Assembly (NCBI RefSeq): GCF_000384215.1
Contig: NZ_KB913032.1
Span: forward strand, 6,034,588-6,098,587
Length of the DNA stretch: 64,000 bases
DNA from: Amycolatopsis alba DSM 44262
Lineage (GTDB): Bacteria > Actinomycetota > Actinomycetes > Mycobacteriales > Pseudonocardiaceae
Direction: 5' to 3'
The number at the start of each line of letters is the position of its first letter. The stretch's first letter is position 1. The notes beneath the pieces were generated by a model that saw only the letters and a list, made by a program, of their open reading frames with translations, was not told the origin of the DNA and did not search any database. Shown here piece by piece: positions 1 to 64,000 of this stretch. Both the position numbers and the translations under genes were made by a program.

Positions 1-484
1 CGTCCTCGCCACCCTCGGCACCGCCAACGCCGCCCTCGGCCGCCGCTTCCTGTCCGAATGCGTCGACGCGCTCGCCGGGATGCCCGAGGTCCAGGGGCTG
101 GTCGTCGACCCCACCGGCGAACTGCTCAGCGAAACAGTGCTGACGGCCAGACGGATCCCGCAGGCGGACGTGGTGCGCAAGGCGGCGGCGGTGATCTGTC
201 ACGGCGGGCACAACACCGTCAGCGAGACCCTCGCGTCCGGGCTGCCGCTGGTGATCGCGCCGATCCGGGACGATCAGTCGATGCTGGCCCAGCAGGTCGA
301 GGCGGCAGGCGCGGGACTGCGGCTGCGCTTCGACCGGGTGAAGGCGCCGGACATCCGGGCCACGGTCACCGAGGTGCTGACCGAGCCCGCCTACGTCGCG
401 GCTGCCGCGCGGGTGCGGGCTTCGTTCGCGGCGGCCGGGGGAGTGGTGGCCGCGGTGGACCACCTGGAGTCCTTGCCGCGCTAG
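1..484 (+). CDS. Glycosyltransferase, UGT/MGT family, C-terminal part (5' end outside window)
   Basis: The frame is open from the first bases of the window and stops at 482-484, so only about the last 160 residues are present. The visible part opens with a GTANAALG stretch, in the position of the conserved 'SLGT' strand of macrolide/UDP glycosyltransferases, and carries HGGHNTVSETLASGLPLVIAP, the nucleotide-sugar binding signature of GT1 enzymes (His, Gly-Gly, Asn-Thr, then the Gly-Leu-Pro loop). It should transfer a sugar from an NDP-sugar to a small lipophilic acceptor. The acceptor cannot be told because the N-terminal acceptor domain is missing. The DrrAB-type exporter just downstream, on the other strand, might belong to the same natural-product context. 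Confidence 0.85.
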   Translation, partial: VLATLGTANAALGRRFLSECVDALAGMPEVQGLVVDPTGELLSETVLTARRIPQADVVRKAAAVICHGGHNTVSETLASGLPLVIAPIRDDQSMLAQQVEAAGAGLRLRFDRVKAPDIRATVTEVLTEPAYVAAAARVRASFAAAGGVVAAVDHLESLPR

Positions 485-495
485 GTCCTGCCAGG

Positions 496-897
496 TCAGG
501 GCGCGGCAGGCGGAAGGTCCATGATGCCGGTGGCTTGCGACCAGGCACAACGCCACGTGCCGCCGGTATCGGTGTAGACGTCGGTGTGCCAGGCCTCGTG
601 CTTCGGGATGTCCGCGCCGTCGACGGTGAGTTCGATGACGCACCGGTAGCGGAGGACGACGACGTCGGTGCCGACGATGGTGTCCACGTCGCCGATCAGC
701 CCCAGCTCCCGGTAGGCGACCCGCCCGGTGGTGAGGAGATCCAGGTATTCGTCCTTCGTCCACACGGTGCCGGTCGGGTTGCACAACCGGTACTCCGGGG
801 CGTGCAAGCGGTCGTAGGTGTCGCGATCCACGTCGAGGAGACAGCGGATCCGGTCCCGCTCGGCCTTGATCACCTGGCAGGCCACATCGTCGGTCAT
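496..897 (-). CDS. SnoaL/NTF2-like fold protein
   Basis: A 133-residue protein starting at the ATG at 897, preceded by an AGGAG-type ribosome site; a longer in-frame start at 936 lacks one. The pattern (initial helix with 'RDRIRCLLDVDRDTYDRL', then HAPEYRLCNPTG, DEYLDLLTTG and paired strands ending in WRCAWSQATG) fits nuclear transport factor 2-like / DUF4440 proteins. These fold as a cone-shaped alpha+beta barrel and serve as small enzymes or ligand binders. No catalytic residue set of a known cyclase or isomerase can be assigned, so the substrate is unknown. It is convergent with the glycosyltransferase and lies downstream of the ABC exporter genes on the same strand, with a 58-base gap. 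Confidence 0.7.
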   Translation of the reverse strand: MTDDVACQVIKAERDRIRCLLDVDRDTYDRLHAPEYRLCNPTGTVWTKDEYLDLLTTGRVAYRELGLIGDVDTIVGTDVVVLRYRCVIELTVDGADIPKHEAWHTDVYTDTGGTWRCAWSQATGIMDLPPAAP

Positions 898-955
898 CCC
901 CGCTCCTGTCCTCGTTCGGTTCTGGTCGGTGACCACGATATCGAGGGACCAGGAG

Positions 956-1807
956 TCAGCGCGGAGCCGATTCCCGTGGTGACCGGAAGGTCCGGGCAGC
1001 GATCCACCCGCCCGCCAAGGCGGCCACGGCCGCGATCGCGAGCGACACCGGGATCGACCACCCCGACGGCCGCCCCAGCGCGAGTGCCCTCGTCGCGTCG
1101 ATCGCGTAGGTCAGCGGGTTGAGCGCGGAAACCACCCGCAGCCAGGCAGGCATCGTCTCGAGCGGCATGTACGCGCTGGAGGAGAACATCAGCGGGAACA
1201 TGACCACGAAGGATGCCATCTGCAGGGTTTCGGCCTTCCGCAGCCAAGTCGTGATGGCGACGAAGATCCAGCTCAGGCACCACCCGACGACGAGTGTGAG
1301 CAGAAGTGCCGCGGTGACACCGAAAACGCCGCCGGTCGGCCGGAAACCGAGCAGGACCACGCTGGCGAGCGCCGTCACCAGCAGTTGCACGCCGAGCCGG
1401 GCGGAGTCGGAGATGGTGCGGGCCACCAGGACGGCCGAAAGGCTGATGGGCATGCACCGCAGCCGTCCGGTGAATCCACTGTAGATCTCCGCGAGCAGGC
1501 CGGCACCCGAACTCATCGCGGTGGTCATCGCGATGTTCACCAGTGTCGCCGGGACGAGGAAGTTCACGTACCCCTGGTAGGCCGCGACACCGGGCAGCGT
1601 GCTGACCCCGTTGAAGACCTGGCTGAACAGCAGGAGCAGCACGATCGGTTGCAGCAGCCCGAAAAAGACCAGCCGCCGGTCGCCGAACGCGGTCTTCAGC
1701 GACCGGGCGGCGAGCACCCGGACCTGGGTGGTGAAGGTGCTCGGCGGCCAGGGCGCCTGCTCGGACGGCATCGGGGTGACCGGAGCGCGGTGCCGTGCCT
1801 CGGTCAT
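956..1807 (-). CDS. ABC-2 type exporter permease (DrrB-like)
   Basis: A 283-residue integral membrane protein with about six hydrophobic segments: one near residues 45-65, several between 100 and 200, and a last one near 255-275. The order and length match daunorubicin-resistance DrrB permeases of the ABC-2 family, including the motif region around ALNPLTYAIDATRALALG near the C-terminus. The start ATG (1805-1807) overlaps the stop of the upstream ATPase gene by four bases, so the two are translationally coupled and form one exporter. It probably exports a hydrophobic compound or drug across the inner membrane; the substrate is unknown. Confidence 0.88.
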   Translation of the reverse strand: MTEARHRAPVTPMPSEQAPWPPSTFTTQVRVLAARSLKTAFGDRRLVFFGLLQPIVLLLLFSQVFNGVSTLPGVAAYQGYVNFLVPATLVNIAMTTAMSSGAGLLAEIYSGFTGRLRCMPISLSAVLVARTISDSARLGVQLLVTALASVVLLGFRPTGGVFGVTAALLLTLVVGWCLSWIFVAITTWLRKAETLQMASFVVMFPLMFSSSAYMPLETMPAWLRVVSALNPLTYAIDATRALALGRPSGWSIPVSLAIAAVAALAGGWIAARTFRSPRESAPR

Positions 1808-2748
1808 GACCGGACCGCCGGATTCCGGTGCAGGGAAAGGTAGACGTCGTCGAGCGTCGGCTCGGCGACGGTCAGGTCCTTCATCGGCGCGCCCGCCGCG
1901 TCGAGGGCGCGGACCAGCACGGTGATGTCGGCTGGCCCGGACAGCGCGACGCCGATCACCAGGCCGGAGGCCGACGGCGTGCAGCTCATGCCGAGTCTGT
2001 GCAGCGCCGCCAGCGCCCGGCGGGCGGCGAGGCCGGTGCCGAAGGTCAGGGTCGCGGTGCGTTCCCCGAGCCGGGCCTTCAGTTCCGACGGCCGCCCGGA
2101 AACCGTGACGTGCCCCAGTCCCAGCACGATGACGTGATCCGCCAGTCTGTCCGCCTCCTCGAGGTACTGCGTGGTGAGCACGACGGTGGTGCCGCGTGCG
2201 GCGAGCCGTTCGACGCCGTCCCAGAGGCCGGCGCGGCTGACCGGGTCGAGGCCGGTGGTCGGTTCGTCGAGGAAGAGGACGGCGGGCGAGCCGACGAGCC
2301 CGGCGGCGAGATCGAGCCGCCGCCGCATCCCGCCGGAGTACGTGCTCGCGGGCCTGTCCGAGGCGTCGTCGAGGCCGAACATGGCGAGCAGTTCGGCCGC
2401 GCGTGTCCGTGCTTGGTGCCGGTTCGCGCCCAGCAGCCGGGCGACGAGTTCGAGGTTGCCTCGGCCGGAGAGCGCGTCGTCGACCGCCGCGAACTGGCCG
2501 GTGACCCCGATCCTCCGCCGGACGTGCTGCCCGGCGCGGACGACGTCGAAACCGCAGACCTTGGCGCTGCCGCCGCTCGGTTTGACGCGGGTGCTGAGGA
2601 TGTCGATCAGTGTCGTCTTTCCCGCGCCGTTGTGGCCGAGCACCGCGAGCACGGTGCCGCGGCCGACACGAAGGCTGACGTCGGCGAGAGCCGTCACTTC
2701 ACCGTAGTGCTTGGCGAGGCCGGTCACCTCGATGGCAGCCTGCTCCAT
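1804..2748 (-). CDS. ABC exporter ATP-binding protein (DrrA-like)
   Basis: A 314-residue ATPase. Walker A is GHNGAGKTT, the ABC signature is YSGGMRRRLDLA, Walker B is VLFLDEPTTGLDP, and a D-loop and switch His region follow. The C-terminal extension past the nucleotide-binding domain (about 90 residues) is typical of DrrA proteins, which power DrrB-type permeases. The ATG at 2748 is chosen because the beta-strand of the ATPase fold starts right after it (IEVTGLAKHYG); an upstream in-frame start would add an atypical basic extension. It is the first gene of the two-gene exporter operon and is divergent from the secreted protein gene at 3026. Confidence 0.9.
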   Translation of the reverse strand: MEQAAIEVTGLAKHYGEVTALADVSLRVGRGTVLAVLGHNGAGKTTLIDILSTRVKPSGGSAKVCGFDVVRAGQHVRRRIGVTGQFAAVDDALSGRGNLELVARLLGANRHQARTRAAELLAMFGLDDASDRPASTYSGGMRRRLDLAAGLVGSPAVLFLDEPTTGLDPVSRAGLWDGVERLAARGTTVVLTTQYLEEADRLADHVIVLGLGHVTVSGRPSELKARLGERTATLTFGTGLAARRALAALHRLGMSCTPSASGLVIGVALSGPADITVLVRALDAAGAPMKDLTVAEPTLDDVYLSLHRNPAVRS

Positions 2749-3025
2749 TCGCCGAACGTAGCGGGACTTTCGGTACGGCCGCAATGAACGTGAACGGACT
2801 CCGGACACGCGTGACAATTGCGCGCCCGTCGCCGCTGACGTGAGTGACAAAAGCGATTTCACGCGGGGTGCCGATGCCAGTTAATCGGTCACCTGATCCC
2901 ACCTGGATGACAAACGGATTCGGTGTCCTTGCCGGTGCGCGAGGGCACAGGTAATTTACCGCTTCCGTGTCCACGCCGTTTCGGCTGTGTCACGCAATTT
3001 CCCCGATTCCACGGGAGTGACCGTT

Positions 3026-4642
3026 GTGAAGTTCCCACTGAAGTCGAAAAGATCCGTGCAAGCCTTGGCCGCCGGCACGGTGGCCGCCGTCGCGGCCACT
3101 CTGGGCGTCGTCGGCGCCGGCTTGAGCGAAGCGGCGCCCGCGTCGCTGACCCTGAAGTACACCTGCCCGTTCCCGCTGATCGGCGACCAGACGCTGGTCG
3201 TGAAGATCGACACCGTCCTGCCGGACGACGCCGTCGCCGGGAAGACGTCGACCCCGATCACGTTCGGCGTCGACGTCACCGTCCCGGCGGACGCGACCTC
3301 GGGACTGACGCTCGTCGGCGCCACCACCGTCGAAGGCAGCGCGAAGGCCGCCGCGGTGCTGAAGTATCCGGTCGACAAGACGCTGAACCTCGGTCTGCCG
3401 CTGGCCATCCCGGTCACGCCGGTGCCGGAGTCGGGCGAGTTCCACGTCAAGACGAGCGGCAAGGCGCCCGCGGTCACGTTCCCCAGCCCCGGCACCGCTT
3501 CGGTGACGGTCGGGAACTTCAGCACCACCATGACCCCGAAGAACGCGCAGGGTCAGCCGACCGACCTCGGCACGTTCACCTCGGACTGCGTCGTCCAGCC
3601 GGGCCAGAACCAGCAGCTGGGGACGTTCGAGATCAAACCCGCCGGTGGTGGCACGACGACACCGACCGCCCCGACGACGCCCACCACACAGCCGACGCCG
3701 ACGACCGAGCCGACGCCGACCACGCAGCCGACGCCGACCACGGAACCGACGCCGACGACGCAGCCGACCCCGACGACGGAACCCACTCCCACCACGGAGC
3801 CGACGCCGACCACGCAGCCGACGCCCACCACAGAGCCCACACCGACGACCGAGCCGACCCCCACCACCCAGCCGACTCCCACGACGGAGCCGACGCCGAC
3901 CACGGAGCCCACTCCGACTCCGACCACCCAGCCGACCCCGACGACGGAGCCGACACCGACCACCGAGCCCACTCCGACGACCCAGCCGACTCCCACGACC
4001 CAGCCGACTCCCACGACCCAGCCGACTCCCACGACCGAGCCGACTCCGACCACGCAGCCGACGCCCACCACGGAGCCGACGCCGACGACGAGCCCGACCA
4101 CCGCGCCGACCACCACCACGACGCAGCCGCCGGGCGACACGCAGATCACCTACGGCGTCAAGGGCAAGACCACCATCGCCGGGCTGAACGCGAAGCTCCC
4201 GCTCGGCCCCGGTGAGTTCACCGCGAAGCTGAACGCGCAGTCGGGCAAGTTCACCGGTCAGCTGTCGCTGCCGCCGTCGAACGTGCAGTTCCGCTTCCTC
4301 GGGTTCTTCCCGGCCTCGGCGACGGTGAAGATCAACCAGGTCGGCGACGTGACGGGCACCGTCAACGCCGGCGCGGTGAAGGCCGACACGAAGGCCGACG
4401 TCAAGCTGCTCACCGTCCGGCTGTTCGGCTTCCCGATCCTGGCGAGCTCGACCTGCAAGACGGACCGGCCCGCGGACATCCCGCTGGTTTCGGCGCACGG
4501 CTTCAACCCGCTGAAGGGCGGCAAGCTGACCGCCGAGTACAAGCTGCCGCAATTCCGTGGCTGTGGCCTGCTGACGCCGTTGATCAGCGCGATGGCTTCG
4601 GGTGACGGGAACAGCCTGGAGATCAACCTCACCAAGAAGTAG
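3026..4642 (+). CDS. Secreted two-domain surface protein with Pro/Thr hexapeptide stalk (DUF6801-like)
   Basis: A 538-residue exported protein. A signal peptide (basic KSKRS, hydrophobic AAGTVAAVAATLG, Ala-Ala-Pro cleavage region) is followed by a beta-rich domain of about 185 residues that opens with YTCPFPLIG. Then comes a stalk of 22 PTPTTE/PTPTTQ units, and a second beta-rich domain of about 170 residues with a late Cys pair (CKTD and FRGCG) that ends in NLTKK. The GTG at 3026 is preferred over an earlier GTG at 2987 because GGGAG lies eight bases upstream. Paralogues lie at 24640 and 25951, and the secreted protein at 4841 looks like the second domain alone. The family name is from memory. 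The function is unknown; the neighbouring mce operon suggests envelope lipid handling, as inference. Confidence 0.75.
   Translation: MKFPLKSKRSVQALAAGTVAAVAATLGVVGAGLSEAAPASLTLKYTCPFPLIGDQTLVVKIDTVLPDDAVAGKTSTPITFGVDVTVPADATSGLTLVGATTVEGSAKAAAVLKYPVDKTLNLGLPLAIPVTPVPESGEFHVKTSGKAPAVTFPSPGTASVTVGNFSTTMTPKNAQGQPTDLGTFTSDCVVQPGQNQQLGTFEIKPAGGGTTTPTAPTTPTTQPTPTTEPTPTTQPTPTTEPTPTTQPTPTTEPTPTTEPTPTTQPTPTTEPTPTTEPTPTTQPTPTTEPTPTTEPTPTPTTQPTPTTEPTPTTEPTPTTQPTPTTQPTPTTQPTPTTEPTPTTQPTPTTEPTPTTSPTTAPTTTTTQPPGDTQITYGVKGKTTIAGLNAKLPLGPGEFTAKLNAQSGKFTGQLSLPPSNVQFRFLGFFPASATVKINQVGDVTGTVNAGAVKADTKADVKLLTVRLFGFPILASSTCKTDRPADIPLVSAHGFNPLKGGKLTAEYKLPQFRGCGLLTPLISAMASGDGNSLEINLTKK
3689..4090 (+). repeat. In-frame tandem 18-bp repeat encoding a Pro/Thr stalk
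   Basis: Twenty-two consecutive hexapeptide units of the form (Q/E)PTPTT lie inside the secreted protein gene, one of them extended to eight residues. Glu and Gln alternate irregularly, so copies differ at the first codon, and third positions vary. The encoded segment should be an extended, probably glycosylated spacer between two folded domains. Confidence 0.95.
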
Positions 4643-4651
4643 GTCGAGTCT

Positions 4652-4693
4652 CGTGAGTGGTAATGACGGTCAGAACCGTCATTACCACTCACG
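4652..4693. terminator. Perfect 19-bp hairpin after the secreted protein gene
   Basis: Arms at 4652-4670 and 4675-4693 are exact reverse complements with a 4-base loop. The element begins 10 bases after the stop codon at 4642. There is no T-tract, so it is a bidirectional or RNA-stabilising hairpin rather than a textbook intrinsic terminator. Twelve bases of the same arm (CGTGAGTGGTAA) recur at 49770-49781. Confidence 0.7.
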
Positions 4694-4762
4694 ACTTCCA
4701 CGCCAAAACAGTTACCCCCATTACAACCTTTCCCGTTTCCGGAACCCCCTGCCACGCATTAC

Positions 4763-4791
4763 TTGTGTGGCACAACATCCGCCAGTAGCGT
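4763..4791 (+). promoter_or_regulatory. Candidate promoter of the mce operon
   Basis: TTGTGT at 4763-4768 and TAGCGT at 4786-4791 are separated by 17 bases, resembling a housekeeping sigma promoter. The first gene of the operon starts at 4841, which would give a leader of about 40 bases. This is a pattern match only. Confidence 0.35.
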
Positions 4792-4840
4792 CTGCACGAG
4801 TTGGCCGTTCGGCCGGAGAAGTCGAAGTGAGGAAGCCCGA

Positions 4841-5611
4841 ATGTCAGTGCTGACCGGGCGCGTTCCGCGCGCCTTCCTGCTCCCGGCGGTGCTGGGGCTG
4901 GGGGCGCTTTCCCTGGCTTCCGCCTCCGCCGAACCCGCCCCCGTGCAGCAGGCCCGGCCCGAGCCGGTGGCGGCCGCCGCGGCGGGGCTGCCGTTCGGTT
5001 TCTACGTCGGCGACGAGAAACAGGCCACGACGAGCCACGTCGCCAAACTCGGTTCCGACATCACGTTCCCGCAGGGCCGGTTCGACGGCTCGCTCCTCGG
5101 CCTGTCCGGCAAGGTGCCGATCACCGGCAAGCTCGTCATCCCGTCGACGGAGAGCTACTTCGTGTCCTTCCGGTTCATGCCCGCCACCGGCACGGTCGAG
5201 CTGATCCCGGACGGCGACGCCACCGGGACGGTCGAAGTGAAGACCGGCGCCACGACCAACTGCAAGGCCGTCGGCACCAACCTGTGCGGTGATTCCGATG
5301 TCACCAACAAGGTGTTCATCAAGCTGTCGAACGTCAAAGTGGACGGCAAGGTCCTCGACGTCGGCCCGAACTGCCGGACCGCGCAGTCGGTCGCGGTGAA
5401 CATCAAAGCGTTGATGCCGCTCGGTTTCCCGGCCCCGTCGGTCAAGGCCACCAGCACCTTCTCGACACCGGGCTTCACCGGATGCGGGGTGCGTGAGGAC
5501 CTGAGCCCGTTGCTCACCGGCCTGGTTTCCGGCCCCGGCAACACCCTGGTCACCAACCTCAAGCTGCGGTGCGTCGGTTCGGGCCCGCCCCCCAACGGAT
5601 GCGGAGCCTGA
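4841..5611 (+). CDS. Secreted single-domain protein leading the mce operon
   Basis: A 256-residue exported protein. The ATG at 4841 precedes a basic TGRVPR stretch, a hydrophobic segment (AFLLPAVLGLGALSLASASA) and a Pro-rich mature start. The mature part resembles the C-terminal domain of the protein at 3026: an early ITGKL strand, a SFRFMPATG strand, a DATGTV strand, a Cys pair near NCRTAQ and TGCG, and a closing GPGNTL-TNLKL. It therefore looks like a stand-alone copy of that domain. Its stop is two bases from the YrbEA start, so it is translated with the Mce transporter and is a good candidate for an accessory envelope subunit. No experimental function is known to me. Confidence 0.75.
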   Translation: MSVLTGRVPRAFLLPAVLGLGALSLASASAEPAPVQQARPEPVAAAAAGLPFGFYVGDEKQATTSHVAKLGSDITFPQGRFDGSLLGLSGKVPITGKLVIPSTESYFVSFRFMPATGTVELIPDGDATGTVEVKTGATTNCKAVGTNLCGDSDVTNKVFIKLSNVKVDGKVLDVGPNCRTAQSVAVNIKALMPLGFPAPSVKATSTFSTPGFTGCGVREDLSPLLTGLVSGPGNTLVTNLKLRCVGSGPPPNGCGA

Positions 5612-5613
5612 CG

Positions 5614-6417
5614 ATGACCAATCCCGTCGCCCTGCTCGCCCGCGCGCCGGAAAAGGCCGCCGCGGGGTTGCGCGAATTCGGCCGCATGTGCGCCATGGGG
5701 CTTGACGTCATCCTCGCGATGTTCCGCCGCCCGGTGCAGATCCGCGAGTTCATCCAGCAGTTCTGGTTCATCGCCAGTGTGTCGATCACCCCGGCGATCC
5801 TCGTGTCGATCCCGTTCGGCGCGGTCATCTCGCTGCAACTCGGCTCGCTCACGAGCCAGATCGGCGCGCAGCAGTTCAACGGCGCCGCGAGCGTCCTGGC
5901 CGTCGTGCAGCAGGCCAGCCCGATCGTGACGACGCTGATCATCGCGGGCGCGGGCGGTTCGGCGATCTGCGCGGACCTCGGCGCCCGCTCCATCCGCGAG
6001 GAGATCGACGCGATGGAGGTGCTCGGCGTCTCGCCGATCCACCGGCTGATCGTCCCGCGTGTCCAGGCGGCCATCGGGGTTTCCGTGCTGCTCAACGGTT
6101 TGGTCAGCGTGGTCGGCGTGCTCGGCGGCTACTTCTTCAACGTCATCGTGCAGGGCGGGACACCGGGCGCGTACCTCGCGAGCTTCAACGCGCTGGCCCA
6201 GCTGCCCGACCTCGTCGTCAGCTCGATCAAGGCGTTCATCTTCGGTTTCCTCGCCGGTGTCGTCGCGGCCTACCGCGGGCTGAACCCCAGAGGCGGTCCC
6301 AAAGGCGTCGGTGACGTCGTCAACCAGTCGGTGGTGATCACGTTCCTGCTCCTGTTCTTCGTCAACACGGTCCTGACCGCGCTGTACCTTCAGCTCGTCC
6401 CCGCGAAGGGAACCTGA
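5614..6417 (+). CDS. yrbEA: YrbE/MlaE-type permease subunit A of the Mce lipid transporter
   Basis: A 267-residue membrane protein with five to six hydrophobic segments and the MlaE-family core: QQFWFIASVSITPAILVSIP, the conserved EEIDAMEVLGVSP loop that contacts the ATPase, and PRGGPKGVG near the C-terminus. The ATG at 5614 is chosen because GCGGAG lies eight bases upstream; earlier in-frame codons run into the preceding gene. In actinobacteria two YrbE permeases and a separate MceG-type ATPase form the inner-membrane motor that moves lipids through the Mce tunnel. No ATPase gene is present in this operon, as is usual for the family. Confidence 0.93.
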   Translation: MTNPVALLARAPEKAAAGLREFGRMCAMGLDVILAMFRRPVQIREFIQQFWFIASVSITPAILVSIPFGAVISLQLGSLTSQIGAQQFNGAASVLAVVQQASPIVTTLIIAGAGGSAICADLGARSIREEIDAMEVLGVSPIHRLIVPRVQAAIGVSVLLNGLVSVVGVLGGYFFNVIVQGGTPGAYLASFNALAQLPDLVVSSIKAFIFGFLAGVVAAYRGLNPRGGPKGVGDVVNQSVVITFLLLFFVNTVLTALYLQLVPAKGT

Positions 6418-6421
6418 TCCC

Positions 6422-7261
6422 GTGACCAGCGTCCCCGAACGGGCCCGCGAGGCGTTCAAACGCCCCGGCAACAGTCTTTTCGAACTGGGCGACCAGTTGC
6501 TGTTCTACGTCCGCGCGCTCGCGGCGATCCCGATGGCCGTCACCCGCTACTTCCGCGAAGTGGTGCGCCTGCTCGCCGAGGTGACCTTCGGCAGCGGCGC
6601 GCTCGCGGTGATCGGCGGCACCGTCGGCGTGATGGTCGGCCTGTGCGTGTTCACCGGGATCACCGTGGGATTGCAGGGGTTCAGCGCGCTGAACCAGATC
6701 AACATCTCCGCGATGACAGGCTTCCTCACCGCGTACTTCAACACCCGCGAGATCGCGCCGCTTTCGGCGGGGCTCGCGTTGTCCGCGACGGTCGGCGCCG
6801 GATTCACCGCGCAGCTGGGCGCCATGCGGATCTCCGAGGAGATCGACGCGCTCGAAGTGATGGCGGTGCGCAGCATGCCGTACCTCGTCACCACGCGGAT
6901 CGTGGCCGGGTTCATCGCGATCATCCCGCTCTACGTGATCGGCCTGCTGATCTCGTACCTCGGTTCGCGGGTGACCACGGTCGTCTTCTTCGGGCAGTCC
7001 GGCGGAACCTACGACCACTACTTCTCCCTGTTCTTGCCGCCGGAGGACGTGCTGTGGTCGTTCGGCAAGGTGCTCGTGTTCAGCGTCGGCGTCATCCTCA
7101 CGCACTGCTTCTACGGCTATCGCGCCGCGGGCGGCCCGGCGGGTGTCGGGGTGGCGGTCGGCCGCGCCGTGCGGACGTCGATCGTGCTGATCAGCGTGCT
7201 CGACCTGTTCCTCAGCCTGGCCATCTGGGGCGCCACCACGACGGTGAAGGTCTCCGGATGA
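6422..7261 (+). CDS. yrbEB: YrbE/MlaE-type permease subunit B of the Mce lipid transporter
   Basis: A 279-residue MlaE-family permease starting at GTG 6422, four bases after the YrbEA stop. It has the family loop EEIDALEVMAVRSMP and several hydrophobic helices (for example IVAGFIAIIPLYVIGLLISYLG). It pairs with YrbEA to form the permease dimer of the Mce system. Its TGA overlaps the ATG of MceA by four bases. Confidence 0.93.
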   Translation: MTSVPERAREAFKRPGNSLFELGDQLLFYVRALAAIPMAVTRYFREVVRLLAEVTFGSGALAVIGGTVGVMVGLCVFTGITVGLQGFSALNQINISAMTGFLTAYFNTREIAPLSAGLALSATVGAGFTAQLGAMRISEEIDALEVMAVRSMPYLVTTRIVAGFIAIIPLYVIGLLISYLGSRVTTVVFFGQSGGTYDHYFSLFLPPEDVLWSFGKVLVFSVGVILTHCFYGYRAAGGPAGVGVAVGRAVRTSIVLISVLDLFLSLAIWGATTTVKVSG

Positions 7262-8481
7262 GCGCGCGGGCACGGACGCAGGCCGCCGGGGTGGTCTTCC
7301 TCGTCATCCTGGTGCTGCTCGGCTGGGTCGCGGTCGCCATCTTCAACAAGGACTTCGACCGCGCGGAACTGGTCACGCTCAAGACCGACCGGGTCGGCAA
7401 CCAGCTGGCCCCGCCCGCTGAGGTCAAGGTCCGCGGTGTCCCGTTCGGCGAGGTCAGGGCGGTCCGGGGCAGCGCGGACGGCGCCGAGATCGACCTCGCC
7501 ATCGATCCGGCGAAGATCGACCAGCTGCCGAGGAACATCTCGGCGCGGCTCTTGCCGAAGACGGTGTTCGGCGAGCGCTACGTCAATCTCGTGCTGCCGG
7601 ACCGGCCTGCCGGTGGCTCGCTTCAGGACGGCGACGTCATCGGCCAGGACCGGTCGGCCAACGCGATCGAACTGGAACGCGTCCTCGGCGATCTGCTGCC
7701 CCTGCTGCGAGCCGTGCAGCCGCAGAAGCTCAACAGTTCGCTCGGCGCGATCTCACTCGCGCTGGACAATCGCGGGAAATCCCTGGGGGACAGCATTGTC
7801 CAGCTCAACGACCTGCTCGGCCAGGTGAACCCGCTGATGCCGCAGTTCAAGGCGGACATCAGCGGTCTCGCCGACGTGGCCGACCTCTACACCGGCGCCG
7901 CGCCGGACATCCTCAAGGCCCTCTCGGATCTCTCCACCACGGCGAAGACCATTGTGGACACCCGCGCCGACCTCGACAAGCTGTACACCAGCGTCACCAC
8001 CGCGAGCGGCGATCTGAACAAGTTCCTGGTGCAGAACAAGGACAACATCATCGGTGTCAGCGTGAAGAGCAGGCCGACGCTCGAACTGCTTTCCCGTTAT
8101 TCGCCCGAGTTCCCGTGCCTGTTCGACGCGGTGAACCGGCTCAAACCGGTGATGGAGAAGGCCTTGGGCAAGGGCACCGGCGAGCCGGGCCTGCACGTGA
8201 CGCTGTCCGTCCACGATCCGCGCGACAAGTACGTGCCGGGCCGGGACGACCCGCGGTTCGACCAGAAGGGCGGCCCGCGGTGCTTCGGCGGGGGTCAGGC
8301 TTCGGCGGCGGTGGAGTTCGCCGCCGATGGGGACCTCGGCCCGGCCAATTCGAAGGGGGAGCGAGGGCTGGTCGCCGAGCTGCTGGCGCCGTCGCTCGGG
8401 ATGAAACCGGCCGAGGTCCCGGACTGGAGCAGTGTGCTCGTGGGCCCGGCCCTGCGCGGAACGGAGGTGACCGTCCGATGA
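7258..8481 (+). CDS. mceA: MceA-family lipid-transport protein
   Basis: A 407-residue protein with one N-terminal membrane anchor (VVFLVILVLLGWVAVAIF), then the MlaD/MCE domain (about residues 40-120: PPAEVKVRGVPFGEVRAV, and the VFGERYVNLVLP strand), then a long helical segment rich in Leu, Asp and Asn heptads, then a C-terminal part with two Cys (FPCLF and PRCFGGG). MceA is the first of six subunits that together build a hexameric ring and helical tunnel across the periplasm. The start is fixed by the ATGA overlap with YrbEB. Confidence 0.93.
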   Translation: MSARARTQAAGVVFLVILVLLGWVAVAIFNKDFDRAELVTLKTDRVGNQLAPPAEVKVRGVPFGEVRAVRGSADGAEIDLAIDPAKIDQLPRNISARLLPKTVFGERYVNLVLPDRPAGGSLQDGDVIGQDRSANAIELERVLGDLLPLLRAVQPQKLNSSLGAISLALDNRGKSLGDSIVQLNDLLGQVNPLMPQFKADISGLADVADLYTGAAPDILKALSDLSTTAKTIVDTRADLDKLYTSVTTASGDLNKFLVQNKDNIIGVSVKSRPTLELLSRYSPEFPCLFDAVNRLKPVMEKALGKGTGEPGLHVTLSVHDPRDKYVPGRDDPRFDQKGGPRCFGGGQASAAVEFAADGDLGPANSKGERGLVAELLAPSLGMKPAEVPDWSSVLVGPALRGTEVTVR

Positions 8482-9491
8482 GGAGCGTCGCGGGCCCGGC
8501 GATCAAGGGCCTGATCTTCTTCGTGATCACCGCGGTGGCGACCGGGATCCTGGCGATCACCATCGCCAACTCCGGGGTCGGCACGACGGTCGGCTACACC
8601 GCCAGATTCACCGACGCGACGTCGGTCAACCCCGGCGACGAGGTCCGGATGTCCGGTGTCCGGATCGGCCAGGTGGAGTCCATCGGCGTGGTCGAACGGC
8701 GGCTGGCCGACGTGCGGTTCTCCATCGAGAACAAGCGCCGTCTCACCGCGGGCGCCACGGTCACCATCAGGTACCGCAACCTCGTCGGCCAGCGCTATCT
8801 CTCGATCGACCCCGGTCCGGACGGGCCGGGGGCACTGGACGAGGGCGCGCTGATCCCGCCGGAGCGCACGAAGCCGGCGCTGGATCTCACCGCGTTGTTC
8901 AACGGGTTCAAACCGCTGTTCCAGGCGCTGTCGCCGAATGACGTCAACCAGCTGTCGTTCGAGATCGTCCAGGTGCTGCAGGGGGAGGGAAGCACCATCG
9001 ACAGCCTGCTGGAGCACACCGCGTCGCTCACGAACACCCTGGCGGGCAAGGACGAGGTGATCGGCCAGGTGGTCGGGAACCTCAACACGGTGCTCGACAC
9101 GCTGAACTCCCAGGGCGATCAGTTCGACAAACTCGTCGACGTCACCGCGCAACTCGTCTCCGGGCTGGCCGGTGACGCTGAGCCCATCGGGCAGGCGATC
9201 GGCGGGCTCGGCGAGCTGACCACGTCCACCGCGGGGCTGCTCCAGGAAGGCCGGGCGCCGTTGAAGGCCAGTATCGACACCCTCGGCGACCTGTCGAAGA
9301 ACCTCGCCGACAACACGCCGGTGTTCGAGCAGTTCCTGGCGAACCTGCCGAAGAAGCTGGACCGCATGGGCGCGATGGTCTCGTACGGCTCGTGGTTCAA
9401 CTTCTACCTGTGCTCGGTCAAATCGGACGCGCCACCCGCCCCCGGCGGCCCACCGGTCGGTATCCCGCTGACGCAGGGACGGTGCCGGTGA
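8478..9491 (+). CDS. mceB: MceB-family lipid-transport protein
   Basis: A 337-residue MCE subunit with an N-terminal anchor (LIFFVITAVATGILAITIA), an MCE domain (NPGDEVRMSGVRIGQVESIG, then RYRNLVGQRYLSID) and a long helical tail ending in Cys-containing SWFNFYLCSV. The ATG overlaps the MceA stop by four bases. The SWFNFYLC end is the MceB/C/D-type closure seen in mycobacterial homologues. It acts as one strand of the heterohexameric lipid tunnel. Confidence 0.92.
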   Translation: MRSVAGPAIKGLIFFVITAVATGILAITIANSGVGTTVGYTARFTDATSVNPGDEVRMSGVRIGQVESIGVVERRLADVRFSIENKRRLTAGATVTIRYRNLVGQRYLSIDPGPDGPGALDEGALIPPERTKPALDLTALFNGFKPLFQALSPNDVNQLSFEIVQVLQGEGSTIDSLLEHTASLTNTLAGKDEVIGQVVGNLNTVLDTLNSQGDQFDKLVDVTAQLVSGLAGDAEPIGQAIGGLGELTTSTAGLLQEGRAPLKASIDTLGDLSKNLADNTPVFEQFLANLPKKLDRMGAMVSYGSWFNFYLCSVKSDAPPAPGGPPVGIPLTQGRCR

Positions 9492-10498
9492 AAGCGCCCA
9501 GGATCAAACCCTTCCGCAGTCGCAACCCGATCGTGGTCGGCACCATCACGGCCGTGCTGATGACCGTCGCCGGTTCGGCGGTGTTCTTCTCCGACGATCT
9601 CCCGCTGATCGGCGGCGGAACCACGTACGCGGCGGAGTTCACCGAAGCCGCCGGGCTGAAGCGCAACGACGAGGTCCGGGTCGCCGGGGTGAAGGTCGGC
9701 GAGGTCTCCGACGTCCTGCTGGACGGCGGCCGCGTCAAGGTCCTGTTCCGGGTCAAGGACACCTGGATCGGCAACCGCACCACCGCCGCGATCAAGATCA
9801 AAACCCTGCTGGGACAGAAGAACCTGGTCATCGACCCGGTCGGCAACGCCGAACTGGATCCGGACCAGCCGATCCCGGCGGAGCGCACGAGTTCCCCCTA
9901 CGACGTCACCGCGGTGTTCAACGACCTCGCCACCACGGTGGGCGCGATCGACACCGATCAGCTGGCGAAGGCTTTCGGCACGTTGTCGGAAACGCTCGGT
10001 GCTTCCACGCCTCAGGACGTCCGGACCGCCTTCGACGGCATCACCGCGCTGTCCAAGACGCTCGCTTCGCGGGACGAGGAACTGGTGAAGCTGTTCCAGA
10101 ACACCAACAAGGTGTCCCAGACGCTCGGCGACCGGTCTCAGCAGATCGAGGCGCTGATCCGTGACGGCAACACCCTGCTCAAGGAGCTGAACGCGCGCAA
10201 GGACGCCATCGCGAAGCTGTTCAGCGGCGTGAAGAACCTGTCGGTGCAGCTCAAGGGACTCGTCGCGGACAACCAGAAGACGCTCGGCCCGGCGCTCGAC
10301 CAGCTCGACCGCGTCGCCACCGTGCTGCAGCGCAATCAGGACAAGCTCAGCGAGAGCCTGCGGCTGGCCGGGCCGTTCTACCGGTTGCTCGGCAACGCGG
10401 TCGGCAACGGCCGCTGGATCGACACCTACATCTGCGGGCTCGTCTCGACCGGCAGTACACCCGGCAGCTGCATGCCGTCGAGGAACGGGGGACGCTGA
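9488..10498 (+). CDS. mceC: MceC-family lipid-transport protein
   Basis: A 336-residue MCE subunit. The GTG at 9488 overlaps the MceB stop (GTGA) and follows a CAGGGAC ribosome site. It has an anchor (PIVVGTITAVLMTVAGSAVF), an MCE domain (LKRNDEVRVAGVKVGEVSDV, then KTLLGQKNLVIDP) and a helical tail with repeated Asp/Leu/Lys heptads. The C-terminus NGRWIDTYICGLV carries the conserved Cys of this subunit class. It is part of the mce operon. Confidence 0.92.
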   Translation: MKAPRIKPFRSRNPIVVGTITAVLMTVAGSAVFFSDDLPLIGGGTTYAAEFTEAAGLKRNDEVRVAGVKVGEVSDVLLDGGRVKVLFRVKDTWIGNRTTAAIKIKTLLGQKNLVIDPVGNAELDPDQPIPAERTSSPYDVTAVFNDLATTVGAIDTDQLAKAFGTLSETLGASTPQDVRTAFDGITALSKTLASRDEELVKLFQNTNKVSQTLGDRSQQIEALIRDGNTLLKELNARKDAIAKLFSGVKNLSVQLKGLVADNQKTLGPALDQLDRVATVLQRNQDKLSESLRLAGPFYRLLGNAVGNGRWIDTYICGLVSTGSTPGSCMPSRNGGR

Positions 10499-11502
10499 TG
10501 GGGCGCCACTTCACGCTGTCCGATCTCGGAGCCCACGCCAAGCGGCGTGCCTGGATGCGGCGGCTCGCGCTCGCCGTCGTCGCGGGGCTGCTCGTCACGG
10601 CGGCCTGGCCCCTGGTGACCAGGCAGGCCGACCGCGTCCTGACCGGGTACTTCACCGCGACCGTCGGGGTGTACCCGAACACCGAGGTCCGTGTGCTCGG
10701 CGTCCCGATCGGTTCGGTGACCAAGGTCGAGCCGAAGGCCACGAACGTCGAGGTGACGATGTCGGTGCGGCCCGACGTGAAACTGCCCGCCGACGTCGGC
10801 GCCGTCGTGATCACGCCGAGCCTGGTCGCCGACCGGTACGTGCAGCTCACCCCGGTGTACCTCGGCGGGCCGGAGCTGGGCGCCGACGCCCGGATCCCGC
10901 CCGAGCGCACCGTGACCCCAGTGGAGGTCGACGAACTCCTCGGCAGCCTCAACCAGCTGATGACCGCGCTGGGGCCGAAGGGCGCGAACCGGGACGGCGC
11001 GGTCAGCGACGTCCTGACCAAGGCCGCGACCTACCTCGACGGCAACGGCGGCAAACTCGGCGAGGCGATCAAGAACCTCGGCGAGTTCGCCAGGACGGCG
11101 AGCGACTCCAAGGACGACCTGTTCAACTCGGTCGACAACATCAGCAAGTTCACCGCGATGCTCGCCTCGAACGACGGCAAGGTGAAAGAGGCGATCCAGC
11201 AGATCTCCTCGATCAGCAAGATCCTGGCCGATCAGCGGGACCAGTTCTCCGGCGCGATGACCGAGCTCACCGAGGCGCTCAGCGTCGTCCAGGGCTTCAT
11301 CAAGGACAACCGGGGCAAGGTCAAGTCCGATGTGGACAAACTCGCCGAGATCACCAAGACGCTCAGTCAGCAGAAGGCGTCGCTGAGCGAGGCGCTCGAC
11401 GCCGCGCCGAACGCCCTGGCGAACGTCCTCGGCGCGTACAACCAGGGCGCCGGGACGCTGGACGGCCGAGGGAACATCACCGAATTCTCGGGGGCGAAAT
11501 GA
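10498..11502 (+). CDS. mceD: MceD-family lipid-transport protein
   Basis: A 334-residue MCE subunit starting at an ATG that shares one base with the preceding stop (TGATG). It has a basic N-terminus, one anchor (LALAVVAGLLVTAAWPLV), an MCE domain (YPNTEVRVLGVPIGSVTKV, then SLVADRYVQLTPVY) and a helical segment to the end. Unlike MceB and MceC it lacks the terminal Cys motif and ends in a Gly-rich tail, which places it in the MceD position between MceC and the lipoprotein. Confidence 0.92.
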   Translation: MGRHFTLSDLGAHAKRRAWMRRLALAVVAGLLVTAAWPLVTRQADRVLTGYFTATVGVYPNTEVRVLGVPIGSVTKVEPKATNVEVTMSVRPDVKLPADVGAVVITPSLVADRYVQLTPVYLGGPELGADARIPPERTVTPVEVDELLGSLNQLMTALGPKGANRDGAVSDVLTKAATYLDGNGGKLGEAIKNLGEFARTASDSKDDLFNSVDNISKFTAMLASNDGKVKEAIQQISSISKILADQRDQFSGAMTELTEALSVVQGFIKDNRGKVKSDVDKLAEITKTLSQQKASLSEALDAAPNALANVLGAYNQGAGTLDGRGNITEFSGAK

Positions 11503-12482
11503 AGTCCCGGCTCAAGTGCGCGGCCGTCCTGGTCGTCACGCTGGCGGCCACGGGCTGCAGCAGCAGTGTCGACGTCTACGACATCCCGTTGCCCGGCGGT
11601 GCCGCGCTGGGTCCGCATCCGATCCGGGTCACCGCGAGTTTCACCAACGTGCTGGACCTCGTGCCGCAGTCCGGGGTGAAGGTCAACGACGTCCCGGTCG
11701 GCCAGGTGCGGACGGTCGATCTGGCGCCGGACGGCCGCAGCGCGATCGTCGGCCTGCTGATCAACGGGGACGTGAATCTGCCTGCCAACGCCGTCGCGCG
11801 GTTGCGGCAGGCGAGCATCCTCGGCGAGAAGTTCGTCGAGCTCGCGCCGCCGGACGACGGCACCCCGAGCGGGCGGCTGGCCGACGGCGCGGTGATCCCC
11901 ATCGCCAGTTCGTCGCTGACCCCGGAGATCGAAGAGGTCTTCGGCGCGCTTTCCCTGCTGCTCAATGGTGGAGGCGTCGCGCAGGTGCAGAACATCACCC
12001 GCGAACTCAACGACGCGCTCGGCGGCAAGGAAAGCGCGGCCCGCAGCCTGCTGTCCAATTTGGACACTTTCGTCCGCGGACTGGACGAGCACAAGGCGGA
12101 GATCACCCGCGCCATCGAGAGTGTCAACAAGCTCGCGGCGACGCTGAACGCGAACACCGACGAGATCAAGGCGACACTGAACGGGCTCACCCCCGGTATC
12201 GAGGTGCTGAACCAGCAGCGTCAAGCGCTGGTCGGAATGCTGAAATCGCTGGACGGGCTCACGTCGGTCGCGGTCGACACGGTGAACCGCAGCAAGGACG
12301 ACCTCGTCGCCGATCTCAAAGCGCTCGAACCGTTGCTGCGGCGCCTGGCCGACTCCGGGGACAAACTGCCGAAGGCGATGGAGATGATCTTCACCTTCCC
12401 GTTCCCCGACGCCGCGCTCGACGCCATCCGCGGTGACTACCTGAACACCTTCCTGACCTTCAAGAACAGTGGTGGCCGCTGA
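11499..12482 (+). CDS. mceE: MceE-family lipoprotein
   Basis: A 327-residue MCE subunit with a lipoprotein signal peptide: a basic KSRLK start, a hydrophobic stretch and the lipobox LAATGC. The mature protein would be lipid-anchored at Cys20. The MCE domain follows (DLVPQSGVKVNDVPVGQV, then ILGEKFVELAPP), then the helical tail. MceE is the only subunit of the ring usually anchored by lipid. Its start overlaps the MceD stop by four bases. Confidence 0.93.
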   Translation: MKSRLKCAAVLVVTLAATGCSSSVDVYDIPLPGGAALGPHPIRVTASFTNVLDLVPQSGVKVNDVPVGQVRTVDLAPDGRSAIVGLLINGDVNLPANAVARLRQASILGEKFVELAPPDDGTPSGRLADGAVIPIASSSLTPEIEEVFGALSLLLNGGGVAQVQNITRELNDALGGKESAARSLLSNLDTFVRGLDEHKAEITRAIESVNKLAATLNANTDEIKATLNGLTPGIEVLNQQRQALVGMLKSLDGLTSVAVDTVNRSKDDLVADLKALEPLLRRLADSGDKLPKAMEMIFTFPFPDAALDAIRGDYLNTFLTFKNSGGR

Positions 12483-13582
12483 TGCTGACCAAGTTCGTCC
12501 GCGTCCAGCTGGTGATCTTCGTGGTCATCGCGGTCCTCGGCACGGCGTATGTCGGCGCGACGTACGCCGGGCTGGACAAGCTGGTGCTCGACCGCGGGTA
12601 CACCGTCAAAATGCGGCTCGCCACCGGAGGCGGCATCTTCAGCAACGCCGAGGTCACCTACCGGGGTGTGCCGATCGGCCGCGTCGGCGAACTGCGGCTG
12701 ACCGCCTCCGGGATGGAGGTCGACCTCGAAATCGATCCGGGCGGCCCAGAAGTACCAGCGGACACCGAAGCCGTTGTGGCCAACCGATCCGCCGTCGGCG
12801 AGCAGTACGTCGACCTGCGTCCGCGCCGTGCCGACGGTGCCCGGCTGCAGGGCGGCTCGGTGATCGCCGAGGCGGACACGAAGATCCCGCTCCCGGTGGA
12901 CGTCGTCCTGTCCAGTGTGGACTCTTTCGCCAACTCGGTGCCGAAGCCCGCACTGCGGACCGTGGTCGACGAGCTGTACAACGCGACGTCGGACGCGGGC
13001 CCGGCACTGGACCAGCTGGTCGGGCGGGGGATCGAGTTCGTGAAGGAGGCGAGCGCGCACGTCGGCCCGCTGACCAGGTTCGTGACCGACGCGCAGACCG
13101 TGCTCGACACCCAGGTCTCCCAGGCGGACGCGATCCGCTCGTTCGGCGCCAACGCGAAACTGCTGGCGGCGACGCTGAAAAGCTCCGACGGGGACCTGCG
13201 GCGGCTGATCCCGGCCGTGCCGGCGGCCGCGAACGAGGTCAGCACGCTCCTGCGGGAGACCGGGCCGAGTCTCGGTGTCCTGCTGGCGAACCTGCTGACC
13301 ACCGCGGACGTCCTGGAAACGCGACAGGACGGTATCGAGCAGCTGCTGGTCACCGCCCCGAAAGCGGTCGCCGCGGGTCACGCGATCATGGGCCCGGACG
13401 GCGCGCACGTCGGCCTGTCGCTGACGTTCTTCGATCCGCCGCCGTGCGTCACCGGCTACGGCACCGGTTACCGCGACGGGCTCGACACGTCGGCACGTCC
13501 GTTGAACACCTCGGCGCGCTGCGCACTGCCCAAGGGCAATCCGACGAACGTGCGCGGTTCGCAGAACGTGCCGGGAAGGTGA
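12482..13582 (+). CDS. mceF: MceF-family lipid-transport protein
   Basis: A 366-residue MCE subunit, the last of the six. It has an N-terminal anchor (LVIFVVIAVLGTAYVGATYA), an MCE domain (FSNAEVTYRGVPIGRVGEL, then AVGEQYVDLRP), a helical segment and a C-terminal part with a Cys pair (PPPCVTGYG and SARCALPKG). The start shares one base with the MceE stop. MceF subunits close the hexamer and often carry the longest C-terminal region. Confidence 0.92.
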   Translation: MLTKFVRVQLVIFVVIAVLGTAYVGATYAGLDKLVLDRGYTVKMRLATGGGIFSNAEVTYRGVPIGRVGELRLTASGMEVDLEIDPGGPEVPADTEAVVANRSAVGEQYVDLRPRRADGARLQGGSVIAEADTKIPLPVDVVLSSVDSFANSVPKPALRTVVDELYNATSDAGPALDQLVGRGIEFVKEASAHVGPLTRFVTDAQTVLDTQVSQADAIRSFGANAKLLAATLKSSDGDLRRLIPAVPAAANEVSTLLRETGPSLGVLLANLLTTADVLETRQDGIEQLLVTAPKAVAAGHAIMGPDGAHVGLSLTFFDPPPCVTGYGTGYRDGLDTSARPLNTSARCALPKGNPTNVRGSQNVPGR

Positions 13583-13587
13583 AGACG

Positions 13588-14091
13588 ATGACTCGACTCG
13601 CGGTCCTGCTCGCGGTGGTGGCCACCGCGTTCGCGGCCTGGTTCGGCTACTCCTGGTGGGACGCGAGCCGGGACGACGGCGTCGCGCGGGCCACGGTCCG
13701 CGAGGACGCGTTGCAGGCGGGCAGACAGTCCGTGGCCGCATTGACCACTTTGGACTACCGGCAAGCCGAGCAGGGCTACCAGAACTGGCTGAACCTGTCG
13801 GGCGGTGCGCTGCACGACGAACTGGCGCGGGACCGGGAAGGCGGGCTCGGCCGCATTGGCCAGGCGAAGACCGTCACCACCGGCCGGGTCGTCGACGCCG
13901 CGGTGACCGAAGTGGACAGTGGCGGCGGGACCGCCGAGGTGATCGCCTCGGTCGAACTCGAGGTCCGGCCCGACGGCGGAGAAGCCGTGACCAAGCACAA
14001 CCGGTTCCGCGCCGGCCTGAACCGGACACCGGACGGGTGGCGCGTCACGTCACTCGGCCAGGTGCCGGTGACCGACACCGGAAAGTCCTGA
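13588..14091 (+). CDS. Mce-associated membrane protein (Mam), first copy
   Basis: A 167-residue protein with one N-terminal anchor (LAVLLAVVATAFAAWFGYSWW) and a small alpha+beta extracytoplasmic domain of NTF2-like type ending in a WRVTSLGQVPV strand. The ATG at 13588 follows a GGGAAGG ribosome site, five bases after MceF. Such Mam proteins follow mce operons in actinobacteria and stabilise the Mce complex. A second copy follows directly, as is common. Confidence 0.85.
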   Translation: MTRLAVLLAVVATAFAAWFGYSWWDASRDDGVARATVREDALQAGRQSVAALTTLDYRQAEQGYQNWLNLSGGALHDELARDREGGLGRIGQAKTVTTGRVVDAAVTEVDSGGGTAEVIASVELEVRPDGGEAVTKHNRFRAGLNRTPDGWRVTSLGQVPVTDTGKS

Positions 14092-14103
14092 GGAGAGACC
14101 GGG

Positions 14104-14751
14104 ATGACCACGAAACGGAAACCGGTGCGGCGCGCGGTGAAGGTGGCCGGGAAAATGGGCGGGAGCACGCGCGTCCTCGAAGCCCTTGAAGAGTCCGAAG
14201 CGTCGGTAGAGGACGCTGTGGTTCCTTCGGAGCCTGAGGTCGCTGCGCCGCCTGCGCGGCGGCGGGGCGCCGTGGTGTTCGGCGCGGTCGCGGTGGTGAT
14301 GGCGGGCCTCGCGGGGTGGTTCGCCATCGAAGCGCGGGACGCGACGTCGGTCCTGGCGCACAACACCGCGCTGACCGACGTCGCCACCACCGCCGAGGTG
14401 AGCGATCAAATCGGCAAGGCACTCGGCACGGTCTTCTCCTACCGCTTCGACGATCCCGCCAAGAGCGAGCAGGCCGCGAAAGAGGTCCTGACGGGGCCCG
14501 CGCTCGGGCAATACGACCAGCTGTTCGCGCAGGTCCGGGGGCTGGCGGCGGAGCAGAAGCTGGTCGTGACGTCGACCCCGGTGGTCTCGGGCGTCAAGGT
14601 TCTCGACGGAGACCGGGCGTCGCTTCTCGTGTTCCTGGACCAGACCGGTGTGCGCGGGGACGGGCAGCGCTCCACCGGTGCGGCCCAGTTGAGCGTGAGC
14701 GCCGAACGCTCCGACGGCCGCTGGCGAGTCACCGCCCTCGCCGCTGCCTGA
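14104..14751 (+). CDS. Mce-associated membrane protein (Mam), second copy
   Basis: A 215-residue protein. A basic and acidic cytoplasmic N-terminus of about 53 residues is followed by one membrane helix (GAVVFGAVAVVMAGLAGWFAI) and an NTF2-like domain ending RWRVTALAAA, similar in layout to the preceding gene. It is last in the mce operon, 12 bases after the first Mam gene, and ends just before an inverted repeat array that probably terminates transcription. Confidence 0.83.
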   Translation: MTTKRKPVRRAVKVAGKMGGSTRVLEALEESEASVEDAVVPSEPEVAAPPARRRGAVVFGAVAVVMAGLAGWFAIEARDATSVLAHNTALTDVATTAEVSDQIGKALGTVFSYRFDDPAKSEQAAKEVLTGPALGQYDQLFAQVRGLAAEQKLVVTSTPVVSGVKVLDGDRASLLVFLDQTGVRGDGQRSTGAAQLSVSAERSDGRWRVTALAAA

Positions 14752-14763
14752 CCCCCCTCCGAA

Positions 14764-14930
14764 CTCGCGTGTTCAGACCCGGATCTCGCGTGCTCAGAGA
14801 CGGATCTCGCGTGCTTGGAGGCGGATCTCGCGTGATCAGATGCCGCACACTCGAGTTCGGTGTTCAATCACGTGAGTTCCGCCTTCAAGCACGCGAGTTC
14901 GCTGTCTGATCACGTGAGTTCCGCCTTCAC
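14764..14930. repeat. Array of inverted 21-bp units between convergent genes
   Basis: Four direct 21-bp units begin at 14764, 14785, 14806 and 14827, each starting CTCGCGTG. After a short centre come about three units in inverted orientation, each ending CACGTGAG or CACGCGAG, up to about 14930. The whole forms a long imperfect palindrome. It fills the gap between the mce operon end (14751) and the PucR gene end (14946), so a bidirectional terminator or topological role is plausible. A similar array lies at 27104. Confidence 0.85.
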
Positions 14931-14945
14931 GTACAAACCCAGCCT

Positions 14946-16190
14946 TCAGGAGGGGGCGGCCCGCAGGGCCAGGATCATCTCGAACCGCCGTTCGGGATCC
15001 CGCAGCCCGTCCGCGAACAGCGCCTCCAGTTCCTGAGCGCGCGACCGCACAGTCTGCGGATGCACCGCGAGCCGTTCGGCCACCTCGCGGACGTTCCCGC
15101 AGGTCTCCAGCCACGCCAGCAGCGTCCCGGCCAGGCGCGAATGCTGCTTCCCGGTCAACCCGGCCAGCGGGCCGAGTCGTTCCCGGACCAGCTCGGCGGC
15201 CAGGAACGGCTCCTTGAGCAGCCACAGACGCGAAAGATGGTCGACGCACCACGTCACGGGCTCGTCGGCGAGCGCGCCGGAATCGACGAGCCGCAGGGCT
15301 TCCCGCGCCGCCCGCAGGGAACGCGCGGCGAAAGCGGGCGGGACGGCGGGGCCGATCGCGGCCCGCCAGCCCGCCAGGTCTTCGGCGAACTGCTCCCGTT
15401 CCTCCGGTTGCGGCGCGGGGAGCAGCAGACAGGGGAAGGTGCTCTCGAAGTCGGCCAGTGCGGTCGCGGCGGCCGCCGGAGCCTCGTCCGCTGACTGGTC
15501 GAGGGCGACGGCGACGAGCAGGTCCGGTAGTTGCCAGCGGGCCAGTTCGGCGGCGTGTTTGACGACTTCGGGCGGTGAAGGCGGCTCGGTGAGCAGGAGC
15601 TCCATCAGCCGATGGCGCCGGCGCTCCAGCGCGCCCGCGGCCTTCTCCCGCGCTTCCGCGTGGCCCTCGACCGACAGCGCGGACAGCTCGTCGATGTAGG
15701 CGAAGATGGCCTCCGCGAGCAGGCACAGTGTCGCCGAGGGGACACCCGCGCGGCGTCCGGCCTCGGCCACCCGGCGCCAGGTCACCCTGGCACCGACCCG
15801 GTACGCCGCCTGGAGGACGTCGACGTTGCGGCCCTGATGGAACTCCTGGACACCCAGGCTCAGGAACACGGCCCGCCGGTCCTCCGACGGCGCTTCCGGG
15901 TTCCCGATCCGCTCCACGAACTGGATGAACGCCATCTGGACGCCGGTTTTGAGCGCCTTCCCGAACGCGCCGTCCAGCGGTCGCGCGTAGTCGGGGATGG
16001 TCCGCTGGATCTCGCGGACCACTTCCCCGGCCACGTCGGCCAGTACCGGCCGGAACACGGTCGCCAGCTCTCTCGGCAGCAACGCCCAGAGCTGGACGGG
16101 ACGCCCGCTCGACCCGCCCGGCCGAGCGGGCGTGAGGAGCGGGCCGTACGTCGCCTCGACCCCGCTGCGACCATCCTGCGGTCGGGTCAC
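14946..16190 (-). CDS. PucR-type transcriptional regulator, paralogue 1
   Basis: A 414-residue regulator. The C-terminal PucR/CdaR helix-turn-helix is clear (REVAERLAVHPQTVRSRAQELEALF). The rest resembles its three neighbours: an N-terminal helical sensor domain with an RNVDVLQAAYRVGARVTWR core, and a middle GGDEF-like region. The GTG at 16190 is chosen because GAGGTG lies just upstream and because an open frame further up overlaps the preceding gene. It is 32 bases downstream of paralogue 2 on the same strand, so the two are probably cotranscribed. The effector ligand and targets are unknown. Confidence 0.85.
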   Translation of the reverse strand: MTRPQDGRSGVEATYGPLLTPARPGGSSGRPVQLWALLPRELATVFRPVLADVAGEVVREIQRTIPDYARPLDGAFGKALKTGVQMAFIQFVERIGNPEAPSEDRRAVFLSLGVQEFHQGRNVDVLQAAYRVGARVTWRRVAEAGRRAGVPSATLCLLAEAIFAYIDELSALSVEGHAEAREKAAGALERRRHRLMELLLTEPPSPPEVVKHAAELARWQLPDLLVAVALDQSADEAPAAAATALADFESTFPCLLLPAPQPEEREQFAEDLAGWRAAIGPAVPPAFAARSLRAAREALRLVDSGALADEPVTWCVDHLSRLWLLKEPFLAAELVRERLGPLAGLTGKQHSRLAGTLLAWLETCGNVREVAERLAVHPQTVRSRAQELEALFADGLRDPERRFEMILALRAAPS

Positions 16191-16222
16191 CTCGTCACCT
16201 CGTTGTGAGTGGGAAACGCTGG

Positions 16223-17575
16223 TCAGTCCTCGGCGAGCAACGCCTCCGCACGCAGGGCGATCTCCATGTCGAGCCGGTCGTCGGCGTTGTTCAACCGGTC
16301 GCCGAACAGATCGATCAGCTGGTGCATGCGGTACCGGACGGTCTGCGGGTGGACCTTGAGCTTCTTCGCGATCTCGGGAGCGCTGCCACGGGACTGCAAC
16401 CAGATCAGCAACGTCTCCCCGAGCCGCGCCCGCTGTTTGGGCGTGAGGTCGTCGAACGGGGCGAGGCTGCGCGTGCACAGCTCACGGACCAGGAACTCGT
16501 CGGCGAGCAGCCACAGGGTGGACAGGTGATCGCTGTACCTCGTGACCGGATTGTCCGGAAGGACCCCTCGCTGGACCAGCCGCAGCGTGCGGCGCGCCCA
16601 CATCAGGGAGCGCGGCGCCTCGGTGAGCCGCACGGACGGGCCGATCACCGCGCGCCAGCCGGGAAGCCGCTCAGCGAGGTCCTTCAGGTGCTTTTCGGGG
16701 TCTCCGGTGACCAGGCAGGGCTTGGTGCCCTCGAAGTCGACCAGGACGGCGGCGTCCAGGTCGGCGCTGTCGGGGTCCATCGGGCCGGGCCGCCGCTCCA
16801 GCGCGACGACGGTGACCTCGGCGGGCAGCGCCCACTGGGCGTTCGCCGCGTGGGACGCGATCGACTGCGGTGAGGACGGCGGATCGGAGAGCATCAGTTC
16901 GAGGAGCCTGCGCCTGCGTCTCGCCCTGGTGCCCGCGGCCCGTTCCTGCGCGGCCGTGTAGCCCTCGATGGACAGTGCGGAAATCTCGTCCACGTAAGCG
17001 AAGATCGCCTCGGCCGCGGTGCACAGGAGATCGGCGTCCGCTCCGATCGCCTGCCCGAATTCCGAAACGTGCCGCCACGCGACGCGACCGCCGACGCGGT
17101 AGGCCGTCTGCAGGCAGTCGAGGCTGCGGCCCTCTTTGAACTCGACCTTGCCGAGGTTGCGGAACACCGCCGACCACTTGTCGAGCGCGGCCGTCCCCTG
17201 ACCGATGGTGTCGAGGCAGTGCAGGATCGCCTGCCGGATACCCTGCGTGATGATCTGTCCGAACGCGCCTTCCAACGGCTGCGCGTATTCGGGAACGGCT
17301 CGTTGCACCTCCTGAAGGATGGCTCGTGCCAAGGGGTCGGCGCGCGGCCGGAACCGCTCGCCGAGGTCTCTGGGCAGCGACGCCCACAGGCCGTTCGCAC
17401 CGGTGCTGCGCACAGGTCGGTTCTCCACTGGGGTTCTCGGTGCCGGCGTGAAGGCGCGCGGTCGCTGGACCGGACCCGGTGGCTGGCGGTGCGGGGTGGC
17501 GGGGTGGCGCACGTCGGGGTCAGGCCGTGCGGTCCGCAGATCGTGCCGCGAGAACCCGGTATCCAAGTCGGTCAT
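16223..17575 (-). CDS. PucR-type transcriptional regulator, paralogue 2
   Basis: A 450-residue regulator with a Pro/Arg-rich disordered N-terminus of about 70 residues not seen in the other copies. It is followed by the shared sensor domain (GLWASLPRDLGERFRP onwards, with SLDCLQTAYRVGGRVAWR) and the C-terminal helix-turn-helix (PEIAKKLKVHPQTVRYRMHQLIDLF). The ATG at 17575 is preceded by AAGGA. It is upstream of paralogue 1 and downstream of the alpha/beta hydrolase gene on the same strand, with a 178-base gap. Confidence 0.85.
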   Translation of the reverse strand: MTDLDTGFSRHDLRTARPDPDVRHPATPHRQPPGPVQRPRAFTPAPRTPVENRPVRSTGANGLWASLPRDLGERFRPRADPLARAILQEVQRAVPEYAQPLEGAFGQIITQGIRQAILHCLDTIGQGTAALDKWSAVFRNLGKVEFKEGRSLDCLQTAYRVGGRVAWRHVSEFGQAIGADADLLCTAAEAIFAYVDEISALSIEGYTAAQERAAGTRARRRRRLLELMLSDPPSSPQSIASHAANAQWALPAEVTVVALERRPGPMDPDSADLDAAVLVDFEGTKPCLVTGDPEKHLKDLAERLPGWRAVIGPSVRLTEAPRSLMWARRTLRLVQRGVLPDNPVTRYSDHLSTLWLLADEFLVRELCTRSLAPFDDLTPKQRARLGETLLIWLQSRGSAPEIAKKLKVHPQTVRYRMHQLIDLFGDRLNNADDRLDMEIALRAEALLAED

Positions 17576-17753
17576 GTTTTTTATCCTTGCTGGCAACAAA
17601 ATCAGCCTCTTCAACGGTGAAGCCGATCCAGATTTTGTGGCTCACGCAACATAAAATCCGGCCGAGAGGACTGTCAACGGCTGGCGGGACCTTGATCGGC
17701 CACCTGGATGGACTACACCCGAACGGGTGGTCCGATCCGGTGGCGAGTGACAT

Positions 17754-18743
17754 TTAGGCGGGCCTCAAATGGCGTCCGGATGACAACTTTTCCGGGACCT
17801 TCTCGAGCGCCTCCGCCGCCTCACTGGCGCGGATGAGCACCTCGACGACCTCGTCGAGGCTCAACCGGGCGGGCACGGTCTCGGCGAGGAAGCGTTCGAT
17901 CTCGCCGCCGAACCGGGCCGGGTCGGCCACATGTGGAAAGTGTTTCGCATTTTCGAACACCGTCAAGCGGCTGTTCGGCAGCAGCTCGGCCGTCTTCCGG
18001 CCGTGGGCGACCGGGATGAGCTGGTCGTGGGCGCCCCAGACGACCAGCGTCGGCACCTCCCTGGCGAGGTAGAGCTTGTCGATCGCGCTCGCGCGCTGCC
18101 CCCGGAGGTCGATCAGGCTGCGCGCGATGAACAGGAACGCCCGCCGCCTGCCCGGATCGGACAGTGACGAAAGATGCCTGGTCAGCTCACGTGTCTCGGG
18201 GGAGAGCTTCCCGCCGAGGGAGCGGCAGGCCGCGGCGAGTCCGCGCGCGATCGCGACGGTGCCCCGGTTGACCGCGAGGGAGAGTGTCACGGTGGCTCCC
18301 GGCAGTGCCGTCGCGCGCAGCACCGGGGTCACCTGCGGGTCGAGCCCGGCACTGCCCACGAGCACCAGCCGGGCGCACATCTCGGGGAACTGGTAGGCGA
18401 ACTGCATCGCGATCCCGCCGCCGAGGGAATGACCGGCGATGGTCGCGTGCCGGTTCCCGGTGAGCGCGAGGACGTCCCGGACCACGCTGGCCATCGCGCC
18501 GAGGCCGTAGTCGGCCCGTGGTGCTCCCGAATCGCCGTGGCCAGGAAGATCGGGGACGAGGACGCGGCGCCCGAACCCGGTCCGCTCGAAGTGCTCGAGC
18601 AGCGGGGCCCAGGTGTCACCGCTGCCCGAGATCCCGTGCAGCAGCACGAGCGGCTCACCGATGGAGTCCTTTGTGGACGGAAGGTATTCCCGCAGCCGGA
18701 TTTCCTGCCCGTGCAGGGTCAGTGTGCGCGCTTCGAGGGCCAT
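17754..18743 (-). CDS. Alpha/beta hydrolase
   Basis: A 329-residue serine hydrolase. The oxyanion region is LLHGISGSGDTW, the nucleophile elbow is AGHSLGGG (Ser106), the acid is in WGAHDQLIP and the catalytic His in AKHFPHV. The overall sequence is closest in feel to lipase/esterase-type or ring-cleavage hydrolases of actinobacteria. The substrate is not set by the sequence. It is flanked by PucR-type regulators on both sides, which suggests regulated use of a carbon source such as a lipid or ester; that is inference. Confidence 0.85.
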   Translation of the reverse strand: MALEARTLTLHGQEIRLREYLPSTKDSIGEPLVLLHGISGSGDTWAPLLEHFERTGFGRRVLVPDLPGHGDSGAPRADYGLGAMASVVRDVLALTGNRHATIAGHSLGGGIAMQFAYQFPEMCARLVLVGSAGLDPQVTPVLRATALPGATVTLSLAVNRGTVAIARGLAAACRSLGGKLSPETRELTRHLSSLSDPGRRRAFLFIARSLIDLRGQRASAIDKLYLAREVPTLVVWGAHDQLIPVAHGRKTAELLPNSRLTVFENAKHFPHVADPARFGGEIERFLAETVPARLSLDEVVEVLIRASEAAEALEKVPEKLSSGRHLRPA

Positions 18744-19085
18744 GTTCCGCCTTTCCGTGGTCAGGCGTCAAAATAACGTGGAGAACGGCGGTTGCGTCAG
18801 CGTGTCGCCGGACACGTCCGGCAATTGCGATCCGAGTGACAAGAATTCCGCAGCGGACCCCGATCCGGATGCCAAAACCGTGCGGACAGGGCAATTCCGC
18901 ATCGACATTTTCCCACCGTCCCGGTATTCAGGAAAGCGTCGGTAAACACCCGTCACCACGGGGAGGGAAAGCGATGGCCTGCCGGGCGGACTTCCATGTC
19001 GACCAGCCGAGGGCGAAGCGTGCCCGCCGCGGCCTTCGCTGGGTGCTGCCCACCGTGCGGCCACCGGAACGGCGGGTCCGGCGCG
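18744..19085. other. Intergenic region upstream of the hydrolase
   Basis: About 340 bases between the hydrolase start and the end of PucR paralogue 3. It holds the hydrolase promoter region (AT-richer just right of 18744) and otherwise nothing clear. A 50-codon plus-strand frame (18974-19126) with a good GGGAGGG ribosome site starts here but runs into the PucR gene and has a composition typical of a chance frame. Confidence 0.4.
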
Positions 19086-20294
19086 TCAGTTCCCTCGCTC
19101 GCCGTCGCGGCGGTGGGCGCGCATGAGCCGCTGCGCGCGCAGCGCGAGTTGCATGCCCAGCCGGTCGTCCGCGTCCCTGAGCCGGTCGCCGAACAGCTCT
19201 TCCAGCTGACGGAGACGGTTCCGCACGGTCTGCGGATGCACGCCCAGCCGCTGGGCGATCTCCGGTGCCCCGCCGCGGGTCTCCAGCCAGGCCAGCAGGG
19301 TTTCGCTGAGCCGCTCCTGTTGTTTCGCGCTCAGCGACGTGAACGGGTCGAGGCTCTGCTTGGCCATCTCGGCGCCGAGGAAGTCCTCGGCCAGCAGCCA
19401 GAGCGTCGCGAGGTGGTCCCGGCACCAGATGACCGGGCCGGGCGCGTCCTCGCTGGTCAACAGGAGGGCGCGGCGGGCGGTGCGGAGGGCGGCCGGGGCA
19501 TCGGCGAGCGGGACGACGGGGGAGACGGCCACGCGCCACCCGTCCAGCGCGCCCTTCAGCGGCGCGAGATCGGTGTCGGGATCCGCGGTGAGCAGGTACG
19601 GCTCGTCGGCGTCCAGGTCGAGCAGCACGGTGTCGTCCAGGAGATGAGCGGGGAACTCCGGCGCGCCCGGAGCGCGGTGAAGCGCGACCATGGCCGCGGC
19701 CCCCGGAACCCGCCAGCCGGCACCGTCGGCCAGGCTGGCGATACTGCACGCGGACCCTTCCGGTGCCTGGGCGATCAGGTCCAGCAGGCGACGGCGCCGG
19801 AGCGGGATCGCGCCCGCCGCCTTGGCCTCCGCCTGCTGGTATCCCTCGATCGCCGTGGCGCACAGTTCGTCGACGTAGACGAAGACCGACTCCGCCGCGA
19901 GGGCGACGACCCCTGGGCTGACGCCGAGCCCGCGCACGATGGGCAGCATCGCCCGCCACGCCGTCCGCGCGCCGATGGTCGCGCTGTCGTGCAACGGTTC
20001 CAGGTTCCGGCCCTCGGTGAACTCGATCCGCCCGCGCCTGCGGTAGAAGTCGATCCAGCGATCGTGCGGGAGGTCCGGGGTGCCGATGCAGTCGACGTAA
20101 TGCCGCACCGCCCGCTCGCAGGAGACGACCAGTGCGCGGCCGAAGACGCCGCGCAACGGCTGCGCGTACGCGCTGACCGACCGCTGCACCTGCTTGATCA
20201 TGGCGGCCGCGGCGTGACCGGTATACGGACGCAGTTCTTCGCCGAGCGAACGCGGCAGCGTCGCCAGCATGCCGAAACTGCGGTACTCGACCAC
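19086..20294 (-). CDS. PucR-type transcriptional regulator, paralogue 3
   Basis: A 402-residue regulator with the same build as its neighbours: sensor domain starting MLATLPRSLGEELRP, an inner region with RNLEPLHDSATIGARTAWR, and the C-terminal helix-turn-helix PEIAQRLGVHPQTVRNRLRQLEELF. The start is uncertain. The GTG at 20294 is preferred because AAAGG lies about eight bases upstream, but an ATG at 20336 is in frame. It is divergent from paralogue 4 across about 260 bases. Confidence 0.82.
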   Translation of the reverse strand: MVEYRSFGMLATLPRSLGEELRPYTGHAAAAMIKQVQRSVSAYAQPLRGVFGRALVVSCERAVRHYVDCIGTPDLPHDRWIDFYRRRGRIEFTEGRNLEPLHDSATIGARTAWRAMLPIVRGLGVSPGVVALAAESVFVYVDELCATAIEGYQQAEAKAAGAIPLRRRRLLDLIAQAPEGSACSIASLADGAGWRVPGAAAMVALHRAPGAPEFPAHLLDDTVLLDLDADEPYLLTADPDTDLAPLKGALDGWRVAVSPVVPLADAPAALRTARRALLLTSEDAPGPVIWCRDHLATLWLLAEDFLGAEMAKQSLDPFTSLSAKQQERLSETLLAWLETRGGAPEIAQRLGVHPQTVRNRLRQLEELFGDRLRDADDRLGMQLALRAQRLMRAHRRDGERGN

Positions 20295-20450
20295 GAAGAC
20301 CACCTTTGATTTTTTTCGAACCAGGGAGGGAAACATGAATCCCTTTGCACAACCGCGTCGGATCGACGGGAACGGGTGCCGCAGTGTTTCTACTGGATCG
20401 ACCGTCGGCGCGTACCGCGAATGTGACGTTGAATTGGGGCGCGGCGGCTT

Positions 20451-20480
20451 TTGACACGGATGTGGCGCCGGTTCTACGCT
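20451..20480 (+). promoter_or_regulatory. Candidate sigma70-type promoter for PucR paralogue 4
   Basis: A perfect TTGACA at 20451-20456 is followed, after 18 bases, by TACGCT at 20475-20480. It lies in the divergent gap between two regulators, about 75 bases before the GTG at 20557. Confidence 0.5.
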
Positions 20481-20556
20481 CCGTGCATTCGAGTGCGGAC
20501 GAAAGGGAATTGGTGCCCGTCATCGTCGGCCTACTTCCGAGCGGGGGACCCCACAC

Positions 20557-21753
20557 GTGACCTGGCAGCCCGTTGGCGCGTTGTGGGCACGCCTGCCGAG
20601 GGAACTCGGTGACGCCGTCCGGCCGCGGATCCCGGTGATCGCCCGGCACTGCGTCGAAAGCGTGATGTCCGAGATCGGCGAATGCGCCGAAGTGTTCAGC
20701 GACGGCGAGGCCCGTGCGGCCGCTGTCGAGCTGACCAGGCGCAGTATCGAACGCGCCATCGACAGGGTCGGCGTCCCCGAGTTGTTGCAGAACGACCTGC
20801 CGGCGGATTTCCGCGCGCAGGGCCGGACGGCGTTCCATCAAGGACTCAGCCGTGAGGCCGCGCAGGCGGCGTTCAGGGTCTCGAGCCGGGTGCTGTGGCG
20901 TTCGATCGCGACGGCAGGCCGTCAGCTCCGGCTCTCGGGCGACGTCCTCTACGGCGCGGCGGAATGCCTCTTCGGTGACGTCGTCGAGGTGACGATGGCG
21001 CTGACGGACGGATACAACGCCGCGGAGGCCGAGTCGACAGGACCGGCCGAGCAGCGGGCCCGGTTGTTCCGGCTGCTGACCGGTGGCGCGGGGTACAGCC
21101 AGGCCGACGCCGGCGCGCTCGCCGTCGCCATCGGCTGGCGGATCCCACGGCGCGTCACCGCGGTCGTCTTCACCGCGGCGCCCGGCGCGCCCGCGTTCCC
21201 GTCGGCGCTCCTGCCCCCGGCGGTTCCCGCGGACCTCGTCTCCGACACGCCCGGCGCGCTGGTGACCTGTCCCGACGCCGACCTCGACACCTTGCGGGAA
21301 CTGCCTTCCGGCTGGACGGCGACGGTCGGGGTGGCCGTCCCGCCGGAGCAGGCCGCCGAATCGTTCCGGATCGCGCGCCGCGCGTCGGAGCTGGCCCAGC
21401 GGGGGATGATCACCACGGTCGGGCCGGTGCTGTGGTGCGAGGAGCACCTCACCACACTGCTGCTGCTCGCCGACGAGTTCCTGCTGGACCAGCTGGCCGG
21501 AGAGGCGCTGGAACCGTTGTCCGGCCTGGCGCCGCGGCAGCATGGCGAGCTGTCGGCGACCCTGCTCACGCAGGTGCAGACGCGGGGGAGCGCGCCCGAG
21601 ATCGCCCGGCAGCTCGCCGTGCACCCGCAGACGGTGCGGGCCCGCCTGCGGCGGCTCACGGAGTTGTTCGGCGAACGGCTGGACGATCCGGATCAGCGGC
21701 TGCGGATCGAACTGGCGCTGCGCGCGGAACGGCTGCGGCCCGCGGACGCCTGA
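20557..21753 (+). CDS. PucR-type transcriptional regulator, paralogue 4
   Basis: A 398-residue regulator on the plus strand. The N-terminus (GALWARLPRELGDAVRP) and helix-turn-helix (PEIARQLAVHPQTVRARLRRLTELF) are very similar to the three minus-strand copies. The GTG at 20557 follows GCGGGGGA. Its last 61 bases overlap the end of the convergent GtrA gene. A divergent pair of near-identical regulators suggests duplication and possible cross-regulation. Confidence 0.85.
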   Translation: MTWQPVGALWARLPRELGDAVRPRIPVIARHCVESVMSEIGECAEVFSDGEARAAAVELTRRSIERAIDRVGVPELLQNDLPADFRAQGRTAFHQGLSREAAQAAFRVSSRVLWRSIATAGRQLRLSGDVLYGAAECLFGDVVEVTMALTDGYNAAEAESTGPAEQRARLFRLLTGGAGYSQADAGALAVAIGWRIPRRVTAVVFTAAPGAPAFPSALLPPAVPADLVSDTPGALVTCPDADLDTLRELPSGWTATVGVAVPPEQAAESFRIARRASELAQRGMITTVGPVLWCEEHLTTLLLLADEFLLDQLAGEALEPLSGLAPRQHGELSATLLTQVQTRGSAPEIARQLAVHPQTVRARLRRLTELFGERLDDPDQRLRIELALRAERLRPADA

Positions 21754-22244
21754 CGGGCGCCGGCGACCGGGAAGACCCAGCGCCGGTAGCCCCACCAGCG
21801 GAACGCCGAACCCGCCGCGGTGCCCAGCAGCATCCCGCTGACGAAGTCGGCGATCTCCTGCGCGACGAAGCTCACCTCAGGGACCTCGAGACGCAGGACG
21901 TAGCGCGAGATCAGCGGCGGGCACAGGTTGATCGTCACGGCGATCGCGTTGACGGCGAAGAAGAGCGTCGCCTCGTGGAGGCCGCGCCTGCCGCCGCGGG
22001 TGTGGAACGCCCAGCGCCGGGAAAGCAGATACGCGAAGGCCGTCGCCACGACGGTCGCGATGGCCAGTGCCGTGACCGGTTTCTCTTGCAGGACGGTGAG
22101 CTTCAGCCCGTAGTTGGTCCCGAGGGTGAGGACGAAAGCGGCGAGGCCGACGGTGGCGAACCGGAGCAGCTCACGCCGCTTCCCGGCTCGCGCACCGCCG
22201 GTCGCCACTTGGTCCACAAAGGACGCAGGGGCGGTTCTGAGCAC
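21693..22244 (-). CDS. GtrA-family membrane protein
   Basis: A 183-residue protein with four hydrophobic helices (starting FATVGLAAFVLTLGTNYGL) and the conserved RRWAFHTRG and WWGYRRWVF motifs of GtrA/DPMS-like flippases. These proteins help flip lipid-linked sugars in cell-surface polysaccharide synthesis. The gene overlaps the 3' end of PucR paralogue 4 by 61 bases, tail to tail, and starts eight bases after the end of the upstream lipase gene, so the lipase and GtrA genes are probably one transcript. Confidence 0.8.
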   Translation of the reverse strand: MLRTAPASFVDQVATGGARAGKRRELLRFATVGLAAFVLTLGTNYGLKLTVLQEKPVTALAIATVVATAFAYLLSRRWAFHTRGGRRGLHEATLFFAVNAIAVTINLCPPLISRYVLRLEVPEVSFVAQEIADFVSGMLLGTAAGSAFRWWGYRRWVFPVAGARQASAGRSRSARSASSIRSR

Positions 22245-22251
22245 CGCGGGC

Positions 22252-23466
22252 TCAGCAGTTCGACGTCGCCGGGACGCCCGCGACCCGGTCCTTGAGGAAG
22301 GCGAGCACGTCGGCGTTGCCGGTGTAGACCGCCGTGATGTGGTCGGTGTCGAAGGTCTTCCAGGTGGTCTTGACCCCGGCGGCGCAGTAGGCCTTGTGCA
22401 GCGCGTCGGCCTGGGCGAACTGCACGAGCTGGTCCTGGGTGGCGTGATAGAGGAACACCGGGACCTTGGGGGGAGTGACGCCGAGCTTGTTCTCGTTGAG
22501 CCGCTTCACCCATTCCGGCCGGACGTACCCGGCGCTGGTCGTGTAGTCGGCGATCTTCTGGTTCGCGTAGGTGGTGAGCAGTTCGAACGTGCACGCGCTC
22601 TTCTGCATCTCCGCCAGCTTCACGCGGCCGTTGTCACTGAGGAAGGAGTCCAGTTTCAGCTCGGGGTACGCGTTGTCCAGGCCGACGAGGGCGTAGGCGA
22701 AGACGCCGAAACCCGCTTTCCCGTCGAGTTGCAGTGTGACCTGGACGAGGTCGGCGGGCACACCGCCGGCGGCGACGCCGACGAGGTTCAGCTCCGGCGC
22801 GTACGTCGGTTGCAGTTCGCCGGCCCAGGCCGCCGCCCCGCCACCCTGCGAATACCCGCGGAAGGCCACCTTGGCGTCGGTGGACAGTTTCGCCTCCGGC
22901 AGGCGCTGCGCGGCGCGGACGGCGTCGATCACCGCCGGGCCTTCCGAACGCCCGACCACGTACGTCGTCTTCGGATCCTGGCGGTAGCCCTCGTAGTCGG
23001 TGAGCGCGACGGCGTATCCGGCGTCGAGCGCGTCGTCGAGGCCGGACTGCTCGTAGAACGCGCCGATGTCGATCATCTTCGACGGCGTGCAGTCGAACGC
23101 CGGACCGTGCGTGCCTGCCGCGAACGAGACGATCGGCGCTTTGGCCGGGTCCGCGTTCTTCGGCACCAGCACCGTCCCGGTCACCGCGTCCGGCCGCCCG
23201 AGGGCGTCCGTCGACAGGTACATCACCTGCCACGCGTTGACGGAATCCTTGCGCGGACCGGCTTTCGAGACCCGCGAGCGGATGACGTCACCCGGCTTGC
23301 CCGCCGGGAGCGGGGACGGCGGGGTGTAGAACGAATCGTCGGACGCCGCCGGGGTGGCGGAGTTCGCCGGGCTCCAGCCCAGCACGGTCAGCAGACCGGC
23401 GGACAGGACGATCGCCACCGCGGCGGCGAGCAGCCGCCGGGACGGGCGGGGGAACGAGATCGGCAC
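22252..23466 (-). CDS. Secreted lipase/esterase (secretory lipase family)
   Basis: A 404-residue exported alpha/beta hydrolase. The signal peptide is RRLLAAAVAIVLSAGLLTVL followed by an Ala-rich cleavage region. The nucleophile elbow is RGYSQGGG, the acid lies in YHATQDQLV and the His in DTDHITAV, matching the fungal-type 'LIP' secretory lipase family also found in actinobacteria. A Cys pair (DCTPSK and the terminal Cys) may form a disulfide. The GTG at 23466 is chosen because GGAGG lies seven bases upstream and the signal peptide starts there. Confidence 0.85.
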   Translation of the reverse strand: MPISFPRPSRRLLAAAVAIVLSAGLLTVLGWSPANSATPAASDDSFYTPPSPLPAGKPGDVIRSRVSKAGPRKDSVNAWQVMYLSTDALGRPDAVTGTVLVPKNADPAKAPIVSFAAGTHGPAFDCTPSKMIDIGAFYEQSGLDDALDAGYAVALTDYEGYRQDPKTTYVVGRSEGPAVIDAVRAAQRLPEAKLSTDAKVAFRGYSQGGGAAAWAGELQPTYAPELNLVGVAAGGVPADLVQVTLQLDGKAGFGVFAYALVGLDNAYPELKLDSFLSDNGRVKLAEMQKSACTFELLTTYANQKIADYTTSAGYVRPEWVKRLNENKLGVTPPKVPVFLYHATQDQLVQFAQADALHKAYCAAGVKTTWKTFDTDHITAVYTGNADVLAFLKDRVAGVPATSNC

Positions 23467-23540
23467 GGCCGGGCCTCCAGAGCGCGGATGGATGACGTCC
23501 CCCGAGGGGAAGGTCGAAGACGGTGATGGACGGGCTTGAG

Positions 23541-23599
23541 GGTGTCGCGAAAGCCACTTTCGGGACGTCTGATGTCCCGAAAGTGGCTTTCGCGACACC
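23541..23599. repeat. Dispersed palindrome, 26-bp arms (copy 1)
   Basis: Arms at 23541-23566 and 23574-23599 are exact reverse complements around a 7-base loop. They begin GGTGTCGCGAAAGCCACTTT. The arms are identical to those at 49597-49655. The element lies between the end of the lipoprotein gene (23618) and the start of the lipase gene, where it can act as a strong hairpin terminator. Confidence 0.9.
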
Positions 23600-23617
23600 T
23601 GAAGCCGCGGTCGGCAC

Positions 23618-24199
23618 TCAGGCGTTGCCGCCGTAGACCTGACGGCAGGTCGTGGACTCGGCGAACGCGAGGTTCAGTTCCGGGTTGGCGCGCAGGTGCT
23701 TGATCGGGCCCTCGGGTTCGCTCAAGCCGCTCATCGTGGAGTCGGCGTCGGCGACCACCTTCTGCAGGCTCGCCTGGTCGGTGACCTTCGCGTCCTGCAT
23801 CTTCGTGAGGGTGGCGGACACCTTCGACTTGGTCTCGCCGAGCGTGGTGGTGGCCTTGTCCACAGCGGACTGTCCATCGGGGACCGGCGGCACCCCGGCG
23901 TTCCGGATCCCGCCGGCCATGTCGTCGAGAGCGGCGGTGAGGGAATTCAGAAAGCCCACCATGGCTGTCTTCGTCCCTTGAGGGTTGGCGGGATCGAAGG
24001 CGGGCGGCTGGGACAGCTTCGCCGAGCCCGTCGCGACCCCGGAGCACACCTTGTCCACCCAGGCGAGCGCGGCCGGGTCGGCGTGCCGTCCGGTGTCGGC
24101 GGGCTTGTCGGACCCGCAGGCGCTCAGCAGGACCGCGGCGGCCGTCGCGGAGACGGTGGCGAACGCGATTCGCGCTGCCGTGCGGCGCATTCTTTTCAT
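23618..24199 (-). CDS. Secreted lipoprotein of unknown function
   Basis: A 193-residue protein with a lipoprotein signal peptide (MKRMRRTAAR, hydrophobic stretch, lipobox LLSACGS). The mature part is a mostly helical domain of about 165 residues with two Cys (KVCSGVA near the start and TTCRQVYGGNA at the end), probably disulfide-linked and pulling the termini together. The ATG at 24199 follows a GGGGAAA site. I do not recognise a named family; similar small helical lipoproteins are common in Pseudonocardiales. It is transcribed towards the palindrome at 23541. Confidence 0.7.
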   Translation of the reverse strand: MKRMRRTAARIAFATVSATAAAVLLSACGSDKPADTGRHADPAALAWVDKVCSGVATGSAKLSQPPAFDPANPQGTKTAMVGFLNSLTAALDDMAGGIRNAGVPPVPDGQSAVDKATTTLGETKSKVSATLTKMQDAKVTDQASLQKVVADADSTMSGLSEPEGPIKHLRANPELNLAFAESTTCRQVYGGNA

Positions 24200-24639
24200 G
24201 ATTTCCCCGTCGAATTCGGCGAAAGAGGGCCGGTGACCGGCTTGCTGAACCGCGAGGTTACTCACGATAGAATCCGGCAGGCAAGACAGCCTGCGGCTGA
24301 AAAAGGGCGATTGGCACGCGCGAGATAGTTTCATGCGGCGCGATTGTCACCTGCGTCAGCGGTTCCGCTGACGGCCTCTAATGGCTCTGTACTGGGGAAA
24401 CCCATGTGCCGCTACTAGGAACCAGGCGGGTGTACCGTGCCAGGGTGACAATTTACCGGCGAGCCGTCAACTTTTCCGGGGAAGCACTTGATAGCGGTGC
24501 GGACGCGTCGTTAGTTTACTGTTCGGTTGCGATCCGTCAGACATCGTCGCTACCCGGAGAATTCTCTCGGGCCGATATTCATTGCTCTGGGGAATTGTAC
24601 GCCGTTTCGTATCATCGTTGATACCACGGAAGGACGATC
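24200..24639. other. Divergent intergenic region
   Basis: About 440 bases, AT-richer than the surroundings, between the lipoprotein gene and the secreted protein gene at 24640. It should carry both promoters. A good GGAAGGA ribosome site lies at the right edge. I see no RNA gene or clear operator in it. Confidence 0.4.
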
Positions 24640-25878
24640 GTGAGTCACCGTAGAGGAACCAAGAAGGCGGTCGCCGCCGCCGCTGCCGGTGCCGTGGGGC
24701 TTGCCACCGCGGTACTCGTGGTCGGGGCACAGTCCAGTGTCGCCGATCCCATTTCGCTGCCGCTCAACTATCACTGCAATCTGCCGCTCGTGGGGTCGCA
24801 GTCGCTGAAGGTGGTGATCAACACCGATCTTCCGCTGTCGGTCAAGACCGGTCAGCCGACCGGCACGTTCGACATCAAGGCCATCTCCACGATCAACGCG
24901 GACACGGTCAGCGGGCTCAACCTGATCGGTGCCACCACGTTGGAAGGCCAGGCCATCGCGGCGGCGACCGTGGCGGCACCGGGGCTCAACCTCCCGGTCA
25001 AGGTCCCCAACGACATCGCCAAGCAGAACATCCCCGCCACTGGCGAGATGACGGTCAACGCGGCGGGCAAGACCCCTTCGCTGACCTTCAACCAGCCCGG
25101 CGAGGCGAAGATCACCGTGGGCGACCTGCAGCTGAAGGTCACCCCGCGCAAGGCCGACGGTTCGGTCACCGGCATCACGCCGGACGGCACGATCGACGCG
25201 CCGTGCACACAGGATCCCGGCCAGAACAACACCCTGGCCACGATCAAGATCGGTGACGGTGGCGGTGGCACCACCACGCCCACCACCACTCCGACCACGC
25301 CGACCACCACCCCCACGACGCCGACCACGACGCCGACGACTCCGACCACGCCCACCACCACCCCCGGTGGCGGCGCGATCAAGTACTCGTTCGGCATCAA
25401 GGGTCAGACCGCGCTGAAGTCGCTCGGCAGCACCGCGCCGATCAACGGTGGCTTCGACGCGGACGTCGACCTGGCTTCGAAGACGTTCACCGGCGACCTG
25501 AAGCTCGACCCGTCGCACACGGACTTCAAGCTGTTCGGCTTCCTCCAGGGTGGCTCGGACATCAAGGTCGAGCAGGTCGGCAAGCAGACCGGTGAGCTCG
25601 TCGGCACCGGTTTCAAGGCGCACATCAAGTTCAACGTGTTCCTGCCGAGCGTGCAGATCTTCGGGATCCCCATCAGCAGTGACCCGAAGTGCGGCACGGT
25701 CAGCCCGTCCACCAGCGAGATGACCACCGGTCCCGACTTCGACCTGCTCAAGGGCGGGAAGCTGACGGGCACCTACTCGCTGTCGGCGCTGCAGAACTGC
25801 GGTCAGCTGAACGACTGGGTCAGCGCGTTCGCCAAGAGCGACGGCAACACGCTCGACCTGAACCTCACCAAGAAGTAG
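24640..25878 (+). CDS. Secreted two-domain surface protein, paralogue 2 (DUF6801-like)
   Basis: A 412-residue exported protein similar to that at 3026. The signal peptide is followed by an N-terminal domain opening YHCNLPLVGSQSLKV, a short Thr/Pro linker (about ten PTT units) and a C-terminal domain with LFGFLQGGSDIKVEQVG, a Cys pair (DPKCGTV and LQNCGQ) and the end NLTKK. The GTG at 24640 follows GGAAGGA. The next gene is a third paralogue 72 bases downstream, likely in the same transcript. The function is unknown; it is probably a cell-wall protein. Confidence 0.75.
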   Translation: MSHRRGTKKAVAAAAAGAVGLATAVLVVGAQSSVADPISLPLNYHCNLPLVGSQSLKVVINTDLPLSVKTGQPTGTFDIKAISTINADTVSGLNLIGATTLEGQAIAAATVAAPGLNLPVKVPNDIAKQNIPATGEMTVNAAGKTPSLTFNQPGEAKITVGDLQLKVTPRKADGSVTGITPDGTIDAPCTQDPGQNNTLATIKIGDGGGGTTTPTTTPTTPTTTPTTPTTTPTTPTTPTTTPGGGAIKYSFGIKGQTALKSLGSTAPINGGFDADVDLASKTFTGDLKLDPSHTDFKLFGFLQGGSDIKVEQVGKQTGELVGTGFKAHIKFNVFLPSVQIFGIPISSDPKCGTVSPSTSEMTTGPDFDLLKGGKLTGTYSLSALQNCGQLNDWVSAFAKSDGNTLDLNLTKK

Positions 25879-25950
25879 TCAGGCAAGCCGGTCCCCGTCG
25901 CACGCCGCGGCGGGGACCGGTGCCGTCTCAGCGCCGTCAGGAAGGCGACC

Positions 25951-27072
25951 ATGCCCCTTCGCATCAACGTCCGGATGCTGCTCGCGGCGGGCGTCATCGT
26001 CCTGCTCACCGCCTGCTGCCTGCTGTTCGTCGCCGTCCGCGGCGCGGCGGCGAGCACCCCCGTGGACAAGAAACTGTCGTTCACCTGCCCGTTCCCGCTG
26101 ATCGGGCTGCAGAAGCTCGACGTGAACATCAAGGCCGACTTCGAGGTCCCGACAGCGCCCGGTGGCACACTCAGCACCTCGGGGCTGACGATCACCGTGA
26201 ACGTGCCGGACAAGGCCGCGCGCGGGCTCAACCTCGTCGGCGCCGCCACCATCGAAGGCACCGCGGCGGCGGGCGTGACGCTGGTCAACGGCGACGCGAA
26301 TCCCTTCCCGGTACGCATCCCGCTGGACGTCGCCAAAACCGGTCTTCCGCCGTCCGGCTCCTTCAGCACGGTGGCCAAAGGCTCCGTGCCGACGGTGACA
26401 CTGGCGAAGCCGGGCAAGACCACCTTGACCGTCGGTGACTTCACCACCCGCCTGACCCCGAAGAAGGCCGACGGCTCGTTCACCGGGATCGGCTCGTTCA
26501 CCTCGGACTGCGCGCTCGACCCCGGTCAGGACGCGGTCCTGCTCTCCTTCGACCTCGGCGACAAGCCGGCGGGACACCGGTACTCGATCGGCGGGAAGAC
26601 CGGCGTCAAGGCGCTCGGCGCCACCGCGCCGCTGACCGGCGCGTTCGACCTGAGCCCCACCGCGGCCACGGTGTTCAGCGGCGGCCCGGTCTTCGACAAG
26701 GCACACACCGAGTTCCGGCTGTTCGGCTTCGTGCCGGGCGCGGCCGATCTCGAATTCGTCGCCGACGGACCGCAGGGCGGCGACCTCACCGGGACCGGTT
26801 TCGTCGCGCGGCCCCGGTTCACCACCGTCCTCCCGCTCGTCACCCTCGTCGGCATGCCGGTCAGCAGCGGGCCGGACTGCAAGACGTCGGCCCCGTCGAC
26901 GGCGGAACTGCGCACCGGCACCGGCTTCACCCTGGCGGCAGGCGGCGCGCTCACCGGCACCTACTCGCTGGCGCCGCTGACCGGTTGCGGCGCGTTCACC
27001 CCGTACCTGAGCACGTTCGTGCAGGGGGAGGGGAATACGTTCGATCTGGTGCTGACCCCGCGGAAGGCATGA
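25951..27072 (+). CDS. Secreted two-domain surface protein, paralogue 3 (DUF6801-like)
   Basis: A 373-residue exported protein. The N-terminal domain opens FTCPFPLIGLQKLDVNI, almost the same as in the protein at 3026. It has no Pro/Thr stalk: the two domains are joined by a short GDKPAGHRYSIGG link. The C-terminal domain has LFGFVPGAADLEFV, a Cys pair and the end GEGNTFDLVLTPRKA. The loss of the stalk separates it from its paralogues. An array of inverted 21-bp units follows. Confidence 0.75.
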   Translation: MPLRINVRMLLAAGVIVLLTACCLLFVAVRGAAASTPVDKKLSFTCPFPLIGLQKLDVNIKADFEVPTAPGGTLSTSGLTITVNVPDKAARGLNLVGAATIEGTAAAGVTLVNGDANPFPVRIPLDVAKTGLPPSGSFSTVAKGSVPTVTLAKPGKTTLTVGDFTTRLTPKKADGSFTGIGSFTSDCALDPGQDAVLLSFDLGDKPAGHRYSIGGKTGVKALGATAPLTGAFDLSPTAATVFSGGPVFDKAHTEFRLFGFVPGAADLEFVADGPQGGDLTGTGFVARPRFTTVLPLVTLVGMPVSSGPDCKTSAPSTAELRTGTGFTLAAGGALTGTYSLAPLTGCGAFTPYLSTFVQGEGNTFDLVLTPRKA

Positions 27073-27103
27073 CCTTCCGTCTCACGAGACCCGGTACTTT
27101 CGC

Positions 27104-27249
27104 GTGCCCGAGTGGACGGCACGTGTGATCAGATGGACGTCACTCGTGATCAGATGGACGACACGCGGCGACGGCCGAGTCCCGTCGCGTGTCGTCCGTC
27201 CAGTCACGCGTGTCGTCCATCTGATCACGTGTGTCGTCCCGCCGGTCAC
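27104..27249. repeat. Second array of inverted 21-bp units
   Basis: Three direct 21-bp units at 27104, 27125 and 27146 (core GATCAGATGGACG in the last two) are followed by a 20-base centre and three inverted units at 27187, 27208 and 27229 (core CGTGTCGTCC). The same design and unit length occur at 14764, but the unit sequence differs. It lies 31 bases after the stop of the secreted protein gene and is a likely terminator. Confidence 0.85.
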
Positions 27250-27459
27250 GCGAAACCCCGCCCGTAGGTACCTGAGACACGGTTGACTCCAACAGTCCTC
27301 GCCACTCACGAGACCCCAGGACCTCTGTTCCACCACCACCGCAGTAGTCGGCCCGGACGCGGGTCCGGTTCCCGGCGGCGGTAATCTGCGTCGCGACACC
27401 ACTCGGGGCACCTGTTCCACCACCAAGGAACCACTGGTGAATCCTGGGAGTGCCACGAA
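27250..27459. promoter_or_regulatory. Upstream region of the copper ATPase gene
   Basis: Two direct copies of GTTCCACCACCA, at about 27329 and 27417, flank the middle of this 210-base region. No CsoR box is recognised. The repeats could be operator sites but this is a weak pattern. Confidence 0.25.
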
Positions 27460-29694
27460 ATGACGATTTCCGCGCCGGAGGCCGCCGTCCGCACGGTGGA
27501 ACTGACCGTGTCGGGGATGACCTGCGCCGCCTGTTCCGCGCGGGTGGAACGCACGCTGAACAAACTGGACGGTGTCCGCGCGTCGGTGAACTACGCGACC
27601 GAACGCGCCACCGTCCAGGTGCCCGAAGCGCTGGCCGACGACGTCCTCATCGAGCGTGTCCGCAAGTCCGGTTACACGGCGGAGATCCGCGGGGAAGAGG
27701 ATCCGGACACCGGTTTCGCCAGGGTCCGCGATCTTCGGCGGAGGCTGGTCGTCGCCGCCTTGCTGGCGATCCCGCTGGGGAACCTTTCGATCACCCTCGC
27801 CCTGGTGCCACGACTGCGCTTCCCCGGCTGGGAAATACTGTGTCTCGTCCTGGCGGTGCCGGTGGTGTTCTGGTCGGCGCTGCCGTTCCACCGGGCCACG
27901 CTGCGAAACCTGCGCCATCGTTCGTCCAGTATGGACACGCTGGTGTCGTTGGGGGTGATCTCGTCGTTCGCGTGGTCGGCGTGGTCCGCTTTCGCCGGCG
28001 GTACCGAACCCGGATACTGGATCGGCTTCGGCCCGACCGCGGCCGGGGCGGACGCGATCTACCTCGACGTCGCCGCCGGGGTGACCACCTTCCTGCTGGC
28101 GGGCCGGTACTTCGAGAGCCGGTCCCGGCGCAGCGCCGCCGGGCTACTGGCGGCGCTGGACGCCTTGGCCGCCAAGGACGTCCGGATACTGCGGGACGGA
28201 GCCGAGCGGATGGTCCCGATCGGCGAGCTCGCGGCAGGCGACCTGTTCGTGGTGAAACCGGGGGAGTCGATCGCGGCGGACGGAATCGTCGAGAGTGGAC
28301 TGTCCACTGTGGATGTCAGCGCGGTGACCGGTGAGCCGGTGCCCGCGGAGGCCGGCGCGGGGGACCGGGTCATCGGCGCGTCGGTGAACCGGGACGGCAG
28401 GCTGGTCGTCCGCGCGACCGCGGTCGGCGCGCACACCCAACTGGCCCAGATGACCGCGCTCGCGGAACGCGCGCAGGCTCGCAAGGCCACCGTGCAACGC
28501 CTGGTCGACCGGATCTGCGCGGTGTTCGTTCCCGTCGTGCTCGGCGTGGCCGTGCTGACGCTCGCGGTCTGGCTGCTCGGCGGGGCTCCGGCTCGCGAAG
28601 GTTTCGCGGCGGCTGTCGCCGTCCTCATCATCGCCTGCCCGTGCGCGCTCGGGCTGGCCACGCCGACCGCGCTCATGGCGGGCGTCGGCCGCGGCGCGCA
28701 GCTGGGCATTCTCATCAAGGGACCCGACGCGCTCGAAGCGAGCCGCGCGGTGGACACCGTGGTGCTGGACAAGACCGGCACCGTCACCACCGGGAAGATG
28801 ACCGTCACCGAGTGCCGTCCCGCCGACGGGTTCACCGTCGGCGAGGTGCTCTGGTTCGCCGGGGCGGTGGAGGCCGGTTCCGAGCACGCGATCGCGGCCG
28901 CCGTCGTGACCGCGGCGCTGGCCGAACTGCCGGAGCTGCCCCCGGTCGAAGGGTTCGGCGCTCTGCCGGGGCTCGGCGCGAAGGGCGAGGTCGAGGGTCG
29001 CGAAGTCCTCGTCGGCAACGCGCGCTTGTTCGCCGAGCGGGGGATCGCCGTCCCTGACGGCTTCGTGGCCGCCGAACAGGACGGGGCGACGGCGATCCTC
29101 GTCGCGGTGGACGGCGGGGTCGCCGGGCATCTGGTCATCCGGGACGTCGTGAAGCCGTCGGCGCGAGCCGCGGTCGAGGCCTTGCACGCGCTCGGCCTGC
29201 GGACCGTGCTGCTGACCGGCGACAACGAGGCCGCCGCCCGGTCGGTCGCCGTCGAGGTGGGCGTCTCCGACGTGCGTGCCGGCGTGCTCCCCGCGGAGAA
29301 AGCCCAGGTCATCGAGGAGCTGAGGGCCGGGGGAGCGCGGGTCGCGATGGTCGGCGACGGGATCAACGACGGCCCGGCGCTGGCCACCGCGGATCTCGGC
29401 ATGGCGATGGCCAAGGGGAGCGACATCGCGTTGCGTTCGGCCGACATCGTGCTGGTCCGTGAGGACCTGCGAGTGGTCCCCGACGCCATCCGGCTCGCCG
29501 ATCGCACGCTGCGGATCATCCGGGGGAACCTGGCCTGGGCGTTCGGCTACAACGTCGCCGCGATCCCGCTGGCCGCGCTGGGGCTGCTGAACCCGCTGAT
29601 CGCCGGGGCGGCGATGTCGCTGTCGTCGGTGCTCGTCGTGTCCAACAGCCTGCGTCTGAAGGATTTCGGCCGGACGGACCGACGCCCTGCGTGA
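27460..29694 (+). CDS. Copper-type heavy-metal P1B ATPase
   Basis: A 744-residue P-type ATPase. An N-terminal HMA domain carries GMTCAACS (Cys22, Cys25). Six or more membrane helices follow, with the ion-site motif CPCALGLATP (Cys393-Pro-Cys395). The phosphorylation motif DKTGTVTTGK has Asp437, then TGDN and GDGINDGPALA. The CPC and GMTCAAC motifs indicate Cu(+) export. The usual SEHP motif of this family reads SEHA here (His476-Ala477). There is no metallochaperone or CsoR regulator next to it. Confidence 0.9.
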   Translation: MTISAPEAAVRTVELTVSGMTCAACSARVERTLNKLDGVRASVNYATERATVQVPEALADDVLIERVRKSGYTAEIRGEEDPDTGFARVRDLRRRLVVAALLAIPLGNLSITLALVPRLRFPGWEILCLVLAVPVVFWSALPFHRATLRNLRHRSSSMDTLVSLGVISSFAWSAWSAFAGGTEPGYWIGFGPTAAGADAIYLDVAAGVTTFLLAGRYFESRSRRSAAGLLAALDALAAKDVRILRDGAERMVPIGELAAGDLFVVKPGESIAADGIVESGLSTVDVSAVTGEPVPAEAGAGDRVIGASVNRDGRLVVRATAVGAHTQLAQMTALAERAQARKATVQRLVDRICAVFVPVVLGVAVLTLAVWLLGGAPAREGFAAAVAVLIIACPCALGLATPTALMAGVGRGAQLGILIKGPDALEASRAVDTVVLDKTGTVTTGKMTVTECRPADGFTVGEVLWFAGAVEAGSEHAIAAAVVTAALAELPELPPVEGFGALPGLGAKGEVEGREVLVGNARLFAERGIAVPDGFVAAEQDGATAILVAVDGGVAGHLVIRDVVKPSARAAVEALHALGLRTVLLTGDNEAAARSVAVEVGVSDVRAGVLPAEKAQVIEELRAGGARVAMVGDGINDGPALATADLGMAMAKGSDIALRSADIVLVREDLRVVPDAIRLADRTLRIIRGNLAWAFGYNVAAIPLAALGLLNPLIAGAAMSLSSVLVVSNSLRLKDFGRTDRRPA

Positions 29695-29741
29695 CACTTC
29701 CGGGTGGTTTTGTACCATCGCCCGGACCAAGGGGGCCTTTC

Positions 29742-31625
29742 GTGAAGCCGTTGAACACCGGCGAACCCACCGGCGTGGGCCGCTACCGCGTGTTCGCCGC
29801 GCTCGGTGAGGGCGGGATGGGCCGAGTGCTGCTCGGGATCTCGTCCGACGGCCGCCTGGTCGCGATCAAGCAGGTCCACCCTGGTTTCGCGCACGACCCC
29901 GGCTTCCGCGAGCGGTTCCGCCGCGAGGTCGAGACGTCGCGGCTGGTGTCCGGCGCGTACACCGCTCCGGTCATGGACGCCGATCCGCACGCGCCGACCC
30001 CGTGGCTGGCCTCGGTGTTCGTGCCGGGGCCGTCGCTGTCCGAGGCGGTCTCGGCGGGCGGGCCACTGCCCCCGACGGCGGTCCGGCATCTCGCCGCGGG
30101 ACTCGCGCTGGCGCTGGGCGACATCCACCGCGCCGGGCTGATCCACCGGGACCTGAAGCCGAGCAACGTCATCCTCACCGGCGACGGCCCCAGGGTGATC
30201 GACTTCGGGATCGCCCGCGCCATCGAAGGCGACTCGGAGCTCACGCACACCGGCGCGGTGATCGGGTCGCCGGGGTTCATGTCGCCGGAGCAGGCCGAGG
30301 GCAAGCCGCTGACCTCGGCGAGCGACATGTTCTCCTTCGGCGCGCTGCTGGTGATGGCCGCGACCGGGTCGAATCCCTTCACCGGGACGTCCACCCCGCA
30401 CACCCTCTACAACGTCGTGCACGGCCGGCCCGACCTGCGGCAGCTGGCGCCTGAACTCCGGCAGATCATCGAGCCTTGCCTGGCGAAGAACCCGGCGGAC
30501 CGGCCGTCCCCGGCCTGGGTGCTGGAGCGGCTCGGCCCGATCCCGCCGATGGCCAGTCCGTGGCCGCCGGTGGTCTCGCGGCTGATCGAGACCCAGCAGG
30601 CCGAGGTCGGGCGGCTGCTGAACCCCCCTCCGCCGAAGCGATTCCGGCGTGGCCTGTACGCGGGACTCGCCGCAGCCGCGGTGGTGCTGCTGGCCAGTGG
30701 CACGGTCGCGGCGGTCTCCCTGTCCGGCGACGATCCGCCACCGGCCGTGGCCGCGCCGAGCGCGTCCGCGGTACCGGACGTGCCGGTCACCACCCCCGTC
30801 AACCCGGATCCGCTCGGCCCGGACAACCTGCGCAAGGTCGACCTGTGCAAGGTGCTCGAAGGGCGCGACGTGCCGGGGTTCGGCAAGCTGAGCACGGAGA
30901 TCGACATCCATTTCGACTCGTGCACCTACTCCTCGCCTGCGGGCAAATGGCTGGAGCTCGGGGTCGGCGGCGACCTGGTCGAAGGCGAAGCGGGCGGTGA
31001 GCTGGAAGGACTTCCCTTGCGGATCAAGGGTTCCGGCGACTCGTGCGCGGTCGCCGTCCCGGTCGGCGGCTTGCCGAACACCAAACTCAGCGCCGATGTG
31101 AACTCGATGTCCTCAAAGGACGAGGCGTGCTCGGTGGTGAAGGCCGCGCTCACCGACGCGGTCAAGCGGATCCGGGCCGGTGGACACGACCGTGAGCCCG
31201 CGGCGGGCACCCTGGCTCCGCTGGACCCGTGCGCCCTGGTCGGCCCCGCGACCGCGGACCGGCTGATCGGCCCGGTCGTCGAGACGATCCGCGAACATCT
31301 GCACCAATGCCGGTACGACGCGGCGGGCAGCGTCCGGGTGAGCCTCGTGCGGGCGTACCCGCCGGTCCAGTCGAAGGACTCCTATTACACGGGGACCGCG
31401 ACCCTGGATCTCGGCGGCGCCAAGGTCTACCTGGCGAAGAAGGACGACGGCGTCGCCCGTTCGACCTGTTCGCTGACCTGGCAGCACCGATCCGTCAGCG
31501 ACCGTGACGGGGAGAACGTCGAGCTGACCGTCAGTACCAGTGGTACGAAGATGACCGCCGACGAAGCTTGTGAGAAGGCGAAGGGCTTCGCCGGGGCGCT
31601 GATGCAGAAACTTCCGAAAACGTAG
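29742..31625 (+). CDS. Receptor-like Ser/Thr protein kinase, twin 1
   Basis: A 627-residue kinase. The catalytic domain spans about residues 15-275: GEGGMGRV loop, Lys43, HRDLKPSN (Asp137), DFG (154-156) and SPEQ. One membrane helix follows (LYAGLAAAAVVLLASGTVAAV), then an extracellular part with two DUF3558-like repeats, each opening (V)DxCKVL or LDPCAL and ending with a Cys and WQHR. The GTG at 29742 is chosen by comparison with twin 2 (both start MKPLN) and by the GGGGG stretch upstream. The extracellular domain should sense a ligand; which one is unknown. Confidence 0.88.
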   Translation: MKPLNTGEPTGVGRYRVFAALGEGGMGRVLLGISSDGRLVAIKQVHPGFAHDPGFRERFRREVETSRLVSGAYTAPVMDADPHAPTPWLASVFVPGPSLSEAVSAGGPLPPTAVRHLAAGLALALGDIHRAGLIHRDLKPSNVILTGDGPRVIDFGIARAIEGDSELTHTGAVIGSPGFMSPEQAEGKPLTSASDMFSFGALLVMAATGSNPFTGTSTPHTLYNVVHGRPDLRQLAPELRQIIEPCLAKNPADRPSPAWVLERLGPIPPMASPWPPVVSRLIETQQAEVGRLLNPPPPKRFRRGLYAGLAAAAVVLLASGTVAAVSLSGDDPPPAVAAPSASAVPDVPVTTPVNPDPLGPDNLRKVDLCKVLEGRDVPGFGKLSTEIDIHFDSCTYSSPAGKWLELGVGGDLVEGEAGGELEGLPLRIKGSGDSCAVAVPVGGLPNTKLSADVNSMSSKDEACSVVKAALTDAVKRIRAGGHDREPAAGTLAPLDPCALVGPATADRLIGPVVETIREHLHQCRYDAAGSVRVSLVRAYPPVQSKDSYYTGTATLDLGGAKVYLAKKDDGVARSTCSLTWQHRSVSDRDGENVELTVSTSGTKMTADEACEKAKGFAGALMQKLPKT

Positions 31626-31634
31626 GGCTGGTCA

Positions 31635-33479
31635 GTGAAACCGTTGAACCCCGGCGAACCCCGGCAGATCGGCCCGTACCGGATCATCGCCGAGCTCGGT
31701 GAAGGCGGGATGGGGCGGGTGGTGCTCGGCCTGGCCCCGGACGGCAGGCTCGTCGCGGTCAAACAGCTGCACGCCCAGTTCGCGCACGATCCACGCTTCC
31801 GTGAACGGTTCCGGCGCGAGGTCGCCACCTCGCGGCTGGTCTCCGGCGCCTACACCGCCGCGGTCATGGACGCCGACGCGGAAGCGGAAACCCCGTGGCT
31901 CGCCTCGGTCTTCGTCACCGGGCCGTCGTTGAAGGAGGCGGTGGACGCCGCCGGGCCGCTGCCCGCCGAATCGGTCCGCCTGCTGGCGTCCGGGCTCGCC
32001 GCCGCGCTGACCGAGATCCACCGTGCCGGGCTGATCCACCGGGATCTCAAACCCGGCAACATCATCCTGACGAGTGACGGCCCCAGGGTGATCGACTTCG
32101 GCATCGCCCGTGTGACGGAGGAGGCGCAGGACCTCACCGGGACGGGCGCGATCATCGGTTCGCCCGCGTTCATGTCCCCGGAACAGGCGGGCAGCGGGCA
32201 GGTCACCGGCGCGAGCGACGTGTTCTCCCTCGGCGCGATCCTGGTCATGGCGGCGACCGGACGCGGCCCGTTCACCGGGCCGACCGCCCCTCAAACGCTG
32301 TATAACGTCGTGCACAGCACCGCGGATTTCAGCGACGTTCCGGAAGAGATCCGGCGCCTCGCCGAGCCCTGCCTGGCCAAAGACCCCGCACGGAGGCCGA
32401 CGCCGGAACAGATCCTGGACTTCCTCGGCCCGGTGCCGCCGGGCGCGGCACCCTGGCCACCCGCCGTGCACGCCCGGATCCAGCGGCAGGACACTGAGGT
32501 GCGCTCGGTGCTGGCCCTGCCGTTGCCGATCTGGCGGCCGCCGCCCAAGAAGATGGCGCCGCGGACGAAGAAGATCCTGTTCGGCTCGCTCGCCGCGGTC
32601 GTTCTCCTGGTGGCCGCCGGGATCGTGGCGCTCGGCCTCTCCATCGCCGACTACGCCAAACCCGAGAGCCCCGGCACGACGTCGCTGGCCGCCGCCGAGG
32701 CGCTCAGCCCGGAACGGCTGCGCCTGGTGGACCCGTGCAAGGTGCTCGCGGGCCGGTTCGTGCAGGAGTTCGGCACCCTGAAGGCGGACACGGACTCGAG
32801 CTACCCGGCCCGCTGCAAGTACACGGGACTCAAGGGGGTCGACTTCGAACTCCGGCTCGGCGAAGGCGTGACGGCCGGCAGTCTGGAGCGGACCGACCGT
32901 ACCGCGGAGGGGTTTCCGTTGCTGCGCAGCACGGTCAGCGGCGGATGCGACTCGATCGCCCAGTTGCCGTCGGACCGGCGGCTCGGCGTCGTCGTCTCCC
33001 AACCGGGCCGGGACGGCGATCCTTGCCAGGCCGCCGACGACATGCTGTCCGCCGCCCTCACCCGGCTGCGCACCCACGAGGTCGACCGCGCGGGCGACCC
33101 GGCGAGCATCCTCCCGCTCGACCCGTGCGCGGTCGCCGATCCGGCGGTGCTCGGCAAGAACCTGCCCAACGCGCAGACCGCGCCGCGGACGTTGCGGATC
33201 TGCGAGTGGGTGGGCGGCGGGGACACCCTGACCGTCGAGCTGCAGCGAGGCGCGTACGTGCCCGAAGGTTCGCCAGTCGACCTCGGCAACGGCTTCACCG
33301 GAGACGTCCGGGAGTTCGGTGGCTCGAACTGCGCGGTGACGTGGCAGCACCGCGCACTCCAGGACCGCGAGGCCGAACACGTCGCCGTCCGGTTGCTCGC
33401 ACGTGAGGGGAGCGAAAGCCCCTGCGGCCGGGCGAAGGAGATCGCGAGCTCGATCGTGCCGAAGCTCCCGAAGCCCTGA
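31635..33479 (+). CDS. Receptor-like Ser/Thr protein kinase, twin 2
   Basis: A 614-residue paralogue of the preceding kinase, nine bases downstream. It has the same catalytic set (Lys43, HRDLKPGN, DFGIAR, SPEQ), one membrane helix near residues 315-340 (LFGSLAAVVLLVAAGIVALGL), and a two-repeat extracellular part ending with SNCAVTWQHRALQDR. The kinase halves are close while the outer domains have diverged, which suggests the two respond to different signals. It is followed by the tRNA genes. Confidence 0.88.
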   Translation: MKPLNPGEPRQIGPYRIIAELGEGGMGRVVLGLAPDGRLVAVKQLHAQFAHDPRFRERFRREVATSRLVSGAYTAAVMDADAEAETPWLASVFVTGPSLKEAVDAAGPLPAESVRLLASGLAAALTEIHRAGLIHRDLKPGNIILTSDGPRVIDFGIARVTEEAQDLTGTGAIIGSPAFMSPEQAGSGQVTGASDVFSLGAILVMAATGRGPFTGPTAPQTLYNVVHSTADFSDVPEEIRRLAEPCLAKDPARRPTPEQILDFLGPVPPGAAPWPPAVHARIQRQDTEVRSVLALPLPIWRPPPKKMAPRTKKILFGSLAAVVLLVAAGIVALGLSIADYAKPESPGTTSLAAAEALSPERLRLVDPCKVLAGRFVQEFGTLKADTDSSYPARCKYTGLKGVDFELRLGEGVTAGSLERTDRTAEGFPLLRSTVSGGCDSIAQLPSDRRLGVVVSQPGRDGDPCQAADDMLSAALTRLRTHEVDRAGDPASILPLDPCAVADPAVLGKNLPNAQTAPRTLRICEWVGGGDTLTVELQRGAYVPEGSPVDLGNGFTGDVREFGGSNCAVTWQHRALQDREAEHVAVRLLAREGSESPCGRAKEIASSIVPKLPKP

Positions 33480-33560
33480 GGTCTGATGGAGAAAGGGAAC
33501 CCCTGTGCGGGCCCGGAAACGGGTCCGCTAAGCTGTCTCCAGTACGAACGAACAACACAC

Positions 33561-33635
33561 GCGCGTTTAGCTCAGCGGGAGAGCGCTTCCCTGACACGGA
33601 AGAGGTCACTGGTTCAATCCCAGTATCGCGCACCA
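33561..33635 (+). tRNA. tRNA-Val (anticodon GAC)
   Basis: Clover-leaf parts are visible: D-arm GCTC/GAGC, anticodon stem CTTCC/GGAAG with loop CTGACAC (anticodon GAC), and T-arm ACTGG/CCAGT with loop TTCAATC. The acceptor stem is GCGCGTT against ATCGCGC with one mismatch (T6-T67). CCA is encoded at 33633-33635. Confidence 0.92.
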
Positions 33636-33671
33636 GGTTCACTTCCCCAGGTGAACCGGAGTTCGTACCGC

Positions 33672-33743
33672 GGGCGATTAGCTCAGGGGGAGAGCGCTTC
33701 GTTCACACCGAAGAGGTCACTGGTTCGATCCCAGTATCGCCCA
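33672..33743 (+). tRNA. tRNA-Val (anticodon CAC)
   Basis: The acceptor stem GGGCGAT/ATCGCCC is perfect. The anticodon stem CTTCG/CGAAG has loop TTCACAC (anticodon CAC), and the T-arm ACTGG/CCAGT has loop TTCGATC. CCA is not encoded. It is 36 bases after the other valine tRNA and probably in the same transcript. Confidence 0.93.
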
Positions 33744-33773
33744 CATAAAGGGTATCGTCAGAACCCATGAAAT

Positions 33774-33817
33774 TCACGCCAGGGGCGTGGCTCTCCGGAG
33801 TCACGCCCCTGAATTTT
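33774..33817. terminator. Bidirectional hairpin terminator
   Basis: A 10-bp GC-rich stem (arms 33780-33789 and 33802-33811) is extended by an AAATTCA/TGAATTT pairing. The flanking A-tract and T-tract would serve both directions: the tRNA transcript from the left and the ESX module from the right. Confidence 0.75.
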
Positions 33818-34005
33818 GTCGGTGTTGTGATCGCCGGATGCCCAGCCTCCAACCGGGCGAAAAGGCAACGGCGGTGGACTCCGGTCGGGCTGTGGTTCAC
33901 CGGAAGCGACGCAGCCGGCCAGGCCGTCGAAGTCCCGCATCCGCTGCCGCCTGGTTGACATTGCCAATGCCAACCGCAAAGTCCCGTGAGGCGGCCGTAG
34001 CTGGG
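33818..34005. other. Gap before the ESX module
   Basis: About 190 bases after the terminator. I see no gene, RNA or repeat in it. Confidence 0.4.
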
Positions 34006-34755
34006 TCAGCTCAGTCCCTTGAGGGTGTCGTTCAGGGTGAGTATGGAGTCTCGGAATGTGGCCGGGTGCATCACTACCCGGTCGTCGCCAGTGGCGTAGG
34101 TCAGCACGCGTCCCCGCCCGGTCAGGTCCAACGCCGTGATAGGGCTCGACCGCACGCGCTCCCCGTCGCGCCGGCATGCGGCATAAACTTGGTGTGCGGC
34201 GTCACGCGGCGCACCGAGCACGGACACCAGCTCGTCGTAGTCGCGGGTATCGGGGGCTTCGGCCAACGGGTCGTCGGGGTGTGCTGGTCCGTTCTCTGCT
34301 TCCGCCCTCGTCATCGATACCGCTCGCACGCCTGCCGGGTCGATCGGCGGCAGCGAATCGAATAGCGTGGTCGCCAGCCGGGTCGCGGGGATAGGTTCGA
34401 TGATCACCGCCTGTGGGTCTGCGATGACGCGTAGCCCGTCGGTGTCGCTCGCGGCGACCAGTACCGCGCCGTGGGAGTCGTCGCGGTAATGACTGAACGC
34501 GTAGAACTCGCGGGAGGGGGCAGCTATCAGGGTCAGCGTGTTGATCCAGAGCGGGTTCAGCCTGCCGCCACGCGCCAAGCCCTTCTCTGCTAACAGTTTG
34601 AGGGTTTCTTCGTGTAGCGCGCGGGTGCTCTCGTCATCGGTCCACAGATGCCGATCGGTCCCGATGATCGGGTGCGGGTCGGGTAGGTCGATCATCGACC
34701 ATGCGGTAAGGAATCCTTGACGGGGCAATACGACGGCGTGTTCGAGCACACTCAC
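34006..34755 (-). CDS. ESX secretion chaperone, EspG-like
   Basis: A 249-residue protein. The start SVLEHAVVLPRQGFLTAW, the middle strand LTLIAAPSREFYAFSHYRD and the end with TYATGDDRVVMHPATF match EspG-family proteins, which bind PPE substrates in the cytosol and hand them to the type VII secretion motor. The GTG at 34755 is preceded by AAAGGG; a longer in-frame extension has no ribosome site and lower quality. It is last in a four-gene minus-strand module whose first genes encode the putative substrates. Confidence 0.78.
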   Translation of the reverse strand: MSVLEHAVVLPRQGFLTAWSMIDLPDPHPIIGTDRHLWTDDESTRALHEETLKLLAEKGLARGGRLNPLWINTLTLIAAPSREFYAFSHYRDDSHGAVLVAASDTDGLRVIADPQAVIIEPIPATRLATTLFDSLPPIDPAGVRAVSMTRAEAENGPAHPDDPLAEAPDTRDYDELVSVLGAPRDAAHQVYAACRRDGERVRSSPITALDLTGRGRVLTYATGDDRVVMHPATFRDSILTLNDTLKGLS

Positions 34756-34822
34756 GGGCACACCCTTTGGTATGGGTCGACAAGAGGGAGCGTTCGCCGG
34801 CTGCGGGGACCGAGGGCGATGC

Positions 34823-36178
34823 CTATTTACCGATGGTCGGTGGAACGGCCGGGTACCCGGTCTCGGGGTCGACCAGCTTGTCTCCCTTTTCGGTGAACAG
34901 CGCGTCGTCGTCTTGGACGTACTTGCGTTGCCGCTCGCGGTCTTCCTCGCTTTTACCTCGTGCTCCACCGGGCGGCATCATGCCGGGAGTGCTACCGGGG
35001 CGGCCGCCGGCGCGCGAGGATCCTGCACCACTGACAGGGCCGGGCTCTCCAGGAACGCCGCGCATCCCCGTTTGCCGCCCCGCGCCCGGAGCACCACCGG
35101 TTCCACTGCCGGAACCGCCTCCGCCCGGAGTCCTTCCGCCTGCGCCTGGTCCGCTGCCAGGGACCGCGCCGGGGTTCCAGCCGCCCTCGAAGTACGGGTT
35201 TGCCGCGCGCGTCTCGGGTCCGGAGGGCACACCCAAGGAAGGAACGCCGGGGCCGGGGCTGACCGGGCCGGGGCTGGTCGCGGGTGGTGTCCATCCGGAG
35301 GTGGTTGTTTCCTCGTGAGCTGCCGGGTGCGGCACAGGGGCAGGAGTTGCGGTGTGCTCGCCTGGTCCCGCGTTCGTGGAAAACCCCGGCGTTACTGGCG
35401 CAGGTCCCGACGACGGCGCAGGTCTCGACGACGGTGGGGTCGCTGTTCCCGGTCCGGTATCGCGGTCGGAGCGGTCAGCACCGAATCCCTTGACCGGGCC
35501 GCGTTTCGCGTCCGGGGTGCCGGGGCCGGGAATGAGCGTGACCTCTCCGGCGTCAAACTCTCCGAGCGTGCCGTAGTCGCCGGTTAACAGCTTCGCTTGT
35601 GTGCGGGTGCTGGTGGCATAGGAGTTATAAGCTTCCGCGTTCTGCTTGGAGGTCTGGTTGTAGTCGCCAATCGACTTTTCCGTGTCGGTGTCCCACGGCA
35701 GAGCCGCATCCAGGAAGCTCTTCTCCGGTGGTTTGTCCGGCAGTGGCACCATTTTCTTCTGTGTGCTGTCAAAATGGCTCGCCACGTTGGTCACGTTGCC
35801 GCTGTTGTCGGCGAGCGTGTCACTGGTGACATTGAGCACGGAACTGAGTTTCTTCATCCGGGCCTGCGCGGCGTCCGAAGCGTGACCGGTCCAGGCGGAT
35901 TCGAACTTTCCCGCGAACGCGAGCACTTCCGACGACAGCGCGCGGTGATCCTCAGCCAAGTCCGACGCGGTACGCGCGCCGATGTGCCACAGCTTGCTTG
36001 ACCCGGCGAGCATCGCCTTCACTGCTTCGTCAATGGAGGTTGCCCGCCCTAGCCGGCCACCGTCGCCGAACAGGCCGCCGGCCCATTCGGCGGCGGCATG
36101 AAGACCGGCCTTCACACCGCCCTCGACCGTGTGCGCGGCTTTGGTGACCAGGTTCCGCGCGTCGTCCCACAGGCTCAC
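34823..36178 (-). CDS. PPE-like ESX substrate with a long Pro/Gly tail
   Basis: A 451-residue protein. The first about 200 residues are helical (LWHIGARTASDLAEDHRALSSEV onward) in the style of PPE/WXG100-type ESX substrates. They are followed by a low-complexity Pro/Gly/Ser/Thr region of about 180 residues and an acidic, charged C-terminus (KSEEDRERQRKYVQDDDALF). Such proteins are common ESX partners in Pseudonocardiales. The stop of the upstream lipoprotein gene is four bases before its start, so it is in the operon. Confidence 0.75.
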   Translation of the reverse strand: MSLWDDARNLVTKAAHTVEGGVKAGLHAAAEWAGGLFGDGGRLGRATSIDEAVKAMLAGSSKLWHIGARTASDLAEDHRALSSEVLAFAGKFESAWTGHASDAAQARMKKLSSVLNVTSDTLADNSGNVTNVASHFDSTQKKMVPLPDKPPEKSFLDAALPWDTDTEKSIGDYNQTSKQNAEAYNSYATSTRTQAKLLTGDYGTLGEFDAGEVTLIPGPGTPDAKRGPVKGFGADRSDRDTGPGTATPPSSRPAPSSGPAPVTPGFSTNAGPGEHTATPAPVPHPAAHEETTTSGWTPPATSPGPVSPGPGVPSLGVPSGPETRAANPYFEGGWNPGAVPGSGPGAGGRTPGGGGSGSGTGGAPGAGRQTGMRGVPGEPGPVSGAGSSRAGGRPGSTPGMMPPGGARGKSEEDRERQRKYVQDDDALFTEKGDKLVDPETGYPAVPPTIGK

Positions 36179-36182
36179 CGTG

Positions 36183-36818
36183 TCACGCTCCCGCCCGCTG
36201 TTTCAACGTGGACACCACGAGTCCGGCCATTTGCGCGGTCACCTCGCAGGAATCAGCCTTACCGCGCTTGCCGTCACCGAGAAAGCCGCCGACATCGACC
36301 GAGAGATCGTCGGCTATGCCGATCGTGACAGTGCAGTCTTGGTCTTTGTTGTTCGAGTACGCGACAGCGGGGAATCCTTGAATATCGGCCAATGGGCGCC
36401 AAATCGGATTCTTGGGCTGACTGTTTTTGTAGACGCCGCTAAGACCGTCGTGAGTTTTCGTTACGTAGGTCACGAGAATTTGACCAAGAGTGGCCGAGTT
36501 GGCCCATGTGCAGCCGTTGCCCACTGTCTCGACCAGGTTGTTGGGCTTGCCTGGAACCTCGACCCCGATGGCTTGCTTTACTTGTCCGGGGGTGAGCGCG
36601 GTTGAGCAAGGGTCGCCCGACAACACGGAAGCGGGCAGAGGATTAGTTACCTTTGGGGCGCCGGCGTATGGCAACGACGTGTTGGGACTATTGGAAGATG
36701 CAGGCGCACTTGAGGGGGTTTGGCTGACTGTATCTGTCGGGTCGCCCGTAGCGCACGCCCCGAGCAGCACGGCGATACCAGCCGCCAGCGCACTGCATTT
36801 CGCCGCCTTGGTCATCAT
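36183..36818 (-). CDS. DUF3558-family lipoprotein
   Basis: A 211-residue lipoprotein. The signal peptide ends in lipobox LLGACAT, then a Ser/Thr/Pro-rich linker, then a DUF3558 domain that starts SGDPCSTALTPGQV and contains GCTWAN, DCTVTIGIADD and SCEVTAQMAG. Such domains occur often beside ESX genes and in the outer part of receptor kinases like those at 29742. Its ATG overlaps the stop of the preceding gene by four bases. Confidence 0.85.
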   Translation of the reverse strand: MMTKAAKCSALAAGIAVLLGACATGDPTDTVSQTPSSAPASSNSPNTSLPYAGAPKVTNPLPASVLSGDPCSTALTPGQVKQAIGVEVPGKPNNLVETVGNGCTWANSATLGQILVTYVTKTHDGLSGVYKNSQPKNPIWRPLADIQGFPAVAYSNNKDQDCTVTIGIADDLSVDVGGFLGDGKRGKADSCEVTAQMAGLVVSTLKQRAGA

Positions 36819-37327
36819 CCGGCCATGCCCCCTTGGGTCTCGGTATCCGCGCCCACGCGGTTGATCGCAGTCTTGTTATCGGCATCGGTTTCGGTGGTCA
36901 TCCCCAGCGCCTTGCGAAGTTTCTTGCGCAAGGTTTCAAGGTATCGAATCTCATCGTCGATCTGTTGAACCGCTTTGTCGAACGCTGCCGCGCTGGTCCA
37001 CGGGGTCAGGGCATCCAAAGAGCCCCCGGTCAGTTTCCCGTTGTATTCGACGCTCACGACATCCTGCGCAGGCGGTTCGAGGCGTTGTAAAGTTTTCGCC
37101 GACAATTTCATCTGGCCCAGTCGAATCAGGAACCCGTTCACGTCTTCGAGTGCCGCGTGGGCCTGGTCGGAGCTGAGTGTGAAACCTTGACCGACTGTCG
37201 AGGTCGTGTCGTTAGCAGCCAACTCGGCGCGATGCCCCAGTTTCGATACCGTCTCGTAGTACCCCGCAGCCCCGGCGGCGAACAGTTCTTTCGCCAGCTC
37301 GGACGCTCTATCCCCACCCTCGCTCAT
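36815..37327 (-). CDS. Small helical protein heading the ESX module
   Basis: A 170-residue cytosolic-looking protein with no signal peptide. It opens MSEGGDRASELAKELFAAGA and has two helical regions separated by a short segment containing PPAQDVVSVEYNG. The second region is charged (DDEIRYLETLRKKLRKALG). It has the size and amphipathic pattern of ESX-linked WXG100/LXG-type proteins but lacks a clear WXG motif, so the name is left open. It is the first gene of the module. Confidence 0.55.
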   Translation of the reverse strand: MSEGGDRASELAKELFAAGAAGYYETVSKLGHRAELAANDTTSTVGQGFTLSSDQAHAALEDVNGFLIRLGQMKLSAKTLQRLEPPAQDVVSVEYNGKLTGGSLDALTPWTSAAAFDKAVQQIDDEIRYLETLRKKLRKALGMTTETDADNKTAINRVGADTETQGGMAG

Positions 37328-37819
37328 GCCCCTCTTGACCCCTCGTCAATGTGCGTGATCGGTGCGACCTATCGCGCTTGATCGGTTAGACCGATCGGCG
37401 GCGCATGTCATCGTAGTCGATCGGGCACAGTCTGTGGACTGCCTCCGGTGAACCCGCAGGTAACAACCCACTTTCCGGTGATCCTCACCCAGGCCGCGAA
37501 ACGCTGAGCAGCGCAGCCGATCGAGCGACCGATAATCGAACGGCAAATAGCCCGAGCAAGCGAGCCGAGGTTCGTGGGGGGGGGGTGCTGTACCTGATGC
37601 TGACCCGGCTACTGGACGCGAAGTGGCTCACCGACGGACGGGTCGATGGCTTAGCTGCTCGGAGCCCTCGCCTCATGACAAACTTTCTTGCTGGTGATAG
37701 CCGTCTTCGGCTTCGCGCTTGGGTTCACTCAGCGATCGATCGCTTGAATTCAGGAACCGTGAATCAATGGATGCGCGGCGCACAGAGACTTCGACTCTGA
37801 AAATCGCTGAAGTTTATCG
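37328..37819. other. Gene-poor junction between the ESX module and the lipid cluster
   Basis: About 490 bases without a supported gene. It contains the ESX module promoter region at its left edge, a run of ten G residues at 37576-37585, and short frames that look random. The base composition is lower in GC than in the lipid cluster. No insertion sequence or direct repeats flanking the module were seen. Confidence 0.5.
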
Positions 37820-39328
37820 CTACTTCGCCGGTCTCATATGAGAGCTGACAGCGGCGCCACTCACGAGACCTGCCACCACGAACAGTCCACAAGCGACCGC
37901 AGCGGACACCTGCAACCCGATAGTGCAAGCAACTCGGGCGGCGTCGAGCAACTCGCCGCCAACCTGTGAGGCGAGGCCGGACACGGCCGCCTCCGTTTGA
38001 GCAGGTCCCGACAAGGCGAGCTGTCGTGCCGCGTCGGGCACCCCGGCCGGGACGGCCAGATGTCCCGCGTACACCACGGCCGCCAGGGAACCGAACACCG
38101 TCGTCCCGAAACCGGCGCCCAGTTCGTAGCCCGTCTTCTCGACCGCCGCGGCGCCGCCCGCCTGGTCCGCCGAGGTCGCCGAAAGCAGGGTGTCGGTGCT
38201 CGACGTGAGCGCGAGCGCCATCCCCAGCCCCAGTCCGGTCAGCCCGGCACCGAGGAGCACCGGTGACGTCAGCGCGGCCGACCCCGAGGCCGGGACCAGC
38301 AGCGACACCGCCGCCACCGCGAACCCGGCCGTGCGGACCCGCGCGTTGCCGAACCGTCCCAGCAGCGTAGGGGTCACCACGCTCCCGACGGCCGACGCGC
38401 CCAGCACCAGGAGCAGCCGGCTTGCCGCCGCCGTCGGCGAGAGACCGAGCACCACTTGCAGATACTGGGCGAACAGCAGTCCGAGACCGACCAGTGTGCT
38501 CATCACCAGCAGGACCCCGCCCACGGCCGCCCGCACGCCCGGCACCCGGAACAGGGTGAGATCCAGCAGTGGTGGATCGGTCCGGCGCTGGCGGCGCACG
38601 AACAGTCCGATGAGGACACAGCCGGTCACGCCCGAAGCGACGGCCGGCAGCCAGGACCCCGGATGTCCGATGGCGAAAGCGATTCCGAGGACACCGCCCG
38701 CGGCGAGGGCGGCGCTGCGCGCGTCCCACGGCCGCTGTCCCGGTGGATTCCGGGGGAGCCAGCGCAGTGCCAGGACCACGGCGGCCAGGATCACCGGAGG
38801 GTTCAGCAGGAACGTCGCCCGCCAGCCCCACGTCTCCACGAGCACGCCGCCGAGGATCGGCCCGAACACCGAGCCGGTCCCCGCGATCCCGCTGCACACC
38901 GCGATCGCCGTGCGGCGGTGCCGCTGCTCCGGGAAGAGTTCGCGGAGCAGCGACATCGTGACCGGCATGATCATCGCGCCGCCGCAGCCGAGCAGCGCGC
39001 GAAAAGCCAGCAACGCCGGGACGTTCGGCGCGAAAGCGCATCCGAGCGACGCGATCCCGAACACGACGTACCCGGCGACCAGTACGCGTCGCCGTCCGTA
39101 CCGGTCGCCGAGGGTGCCGAACGGCAGCAGCAGCGGCGCGGCGGTCAGCGGGTAGATCGCCACGATCCACACCTGCGCCGCCGCACCGGGACGCAACTGC
39201 CGGACGAGGTCGGGCAACGCGACATGCAGTACCGTCGCGTCGACCGCCACGAGGAAGAGCCCGGCGCCGAGCACCGCCAGGAGCGGCCAGGCGCGGTCGG
39301 CCGCTCGCTCGGTCCGGGCCGTGGTCAC
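37820..39328 (-). CDS. MFS exporter, DHA2 (14-helix) type
   Basis: A 502-residue membrane protein. It carries the MFS motif GTLGDRYGRRRVLVAG between helices 2 and 3, motif C-like GIAGTGSVFGPILGG, and about 14 hydrophobic helices, which fits the DHA2 drug/lipid exporter family. The GTG at 39328 overlaps the PKS stop (GTGA), so it is coupled to the polyketide synthase. The open frame continues far upstream but only as the shadow of the PKS gene. The likely role is export of the product of the PKS pathway; this is inference from coupling. Confidence 0.88.
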   Translation of the reverse strand: MTTARTERAADRAWPLLAVLGAGLFLVAVDATVLHVALPDLVRQLRPGAAAQVWIVAIYPLTAAPLLLPFGTLGDRYGRRRVLVAGYVVFGIASLGCAFAPNVPALLAFRALLGCGGAMIMPVTMSLLRELFPEQRHRRTAIAVCSGIAGTGSVFGPILGGVLVETWGWRATFLLNPPVILAAVVLALRWLPRNPPGQRPWDARSAALAAGGVLGIAFAIGHPGSWLPAVASGVTGCVLIGLFVRRQRRTDPPLLDLTLFRVPGVRAAVGGVLLVMSTLVGLGLLFAQYLQVVLGLSPTAAASRLLLVLGASAVGSVVTPTLLGRFGNARVRTAGFAVAAVSLLVPASGSAALTSPVLLGAGLTGLGLGMALALTSSTDTLLSATSADQAGGAAAVEKTGYELGAGFGTTVFGSLAAVVYAGHLAVPAGVPDAARQLALSGPAQTEAAVSGLASQVGGELLDAARVACTIGLQVSAAVACGLFVVAGLVSGAAVSSHMRPAK

Positions 39329-42300
39329 AGGAGTCCCGCCAGATGTCGCGCCACGACATCGACGTGCGGCGGGTCGACCACCGACAGGTGATGCGCCTCG
39401 ACCGGCACGATCTCCAGCTCCGGGCACAGCTCGGCCCAGCCCGCCGCGAGATCCGTGCGCGAGTACCGCGGTTCCATCGCCAGTCCGGCCGCGTACTGCT
39501 CGACGGCCCGATAGAGCACGACCCGGCCGTCGTAGCGACGGGGCGTCGCGCGTTCGGCCGCCAGGGTGTCCAAAAAGGACTGACGCTGGTGCCGGAGCAC
39601 GCCGGGGCTGAGCAGACCGGCTTCGGCGACCCGTCGCATGGTCAGCTCGATCTGCTCCTCCTCGGGCAGCGGAGCCAGTTCCTCGTGGCCGAGCCGGACT
39701 TCGCGGCCATAGGTTCCCTCGACATAGCCGGTGAACCGCAGGAACCGCCGGGCGGACGACGCGCGCGGATCGAGGTCCGGTTCCGGGAGCGGGAGCATGG
39801 TGTCGATCAGCGCGACGAACTCGACCTCTTCGCCCTCTTCGGCGAGCCGTGCGGCGACGCCGTAGGCCAGCGCCCCGCCGAACGACCAGCCCGCCAGCCG
39901 GTACGGCCGGTCGCGGCGTTGTGCCCGCACCAACGGCAACAGCTGCTCGACCCGCTCCTCGATGCCGGCGCCGGGAACCCGCTCGAACCCGACACACGGC
40001 ACCGAGGTGGGCAGCCGGTCCAGCAGCGGCCGGTACACGGTGCACGTGCTGCCGCCGGGGTGGAACAGCAGCAGCGGCGCGACTCCCACTGAGCCAGGAG
40101 CGAGGATGTGGACCGGACCGCGTTCCTCCCTCGTGTCGAGGACGGCGCGGGCGACGTCGGCGATTGCCGCGAGCGAGTCGTGCCGGCGGAGTTCGGCGGC
40201 GTCGACAGGCGTGTCGAGTTCGGTGCCGAGGCCTTCGGCGAGCAGTTCGGCCAGCCGGTCCGGCGTGTCGGTCTCGGTCAGCCGGACGTGGGTGCCGCTC
40301 GCGTCGGCGCCGGTGTGCTCCTGCCACAGCCGCAGCACCAGGCGGTCGGCCGCGTCCCAGGCACGGCCACGGGCCGGACGCGGCTCCTCGTCGTCGCGAG
40401 GTGCGAGATCCCGGCTGAGGTCGGCGAGGGTCGCGCCCCGGAGCACGCTGACGGTGTCGGGTTCGGTGCCGAATTCCCGCCGGACGGCGTCGCGGATCCG
40501 GTTCGCCATCAGGGAATCCAGCCCGAGTTCGACGAGCGGGACGTCGGCGTCGATCCGATCGGGGCGCAGCCCCATGACGGCGGCGACGATCTCGGTCAGC
40601 CGGTCGCCGCCGCTCCGCACCGGTTCGGGTTCCGGCGTCCGTGCCGCGAACGACGGTGGCTCCTCGGCGGCGGTGTACCAGTGCCGTTCGTGCCGCCACG
40701 GCATCGGCGGGACGTCGACCAGCCGGGCGCCGTCGTCCGGATCGGCGGTGGTGATCCGGGTACCCGCGCAGTAGAGCCCGGCCGCGGCGGCGCCCAGCGA
40801 GCGGGCCTCGTCCTGACCCCGGCGCAGCGTCCCGGTGACGACGGCGTCGTGGATCCCTTCGGCGTCGAGCGTCCGCGACACCGAACCCCGCAGGATCGGA
40901 TGCGGCGACACCTCCAGGAAGACCCGGTGCCCGTCCGCGGCGGCGGCCGCCACGGCCTGCCGGAACCGCACCGGACGGCGCAGATGTGCGGCCCAGTACC
41001 CGGCGTCGAAATCCGGCAGCTCTCGCGGATCGGCCAGAACCGTGTCGTACCAAGGCACCGTCGGACGGCCACCGCCCAGTTCGGCGAGCGCCTCCCGGAG
41101 CTCGGGCAGGACGGGGTCGACACGGGCGGAGTGCCCGGCGACCTCGACCGGCAGCCGCCGCGCGGTCAGCCCGGCGGCCTCGAGTTCCGCGACGAGCAGA
41201 TCGAGCACGGTCGCGTCCCCGGCCACGGTCAGCTGACCCGGCGCGGATTCGACGGCGAGTTCGATGTCCGGGTACAGCTCCAGTTCCTCCGGCGCCAGTT
41301 CCACCGCCGCCATCGCCCCGCCCGGTCCGATGGTGCCCAGGAGCCGGGCACGGGTAGCCACCAGGTGGACGGCCTCGTCGGGGGTGAGCACGCCGCTCAC
41401 CACGGCGGCCGCCGCGGAGCCGAGGGAGTGCCCGACGACGGCCGCGGGCCGCACCCCGAGCGCCTCCCACTGGGCGGCCAGCGCGATCTGCGTCCCGAAG
41501 ATGGCGGTCTGGGTTTCGGGCAGGGACAACGAGTTCCCGGTGGTGAGCAAGGCGCGCAGCGAGCGGCCCGTGTGCTCGGTGAACAGGTCATGGAGCTTGT
41601 CGACCTGGGCGGCGAAGGCGGGCTCGGCGGCCAGCAGCCCGCGGCCCATCCCCGGCCACTGAGAGCCGTGGCCGGAGAACACGAACACCGGGCCGTCGGT
41701 GCTCAGCGCGGTCCCGGCGGCCGCGCCCGCGGGCAGCGGATCGGCGCCGGCGCCGACAGCGCGCAGCAGGACCGCCAGTTCGGCGGTGTCCCCGGCGACG
41801 ACGGCGGCGCGGTGCGGTCCGCCGTTGTCACGGCGGGACAGCGTGTGGGTGACGTCGGCGAGGGAAAGCGACGGCGTGGCTTCCAGCCAGTTCGCCAGCT
41901 GCGTCGCGCGTTCGGTGAGACGGTCGCGGGTGCGGGCGGAGAGCAGCCCGATCCGGACGTCTGTGTGGTCCCCGGCCGGTTCCAGCGCCGGGGCCTGTTC
42001 GAGGACGACGTGCGCGTTGGTCCCGCCGAATCCGAACGCCGACACCCCCGCCGTGGCACGGCCGGACCGCCGCGGCCACGGCGTCGGTTCGGTGACCACC
42101 TTCAGGCGCAGGTCGCCGAACGGGATGTGCGGATTGGGCGCGGAGAAGTGCAGCTGGGGCGGCAGTTCGTCGCGGGACAGCGCGAGCACGACCTTGATCA
42201 GCCCGGCGATCCCCGCGGCCGCCTCCGCGTGCGCGATGTTCGTCTTCACCGAACCGATCAGCAGCGGTGCGTCGGCCGGGCGGTCCTTGCCGAGAACCGC

Positions 42301-43518
42301 GCCGAGCGAGCGAGCCTCGATCGGGTCGCCCAGCAGGGTGCCGGTGCCGTGCGCCTCGACGTAGTCCACAGTGGACGGGTCGAGCCGGGCGCCGTGGTAC
42401 GCCGTGCGCAGCATGTCCTGCTGGGCGATGGGGTTCGGCGCCGCCATACCCTGTGACCGGCCGTCGGAGTTGACCGCGGTGGAACGGATCACCGCCAGCA
42501 CCCGGTCGCCGTCGTATTCGGCGTCTGTCAGCCGTTTGAGCACGACGACGCCGCAGCCTTCGGCACGCGCGATGCCGTCGGCGTCCGCGGCGAACGTCTT
42601 GCACCGGCCGTCGCCGGCGAGCAGCCCGGCCGCGGCGAACGCGGCCGTCGGTCCCGGTAGCAGCATGAGGTTCACACCTCCGGCCAGGGCAAGATCCGCC
42701 TCGCCGTCGCGCAGCGCGCGGACAGCGTGGTGCACCGCGACCAGCGAAGACGAGCAGGCGGTGTCCACCGCCATGCTCGGCCCGCGCAGGTCGTAGACGT
42801 AGGACAGCCGATTGGCGGAGATACTCCCGGCCGCGCCGGTGGCCGTCCAGAGGTCGACGCCGCCGCCCGACATCGTGAGATGCCCGTAGTCGTGGGTGGA
42901 GATCCCGGTGAACACGCCGGTCCGGCTGCCGCGCAGGGACGCCGGGGCGATCCCGGCGTGTTCCAGTGCAGCCCAGGCGACCTCCAGCAGCATCCGCTGT
43001 TGCGGGTCCATTGTGGACGCTTCACGCGGGGTGATGCCGAAGTGTTCGGCGTCGAATCCGGCGACGTCGTCGAGGAAGCCGCCGACGATCGGTGCCGCGT
43101 CGGCGTTCCAGCGGCCCGGCGGCGCGGTGCGGACGGCGTCCCGCCCGCTGCGCAGCAGGTCCCAGAACTCGTCGAGGCCGTTCGCTCCCGGCCAGCGGCA
43201 GCCGAGGCCGATCACGGCGATCGGATCGGTCCGGCGACGGTCAGTGCCCGCCTGCTCCGGTTCCGGTTCGGCGCTGCCGGTGAGACTGCGGGCGAGGTGG
43301 TCGATGGTCGGGCTTTCCCACAACAGGGTGGCGGGAAGCGGGGTGCCGAGCAGGTCTTCGAGGTCGGCGGCGATACCGACGGCCTGGCGGGAGGACAGGC
43401 CGTAGTCGCTGAGCGGGCGGTCGGCTTCGAGCCGGGCCGCGTCGACGCCGGTGTGCTCGGCGACGGTGTCGAGCAGCCAGCGGCGCAGCGCGGGGGTGTC
43501 GAACGACGGGTTTCTCAT
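39325..43518 (-). CDS. Pks13-like condensing polyketide synthase (ACP-KS-AT-ACP-TE)
   Basis: A 1397-residue enzyme. N-terminal ACP: DYGLSSRQAV (Ser43). KS, about 96-520: DTACSSSL (Cys255), VEAHGTGT (His390), NIAHAEAAAG (His430). AT, about 610-900: GHSLG (Ser698). Second ACP: LGLDSLM (Ser1002). TE, about 1140-1397: GWSFGG (Ser1212), Asp1239 and a C-terminal HH (1376-1377). There is no KR, DH or ER, so it should make one Claisen condensation and release a 3-keto product. This is the domain order of mycobacterial Pks13, which joins two fatty chains; Pks13 is longer, about 1730 residues. The first ACP would be loaded by the FAAL encoded just upstream. The AT has VAGHS where methylmalonyl ATs have YASHS. 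Confidence 0.9.
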   Translation of the reverse strand: MRNPSFDTPALRRWLLDTVAEHTGVDAARLEADRPLSDYGLSSRQAVGIAADLEDLLGTPLPATLLWESPTIDHLARSLTGSAEPEPEQAGTDRRRTDPIAVIGLGCRWPGANGLDEFWDLLRSGRDAVRTAPPGRWNADAAPIVGGFLDDVAGFDAEHFGITPREASTMDPQQRMLLEVAWAALEHAGIAPASLRGSRTGVFTGISTHDYGHLTMSGGGVDLWTATGAAGSISANRLSYVYDLRGPSMAVDTACSSSLVAVHHAVRALRDGEADLALAGGVNLMLLPGPTAAFAAAGLLAGDGRCKTFAADADGIARAEGCGVVVLKRLTDAEYDGDRVLAVIRSTAVNSDGRSQGMAAPNPIAQQDMLRTAYHGARLDPSTVDYVEAHGTGTLLGDPIEARSLGAVLGKDRPADAPLLIGSVKTNIAHAEAAAGIAGLIKVVLALSRDELPPQLHFSAPNPHIPFGDLRLKVVTEPTPWPRRSGRATAGVSAFGFGGTNAHVVLEQAPALEPAGDHTDVRIGLLSARTRDRLTERATQLANWLEATPSLSLADVTHTLSRRDNGGPHRAAVVAGDTAELAVLLRAVGAGADPLPAGAAAGTALSTDGPVFVFSGHGSQWPGMGRGLLAAEPAFAAQVDKLHDLFTEHTGRSLRALLTTGNSLSLPETQTAIFGTQIALAAQWEALGVRPAAVVGHSLGSAAAAVVSGVLTPDEAVHLVATRARLLGTIGPGGAMAAVELAPEELELYPDIELAVESAPGQLTVAGDATVLDLLVAELEAAGLTARRLPVEVAGHSARVDPVLPELREALAELGGGRPTVPWYDTVLADPRELPDFDAGYWAAHLRRPVRFRQAVAAAAADGHRVFLEVSPHPILRGSVSRTLDAEGIHDAVVTGTLRRGQDEARSLGAAAAGLYCAGTRITTADPDDGARLVDVPPMPWRHERHWYTAAEEPPSFAARTPEPEPVRSGGDRLTEIVAAVMGLRPDRIDADVPLVELGLDSLMANRIRDAVRREFGTEPDTVSVLRGATLADLSRDLAPRDDEEPRPARGRAWDAADRLVLRLWQEHTGADASGTHVRLTETDTPDRLAELLAEGLGTELDTPVDAAELRRHDSLAAIADVARAVLDTREERGPVHILAPGSVGVAPLLLFHPGGSTCTVYRPLLDRLPTSVPCVGFERVPGAGIEERVEQLLPLVRAQRRDRPYRLAGWSFGGALAYGVAARLAEEGEEVEFVALIDTMLPLPEPDLDPRASSARRFLRFTGYVEGTYGREVRLGHEELAPLPEEEQIELTMRRVAEAGLLSPGVLRHQRQSFLDTLAAERATPRRYDGRVVLYRAVEQYAAGLAMEPRYSRTDLAAGWAELCPELEIVPVEAHHLSVVDPPHVDVVARHLAGLL

Positions 43519-45260
43519 CGCGCCAGTGCCTTTCCGTAGTCGCCGGCGAGGTAGCGGTCGCGGCAGGCGCTCCGCGCGATCTTGCCGCTGGAGGTCCGCG
43601 GGACCAGGCCCGCCGGGACGAGCACGACGGCACGCAGCGCGAGCCCGTGCGCGTCGGAGACCAGCCGCCGGATCGACACGGCGAGGGCCCGTTCGTCCTC
43701 TGTGGTCAGCGCTGTGTGGCCGCGATGTTCGGCGACGACGACCGCGGCTTCGGTGTCGGCGCCTTCGACGGCGAACGCGGCGACGCTGCCGGGGCGGATG
43801 TCGCGGTCGGCCGCGGCCGCCGTCGCTTCGACGTCCTGCGGGTAGTGGTTGCGGCCGTCGACGATGAGCAGGTCCTTGATCCGGCCCGCGATGTAGACCT
43901 CGCCGTCGTACCGCACGCCGAGGTCCCCGGTGCGCAACCAGGGCCCTGCCGGGAGCCCGGTGTGGTCGCCGGTCAGCCGGGCGCCGAAGGTCTCGGTGCT
44001 CTCCACAGGTTTCTGCCAGTAGCCGGTGCCGACGTTGGGCCCGTGTACCCAGATCTCGCCGACCGAGCCGTCTTCCAGCGCGACACCGGTTTCCGGGTCG
44101 ACCAGCGCGACGTGCTGACCCACCGGCACACCGCAGGCCACCAGCCGGAGCCCGTCGTCCGCCTGCCGTGCCGTCCCCGCTCCCAGTGCCGTGCGGTCGA
44201 AGGTGGTGACGCGCGGGGGAGCGCCAGGGCCGGTGGTGACGAAGACTGTCGCCTCGGCCAGCCCGTACGAGGGGCGCGTCTTCTCCGGCAGGTAGCCGGA
44301 ATCGGCGAAGGTGGTGTGGAACCTGTCGAGGACGTCGGGATTGATCGGTTCCGCGCCGTTGACGATCGCGGCGACGCGGTCGAGGCGGAGCTTGGCACGG
44401 TCCTCCTCGCGCACCCGGCTCGCGGCGTAGTGGAACGCGAAGTTCGGGGCGGCGCTCCAGCTCCCGTTGTGGTCGCCGAGCAACTCAAGCCAGCGCACCG
44501 GTCGTTCGATGAAGGCCAGCGGATCCATCAGCACCGACCGCATGCCCATCGCCAGCGGCGTGATCAGGCCGAGCACGAGACCCATGTCGTGGAACAACGG
44601 CAGCCAGGACACCGTGGTCCCCGTCGCCGGGTCGATGCCGAGCCCCCGCACCGCCTGGCTGACGTTGGCCAGCACGTTCGCGTGCGTCAGGACCACGCCC
44701 GCCGGGCTGCGGGTCGAACCGGAGGTGTACTGCAGATAGGCCACGTCCTCCGGCGCCGGATCCGGGGCGGGCCACGCGCGGGCCGGGCCTTCGGCGGGCT
44801 TGTCGGCCGCGACGACGGCGACGCGTTCGCCGCCGGGCAGCCCGGCGAGGAATTCGCGGACCGCGTCCTCGGCCGAGAAGGTGGTGATGACCGCGGTGGG
44901 GGAGCAGTCGGTCAGCACGGCGGCGAGCCGTCCGGTGTGCCCTGGCAGCCCAGGGTCGAACAGCGGTACGGCGATCGCGCCCGCGGTGATCGCGCCGAGG
45001 AAGGCGACGACGTAGTCGGCGCTTTGCGGGCACAGCACGGCCACCCGGTCGCCGGGCCGGACGGGCAGCGCGCCCGCGACGGCGTCGACGCGCTCCCGGA
45101 GCTGCTTCCAGGTCAGGGTCCGCCGCCGCCCGGCGCGATCGGTCGCGAAGTCGGCGAAGGTCAGCGCGGGCCGGTCGCCGTCGGTGTCCGCCCAATGCCG
45201 GAGGCAGGCGGGGAGGGTGGGGCCGGGGATGGCGGGCAGGTTTTCGGGGGCCAGGGACAT
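43515..45260 (-). CDS. Fatty acyl-AMP ligase (FadD32-like FAAL)
   Basis: A 581-residue ANL-superfamily enzyme. The P-loop is QYTSGSTRSPAGVV (about 177-190), then LPLFHDMGLV, SYGLAEATVFV, the acyl-binding region, LRTGDLG, GRIKDLLIVDGRNHYPQDVE and the C-terminal Lys560 in PRTSSGKIARS. The segment after SYGLAEATVFV contains the extra residues (TTGPGAPPRVTTFDR) typical of FAALs rather than acyl-CoA ligases, and matches FadD32 closely in style. It should activate a fatty acid as acyl-AMP and load it on the N-terminal ACP of the PKS. The PKS ATG overlaps its stop (ATGA), so the two proteins are coupled. Confidence 0.9.
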   Translation of the reverse strand: MSLAPENLPAIPGPTLPACLRHWADTDGDRPALTFADFATDRAGRRRTLTWKQLRERVDAVAGALPVRPGDRVAVLCPQSADYVVAFLGAITAGAIAVPLFDPGLPGHTGRLAAVLTDCSPTAVITTFSAEDAVREFLAGLPGGERVAVVAADKPAEGPARAWPAPDPAPEDVAYLQYTSGSTRSPAGVVLTHANVLANVSQAVRGLGIDPATGTTVSWLPLFHDMGLVLGLITPLAMGMRSVLMDPLAFIERPVRWLELLGDHNGSWSAAPNFAFHYAASRVREEDRAKLRLDRVAAIVNGAEPINPDVLDRFHTTFADSGYLPEKTRPSYGLAEATVFVTTGPGAPPRVTTFDRTALGAGTARQADDGLRLVACGVPVGQHVALVDPETGVALEDGSVGEIWVHGPNVGTGYWQKPVESTETFGARLTGDHTGLPAGPWLRTGDLGVRYDGEVYIAGRIKDLLIVDGRNHYPQDVEATAAAADRDIRPGSVAAFAVEGADTEAAVVVAEHRGHTALTTEDERALAVSIRRLVSDAHGLALRAVVLVPAGLVPRTSSGKIARSACRDRYLAGDYGKALAR

Positions 45261-45372
45261 GGCGTCTCCTCGGTGTTTGGTGGTGAACCCGCGACCGCGA
45301 TCGACGTCGGCAGGGCGCGGCCCGGTCAGCTACGTCACGGTGGCGGCCGAGGCGGGTTCGGGGGTCGGGGTT

Positions 45373-46032
45373 TCAGCGGCCGAGCGGTCCGGCGGCGTGC
45401 CGCCAGGCGGCGACGGCGAGAGCGTCGAGGTCGAGGCCGGTGGTCCCGGCGTCACGAAGCACGACCAGTACGTCGTCGGCGGCGATGGCGACGGTGCGCA
45501 GACGCAGTCCGGGCAGTTCGGGGGGCTGTCCGGGTAACGTCAGGAGTTGTTGGTAGGAAAGGGTTTTCGCATCCGGAACGACGGGCGCCGGGTGGACGGT
45601 GACGGTCGACAACGCGGTACCGGTCGCGTCGTCGACCGTCACCTTCGAGCACCGTCCGGCCTGCGCGGTCCACGCCGCCAGATCGGGCGGGTTCGTCCTG
45701 CGTGCGACCAGTTCGGAGACCTGGCCGCCGGGCACCGCGGACTGGAAACCCCGACCGGCGGCGCCGGTGCCGACCAGCCTGCCGCGGACGACGTCCTCGC
45801 AGCCACCGACGTCGACCCGGCTCTCTTCCCGGTCTGTTGTGGACAGTGCCGCGGTCAGATCGAAATCTTCGCGCGCGGACGCGTGCGGGACGGTCTCCGG
45901 AGGGAGCAGAGCAGCGGGCGGAACGGCGGGAGAACGCGGCGTCGCGGCCGCCTGAATCGATTCTCCCGGCACGCCGGAAATGGTGGCCACCGCGGCGGCG
46001 GAGATGACGAGAGCACGAATTCGGGCAGTCAT
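45373..46032 (-). CDS. Secreted protein of unknown function upstream of the FAAL gene
   Basis: A 219-residue protein with a signal peptide (RIRALVISAAAVATISGVPG) and a Pro/Ala-rich linker. The mature domain has two Cys (GGCEDVV and GRCSKVT), in a layout resembling the outer sensor domains of actinobacterial kinases, but I cannot name a family. It is on the same strand as the FAAL with a 112-base gap and divergent from the antigen 85-like gene. In mycobacteria a cutinase-like Culp6 gene occupies a comparable place; this protein shows no serine hydrolase motif. Confidence 0.6.
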   Translation of the reverse strand: MTARIRALVISAAAVATISGVPGESIQAAATPRSPAVPPAALLPPETVPHASAREDFDLTAALSTTDREESRVDVGGCEDVVRGRLVGTGAAGRGFQSAVPGGQVSELVARRTNPPDLAAWTAQAGRCSKVTVDDATGTALSTVTVHPAPVVPDAKTLSYQQLLTLPGQPPELPGLRLRTVAIAADDVLVVLRDAGTTGLDLDALAVAAWRHAAGPLGR

Positions 46033-46478
46033 GAATAGCCCTTTCGGAAGGGTCCTGAGGGGGTCACGGTCCCTTCGGTGGGACGCAGGCGCCGGGGTTG
46101 CGTCAGGGGACGCCGAACCGGGGCGGCACGACGAAGGCTACGACGGGAAATCGAATACCGGAAGGTGTCAAGAGAACGTCAATATCCTTCGTGTACTGGG
46201 CGTGAGCTGCGACTTTCGAGCTTTTCGCTGGTGTGCGAGCCAGTTTGGTACTCCCGTGCCACAGTCGCTCACTGTGCGTGAGCGACGGGTCACCCTGCCG
46301 GGGGAGGCCGGTGCATTTCTTGTTTCCCTGGCATTCACATTGTCCTCCCGGATCGTGGACAGGACAATTGCCTGGAGGGGGCTCTTCCGCTTAACGTGTC
46401 GGCTCTCCGGATTTCCTTTGCGGGTAATCGCCGTCACATTTTCGAATTCGATCGAACGACCGGGACAAAGGATTACGT
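46033..46478. promoter_or_regulatory. Divergent control region of the lipid cluster
   Basis: This 446-base gap holds the promoters of both operons. It contains a perfect 9-bp inverted repeat, GTCGCTCAC and GTGAGCGAC (46263-46271 and 46277-46285, 5-base spacing), a good candidate operator. A second, 7-bp repeat pair ATTGTCC/GGACAAT lies at 46339 and 46362. AAAGGA before the ATG at 46479 is the ribosome site. Confidence 0.5.
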
Positions 46479-47525
46479 ATGCGCAATACTTCGAGGCGGC
46501 CGCGGGCTGTCGCGGTGCTGGCGGCCGTGACCTGCTTGCTGCCGACCGTCGCCGTCGCCCCGGCCCGTGCCGAGAGCGGTGTCCCGGACGCCCGCGCCGA
46601 CGACGGCTCACACGTCGTCGCCCAGACCACTGTGGACGGTGATCCGCGGATGCTGGATCTCACCGTGCGCTCGGTCGGCGTCGGCGGCTACGCGATGGTG
46701 CGGCTGATCCTGCCGTCTCGGTGGGACGCCGAACCGGACCGGAAATGGCCTGCGGTGTACCTGCTCGCCGGGGAGACGCGGCTGCAGGACTATCGCGGCT
46801 GGACCGCGAACACCGACATCCGGAAACTCGCCGACGACTCCGGCGCTTTGGTGGTGATGCCGGGGTCCGGTTCCGCGGGCTTCTTTTCCGACTGGTGGAA
46901 TTACGGCAAGAGCGTCGTCCTGAATCACTGGGAGACGTTCACCGCCGTCGAGATCCCGCAGCTGATCGATCGCGGCTATCGCGGGGACGGGCGGCGGGTG
47001 GCGGCGGGGCTCTCGCTCGGCGGCTACGGCGCGGTGGAACTGGCTGCCCGGAGGCCCGGCGTGTTCCGGTTCGCCGGATCGTTCAGCGGCAACCTCAATC
47101 CGACCGGTCCGTACGGCGAGCTGCTGACCAGCGCGATCGTCGCCTCGGCCCGGCAGGATCCCGAGGCGCTCTGGGGTGACCGGCGGCGCGAGGCGTCCCG
47201 CTGGGACGCGCACGATCCGCTGGTGAACGCCGACCGCCTGCGCGGCACCGAGCTGTACCTGTCGACGGGCAACGGCCTGCCGGGCCCGTTCGACGGGAAG
47301 CTCCCGATCGACGTCCTCCCCGGCGCGATGCTGCTCGAATTCCTGTGCTCCGGCCAGACCACCGCGATGGCGGACCGGCTGAACCGGCTCGGTGTCCCGG
47401 TCACGACGGACTTCTACGGGCCGGGGACGCACCACTGGGCGTACTGGCAGGACCAGCTGCACAAGACCTGGCCGCGGATGCTGAACGCGCTCGCCGCGCC
47501 GGTGAAGACAGGGGAGGCGTCGTGA
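46479..47525 (+). CDS. Antigen 85-like secreted acyltransferase (mycolyltransferase fold)
   Basis: A 348-residue secreted alpha/beta hydrolase. The signal peptide is followed by a core that matches Ag85: LLAGETRLQDYRGW, VMPGSGSAGFFSDWW, WETFTAVEIP, nucleophile elbow AGLSLGGYG (Ser179), SFSGNLNPTG and the His motif GTHHWAYW (His319). Ag85 enzymes move mycolic acids between trehalose glycolipids and the cell wall. In Ag85C the catalytic Glu228 sits in FLEGL; the corresponding residue here appears to be Pro281 (VLPGA), with Glu287 nearby, so the acid may have moved. Its stop overlaps the SDR start, coupling it to the reductase. Confidence 0.85.
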   Translation: MRNTSRRPRAVAVLAAVTCLLPTVAVAPARAESGVPDARADDGSHVVAQTTVDGDPRMLDLTVRSVGVGGYAMVRLILPSRWDAEPDRKWPAVYLLAGETRLQDYRGWTANTDIRKLADDSGALVVMPGSGSAGFFSDWWNYGKSVVLNHWETFTAVEIPQLIDRGYRGDGRRVAAGLSLGGYGAVELAARRPGVFRFAGSFSGNLNPTGPYGELLTSAIVASARQDPEALWGDRRREASRWDAHDPLVNADRLRGTELYLSTGNGLPGPFDGKLPIDVLPGAMLLEFLCSGQTTAMADRLNRLGVPVTTDFYGPGTHHWAYWQDQLHKTWPRMLNALAAPVKTGEAS

Positions 47526-48355
47526 CCCGTCCATCCTTTGTGGTCACCGGGGCTTCGAGCGGGATCGGCCGCGCCTGCGTGGCCGAACTCATCCGGCGGG
47601 GCGCCCATGTCTGGGCCGGTGTGCGCACCGACGCGGACGAAACGGAACTCGCCCGCACCCACGGCGAAGCGGTCACCGTCCTGCGGATGGATCTCCGTGA
47701 CGCGGCGTCGATCGCGGCGTGCGGGGAGAAGGTCGCGGCGGCGGGACCGTTGCGGGGCCTGGTGAACAACGCCGGGATCGCCCGGCCCGGACCGCTGGAA
47801 CATGTCCCGCTCGAGGATTTCCGGCAGCAGCTGGAGGTCAACGTCACCGGTCAGCTCGCCGTCACGCAGGCGATGCTGCCCGCCCTGCGAGCCGCACCCG
47901 CCGCCAGGGTGGTGACGGTCGGGTCGATGGGCGGGCGGATCGCCGGCCCGATGGTCGGGCCCTATCACACGTCGAAGTTCGCCCTGGTCGGCTTGACCGA
48001 CAGCCTGCGTGCGGAACTGGCGCCGTCCGGGATCGACGTCGTCCTCGTCGAACCCGGCGCGGTCGCCACCGCCATCTGGCCGCGTGCCCGCGCCGCCGCC
48101 GAAGAAGTACGCGCGGCTTTGCCGGAAGTCGCGCGGGAAAGGTACGCGGCGCAACTGGAAGAGGCCGAACGCAGTGCCGAGCGTTCCGCACGGAACGGTG
48201 TGCCGCCGGAGCGGGCCGCGCGGGTCGTGGTCCACGCGCTCACCGCCCGCCGTCCCGCGCCGCGCTACCTGGTCGGCCGGGACGCGCGTGCCGCGGCGGT
48301 GCTGGCGAACCTGCCGTTCCGGCTCCGTTACCGGTTGACGGCGGCGAAGCGGTGA
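47522..48355 (+). CDS. Short-chain dehydrogenase/reductase (CmrA/Rv2509-like role)
   Basis: A 277-residue SDR. The cofactor loop is TGASSGIG, NNAG follows, the catalytic residues are Ser135, Tyr148 and Lys152 (YHTSK), and the nucleotide specificity region has VRTDADE. It starts at GTG 47522, overlapping the preceding stop. In mycobacteria an SDR (CmrA) reduces the 3-keto product of Pks13 to the 3-hydroxy acid. The position next to an Ag85-like and a Pks13-like gene makes the same role likely here, as inference. Confidence 0.85.
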   Translation: MTRPSFVVTGASSGIGRACVAELIRRGAHVWAGVRTDADETELARTHGEAVTVLRMDLRDAASIAACGEKVAAAGPLRGLVNNAGIARPGPLEHVPLEDFRQQLEVNVTGQLAVTQAMLPALRAAPAARVVTVGSMGGRIAGPMVGPYHTSKFALVGLTDSLRAELAPSGIDVVLVEPGAVATAIWPRARAAAEEVRAALPEVARERYAAQLEEAERSAERSARNGVPPERAARVVVHALTARRPAPRYLVGRDARAAAVLANLPFRLRYRLTAAKR

Positions 48356-49581
48356 CCCGGCTTGTCGTGATCGTCGCTCCCGGTTCGCGCGGCGACGTCC
48401 AGCCGTGTATCGCCCTGGGGCGCGGGCTCCACGGTGACCGGGTCCGGGTGCTGGCGGCCGAGCGATTCCGGGCTTGGGTGACCGGGCACGGCCTGGAGTT
48501 CGCGCCGCTCTCGGCGGATCCCGGCGAGATCCTCGGTTCGGACGGCGGCCGCGAATGGACCGACGGCGGGCGCACTCCCGCGACGTTCCTGCGTGGTCTG
48601 CGAGGTGCGCTGGCCCCGGTGCTGGAACGCCTGCTTGCCGATGTCCGCAAAGGAGCGACAGGGGCGGACCTCGTGCTCGCCCCGACGCTGGGTTTCCTCG
48701 GCGCGCACCTGGGTGCCGCGCTCGGCGTCCCCGACGTCGAACTGCATTACCAGCCCAGTGTGCCGACGAGGAAGTTCGCGCATCCGCTGCTTCCGTGGGC
48801 GGCCAAGGCAGGCCCGTGCGGACGGCGGCTGAGCTTCCGCGCCGTCGACGCCGTCGCCTGGCAGGTGCTGCGGCCCGAGGTGGACCGGTGGCGTGGTGCG
48901 GAACTCGGTCTCCCGGCGGCGGGATGGCGTGGCCCCCGGCGGTCGGAAACCCCCGTGCTGTGCGGTTTTTCCGGCGCCGTGGTGCCCCGGCCGAAGGATT
49001 GGCCCGCGAGGGTCCACGTCACCGGGTACTGGTTCCTCGAGACCCCCGCCGGGTGGCGGCCGGACCCGCGACTGCGGGACTTCCTGGCCTCGGGGCCGCC
49101 TCCGGTGTATGTCGGTTTCGGCAGTATGCGGCCGTCGGAGGCGGAGCGGACGTTCGCCGCCGTCCGCACGGCGTTGCGTCGTGTCGGGCTGCGCGGCCTG
49201 CTCGCCACCGACGCCGGGGCAGACGACGATGATCTGCTGATGGTTCAGGACGTCCCGCACGCGTGGCTCTTCCCGCGGACCGCCGCGGTGGTGCATCACG
49301 GCGGCGCGGGTACGACCGCGGCCGCGTTGCGCGCGGGTGCCCCGTCGCTGATCTGCCCGGTCTTCGCCGACCAGCCCTACTGGGGCGACCGGGTGGCCCG
49401 CCTCGGCGCCGGGCCGCGTCCGCTGCCGTTGCGGGAACTCACCGCGGACGCCCTGACCGCGCGGTTGCTGGAGCTGTCCGGGAACCTCCTGTTCCGTCGC
49501 GAGGCGCAGTACGTCGCCGCGCGGCTGCGCGAGGAGGACGGGGTGGCGCGTGCGTGCGAGGTGCTGCGGGAGGTGGGTTAG
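48352..49581 (+). CDS. Lipid glycosyltransferase, UGT/MGT family
   Basis: A 409-residue GT1 enzyme. The N-terminal region begins VVIVAPGSRGDVQPCIALG, the acceptor-domain start typical of sterol and glycopeptidolipid glycosyltransferases. The C-terminal half has PVYVGFGSM and the donor-binding motif VHHGGAGTTAAALRAGAPS, with DQPYWG following. It starts at GTG 48352, overlapping the SDR stop. It resembles mycobacterial glycopeptidolipid/phenolic glycolipid transferases, so the product of this cluster may be glycosylated. The sugar is not predictable. Confidence 0.85.
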   Translation: MTRLVVIVAPGSRGDVQPCIALGRGLHGDRVRVLAAERFRAWVTGHGLEFAPLSADPGEILGSDGGREWTDGGRTPATFLRGLRGALAPVLERLLADVRKGATGADLVLAPTLGFLGAHLGAALGVPDVELHYQPSVPTRKFAHPLLPWAAKAGPCGRRLSFRAVDAVAWQVLRPEVDRWRGAELGLPAAGWRGPRRSETPVLCGFSGAVVPRPKDWPARVHVTGYWFLETPAGWRPDPRLRDFLASGPPPVYVGFGSMRPSEAERTFAAVRTALRRVGLRGLLATDAGADDDDLLMVQDVPHAWLFPRTAAVVHHGGAGTTAAALRAGAPSLICPVFADQPYWGDRVARLGAGPRPLPLRELTADALTARLLELSGNLLFRREAQYVAARLREEDGVARACEVLREVG

Positions 49582-49596
49582 CGCGGCAGTGGGGGC

Positions 49597-49655
49597 GGTG
49601 TCGCGAAAGCCACTTTCGGGACATCTGACGTCCCGAAAGTGGCTTTCGCGACACC
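49597..49655. repeat. Dispersed palindrome, 26-bp arms (copy 2)
   Basis: Arms at 49597-49622 and 49630-49655 are exact reverse complements around a 7-base loop, and the arms match copy 1 at 23541. It starts 15 bases after the glycosyltransferase stop and probably ends that operon's transcript. Confidence 0.9.
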
Positions 49656-49860
49656 TGATGCTGGCGGGCGAGAGGGTTCGCACGCCTGACCTGTGCGAGG
49701 GCGACGGTGCGTGAGTGTCGGAGGCGACGACCACCTTCCCCTCGGGGCATACCGGGCGGTCCGGCTGGTCGTGAGTGGTAAGTGTCGTTGGAACCGGCCT
49801 TCCCGCTCGCGAGGCCGAAAAGCGCCACAATTGTCGGTGCGGCGTCGTACGGTCGCAGGC
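49656..49860. other. Region upstream of the LLM oxidoreductase
   Basis: About 205 bases. At 49770-49781 it repeats twelve bases (CGTGAGTGGTAA) of the hairpin arm found at 4652, without a second arm. No other clear element. Confidence 0.4.
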
Positions 49861-50664
49861 ATGAAATTGCGCTCAGCACTCTGGCTGCCGATCTTCGACG
49901 AGCTCGCCGACCCGGTGATCGTCGCGCGCCTCGCCGCCGAGGCCGAGGAGGCGGGCTGGCACGGCCTGTTCGTCTGGGACCACGTCCGCTGGCAGGAGCC
50001 GGTGCGTGCCGTCGCCGACCCGTGGATCACGCTCGCCGCCGTCGCGTCGGCCACCGAAAAGCTCGCCTTCGGTCCGATGGTCACGCCACTGGCGCGGCGG
50101 CGCCCGGTCAAGCTCGCCCGTGAGACAGCCACGCTGGACCGGTTGAGCGGCGGGAGGCTGATTCTCGGCGCGGGGCTCGGAAGCGACCGGTTCGGCGCGG
50201 AGTTCTCGAAGACCGGTGACGAGGTGGACGACCGCAAACGCGGCGAGATGCTCGACGAGTCGCTGGAGATCCTCACCGCCGCCTGGTCCGGGGAGCCCGT
50301 GCGGCACCACGGCGTGCACTACACGGTCGACGACATCACCTTCCTGCCCCGTCCCGCGCGCCCGGTTCCCGTCTGGCTGGCGGGTTTTCCAGGGAAGACG
50401 AAGCCGATGCGCAGGGCCGCGCGGTACGACGGGTTCTTCCCGGTGAATCTGCCGCACGCGGACGAGTTCGCCGAGGCGGTCGAGACGATCACCGCGCTGC
50501 GCGAAGACGACAAGAAGCCGTACGACTTCGCGATCGGCGTTCCCGCGGGCACGGATCTCGAGCCGTACGCGAAGGCGGGCGCGACCTGGTGGATGGCCGA
50601 ATTCCCGTGGGACGACCTGTCCGTCGACGCGGTGCGCGGCGTACTGAGGGAGGGCCCTGCTTGA
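49861..50664 (+). CDS. LLM-class flavin-dependent oxidoreductase
   Basis: A 267-residue protein of the luciferase-like monooxygenase family: LRSALWLPIFDELADP at the start, GWHGLFVWDHV, a TLDRLSGGRLILGAGLGS core, and VPVWLAGFPGKTK. These bind FMN or F420 and oxidise a small molecule; the substrate is unknown. The ATG at 49861 is chosen because it starts directly with the first beta strand; an open frame upstream has no family match. No partner gene is next to it. Confidence 0.85.
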   Translation: MKLRSALWLPIFDELADPVIVARLAAEAEEAGWHGLFVWDHVRWQEPVRAVADPWITLAAVASATEKLAFGPMVTPLARRRPVKLARETATLDRLSGGRLILGAGLGSDRFGAEFSKTGDEVDDRKRGEMLDESLEILTAAWSGEPVRHHGVHYTVDDITFLPRPARPVPVWLAGFPGKTKPMRRAARYDGFFPVNLPHADEFAEAVETITALREDDKKPYDFAIGVPAGTDLEPYAKAGATWWMAEFPWDDLSVDAVRGVLREGPA

Positions 50665-50701
50665 CCCCACCTTTAATAACTCTTTACCAAGTGCGATACT
50701 G

Positions 50702-50823
50702 GACCGACGAGGGGAGTACTTCCCAAGGGTCTGCCCGGTCAGTACGGACACTCCGCCAGTGTCCTCGGGAGGCCGCCCCGCAGGGGTGAAGGAGACCTCG
50801 AACTTCGAGTTCGAGGAGGCTCC
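50702..50823 (+). promoter_or_regulatory. Candidate yybP-ykoY (manganese) riboswitch with ribosome-site hairpin
   Basis: The leader of the TerC gene contains GACGAGGGGAGTACTTCCC and, later, GAAGGAGACCTC, in the order seen in the leaders of actinobacterial TerC/Alx genes that belong to the yybP-ykoY riboswitch class. A perfect 8-bp hairpin follows (CCTCGAAC at 50796-50803, GTTCGAGG at 50809-50816) and includes part of the GAGGAGG ribosome site of the TerC gene, a plausible translation switch. The identification rests on recalled motif and context, not a covariance search. Confidence 0.55.
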
Positions 50824-51807
50824 ATGCCCGAGTCCGCTGGTTCCGTGGGATCGCCGGGGTTGTGGGCGATCAGCATCGCCGTCCTGCTGGCACTGCTCGT
50901 CGCCGATTTCGCCGTCACCCGCAAACCTCATGAGGTGTCGATGCGGGAGGCCGCCGGCTGGTCGGTCTTCTACCTCGCGCTCCCGGTGGTGTTCGGGCTC
51001 TGGCTGTGGCTCGAATTCGGCGGCGGCCAGGCGCTCGAGTTCATGACGGGGTTCGTGGTCGAGAAGTCCCTGTCGGTGGACAACCTGTTCGTCTTCATGC
51101 TGTTGCTCGCCGCCTTCGCGGTCCCGCCGGCCGTACAGCAACGAGTGCTGCTGTACGGCATCGTGGGCGCGCTGGTGCTCCGCGGCGTGTTCATCGCGGC
51201 CGGGGCCGCGATGCTGTCGGCGGGCACCTGGGCCTTCCTCGTCTTCGGGGTCATCCTGCTCGCCTCGGCGGTCAAGATCCTGCGCGAAGCCATGTCCGAC
51301 GGGCAGAGCGAACTGGATCTCTCCCAGCTGCGGTCGGTCCGGTTGCTGCGACGGCTGATGCCGGTCACCGACGACTACCGCGGCACCCGGCTCACCGTGC
51401 GTGAACAAGGGCGTCGCGCCCTCACCCCGCTGGCTGTCGTGGTCGTCGCGGTCTTCGCCACCGACGTGGTGTTCGCGGTCGATTCGGTGCCCGCCGTCTA
51501 CGGCATCACCGAGGACCCGTACCTCGTGTTCGCCACCAACGCCTTCGCCCTGCTGGGCCTGCGTGCTCTGTACTTCGTGCTCCACTCCGCGCTGGCGAAG
51601 CTCGTCCACCTGAACCACGGTCTCGCGATCATCCTCGCGTTCATCGGGGTGAAGCTGGTCCTGCACTGGGCACACGGGATCTGGCCGGCCGTGCCGCAGG
51701 TCCCGACCCCGGTCTCACTGGGAGTGATCGTCGTCGTCCTCGTCACGGTCTCTTTCACCAGTCTGTACGCGCGCCGTCGCGAAGCGGCCAAGGCGGCGAA
51801 GGAGTGA
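50824..51807 (+). CDS. TerC/Alx-family membrane protein
   Basis: A 327-residue membrane protein with about nine helices. TerC motifs are present: EFMTGFVVEKSLSVDNLFVF, a conserved Asp-rich VFATDVVFAVDSVPAVYGI, and FALLGLRALYFVL. The family is linked to metal (manganese) homeostasis and, by name, tellurite resistance. It starts at ATG 50824, four bases after a GAGGAGG site partly within the leader hairpin. A 37-codon membrane peptide gene follows directly. Confidence 0.9.
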   Translation: MPESAGSVGSPGLWAISIAVLLALLVADFAVTRKPHEVSMREAAGWSVFYLALPVVFGLWLWLEFGGGQALEFMTGFVVEKSLSVDNLFVFMLLLAAFAVPPAVQQRVLLYGIVGALVLRGVFIAAGAAMLSAGTWAFLVFGVILLASAVKILREAMSDGQSELDLSQLRSVRLLRRLMPVTDDYRGTRLTVREQGRRALTPLAVVVVAVFATDVVFAVDSVPAVYGITEDPYLVFATNAFALLGLRALYFVLHSALAKLVHLNHGLAIILAFIGVKLVLHWAHGIWPAVPQVPTPVSLGVIVVVLVTVSFTSLYARRREAAKAAKE

Positions 51808-51810
51808 GCG

Positions 51811-51924
51811 ATGATCACCGGACTCGTCGTCGGCTTCCTGGTCGATCTCGCGGTCGCCGCGCTCTTCCTGGCCGCGCTGGTCCTGGTCTTCGCGGCGATG
51901 CGGCCGCCAAGGCCGCCGCCGTGA
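51811..51924 (+). CDS. 37-residue membrane peptide
   Basis: A short frame with ATG at 51811, three bases after the TerC stop, preceded by GGAG (51800-51803). It encodes one hydrophobic helix (LVVGFLVDLAVAALFLAALV) followed by a Pro/Arg tail. Size and coupling suggest a small partner of TerC. No family is recognised. Confidence 0.55.
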   Translation: MITGLVVGFLVDLAVAALFLAALVLVFAAMRPPRPPP

Positions 51925-52041
51925 TCGAACGCTGGCGTGTCGGGGCGGCATGTCCGGTACGGCCGGTACGCTCCCGGTGGTTGAGAAGACAGCCGTCTTC
52001 TGTTCGCGCGCCGGAAAACCGGTGAGGAAAGGTGGCTGTCC

Positions 52042-53268
52042 GTGTCCAACGCCGTGCGGCACGGCGAGCAGTCCCCACCTCGTAGACCCTCACCGCAGCT
52101 GGATCGCCTGCATGTCCTGCTGATCGAGGACGACGACGGCGACGCGCTCCTGGTCGAAGAGATGCTCGCGGACGCGGCCGAAACCCTCGAACGGGTCGTG
52201 CTCGACCGGGCGACCACCCTCGAACAGGCCCTCGCCCAGCCGATCACCGCCGACTGTGTGCTCCTGGACCTCCAGTTGCCGGACGCGACCGGCCTGACCG
52301 GCTTGACCCGGCTGCGGCAGCACGCGCCGTCGACGGCGGTGATCGTCCTGACCGGCCGCGAGGACGAGGCGCTCGGGGTGTCCGCGCTGGGGGCCGGCGC
52401 GCAGGACTACCTGGTCAAGCACCACGTCGACGGCCAGCTGCTGGCAAGGACCCTCCGCTACTCATGGGAACGCAGCCGGGCCGAACGCGTCGAGCAGCAA
52501 CTGCTCCAGCACCAGTTGCTGGCCAGGGAGAACGCGCGGCTCGAACGCGGACTGCTGCCGACCCCGCTGGTGACCGATCCCCGGCTCGGTCTCGTGGTGC
52601 GGTACCGGCCCGGCCGGAACGGGGCCCTGCTGGGCGGCGACTTCTACGACGCCGTCGAACTCCCCGATGGCACCCTGCAGCTGGTCATCGGCGACGTCTG
52701 CGGGCACGGCCCGGACGAGGCGGCGCTCGGGGTCGCGCTGCGGATCGCGTGGCGTTCGGTGGTGCTCGCCGGGCTGCCGATGGCGGAAACGCTGGCGATG
52801 GTGGAAAAGATGCTGCAGCACGAGGCATTGGGCCCGCTGTTCGCCACCGTCTGCATGATCACCGTCGCTCCGGACCGCCGGTCGCTGCGGATGAGCCTGG
52901 CCGGTCATCCGCAGCCGCTGCTGGTCGACGACTCGGGCGGCAGGCTGCTGTCCAGAGAGGCACTCGGCCCGCCGCTCGGAGTCGCGCCGGGCACCGGGTG
53001 GCGGGAGCTGACGGTGCCGATGGGGCCGCGATGGTCACTGCTGCTGTACACCGACGGCCTGTTCGAAGGGCGCGTCGAGGGCAGCGGGGAACGGGTCGGG
53101 CTGGAACGGATGGCCGCCGCCGCGGTGGACAGCCTGACCGCCGAGGGTGGCTCCGCCGCCGTGCTCGACCACCTGATCAGCGAGATGGACGTCCTGCACG
53201 GCGGGCCACTGGACGACGATGTCGCGCTTGCCCTGCTCACGTTCGACTCCGGGGAGCCGCCTCGATGA
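52042..53268 (+). CDS. Response regulator fused to PP2C (SpoIIE-type) phosphatase
   Basis: A 408-residue protein. An N-terminal receiver domain (about 22-145) has the phosphoacceptor Asp76 in LLDLQLP and the acidic pocket LIEDDDGD. A linker helix follows, then a SpoIIE/PP2C domain: GALLGGDFYDAV, VIGDVCGHGPDEAALG, AGHPQPLLV, LYTDGLFEG and GPLDDDVALAL. The Asp residues of GGDFYD, GDVCGHG, TDGL and DDD are the metal ligands. It should dephosphorylate an anti-sigma-factor antagonist when the receiver is activated. Its stop overlaps the histidine kinase ATG. Confidence 0.9.
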   Translation: MSNAVRHGEQSPPRRPSPQLDRLHVLLIEDDDGDALLVEEMLADAAETLERVVLDRATTLEQALAQPITADCVLLDLQLPDATGLTGLTRLRQHAPSTAVIVLTGREDEALGVSALGAGAQDYLVKHHVDGQLLARTLRYSWERSRAERVEQQLLQHQLLARENARLERGLLPTPLVTDPRLGLVVRYRPGRNGALLGGDFYDAVELPDGTLQLVIGDVCGHGPDEAALGVALRIAWRSVVLAGLPMAETLAMVEKMLQHEALGPLFATVCMITVAPDRRSLRMSLAGHPQPLLVDDSGGRLLSREALGPPLGVAPGTGWRELTVPMGPRWSLLLYTDGLFEGRVEGSGERVGLERMAAAAVDSLTAEGGSAAVLDHLISEMDVLHGGPLDDDVALALLTFDSGEPPR

Positions 53269-54788
53269 AGCCCGCTTGGTCGATCCGCCGCTGGGCGTCG
53301 CTGTCCGGGGTGATCGCCACCCTGCTGCTCGGCGGCGCGATCGTGGCCGGCTCGCTGGCCCTGACCAACCTCACCGATTCGCGCGCCAGGCTGCTGGACG
53401 TGACCGGTCCGCAGGTGCTGCAGTCCACCGCCCTCTCGACGGCGATGCTCGACCAGGAGACCGGCGTCCGCGGCTACCTCCTGGGCGGGCGGCCCGAGTT
53501 CCTGGAGCCGTACCGGGACGGGGTGAAGGCGCAGGACACGGCCGTCGCGGAGTTGCGGCGGCTCGGAGCCACCCCCGGTACCGCCACCGGTGACGACCTG
53601 GACCGGGTCCTGAACGCCGCCACGGCCTGGCGCCGGACGGTCATCGAACCCGTGCTCTCCGGCGTTCCCGCCACGGTCGCGCAGGTGGACGCGAGCAAAC
53701 CGCTGTTCGACGAAGTCCGCGGTTCCCTGGGCACGCTGCAGAGCCGTCTGGAGGTGGAACGGCTGGACGCGCGGGGGGACCTGTCGGCCTCGGCAGACGT
53801 CCTGCGCGTGATGCTCATCGTGATCGCGGTCCTGCTCTGCGCCGCGCTGGCACTGGTCTTCCTTGTCCTGCACCGGAAACTGATCAAGCCGATCCGGCGG
53901 CTCGCCACCGAGGTGCGTGACGTCGCCAGCGCCGACATCCACCGTGAGGTCCGCGGCTCGGGGCCCAAGGAGATGCGCGAGCTGGCGTCCGATGTGGAAT
54001 CGCTGCGCGCGCGGATCATCGCGGAGGTCACGGACCTGGAGCGCGCGCAGGAGACGATCGCCGTGCGGACACGGGAGCTGGAGCGGTCGAACTCGGATCT
54101 GGAGCAGTTCGCCTACGTCGCCTCGCACGACCTGCAGGAGCCGCTGCGGAAGGTGGCCAGCTTCTGCCAGCTGCTCCAGAAGCGGTACCAGGGGAAACTG
54201 GACGAACGCGGGGACCAGTACATCGGGTTCGCCGTCGACGGCGCGAAAAGGATGCAGGCGCTGATCAACGACCTGCTCGCCTTCTCCCGCGTCGGACGCC
54301 GTCCAGGGGAGAACGTCCTGCTGGAGACCGGGGACCTGCTGAACATCGCGCTGGGCAATCTCGAAGACGCCATCGCCGAGTCCGGCGCCCGGATCACGCA
54401 CGGGGAACTTCCCGCCGTCCTGGGGGAGAAGTCCCTGCTCACGGCGGTACTGCAGAATCTGGTCGGCAACGCGATCAAGTTCCGCGGGGAGGACCCGCCG
54501 GAGATCGACGTCTCCGCCGAGCGTGACGGCGAGGACTGGCGATTCTCCGTCACCGACAACGGAATCGGCATCAAGGACGAGTACGCCGAGCGGATCTTCG
54601 TGATCTTCCAACGACTGCACGGCCGTGGCGACTATCCGGGCACCGGGATCGGCCTCGCCCTGTGCCGCAAGATCGTCGAACACCACGGCGGGAGGATCTG
54701 GCTGGACACCACCGTCACAGCCGGGACCCGGTTCAGCTTCACCCTGCCCGTAGCCGAGAACCCCAGCGAAGAAAACGGAGAAGCATGA
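53265..54788 (+). CDS. Membrane histidine kinase with CHASE3-like sensor
   Basis: A 507-residue sensor kinase. Two membrane helices (about 14-34 and 180-203) flank a periplasmic CHASE3-like domain ([17 protein letters not shown]). A HAMP domain follows ([16 protein letters not shown]), then a coiled segment and the HisKA box [14 protein letters not shown] (His288), then N box [11 protein letters not shown]1 DNGIGI and G2 GTGIGLALC. It starts inside the stop of the phosphatase gene (ATGA), and the response regulator gene overlaps its stop the same way. Confidence 0.9.
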
Positions 54789-55222
54789 CAGACTCCCTGG
54801 AACCGATCCACATCCTGCTGGTCGAGGACGACCCCGGCGACGTCCTCATGACGCAGGAGGCGTTCGAGCACCACAAGATCCGCAACACCCTTTCGGTCGT
54901 TTCCGACGGCGAGCAGGCTCTGCAGTTCCTGCGCCGGGAAGCGCCGTACGAGGACGCGGAACGGCCGGGGCTGATCCTGCTCGACCTGAACCTGCCCCGC
55001 AAGGACGGTCGCGAGGTGCTCAGCGAGGTCAAGGCGTCACCGGAACTGCGCAGCATCCCCGTGGTCGTGCTCACCACGTCCGAGGCCGAAGAGGACATCC
55101 TCCGCAGCTACGACCTCCACGCCAACGCCTACGTCACCAAACCGGTCGACTTCGACCGGTTCATCGACGTGGTCCGGCAGATCGACAACTTCTTCGTCAC
55201 CGTGGTGAAGCTTCCCCGCTGA
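54785..55222 (+). CDS. Single-domain response regulator (Rcp1-like)
   Basis: A 145-residue CheY-like protein. The acidic pocket is [10 protein letters not shown], the phosphoacceptor is Asp67 in [12 protein letters not shown], and the signalling residues are in VVLTTSE and YVTKPVD. The build is that of response regulators paired with phytochrome-like histidine kinases. It is the third gene of a coupled three-gene operon and probably receives phosphate from the histidine kinase encoded just upstream. It has no output domain. Confidence 0.9.
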
Positions 55223-55224
55223 CC

Positions 55225-56127
55225 TCAGGGGAAGCGGATCACGGTGATCCCGGCCAGCACGAAGAACACCAGCACCACCAGGGTTCCGCTGTGCCCGCCG
55301 GACGAACTGGTCACGACCTGCTCGACAGCGCCGGTCAGCCGCACACCGCAGTCCGCGACGACGGTGTGCCTGCCCGCCTCGATCCGGGTGAACTCGACTG
55401 CCGTGGTGAAGGCCCCGGTGCTGTCGGCGTAGGCATGGCCGACGCTGTCGCCGTTCGAAGTCAGGTTGACGGGCTCACCGGGCGCACAACCCTTGCCGGT
55501 CGCGGACAGCTTGTCGCCCGGCTGCACACTCGGCCGGTCGAGGATCAGTTCGTCCGGCTTCGGCGGGGTGCTGCTCGACGAGGGGACGTCCGTCGGCGGG
55601 GGAGTGTCCGTTGTGGACGACGGCGGCGGTGTGGTCGTGGTGGGTGTCGTCGTCGTGGTGACCGGGGTGGTCGGCGTGGTGGTCGTCCCCGGCCTGGTCG
55701 GCGTGGTCACCGGGACGGTCGGCTTCGTCGTCGGGGGCACCTTCGTGGTCGGCGGCGGCGTGGTCACGGTCCCGGTCACGCTGTACACCGCGCTCCCGGT
55801 CAGCGGCCCGCCGGTCCGCGCGTTCGTGCAGGTGCCCGACACGGTGTGGCCACCGGGTGTCGCGTTGCCGGGGACCGTCGCCCCCACCTGTCCACTGGGG
55901 GCACTGACCGAAGTGATGGCCGCGCCTTCCCAGGTGAAAGAAATCGGTCCTTTGCACGGGGAGAAATTCCAGGAAATGGTAAAAGAACTCCCGGCGGGGC
56001 CGCTCGAAGGTTTCAAACCAACCGTCGATTGATAAGGGGACTGTTGCGCGTTGCCCGCTCCCACCTGGGAAAGCAGGAACAACAACCCGGTCACGGTGCC
56101 GAATATCAGGCGAACCACGATACGCAT
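55225..56127 (-). CDS. Surface protein with Thr/Pro linker and C-terminal membrane anchor
   Basis: A 300-residue exported protein. The signal peptide (VVRLIFGTVTGLLFLLSQVG) is followed by an Ig-like beta domain (STVGLKPSSGPAGSSFTISW), a linker of about 75 Thr/Pro residues, a second beta domain with two Cys (GKGCAPGEP and VADCGVRL) and a C-terminal hydrophobic segment (GTLVVLVFFVLAGITVI). The ATG at 56127 follows GAGAGGGA. No known function. It is divergent from the membrane protein gene at 56204. Confidence 0.7.
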   Translation of the reverse strand: MRIVVRLIFGTVTGLLFLLSQVGAGNAQQSPYQSTVGLKPSSGPAGSSFTISWNFSPCKGPISFTWEGAAITSVSAPSGQVGATVPGNATPGGHTVSGTCTNARTGGPLTGSAVYSVTGTVTTPPPTTKVPPTTKPTVPVTTPTRPGTTTTPTTPVTTTTTPTTTTPPPSSTTDTPPPTDVPSSSSTPPKPDELILDRPSVQPGDKLSATGKGCAPGEPVNLTSNGDSVGHAYADSTGAFTTAVEFTRIEAGRHTVVADCGVRLTGAVEQVVTSSSGGHSGTLVVLVFFVLAGITVIRFP

Positions 56128-56203
56128 TGGGACGTCCCTCTCCGGTAAGTACTCGCTGTAGCATTCCGGACCAGTCGGATTACGCAAACAGGGGATACGC
56201 AAA

Positions 56204-57010
56204 ATGGGACGTGTCATCGCGGCAGGGGTTGCGTTGGGTCTGTGCGCGGTCCTCTCGGTCTCGCCACCGGCCACTGCGGACAGTGGCGGTGGTGTCGACA
56301 GTGCCGGAAATGGAAGGCTCGACCTGGCGGTCACCCTCGACGACCGGCCGATCGGCAACGCCACGGTCATGATCGACCCGGCGAAGCAGATCGAACTCAC
56401 CGTCACGGCGACCAACAGCGGCGGCACGGCGGTCAAGGTCCGCAGCGTGCGGGTGTCCGGCGTCGCGCTCGCCCTCACCTTCTTCGCCTACGACACCACG
56501 GCACCGTTCGAGGTCCCCGCGCACAGCCGGGTCACCAGGACCTTCGTGCTGGACATGGCCGACCTCTCCGGCCAGGCGATCGGGCTGCTGCCGTCCACCG
56601 TCGAACTGCTGGACGCGCAGCGCGGCACGCTCGGGGAGGCCTCCACGGTCGCCGACATCCGCGGGTCCTTCTGGTCCGTCTACGGCGCCTTCGGTCTCGC
56701 GATGCTCGTGCTCACCGTGCTGGCCTGGCTGACCGCGTTGCTCGCGCTCGCCCGCCATCGCCTGCCCGCCAACCGCTGGCGCCGCGGCCTGCGCTTCCTG
56801 CCCGCCGGATTCGGCACCGGGCTCGTCGCCGTCGTCTCGCTGTCCGTGCTGCGGCTCGTCCCGCCGGAGCCGGCGATCGAGATCCCGGTGGTGCTCGGCG
56901 CCGCCGTCATCGCGTTCCTGCTCGGCTACCTGACGCCGCATCCGGCGCCAGGGCCCGACAGCGGCGAGACGGTCCGCCTTTCCGGCGACACCAGGGAATT
57001 CAACCGATGA
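56204..57010 (+). CDS. Membrane protein with extracellular domain, coupled to a kinase
   Basis: A 268-residue protein. The signal peptide (VIAAGVALGLCAVLSVSPPATA) precedes an extracellular beta domain of about 130 residues (LDLAVTLDDRPIGNATVMID). Three membrane helices follow (about 157-180, 199-215 and 220-240) and a short charged tail. The stop overlaps the ATG of the next gene, a Ser/Thr kinase that also has membrane helices, so the two are likely one sensory unit. No family is recognised. Confidence 0.65.
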   Translation: MGRVIAAGVALGLCAVLSVSPPATADSGGGVDSAGNGRLDLAVTLDDRPIGNATVMIDPAKQIELTVTATNSGGTAVKVRSVRVSGVALALTFFAYDTTAPFEVPAHSRVTRTFVLDMADLSGQAIGLLPSTVELLDAQRGTLGEASTVADIRGSFWSVYGAFGLAMLVLTVLAWLTALLALARHRLPANRWRRGLRFLPAGFGTGLVAVVSLSVLRLVPPEPAIEIPVVLGAAVIAFLLGYLTPHPAPGPDSGETVRLSGDTREFNR

Positions 57011-58686
57011 GCGCACCCGCCGAGGTGGTCGCCGCGCTGCCGCAGTACGAGATCGGGACAGCGATCGGCCAGGGCGGGATGGGGGTCGTCTTCGCGGGCG
57101 TCCACCGTTCGCTGCGCCGCGACGTCGCCATCAAACAGCTGCCGTGGGACGTGCTGAACCACGCTGTCAGCAGTGAGCTCTTCGACCGTGAAGCGCGCGT
57201 GCTGGCCAGCCTCGACCACCCGCACATCGTGCCCGTGTACGACTACGTGCGCACCGGCCGCGAGCACCTGCTGGTGATGGAGCGCCTCGACGGCGGCACG
57301 GTGCACAGCCGTTTCCAAAGCGGTGGAGTCAGCGCCGAGCAGGCCTGTGCGATCGCGCTGGCGATGCTCGCCGGGCTCCACGCGGCACACGAAGCGGGCG
57401 TCCTGCATCTGGACGTCAAGCCGAAGAACCTGCTCTTCACCACGCAAGGCGTGATGAAGGTGGCCGACTTCGGCATCGCGAAGGTGATCAGCGAGGGCGC
57501 CACCCTCGTCACGCACGGCGGCGAAGTCCTCGGCACCCCCGCCTACATCGCGCCGGAGCAAGCGCTGGGCAACGCGCTGAGCCCGGCGGCCGACGTCTAC
57601 TCGGCGGGCACGGTGCTCTACGAACTGCTGTCCGGGAAGCTGCCGTTCGACAACACCCGTGGCGCGATCAGCATGATGCGCCAGCACATGTTCACCGATC
57701 CGCGCCCGATCGACGGCGTGCCCGCGCCGCTCGCCGCGGTCGTCATGCGCAGCCTCGCGCGCGAGCTCGGCTCCCGGTACCGCGACGCGGAGACCTTCGC
57801 GGCAGACCTCGCCTCGGCGGCGACCGCCGTCTACGGGCCGGGCTGGCTGGAACGCTCGCGGGTGCCGGTCCGCCACCTCACCCCACGGGTGATCACCGCG
57901 CTCAGCACCCCGGTCGCCGCGCCGGCTCCGGCAGGGGACGGCCCGACACGGCCGGTTCGCCGTCCCGCGCCGGATCCGACGCTTTCGGCCACCCGTGCGA
58001 CGTTCGAACCCGAAGCCGGCAGGCGTCCCGGTCCGGTGCTCTGGTTCCGGCTGGCCGCGGCGGCCGCCGCCATCGTGCTCGTGGTGCTCGCGCTGCTCAA
58101 TCCGGAGCGGCAGCCACACGAGCCGTCGCTCCTGGCTGTCGACCTCATGGTCGTTTCGTCGTCGCCGGAAGTGGATCTCAGCAAGACGTTCACCCTGACG
58201 GGCAAGGGGACTCCTGCGCAAGTCAGCCTCGGCCTGACAGCCGGGGGGATCCCCTTGGGGTCCGCCACGGCGACACCCAAGGTCGAGGGCGGCTCTTACA
58301 GCGCCGATCTCCGTTTTCCTGGGCTCACCCGGTGGATCGTCGGTGGTGCCGTCACCGCGACGGTGACGGCCGACGGCGTCACCGAGACGTTCACGCTGCT
58401 CACCCGGCAGCATCCGCTCGCGAGCGCGCTCGGCGCGGGCAGCCTGATCCTGGCGCTGTTCGCCTTGGCGTACCTGGAATCCGGGCTGCGGACCATCCGG
58501 AACGGCCATCGCTGGCGGGGCGCGCTCGTCGGCGGGCCGGTGCTCGGCCTGCTGTTCGGCGCGGCGGCGTGGCTGTGCGTCTCGGTGCTGCGGGTGCACG
58601 AACCCGCGATGCTGTTCGGTATCGGCTGCTCGATCGCGGGTGCGGTGGCGACGGGTTTCGTGGTCGCGGCCGCCCGCGCTCGCTGA
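57007..58686 (+). CDS. Ser/Thr protein kinase with altered HRD motif and multiple membrane helices
   Basis: A 559-residue kinase. The glycine loop is GQGGMGVV and the Lys is Lys43. The catalytic loop reads HLDVKPKN (134-141) instead of HRD, so the Arg of the RD motif is Leu135; DFG (154-156) and APEQ are present. The Asp136, Lys138 and Asn141 needed for catalysis remain. A Pro/Ala linker, one membrane helix near 345-365, an extracellular beta domain of about 100 residues and three more helices follow. Loss of the RD Arg is seen in kinases that do not rely on activation-loop phosphorylation. Confidence 0.85.
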   Translation: MSAPAEVVAALPQYEIGTAIGQGGMGVVFAGVHRSLRRDVAIKQLPWDVLNHAVSSELFDREARVLASLDHPHIVPVYDYVRTGREHLLVMERLDGGTVHSRFQSGGVSAEQACAIALAMLAGLHAAHEAGVLHLDVKPKNLLFTTQGVMKVADFGIAKVISEGATLVTHGGEVLGTPAYIAPEQALGNALSPAADVYSAGTVLYELLSGKLPFDNTRGAISMMRQHMFTDPRPIDGVPAPLAAVVMRSLARELGSRYRDAETFAADLASAATAVYGPGWLERSRVPVRHLTPRVITALSTPVAAPAPAGDGPTRPVRRPAPDPTLSATRATFEPEAGRRPGPVLWFRLAAAAAAIVLVVLALLNPERQPHEPSLLAVDLMVVSSSPEVDLSKTFTLTGKGTPAQVSLGLTAGGIPLGSATATPKVEGGSYSADLRFPGLTRWIVGGAVTATVTADGVTETFTLLTRQHPLASALGAGSLILALFALAYLESGLRTIRNGHRWRGALVGGPVLGLLFGAAAWLCVSVLRVHEPAMLFGIGCSIAGAVATGFVVAAARAR

Positions 58687-58729
58687 ACCCACGGGGGCGG
58701 CCCGTCGCACGGACCGCCCCGGTCCGGGA

Positions 58730-59512
58730 TCAGGACTTGCGATGCTTGCCCTCGTCGTCCGTGACCTCGAACTGCTCCTTGCGGACCTTGCCGGAGACAG
58801 TCTGCTCCTCGGTGACGGTCTCGGTCTTGAGCCTCGCCCGCTCGACCGCGACGGTTTCCTTGTTCACCACCGGTTTCTCGGCGTGCAGCACGACTTCCTG
58901 CTCGTCCTCGGCGATCTCGGCCGTCCCGCCGGAGGCGCCGGTGATCGGCTCCCGTTCGATGCGCACCTCTTCGTGGCTGACCGGCACGGTCACCTGCTGT
59001 TCCTCGGTGACGACGTACTTGCGCAGGCGGACATGGCCGGTCTCGACCTGCTCGGTGCCGACGTTCAGCCGCTCCTCGGAGCGCGTCATCGTGTGCTCGG
59101 CGTCCCGGTCGGACTTCCCGGCGGCGGCGTCCGTCCCGGCCTTGCCTCGGCCGGTGCCCTGTGCCCGGTCGTCCATCCGCCCGTCCGGCGAGGTCCTCGG
59201 CATCGGCAGCCCGTAGTGCTCGTACAGCCGGGCGCTCTCTTCCCTGGACAGGTGGCCGTCGGCGTCGATGCGGGGCGCGTCGGAGACGGCGTCCTTGTCG
59301 ACACGGACGTGCACGCCGTCCCGGTCGGCGTGGGCGCCCGAGAGCGGCACGAAACTCTCCTTGGAGCCGAACAGGCCCGTTTTGACCGTGATCCATTCCG
59401 GCTGGTGCGTCGCGTCGGCGAGGTAGACGTTGCCGACCTTTCCGAGCTTGTTGCCGGTCGGGTCGACCACGGCACTGTCGATGAGTTCCTGCGGCTGCAT
59501 GGTCTTCGCCAT
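58730..59512 (-). CDS. PRC-barrel / DUF2382 stress protein
   Basis: A 260-residue protein. An N-terminal PRC-barrel region (about residues 8-75: DSAVVDPTGNKLGKVGNVYL, EWITVKTGLFG) is joined by a Gly/Asp-rich link to a C-terminal DUF2382/YsnF domain (SEERLNVGTEQVETGHVRLR, then VPVSHEEVRIEREP and VRKEQFEV). Such proteins are common stress-induced surface or envelope proteins. The ATG at 59512 follows GAGGAG. Confidence 0.85.
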   Translation of the reverse strand: MAKTMQPQELIDSAVVDPTGNKLGKVGNVYLADATHQPEWITVKTGLFGSKESFVPLSGAHADRDGVHVRVDKDAVSDAPRIDADGHLSREESARLYEHYGLPMPRTSPDGRMDDRAQGTGRGKAGTDAAAGKSDRDAEHTMTRSEERLNVGTEQVETGHVRLRKYVVTEEQQVTVPVSHEEVRIEREPITGASGGTAEIAEDEQEVVLHAEKPVVNKETVAVERARLKTETVTEEQTVSGKVRKEQFEVTDDEGKHRKS

Positions 59513-59784
59513 CGGTCTTGCTCCTCTCGAACGATGCTGCTCCAGAAGGCCACCGTCTGCCGGGCCGGTGATCATGGCAACCGTCGTGGTGCACCCGTGG
59601 GGGACCCCGGAAAGTGCGGGTTTGGGGGCTGTGCGCACGGGCTAGGCCCGGCGTGTCGTCGCAGGTGGAAGCGGGTGCTCGCGGGGTGACCGGCCCGCAT
59701 GGGGGATGGCGCGAAGGTGTGGATCTCCGGCCTGCCGAAAATCGGATGCGCGGGCCTCGGGCTTGCCCTAACCTCGTGCCCGTG
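59513..59784. other. Divergent region before the ABC-F leader
   Basis: About 270 bases between the PRC-barrel gene and the ABC-F leader. TAACCT at 59769-59774 is a possible -10 element for the leader, which would start near 59781; an AAAAT stretch at 59738-59742 lies about where WhiB7-dependent promoters carry an AT-rich box. This is a weak pattern match. Confidence 0.35.
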
Positions 59785-59808
59785 ATGCAGCAAATGCTGT
59801 TCCTCTGA
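59785..59808 (+). CDS. Seven-codon leader peptide (MQQMLFL) of the ABC-F gene
   Basis: ATG at 59785 to TGA at 59806-59808. It lies right after a possible -10 element and may be leaderless. It is followed at once by a terminator-like hairpin and then by a resistance-type ABC-F gene, the layout of ribosome-mediated attenuation used by antibiotic-responsive ABC-F genes. Confidence 0.5.
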   Translation: MQQMLFL

Positions 59809-59809
59809 G

Positions 59810-59866
59810 GAACGACGCCTCCACCGGTATCCGCGAGCCGCGGGTACCGGGGTTCGTTCTTCCTGC
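59810..59866 (+). terminator. Attenuator hairpin ahead of the ABC-F gene
   Basis: A 12-bp stem with one G-U pair (59824-59835 with 59839-59850, 3-base loop) is extended by GAACGA/TCGTTC (59810-59815 with 59854-59859) and followed by TTCTTCC. It starts two bases after the leader stop codon, so a ribosome stalled on the leader would cover its left arm. Confidence 0.55.
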
Positions 59867-59894
59867 TCATCACTTCATCGGAGGCAGTTCTCTC

Positions 59895-61496
<1,602 letters not shown>

Positions 61497-61500
61497 GCCG

Positions 61501-62322
61501 TCAACCGCGGTGGGCGATGGTGTAGCGCACGGTCTGCGCCAGCACCACGCTCCCGTCGGGTTCGCGCAGCGGTTCGAGCTCGGCGAGCACGGCCTGGTGC
61601 ACGGCGTCGAGACGGTTTTCCGGGACCAGCTCCCAGAACATCCGCTGGCCCTGCGACCAGGACCAGTCGATCCAGTGCACGGGGTCGGCGAACTTCACCG
61701 GGCAGACACGTTCCACGGACGTGACGCCGGTGAAGCCCGCCGACTCCACGGCCTGGCCGAAGCTCTCGACGGTGGCGAACAGACTGGCCCTGATGGTCAG
61801 GGTCCAGGCCAGTTCCGGCGGTACGAACGGTTTGAACACCTCCCGCACGGCCGCCCATCGGGGATCGTCGGCGCCGAACGTGGTCACCCCCGCCCGGCCG
61901 CCGGGCTTGAGCAGGCGGTGCCACGACCGCAGCGCGGCGACCGGATCCGGCAGGAAGAACACCACGAAGGACGCGAGGAGCGCGTCGAAGGAGGCGTCGG
62001 CCAGCGTCGGTTCTTGGGCGTCCATAAGGGAAACCGAGGCGTTGACCCCGCGGGCCTCGATGTCTTTCGCGGTGCGGCGGATCATCTCGGCGGAAAGGTC
62101 GATGCCCAGCACCGATCCACCCGCGCCGACCCGTTCGGCCGCCGGGAACAGCACCGCGCCGCGTCCGCAACCCACGTCCAGCACCTGCTCACCGGGCACG
62201 AGGTCGACCCGGTCGAGCAGTTCCTCGGCGAACACGCCGAAGAAGTCGACGCCGAGGGCGTCGTAGGTCTCCGCCGTCCGGTCGAACAGCAGCGCCATCG
62301 CCTGCCGGGTGTCCGTGCTCAT
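61501..62322 (-). CDS. SAM-dependent methyltransferase, class I
   Basis: A 273-residue protein with the UbiE/Methyltransf_11 fold. SAM motif I is VLDVGCGRGAVLFPAAERVG, motif II region GIDLSAEMI, and a later DALLASFVVFFLPDP. The C-terminal part (about 150-273, with WSWSQGQRMFW) is the substrate side. It is convergent with the ABC-F gene, four bases apart. The substrate is unknown; a small natural product or lipid is possible. Confidence 0.85.
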   Translation of the reverse strand: MSTDTRQAMALLFDRTAETYDALGVDFFGVFAEELLDRVDLVPGEQVLDVGCGRGAVLFPAAERVGAGGSVLGIDLSAEMIRRTAKDIEARGVNASVSLMDAQEPTLADASFDALLASFVVFFLPDPVAALRSWHRLLKPGGRAGVTTFGADDPRWAAVREVFKPFVPPELAWTLTIRASLFATVESFGQAVESAGFTGVTSVERVCPVKFADPVHWIDWSWSQGQRMFWELVPENRLDAVHQAVLAELEPLREPDGSVVLAQTVRYTIAHRG

Positions 62323-62449
62323 GCGCAGGACGATGACCCGGCGAAAACGGTGTTGTCAAACGAAGACGCGGGATTTGTCACGGTGCTCCGGTCGTGAGCT
62401 TCAGGAATTCGCGCCGAGATGTCAAAGATGCTCAAGGCCCTTGTGGGAA

Positions 62450-62504
62450 GTCCGTGAGGGCCTCCTTGAGGGACTCAGAGTCCCTCAAGGAGGCCCTCAC
62501 GGAC
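62450..62504. repeat. Dispersed palindrome, second sequence family
   Basis: Arms at 62450-62475 and 62479-62504 are exact 26-bp reverse complements around a 3-base loop. A single half-copy (GAGTCCCTCAAGGAGGC and flank) recurs at about 62623-62652. It lies between the methyltransferase start and the DUF218 gene end. Confidence 0.9.
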
Positions 62505-62544
62505 AGCCGACCGCCTGCGACCACGATACGTTTGGTCCCAAGGT

Positions 62545-62597
62545 GTTGCGAAAGCCACTTTCGCAACCTCCAGCCTTGGCAAAGTGGCTTTCGCAAC
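62545..62597. repeat. Variant of the 26-bp-arm palindrome
   Basis: Arms at 62545-62561 and 62581-62597 (17 bp, GTTGCGAAAGCCACTTT) are exact reverse complements with a 19-base loop. The core GCGAAAGCCACTTT is shared with the palindromes at 23541 and 49597, so it belongs to the same dispersed family. Confidence 0.85.
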
Positions 62598-62662
62598 GTC
62601 GCCTGCCTGGCCGCACCGGTCGTGAGTCCCTCAAGGAGGCCTTCACGGACAGCCGAAAGGCT

Positions 62663-63673
62663 TTAGAAAGCGCGGGAAATCTGCGAAAGCACGATGAGCC
62701 CGCAGATCACCAGGTTCTTGATCTTGTGATCCACCAGGATGGCCACGAATTCGCGGATGGTGGCGCTCGGCCAGAAGTACCAGGCCGTCGGCGACCCGAT
62801 GACCTGGCCGTTCACCTTGGCGCGGCGGGCGATGAGGGCGGCGCGGAGGACGTGGAAGTTGTTCGTGACCACCGTGCACCGGTAGCCCGCCTTCCGCTCC
62901 CGCATGATCTCGGCGCTGAAGGTGAGATTCTCGAACGTCGTCCGCGACCGATCCTCCAGGAGGATCCGCTCCCTCGGCAGCCCGTTCTCGACCAGATAGT
63001 CGGCCATGGCGTGGGACTCCGGCAGATCCTCGTCGGGTCCTTGCCCGCCCGAGGTGACCACCATCGGCTCCCGGCCGCGGCGGGCTTCCGCGTCCACGAC
63101 GCGTTTGGCGCGGTTCAGGCGGCCGGCCAGCAGCGGCGGCACCCGGTGGCCGTCCAGCAGTCCCGAGCCCAGCACCACGACGAAGTCCACGTTCTTCTCG
63201 GTGCGGATGCGGCCGTAGACGATGGAGTACAGAAGAAAGCAGACGAAGAGGAACGAGACGTAGACGAGGATTCCGTTGAGGCTGCCCCGGACGATGTCCA
63301 GAGGTTCCCAGGCCAGTTGAGTGACCGTCGCGTTGAACACGATGAGCGCGATGATGCCGATCCCCGTCAGCAGCGACAGCACGTTGGCCAGCCGTCGTCC
63401 TTCGCGGCGGAGCATGGTGATCCCGTTGCAGATCAGGAAGACCGTCAGCGCGAGGACCGTCGGGATGATCAGCAGGATCACGCCGAGCGCGACGAAGCCC
63501 GCGGCCTCGGGCGACACCGAAGCGAGAAGCGCGATGAAGGTGATGCCGAGGAACAGCAGCGCGAAGAAGAGGTAGAAGCCGTTCCTCAGCCGACGCCGGT
63601 CGCGAAGGAAGCTCACCAGGAACGCCGCGCAGCACAGGGTCGCGATGGCGAAGGGAATTGCAGCGGCCTTCAC
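62663..63673 (-). CDS. DUF218/YdcF-family membrane protein
   Basis: A 336-residue protein. Several N-terminal membrane helices (starting AAAIPFAIATLCCAAFLVSF, about five in the first 165 residues) precede a cytosolic or extracytoplasmic DUF218 domain: VDFVVVLGSGLLDGHRVPPLL, VTSGGQGPDEDLPESHAMADYL, LEDRSRTTFENL and VTNNFHVLRA. YdcF/SanA-type proteins act in envelope metabolism. The GTG at 63673 follows GGAG; an earlier in-frame ATG lacks a ribosome site. Confidence 0.83.
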   Translation of the reverse strand: MKAAAIPFAIATLCCAAFLVSFLRDRRRLRNGFYLFFALLFLGITFIALLASVSPEAAGFVALGVILLIIPTVLALTVFLICNGITMLRREGRRLANVLSLLTGIGIIALIVFNATVTQLAWEPLDIVRGSLNGILVYVSFLFVCFLLYSIVYGRIRTEKNVDFVVVLGSGLLDGHRVPPLLAGRLNRAKRVVDAEARRGREPMVVTSGGQGPDEDLPESHAMADYLVENGLPRERILLEDRSRTTFENLTFSAEIMRERKAGYRCTVVTNNFHVLRAALIARRAKVNGQVIGSPTAWYFWPSATIREFVAILVDHKIKNLVICGLIVLSQISRAF

Positions 63674-63800
63674 GAGAACTCCAGCTTCGGACGAGGCGGG
63701 CACTCGAGTGTCGGCACGCGGTGCGGCGGCATTGAAACACACGGCGAAGCCGCCGAAGGCACCTTCGGTCGGCGTGTCGCCTTTCCTGGCCCGACCGTGG
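63674..63800. other. Short gap between DUF218 and ABC-F genes
   Basis: A 127-base gap that should hold the promoter of the DUF218 gene. I see no clear element in it. Confidence 0.35.
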
Positions 63801-64000
63801 TTACCGCCGCCGCTGCACCGGCCGTTCGTCCCAGACGGGTTCCGGGGTTTCCCGGACCCGGCCGTCGGAGCCGAACACGAGGTACCGGTCGAAGGAGCGC
63901 GCGAACCACCGGTCGTGCGTCACCGCCACCGTGGTGCCCTCGTACGCCTCGAGCGCCTGCTGCAGCGCTTCCGCCGAAGCGAGGTCGAGGTTGTCGGTCG
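63801..64000 (-). CDS. Second ABC-F ATPase, C-terminal end (5' part outside window)
   Basis: The last 66 codons of a minus-strand gene that runs off the window edge. The translated end reads TDNLDLASAEALQQALEAYE, then VAVTHDRWFARSFDRYLVF, the Walker B-adjacent D-loop and switch-His region of an ABC-F ATPase, followed by a charged tail ending RPVQRRR. It is not the same gene as the one at 59895. Regulatory or resistance type cannot be told from this fragment. Confidence 0.8.
   Translation of the reverse strand, partial: TDNLDLASAEALQQALEAYEGTTVAVTHDRWFARSFDRYLVFGSDGRVRETPEPVWDERPVQRRR

Follow-up and report, generated by a model that had tools for sequence, protein, structure and literature searches.

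The window analysed here, a 64-kb stretch of DNA covering positions 6034588-6098587 of the 9.81 Mb single-contig genome of Amycolatopsis alba, contains seven genes between positions 37820 and 49581, arranged in two divergent operons. The features of this region, including the domains of the polyketide synthase, are as follows (window coordinates):

37820-39328, minus strand: MFS exporter, GTG start, last gene of the left operon (MFS_1, 161.6 bits)
39325-43518, minus strand: Pks13-type PKS, 1397 aa (Pfam KS, AT, two carrier stretches and TE)
39328-40077, minus strand: TE of the PKS
40411-40605, minus strand: C-terminal ACP of the PKS
40795-41688, minus strand: AT of the PKS
41995-43227, minus strand: KS of the PKS
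43279-43491, minus strand: N-terminal ACP of the PKS
43515-45260, minus strand: FadD32-like FAAL, 581 aa (Pfam AMP-binding)
45373-46032, minus strand: small secreted-type protein, 219 aa, with two invariant cysteines (C78 and C128)
46340-46367, no strand assigned: inverted repeat TTGTCC-N16-GGACAA, located between the two divergent operons
46479-47525, plus strand: Ag85-like secreted-type acyltransferase/esterase, 348 aa (Esterase PF00756; triad S179/E287/H318)
47522-48355, plus strand: SDR, 277 aa (adh_short; TGASSGIG and YxxxK motifs)
48352-49581, plus strand: GT1 glycosyltransferase, 409 aa (EryCIII-like_C and Glyco_transf_28)

Four-base overlaps are found at the FAAL/PKS, PKS/MFS, Ag85-like/SDR and SDR/GT1 junctions. 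Gene ends inside the window follow the translations, while gene starts in the other loci discussed below are approximate. For the MFS gene, 37764-39359 proved to be the wrong frame and 37820-39328 was used. The seven genes, their strands, the two divergent operons and the overlaps had all been described in the same way by the initial annotation. The ACP-KS-AT-ACP-TE order that it claimed for the synthase is matched by the Pfam domains and by the presence of the catalytic residues (S43, C255/H390/H430, S698, S1002 and S1212/H1377).

Mycolic acids are waxy lipids found in the tuberculosis family. The synthase of the left operon has Pks13 as its best PDB match. Its score against the curated model NF040607 (mycolic_Pks13) is 1273.7 bits, below the cut-off of 2100; a protein above this cut-off was found in 11 of the 12 genomes searched from the mycolate family f8. 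The enzyme carries neither a DH nor a KR domain. For the phylogenetic analysis, three types of synthase were distinguished: type A, represented by the window; type B, represented by a second locus in the same genome; and a third type, C. Together with ten true Pks13s, the three types are separated as one group from 19 other PKSs, which were hand-picked from search matches (L169 being counted as type B instead). The SH-aLRT support for this group is 99 for the whole alignment (N-ACP, KS and AT), 97 for the KS alone and 99 for the AT alone. The comparison with Pks13 by phylogeny proposed in the initial annotation thus places the window synthase with Pks13 as opposed to the 19 other PKSs.

The group still holds, at 99, in a 76-row tree enlarged with 25 relatives chosen from the 120 matches listed of 2068, with Streptomyces, Kitasatospora, Actinospica, Saccharopolyspora, Actinosynnema and Actinokineospora represented among the added rows. 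In this tree, type A joins true Pks13 at 95 along with seven database rows, six of the seven being devoid of DH and KR and one (P0190) having DH domains, and the sister of true Pks13 is formed by two of the 25 added rows (99). In the KS-only tree, type A is found with type B (90) instead of Pks13, and the grouping of type A with the DH/KR-bearing type B is not rejected by the AU test (p-AU 0.34). Because this test does not decide, the idea that the window synthase is securely sister to true Pks13 was dropped. The loss of DH and KR was also abandoned as a marker of the Pks13 branch, since rows that lack both domains sit at several places in the tree, including seven further database rows elsewhere inside the Pks13 group. 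The AT of the window synthase lacks the AFH/YASH motif present in 14 of the 19 other PKSs, and the motif is also missing from the remaining five. Both traits are therefore less telling for the kinship with Pks13. Some type A synthases among the 120 matches listed have been named automatically in databases as 'polyketide synthase 13' or 'mycolic acid condensase', so the resemblance had already been caught by annotation software.

The best PDB match of the FAAL is FadD32. It scores 556.3 bits with NF038339 (FadD32), below the cut-off of 975, and two general FAAL models outscore the FadD32 model (587.4 and 564.9). In the FAAL tree, types A and B are placed with FadD32 and five other rows with a support of 83, and type C and most other FAALs fall outside this group. 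The phylogenetic comparison proposed for this enzyme therefore yields a grouping with FadD32, weakly supported, with the curated cut-off missed. A grouping of the FAAL and the synthase with unrelated polyketide pathways, named at the outset as the outcome that would speak against a mycolate-like cluster, did not occur, since the synthase falls with Pks13 and the FAAL, at lower support, with FadD32.

The Ag85-like protein displays the mycoloyltransferase fold with a Ser-Glu-His triad, and its best fold and sequence matches are mycoloyltransferases; the alignment behind the model includes five mycobacterial or corynebacterial relatives and may favour that fold. In the Ag85 tree, to which each non-mycolate locus contributed one row and each mycolate locus at most four, the 24 mycolate-locus rows form one group (100) and type A forms a separate group (100). 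The DGLR segment of antigen 85 has a role in sugar binding. This segment is replaced by AGET in all seven type A rows, whereas DGLR or DGMR is found in 22 of the 24 rows from mycolate loci, the other two having a different sequence in one case and being cut short at the segment in the other. The protein thus lies outside the mycoloyltransferase clade. Plain orthology with Pks13, FadD32 and Ag85 was dropped because the curated cut-offs are missed and the DGLR segment is absent.

Comparison of the small secreted-type protein with Pfam gave nothing above the cut-off, DUF5642 alone appearing below it (19.3 against 26.2), and a sequence search of the PDB returned no useful match (best E 0.15). The fold predicted for it is similar to those of the PknH extracellular domain, TiME and Rv0999. 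For the GT1 enzyme, the nearest solved relative is a sterol 3-beta-glucosyltransferase, followed by GtfA/GtfB, and the best NCBIfam match is the rifamycin-inactivating Rgt, a weak one (94.7 bits, cut-off 800).

The initial annotation had stated that no carboxylase (accD4) or MmpL gene lies nearby. This is right for the cluster, with all 13 MMPL matches of the genome lying outside it, but it does not extend to the whole genome, in which six carboxyltransferase matches were found and the second locus encodes a carboxylase of the AccD4 group.

The inverted repeat TTGTCC-N16-GGACAA has a single match in the 64-kb window, with 0 expected, and is kept between the two operons in all of the 21 loci compared. 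Its spacer is 16 bases long in 20 of them and 6, that is, ten bases shorter, in L096. The repeat is probably an operator common to both operons.

The seven genes form one unit. Among 80 Amycolatopsis genomes, 37 contain the Ag85-like gene at 79% identity or more (19 of them, A. alba included, at 92% or more and 18 at 79-83%), and the best Ag85-like copies of the remaining 43 do not exceed 45% identity. A matching synthase is present in all 37 carriers. It lies about 3 kb from the Ag85-like gene on the same contig in 35 of them and on a different contig of a fragmented assembly in the other two (G022 and G037). In one genome of the 80 (G061, locus L050), nothing but the FAAL and the terminal part of the synthase is left. 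When the Ag85-like protein was used as a query against named genomes, 27 loci were obtained, 20 of them in Amycolatopsis at 78-96% identity, with A. azurea, A. orientalis, A. regifaucium, A. rifamycinica and A. vancoresmycina among the carriers. The remaining seven are distant and belong to Streptomyces, Mycobacterium and Corynebacterium. All seven genes are present in 18 of the 20 Amycolatopsis loci, the other two (L093 and L102) being incomplete and cut by contig ends. The conservation of the gene set across related genomes, also proposed as a check on the original reading, is thereby confirmed.

Each of the 11 close loci shares some of the nine genes that flank the set in the window, and none of the nine was found at the 12 more distant loci (L043, L044, L051 and L095-L103). 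The seven genes thus travel together across different chromosomal sites, and the borders of the unit are those originally drawn. The dN/dS values of the seven genes range from 0.07 to 0.36 in five comparisons. In addition, one genome (G067) carries type A, and a search at 0.001 found no second Ag85-like match in it, which suggests that type A is independent of the second locus.

This second locus, overlooked in the initial annotation, is located in the genome of A. alba itself (L041, G000:C1:8193500-8213400) and defines type B. It comprises a FAAL, a synthase, a carboxyltransferase, an Ag85-like protein with a signal-like start and an MFS gene. The synthase, of 2125 aa, has the order ACP-KS-AT-DH-KR-ACP-TE, and both synthase and FAAL are 53% identical to those of the window over the aligned parts. 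Relatives of the window SDR or GT1 were sought in the 20 kb of this locus and not found. The DH and KR domains of the synthase and the AccD4-group carboxyltransferase in the operon distinguish type B from the window, while the FAAL, the N-ACP-KS-AT-..-ACP-TE framework of the synthase and the Ag85-like gene are shared by both.

The combination FAAL-PKS-AccD-Ag85 recurs in seven of 20 Ag85-like neighbourhoods, hand-picked from the best matches outside the mycolate family f8: five loci belong to the family of Amycolatopsis (L054, L057, L060, L063 and L065) and two to another family of the same order (L064 and L066). One neighbourhood (L071) is of type C, and the other 12 have no FAAL-PKS pair alongside, so Ag85-like proteins have other contexts too. 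A further case of the combination occurs in the genus itself (L169). The AccDs of the second locus and of these eight FAAL-PKS-AccD-Ag85 loci form one group (91), which is united at 97 with true AccD4 and five AccD4-like rows, to the exclusion of AccD5-like proteins; the AccD4 and AccD5 labels in this tree are our assumption, based on gene place.

In a sample of 197 genomes drawn from the class, 11 (A. alba included) match the window synthase at 1e-200, some of these synthases being ordinary PKSs. Six neighbourhoods from the ten other matching genomes were examined. Two of them, from one family (L207 and L209), show the arrangement AccD-FAAL-short PKS-Ag85. They are like the window in their short synthase (in L209 without DH or KR by Pfam), their FAAL and their Ag85-like gene, and unlike it in having an AccD beside the FAAL; no relatives of the window SDR, GT1 or MFS were found in their 20 kb. 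Another two, from a different family (L208 and L210), contain FAAL-PKS-Ag85-MFS. In a third family (L206), an Ag85-like gene, a GT1 gene whose product is 47% identical to that of the window and an MFS gene lie beside the synthase, and no FAAL was found in the fetched stretch. The last one, from the mycolate family (L211), has FAAL and PKSs, with no Ag85-like or AccD gene in the neighbourhood examined. True mycolate loci contain FAAL-Pks13-AccD4 with Ag85-family genes upstream in all ten cases examined. The association of a FAAL with a Pks13-type synthase and an Ag85-type enzyme, in some loci joined by an AccD4-type carboxylase, therefore extends beyond the mycolate producers, being found in Amycolatopsis and in loci of other families.

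The closest known counterpart of the window cluster is the fbp-fadD32-pks13-accD4 locus of Mycobacteriaceae. Both have a FAAL directly upstream of an ACP-KS-AT-ACP-TE synthase and an Ag85-family gene close by. However, the window cluster lacks accD4 and contains a stand-alone SDR, a GT1 and an MFS gene, its synthase is shorter (1397 aa versus the 1680 positions of the Pks13 model) and its host genus is reported to be mycolate-free. Likewise, the Ag85-like protein has the fold, the catalytic triad and its best sequence match in common with antigen 85 and PS1/MytA, but differs from them by AGET versus DGLR and by its separate clade (100). By its parts and their order, the cluster is kin of the mycolate machinery, but the missed cut-offs, the absent accD4 and the separate Ag85-like clade lacking DGLR set it apart as a non-member.

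Built from relatives of mycolic-acid enzymes, the seven-gene set suggests that the host, a soil bacterium, makes and exports a related, sugar-linked lipid. The reading that we moderately favour is that the seven genes work as a single functional unit in which an acylated glycolipid is synthesised through mycolate-type chemistry and then exported, with a branched 3-hydroxyacyl lipid as the predicted product. We infer the order of steps, the substrates and the branch length as follows. The FAAL would adenylate a fatty acid and load it on the N-terminal ACP of the synthase. The C-terminal ACP would be charged by the AT from an alpha-carboxylated acyl-CoA whose side chain is probably long and which would be supplied by carboxylases encoded elsewhere in the genome. 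The KS would join both chains in a single Claisen condensation, introducing the putative alpha-branch. The TE of Pks13 releases its product onto trehalose; the TE of the window synthase could similarly free the 2-alkyl-3-oxo product, perhaps directly onto a sugar acceptor. Because the synthase has no KR, reduction of the 3-oxo group is proposed for the stand-alone SDR. The GT1 enzyme would add a sugar to the lipid or build the acceptor, the MFS protein would export the lipid, and the Ag85-like enzyme may transfer or remove the acyl group outside, where the secreted PknH-like protein would act as a binding partner. If the missing DGLR means the same as in antigen 85, the acceptor would be other than trehalose. 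Against the mycolate-type reading stand the missed Pks13 and FadD32 cut-offs, the insecure position of the synthase next to true Pks13, the absence of accD4 from the cluster, the Ag85-like protein without DGLR outside the mycoloyltransferase clade, and the other contexts in which Ag85-like proteins occur.

If the synthase instead took a short extender (malonyl or methylmalonyl), the outcome would be a rhamnolipid-like surfactant, namely the glycoside of a simple 3-hydroxy or 2-methyl-3-hydroxy fatty acid, and the Ag85-like protein would function as an esterase. This is rather unlikely, as the window AT clusters with the Pks13 ATs at 99 and is free of the AFH/YASH motif of 14 of the 19 other PKSs, and the Ag85-like protein finds its best matches among mycoloyltransferases. 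It has also been considered that the product is not an envelope lipid but a secreted bioactive metabolite, such as a lipid antibiotic or a signal, for which GT1 and the Ag85-like enzyme would provide tailoring or self-protection. The accessory distribution (37 of 80 genomes), the varied chromosomal sites and the weak match of GT1 to Rgt fit such a product, but the presence of proteins related to mycoloyltransferases and to envelope proteins of mycobacteria points to the envelope, and we judge it unlikely. This proposal overlaps with the glycolipid pathway outlined above, in which the final place of the lipid stays free.

A functionless, decayed remnant of a mycolate pathway is highly improbable. 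The truncated locus of G061, with just its FAAL and PKS end, is what decay might look like, but it concerns a single genome of the 80, and the genes elsewhere are complete in 18 of 20 loci, with catalytic residues present and dN/dS of 0.07-0.36. As the genes are intact and under constraint, this explanation was dropped.

Amycolatopsis was defined as a nocardioform genus without mycolic acids whose wall contains arabinose and galactose (PMC8532670), so the remark in the initial annotation about a mycolate-less genus such as Amycolatopsis applies to this host. Vincent et al. 2018 call the origin of the mycomembrane a mystery, treat mycolic acids as exclusive to Corynebacteriales and Ag85 genes as occurring only in mycolate-positive species, and assign to Pseudonocardiales an arabinogalactan without mycolates (PMC6194230). 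Among the open-licence papers listed in literature searches, in one case the best 25 of 227 matches, none describes the present loci in its title or in the beginning of its abstract. What the data reveal in Amycolatopsis is relatives of the condensation and transfer kit, not mycolates themselves.

It is tentatively proposed, with doubt slightly outweighing confidence, that mycolic acid synthesis represents one branch of a widespread actinobacterial system of greater age, in which a FAAL, a Pks13-type synthase, an AccD4-type carboxylase and an Ag85-type enzyme travel together in supposedly mycolate-free bacteria. Amycolatopsis would possess at least two versions, making undescribed branched 3-hydroxyacyl lipids, and the mycomembrane would have arisen by recruiting a ready-made unit. 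The presence of relatives of all four parts together in Amycolatopsis and in other families provides concrete genes for the question of the origin of the mycomembrane. The products are likely to represent a new lipid class, and Pks13- and Ag85-type chemistry could be studied outside mycobacteria.

Related loci were found both within the genome of A. alba and in other genomes; coordinates of loci and window features are as follows:

G000:C1:8193500-8213400, L041, second locus in the window's own genome
G061:C1:7810000-7828000, L050, decayed copy of the window cluster
G030:C1:4983000-5001000, L049, locus in another genome of the genus
window 5599-14751, Mce lipid-transport operon and PucR-type regulators, with a counterpart in L049
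window 33561-33744, two tRNA-Val genes
window 34823-37327, PPE-like match, DUF3558 protein and small protein, close to the tRNA-Val genes

The second locus of the same genome, L041, encodes a FAAL, a PKS with DH and KR domains, a carboxyltransferase of the AccD4 group and an Ag85-like protein. A third type of locus (L046, L047, L048, L052 and L071) comprises a FAAL, a PKS of 1873–2190 aa and an Ag85-like protein, with the Ag85-like gene and the PKS stop overlapping by 1–4 bases. No signal peptide was seen in the Ag85-like proteins of these five loci, the starts as called being approximate, and this protein may be a release enzyme working inside the cell.

The decayed copy L050 retains only the FAAL and a PKS reduced to its C-terminal part, and no match to the Ag85-like, SDR or GT1 genes was detected in this locus. 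In the A. pretoriensis intergenic region (L096), the conserved inverted repeat has a spacer that is shorter by ten bases. This difference, about one helical turn, fits what might be expected of a putative dimeric operator.

Near the tRNA-Val genes of the window, the PPE-like match, the DUF3558 protein and the small protein are all on the minus strand; the PPE-like match is weak, falling below its cut-off, and the small protein is without a Pfam match.

The PKS of the L049 cluster (L049 5242-11629) is apparently split across a pair of overlapping frames, which may reflect either a broken gene or a sequencing slip.

In the window, two MlaE permeases and MlaD/Mce proteins were identified in the Mce operon (four genes tested), directly followed by the PucR-type regulators. 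The L049 counterparts of the operon and regulators are 65–84% identical, and a FAAL–PKS–Ag85 cluster sits exactly between them. A lipid-transporter locus has thus served as host to a related cluster.
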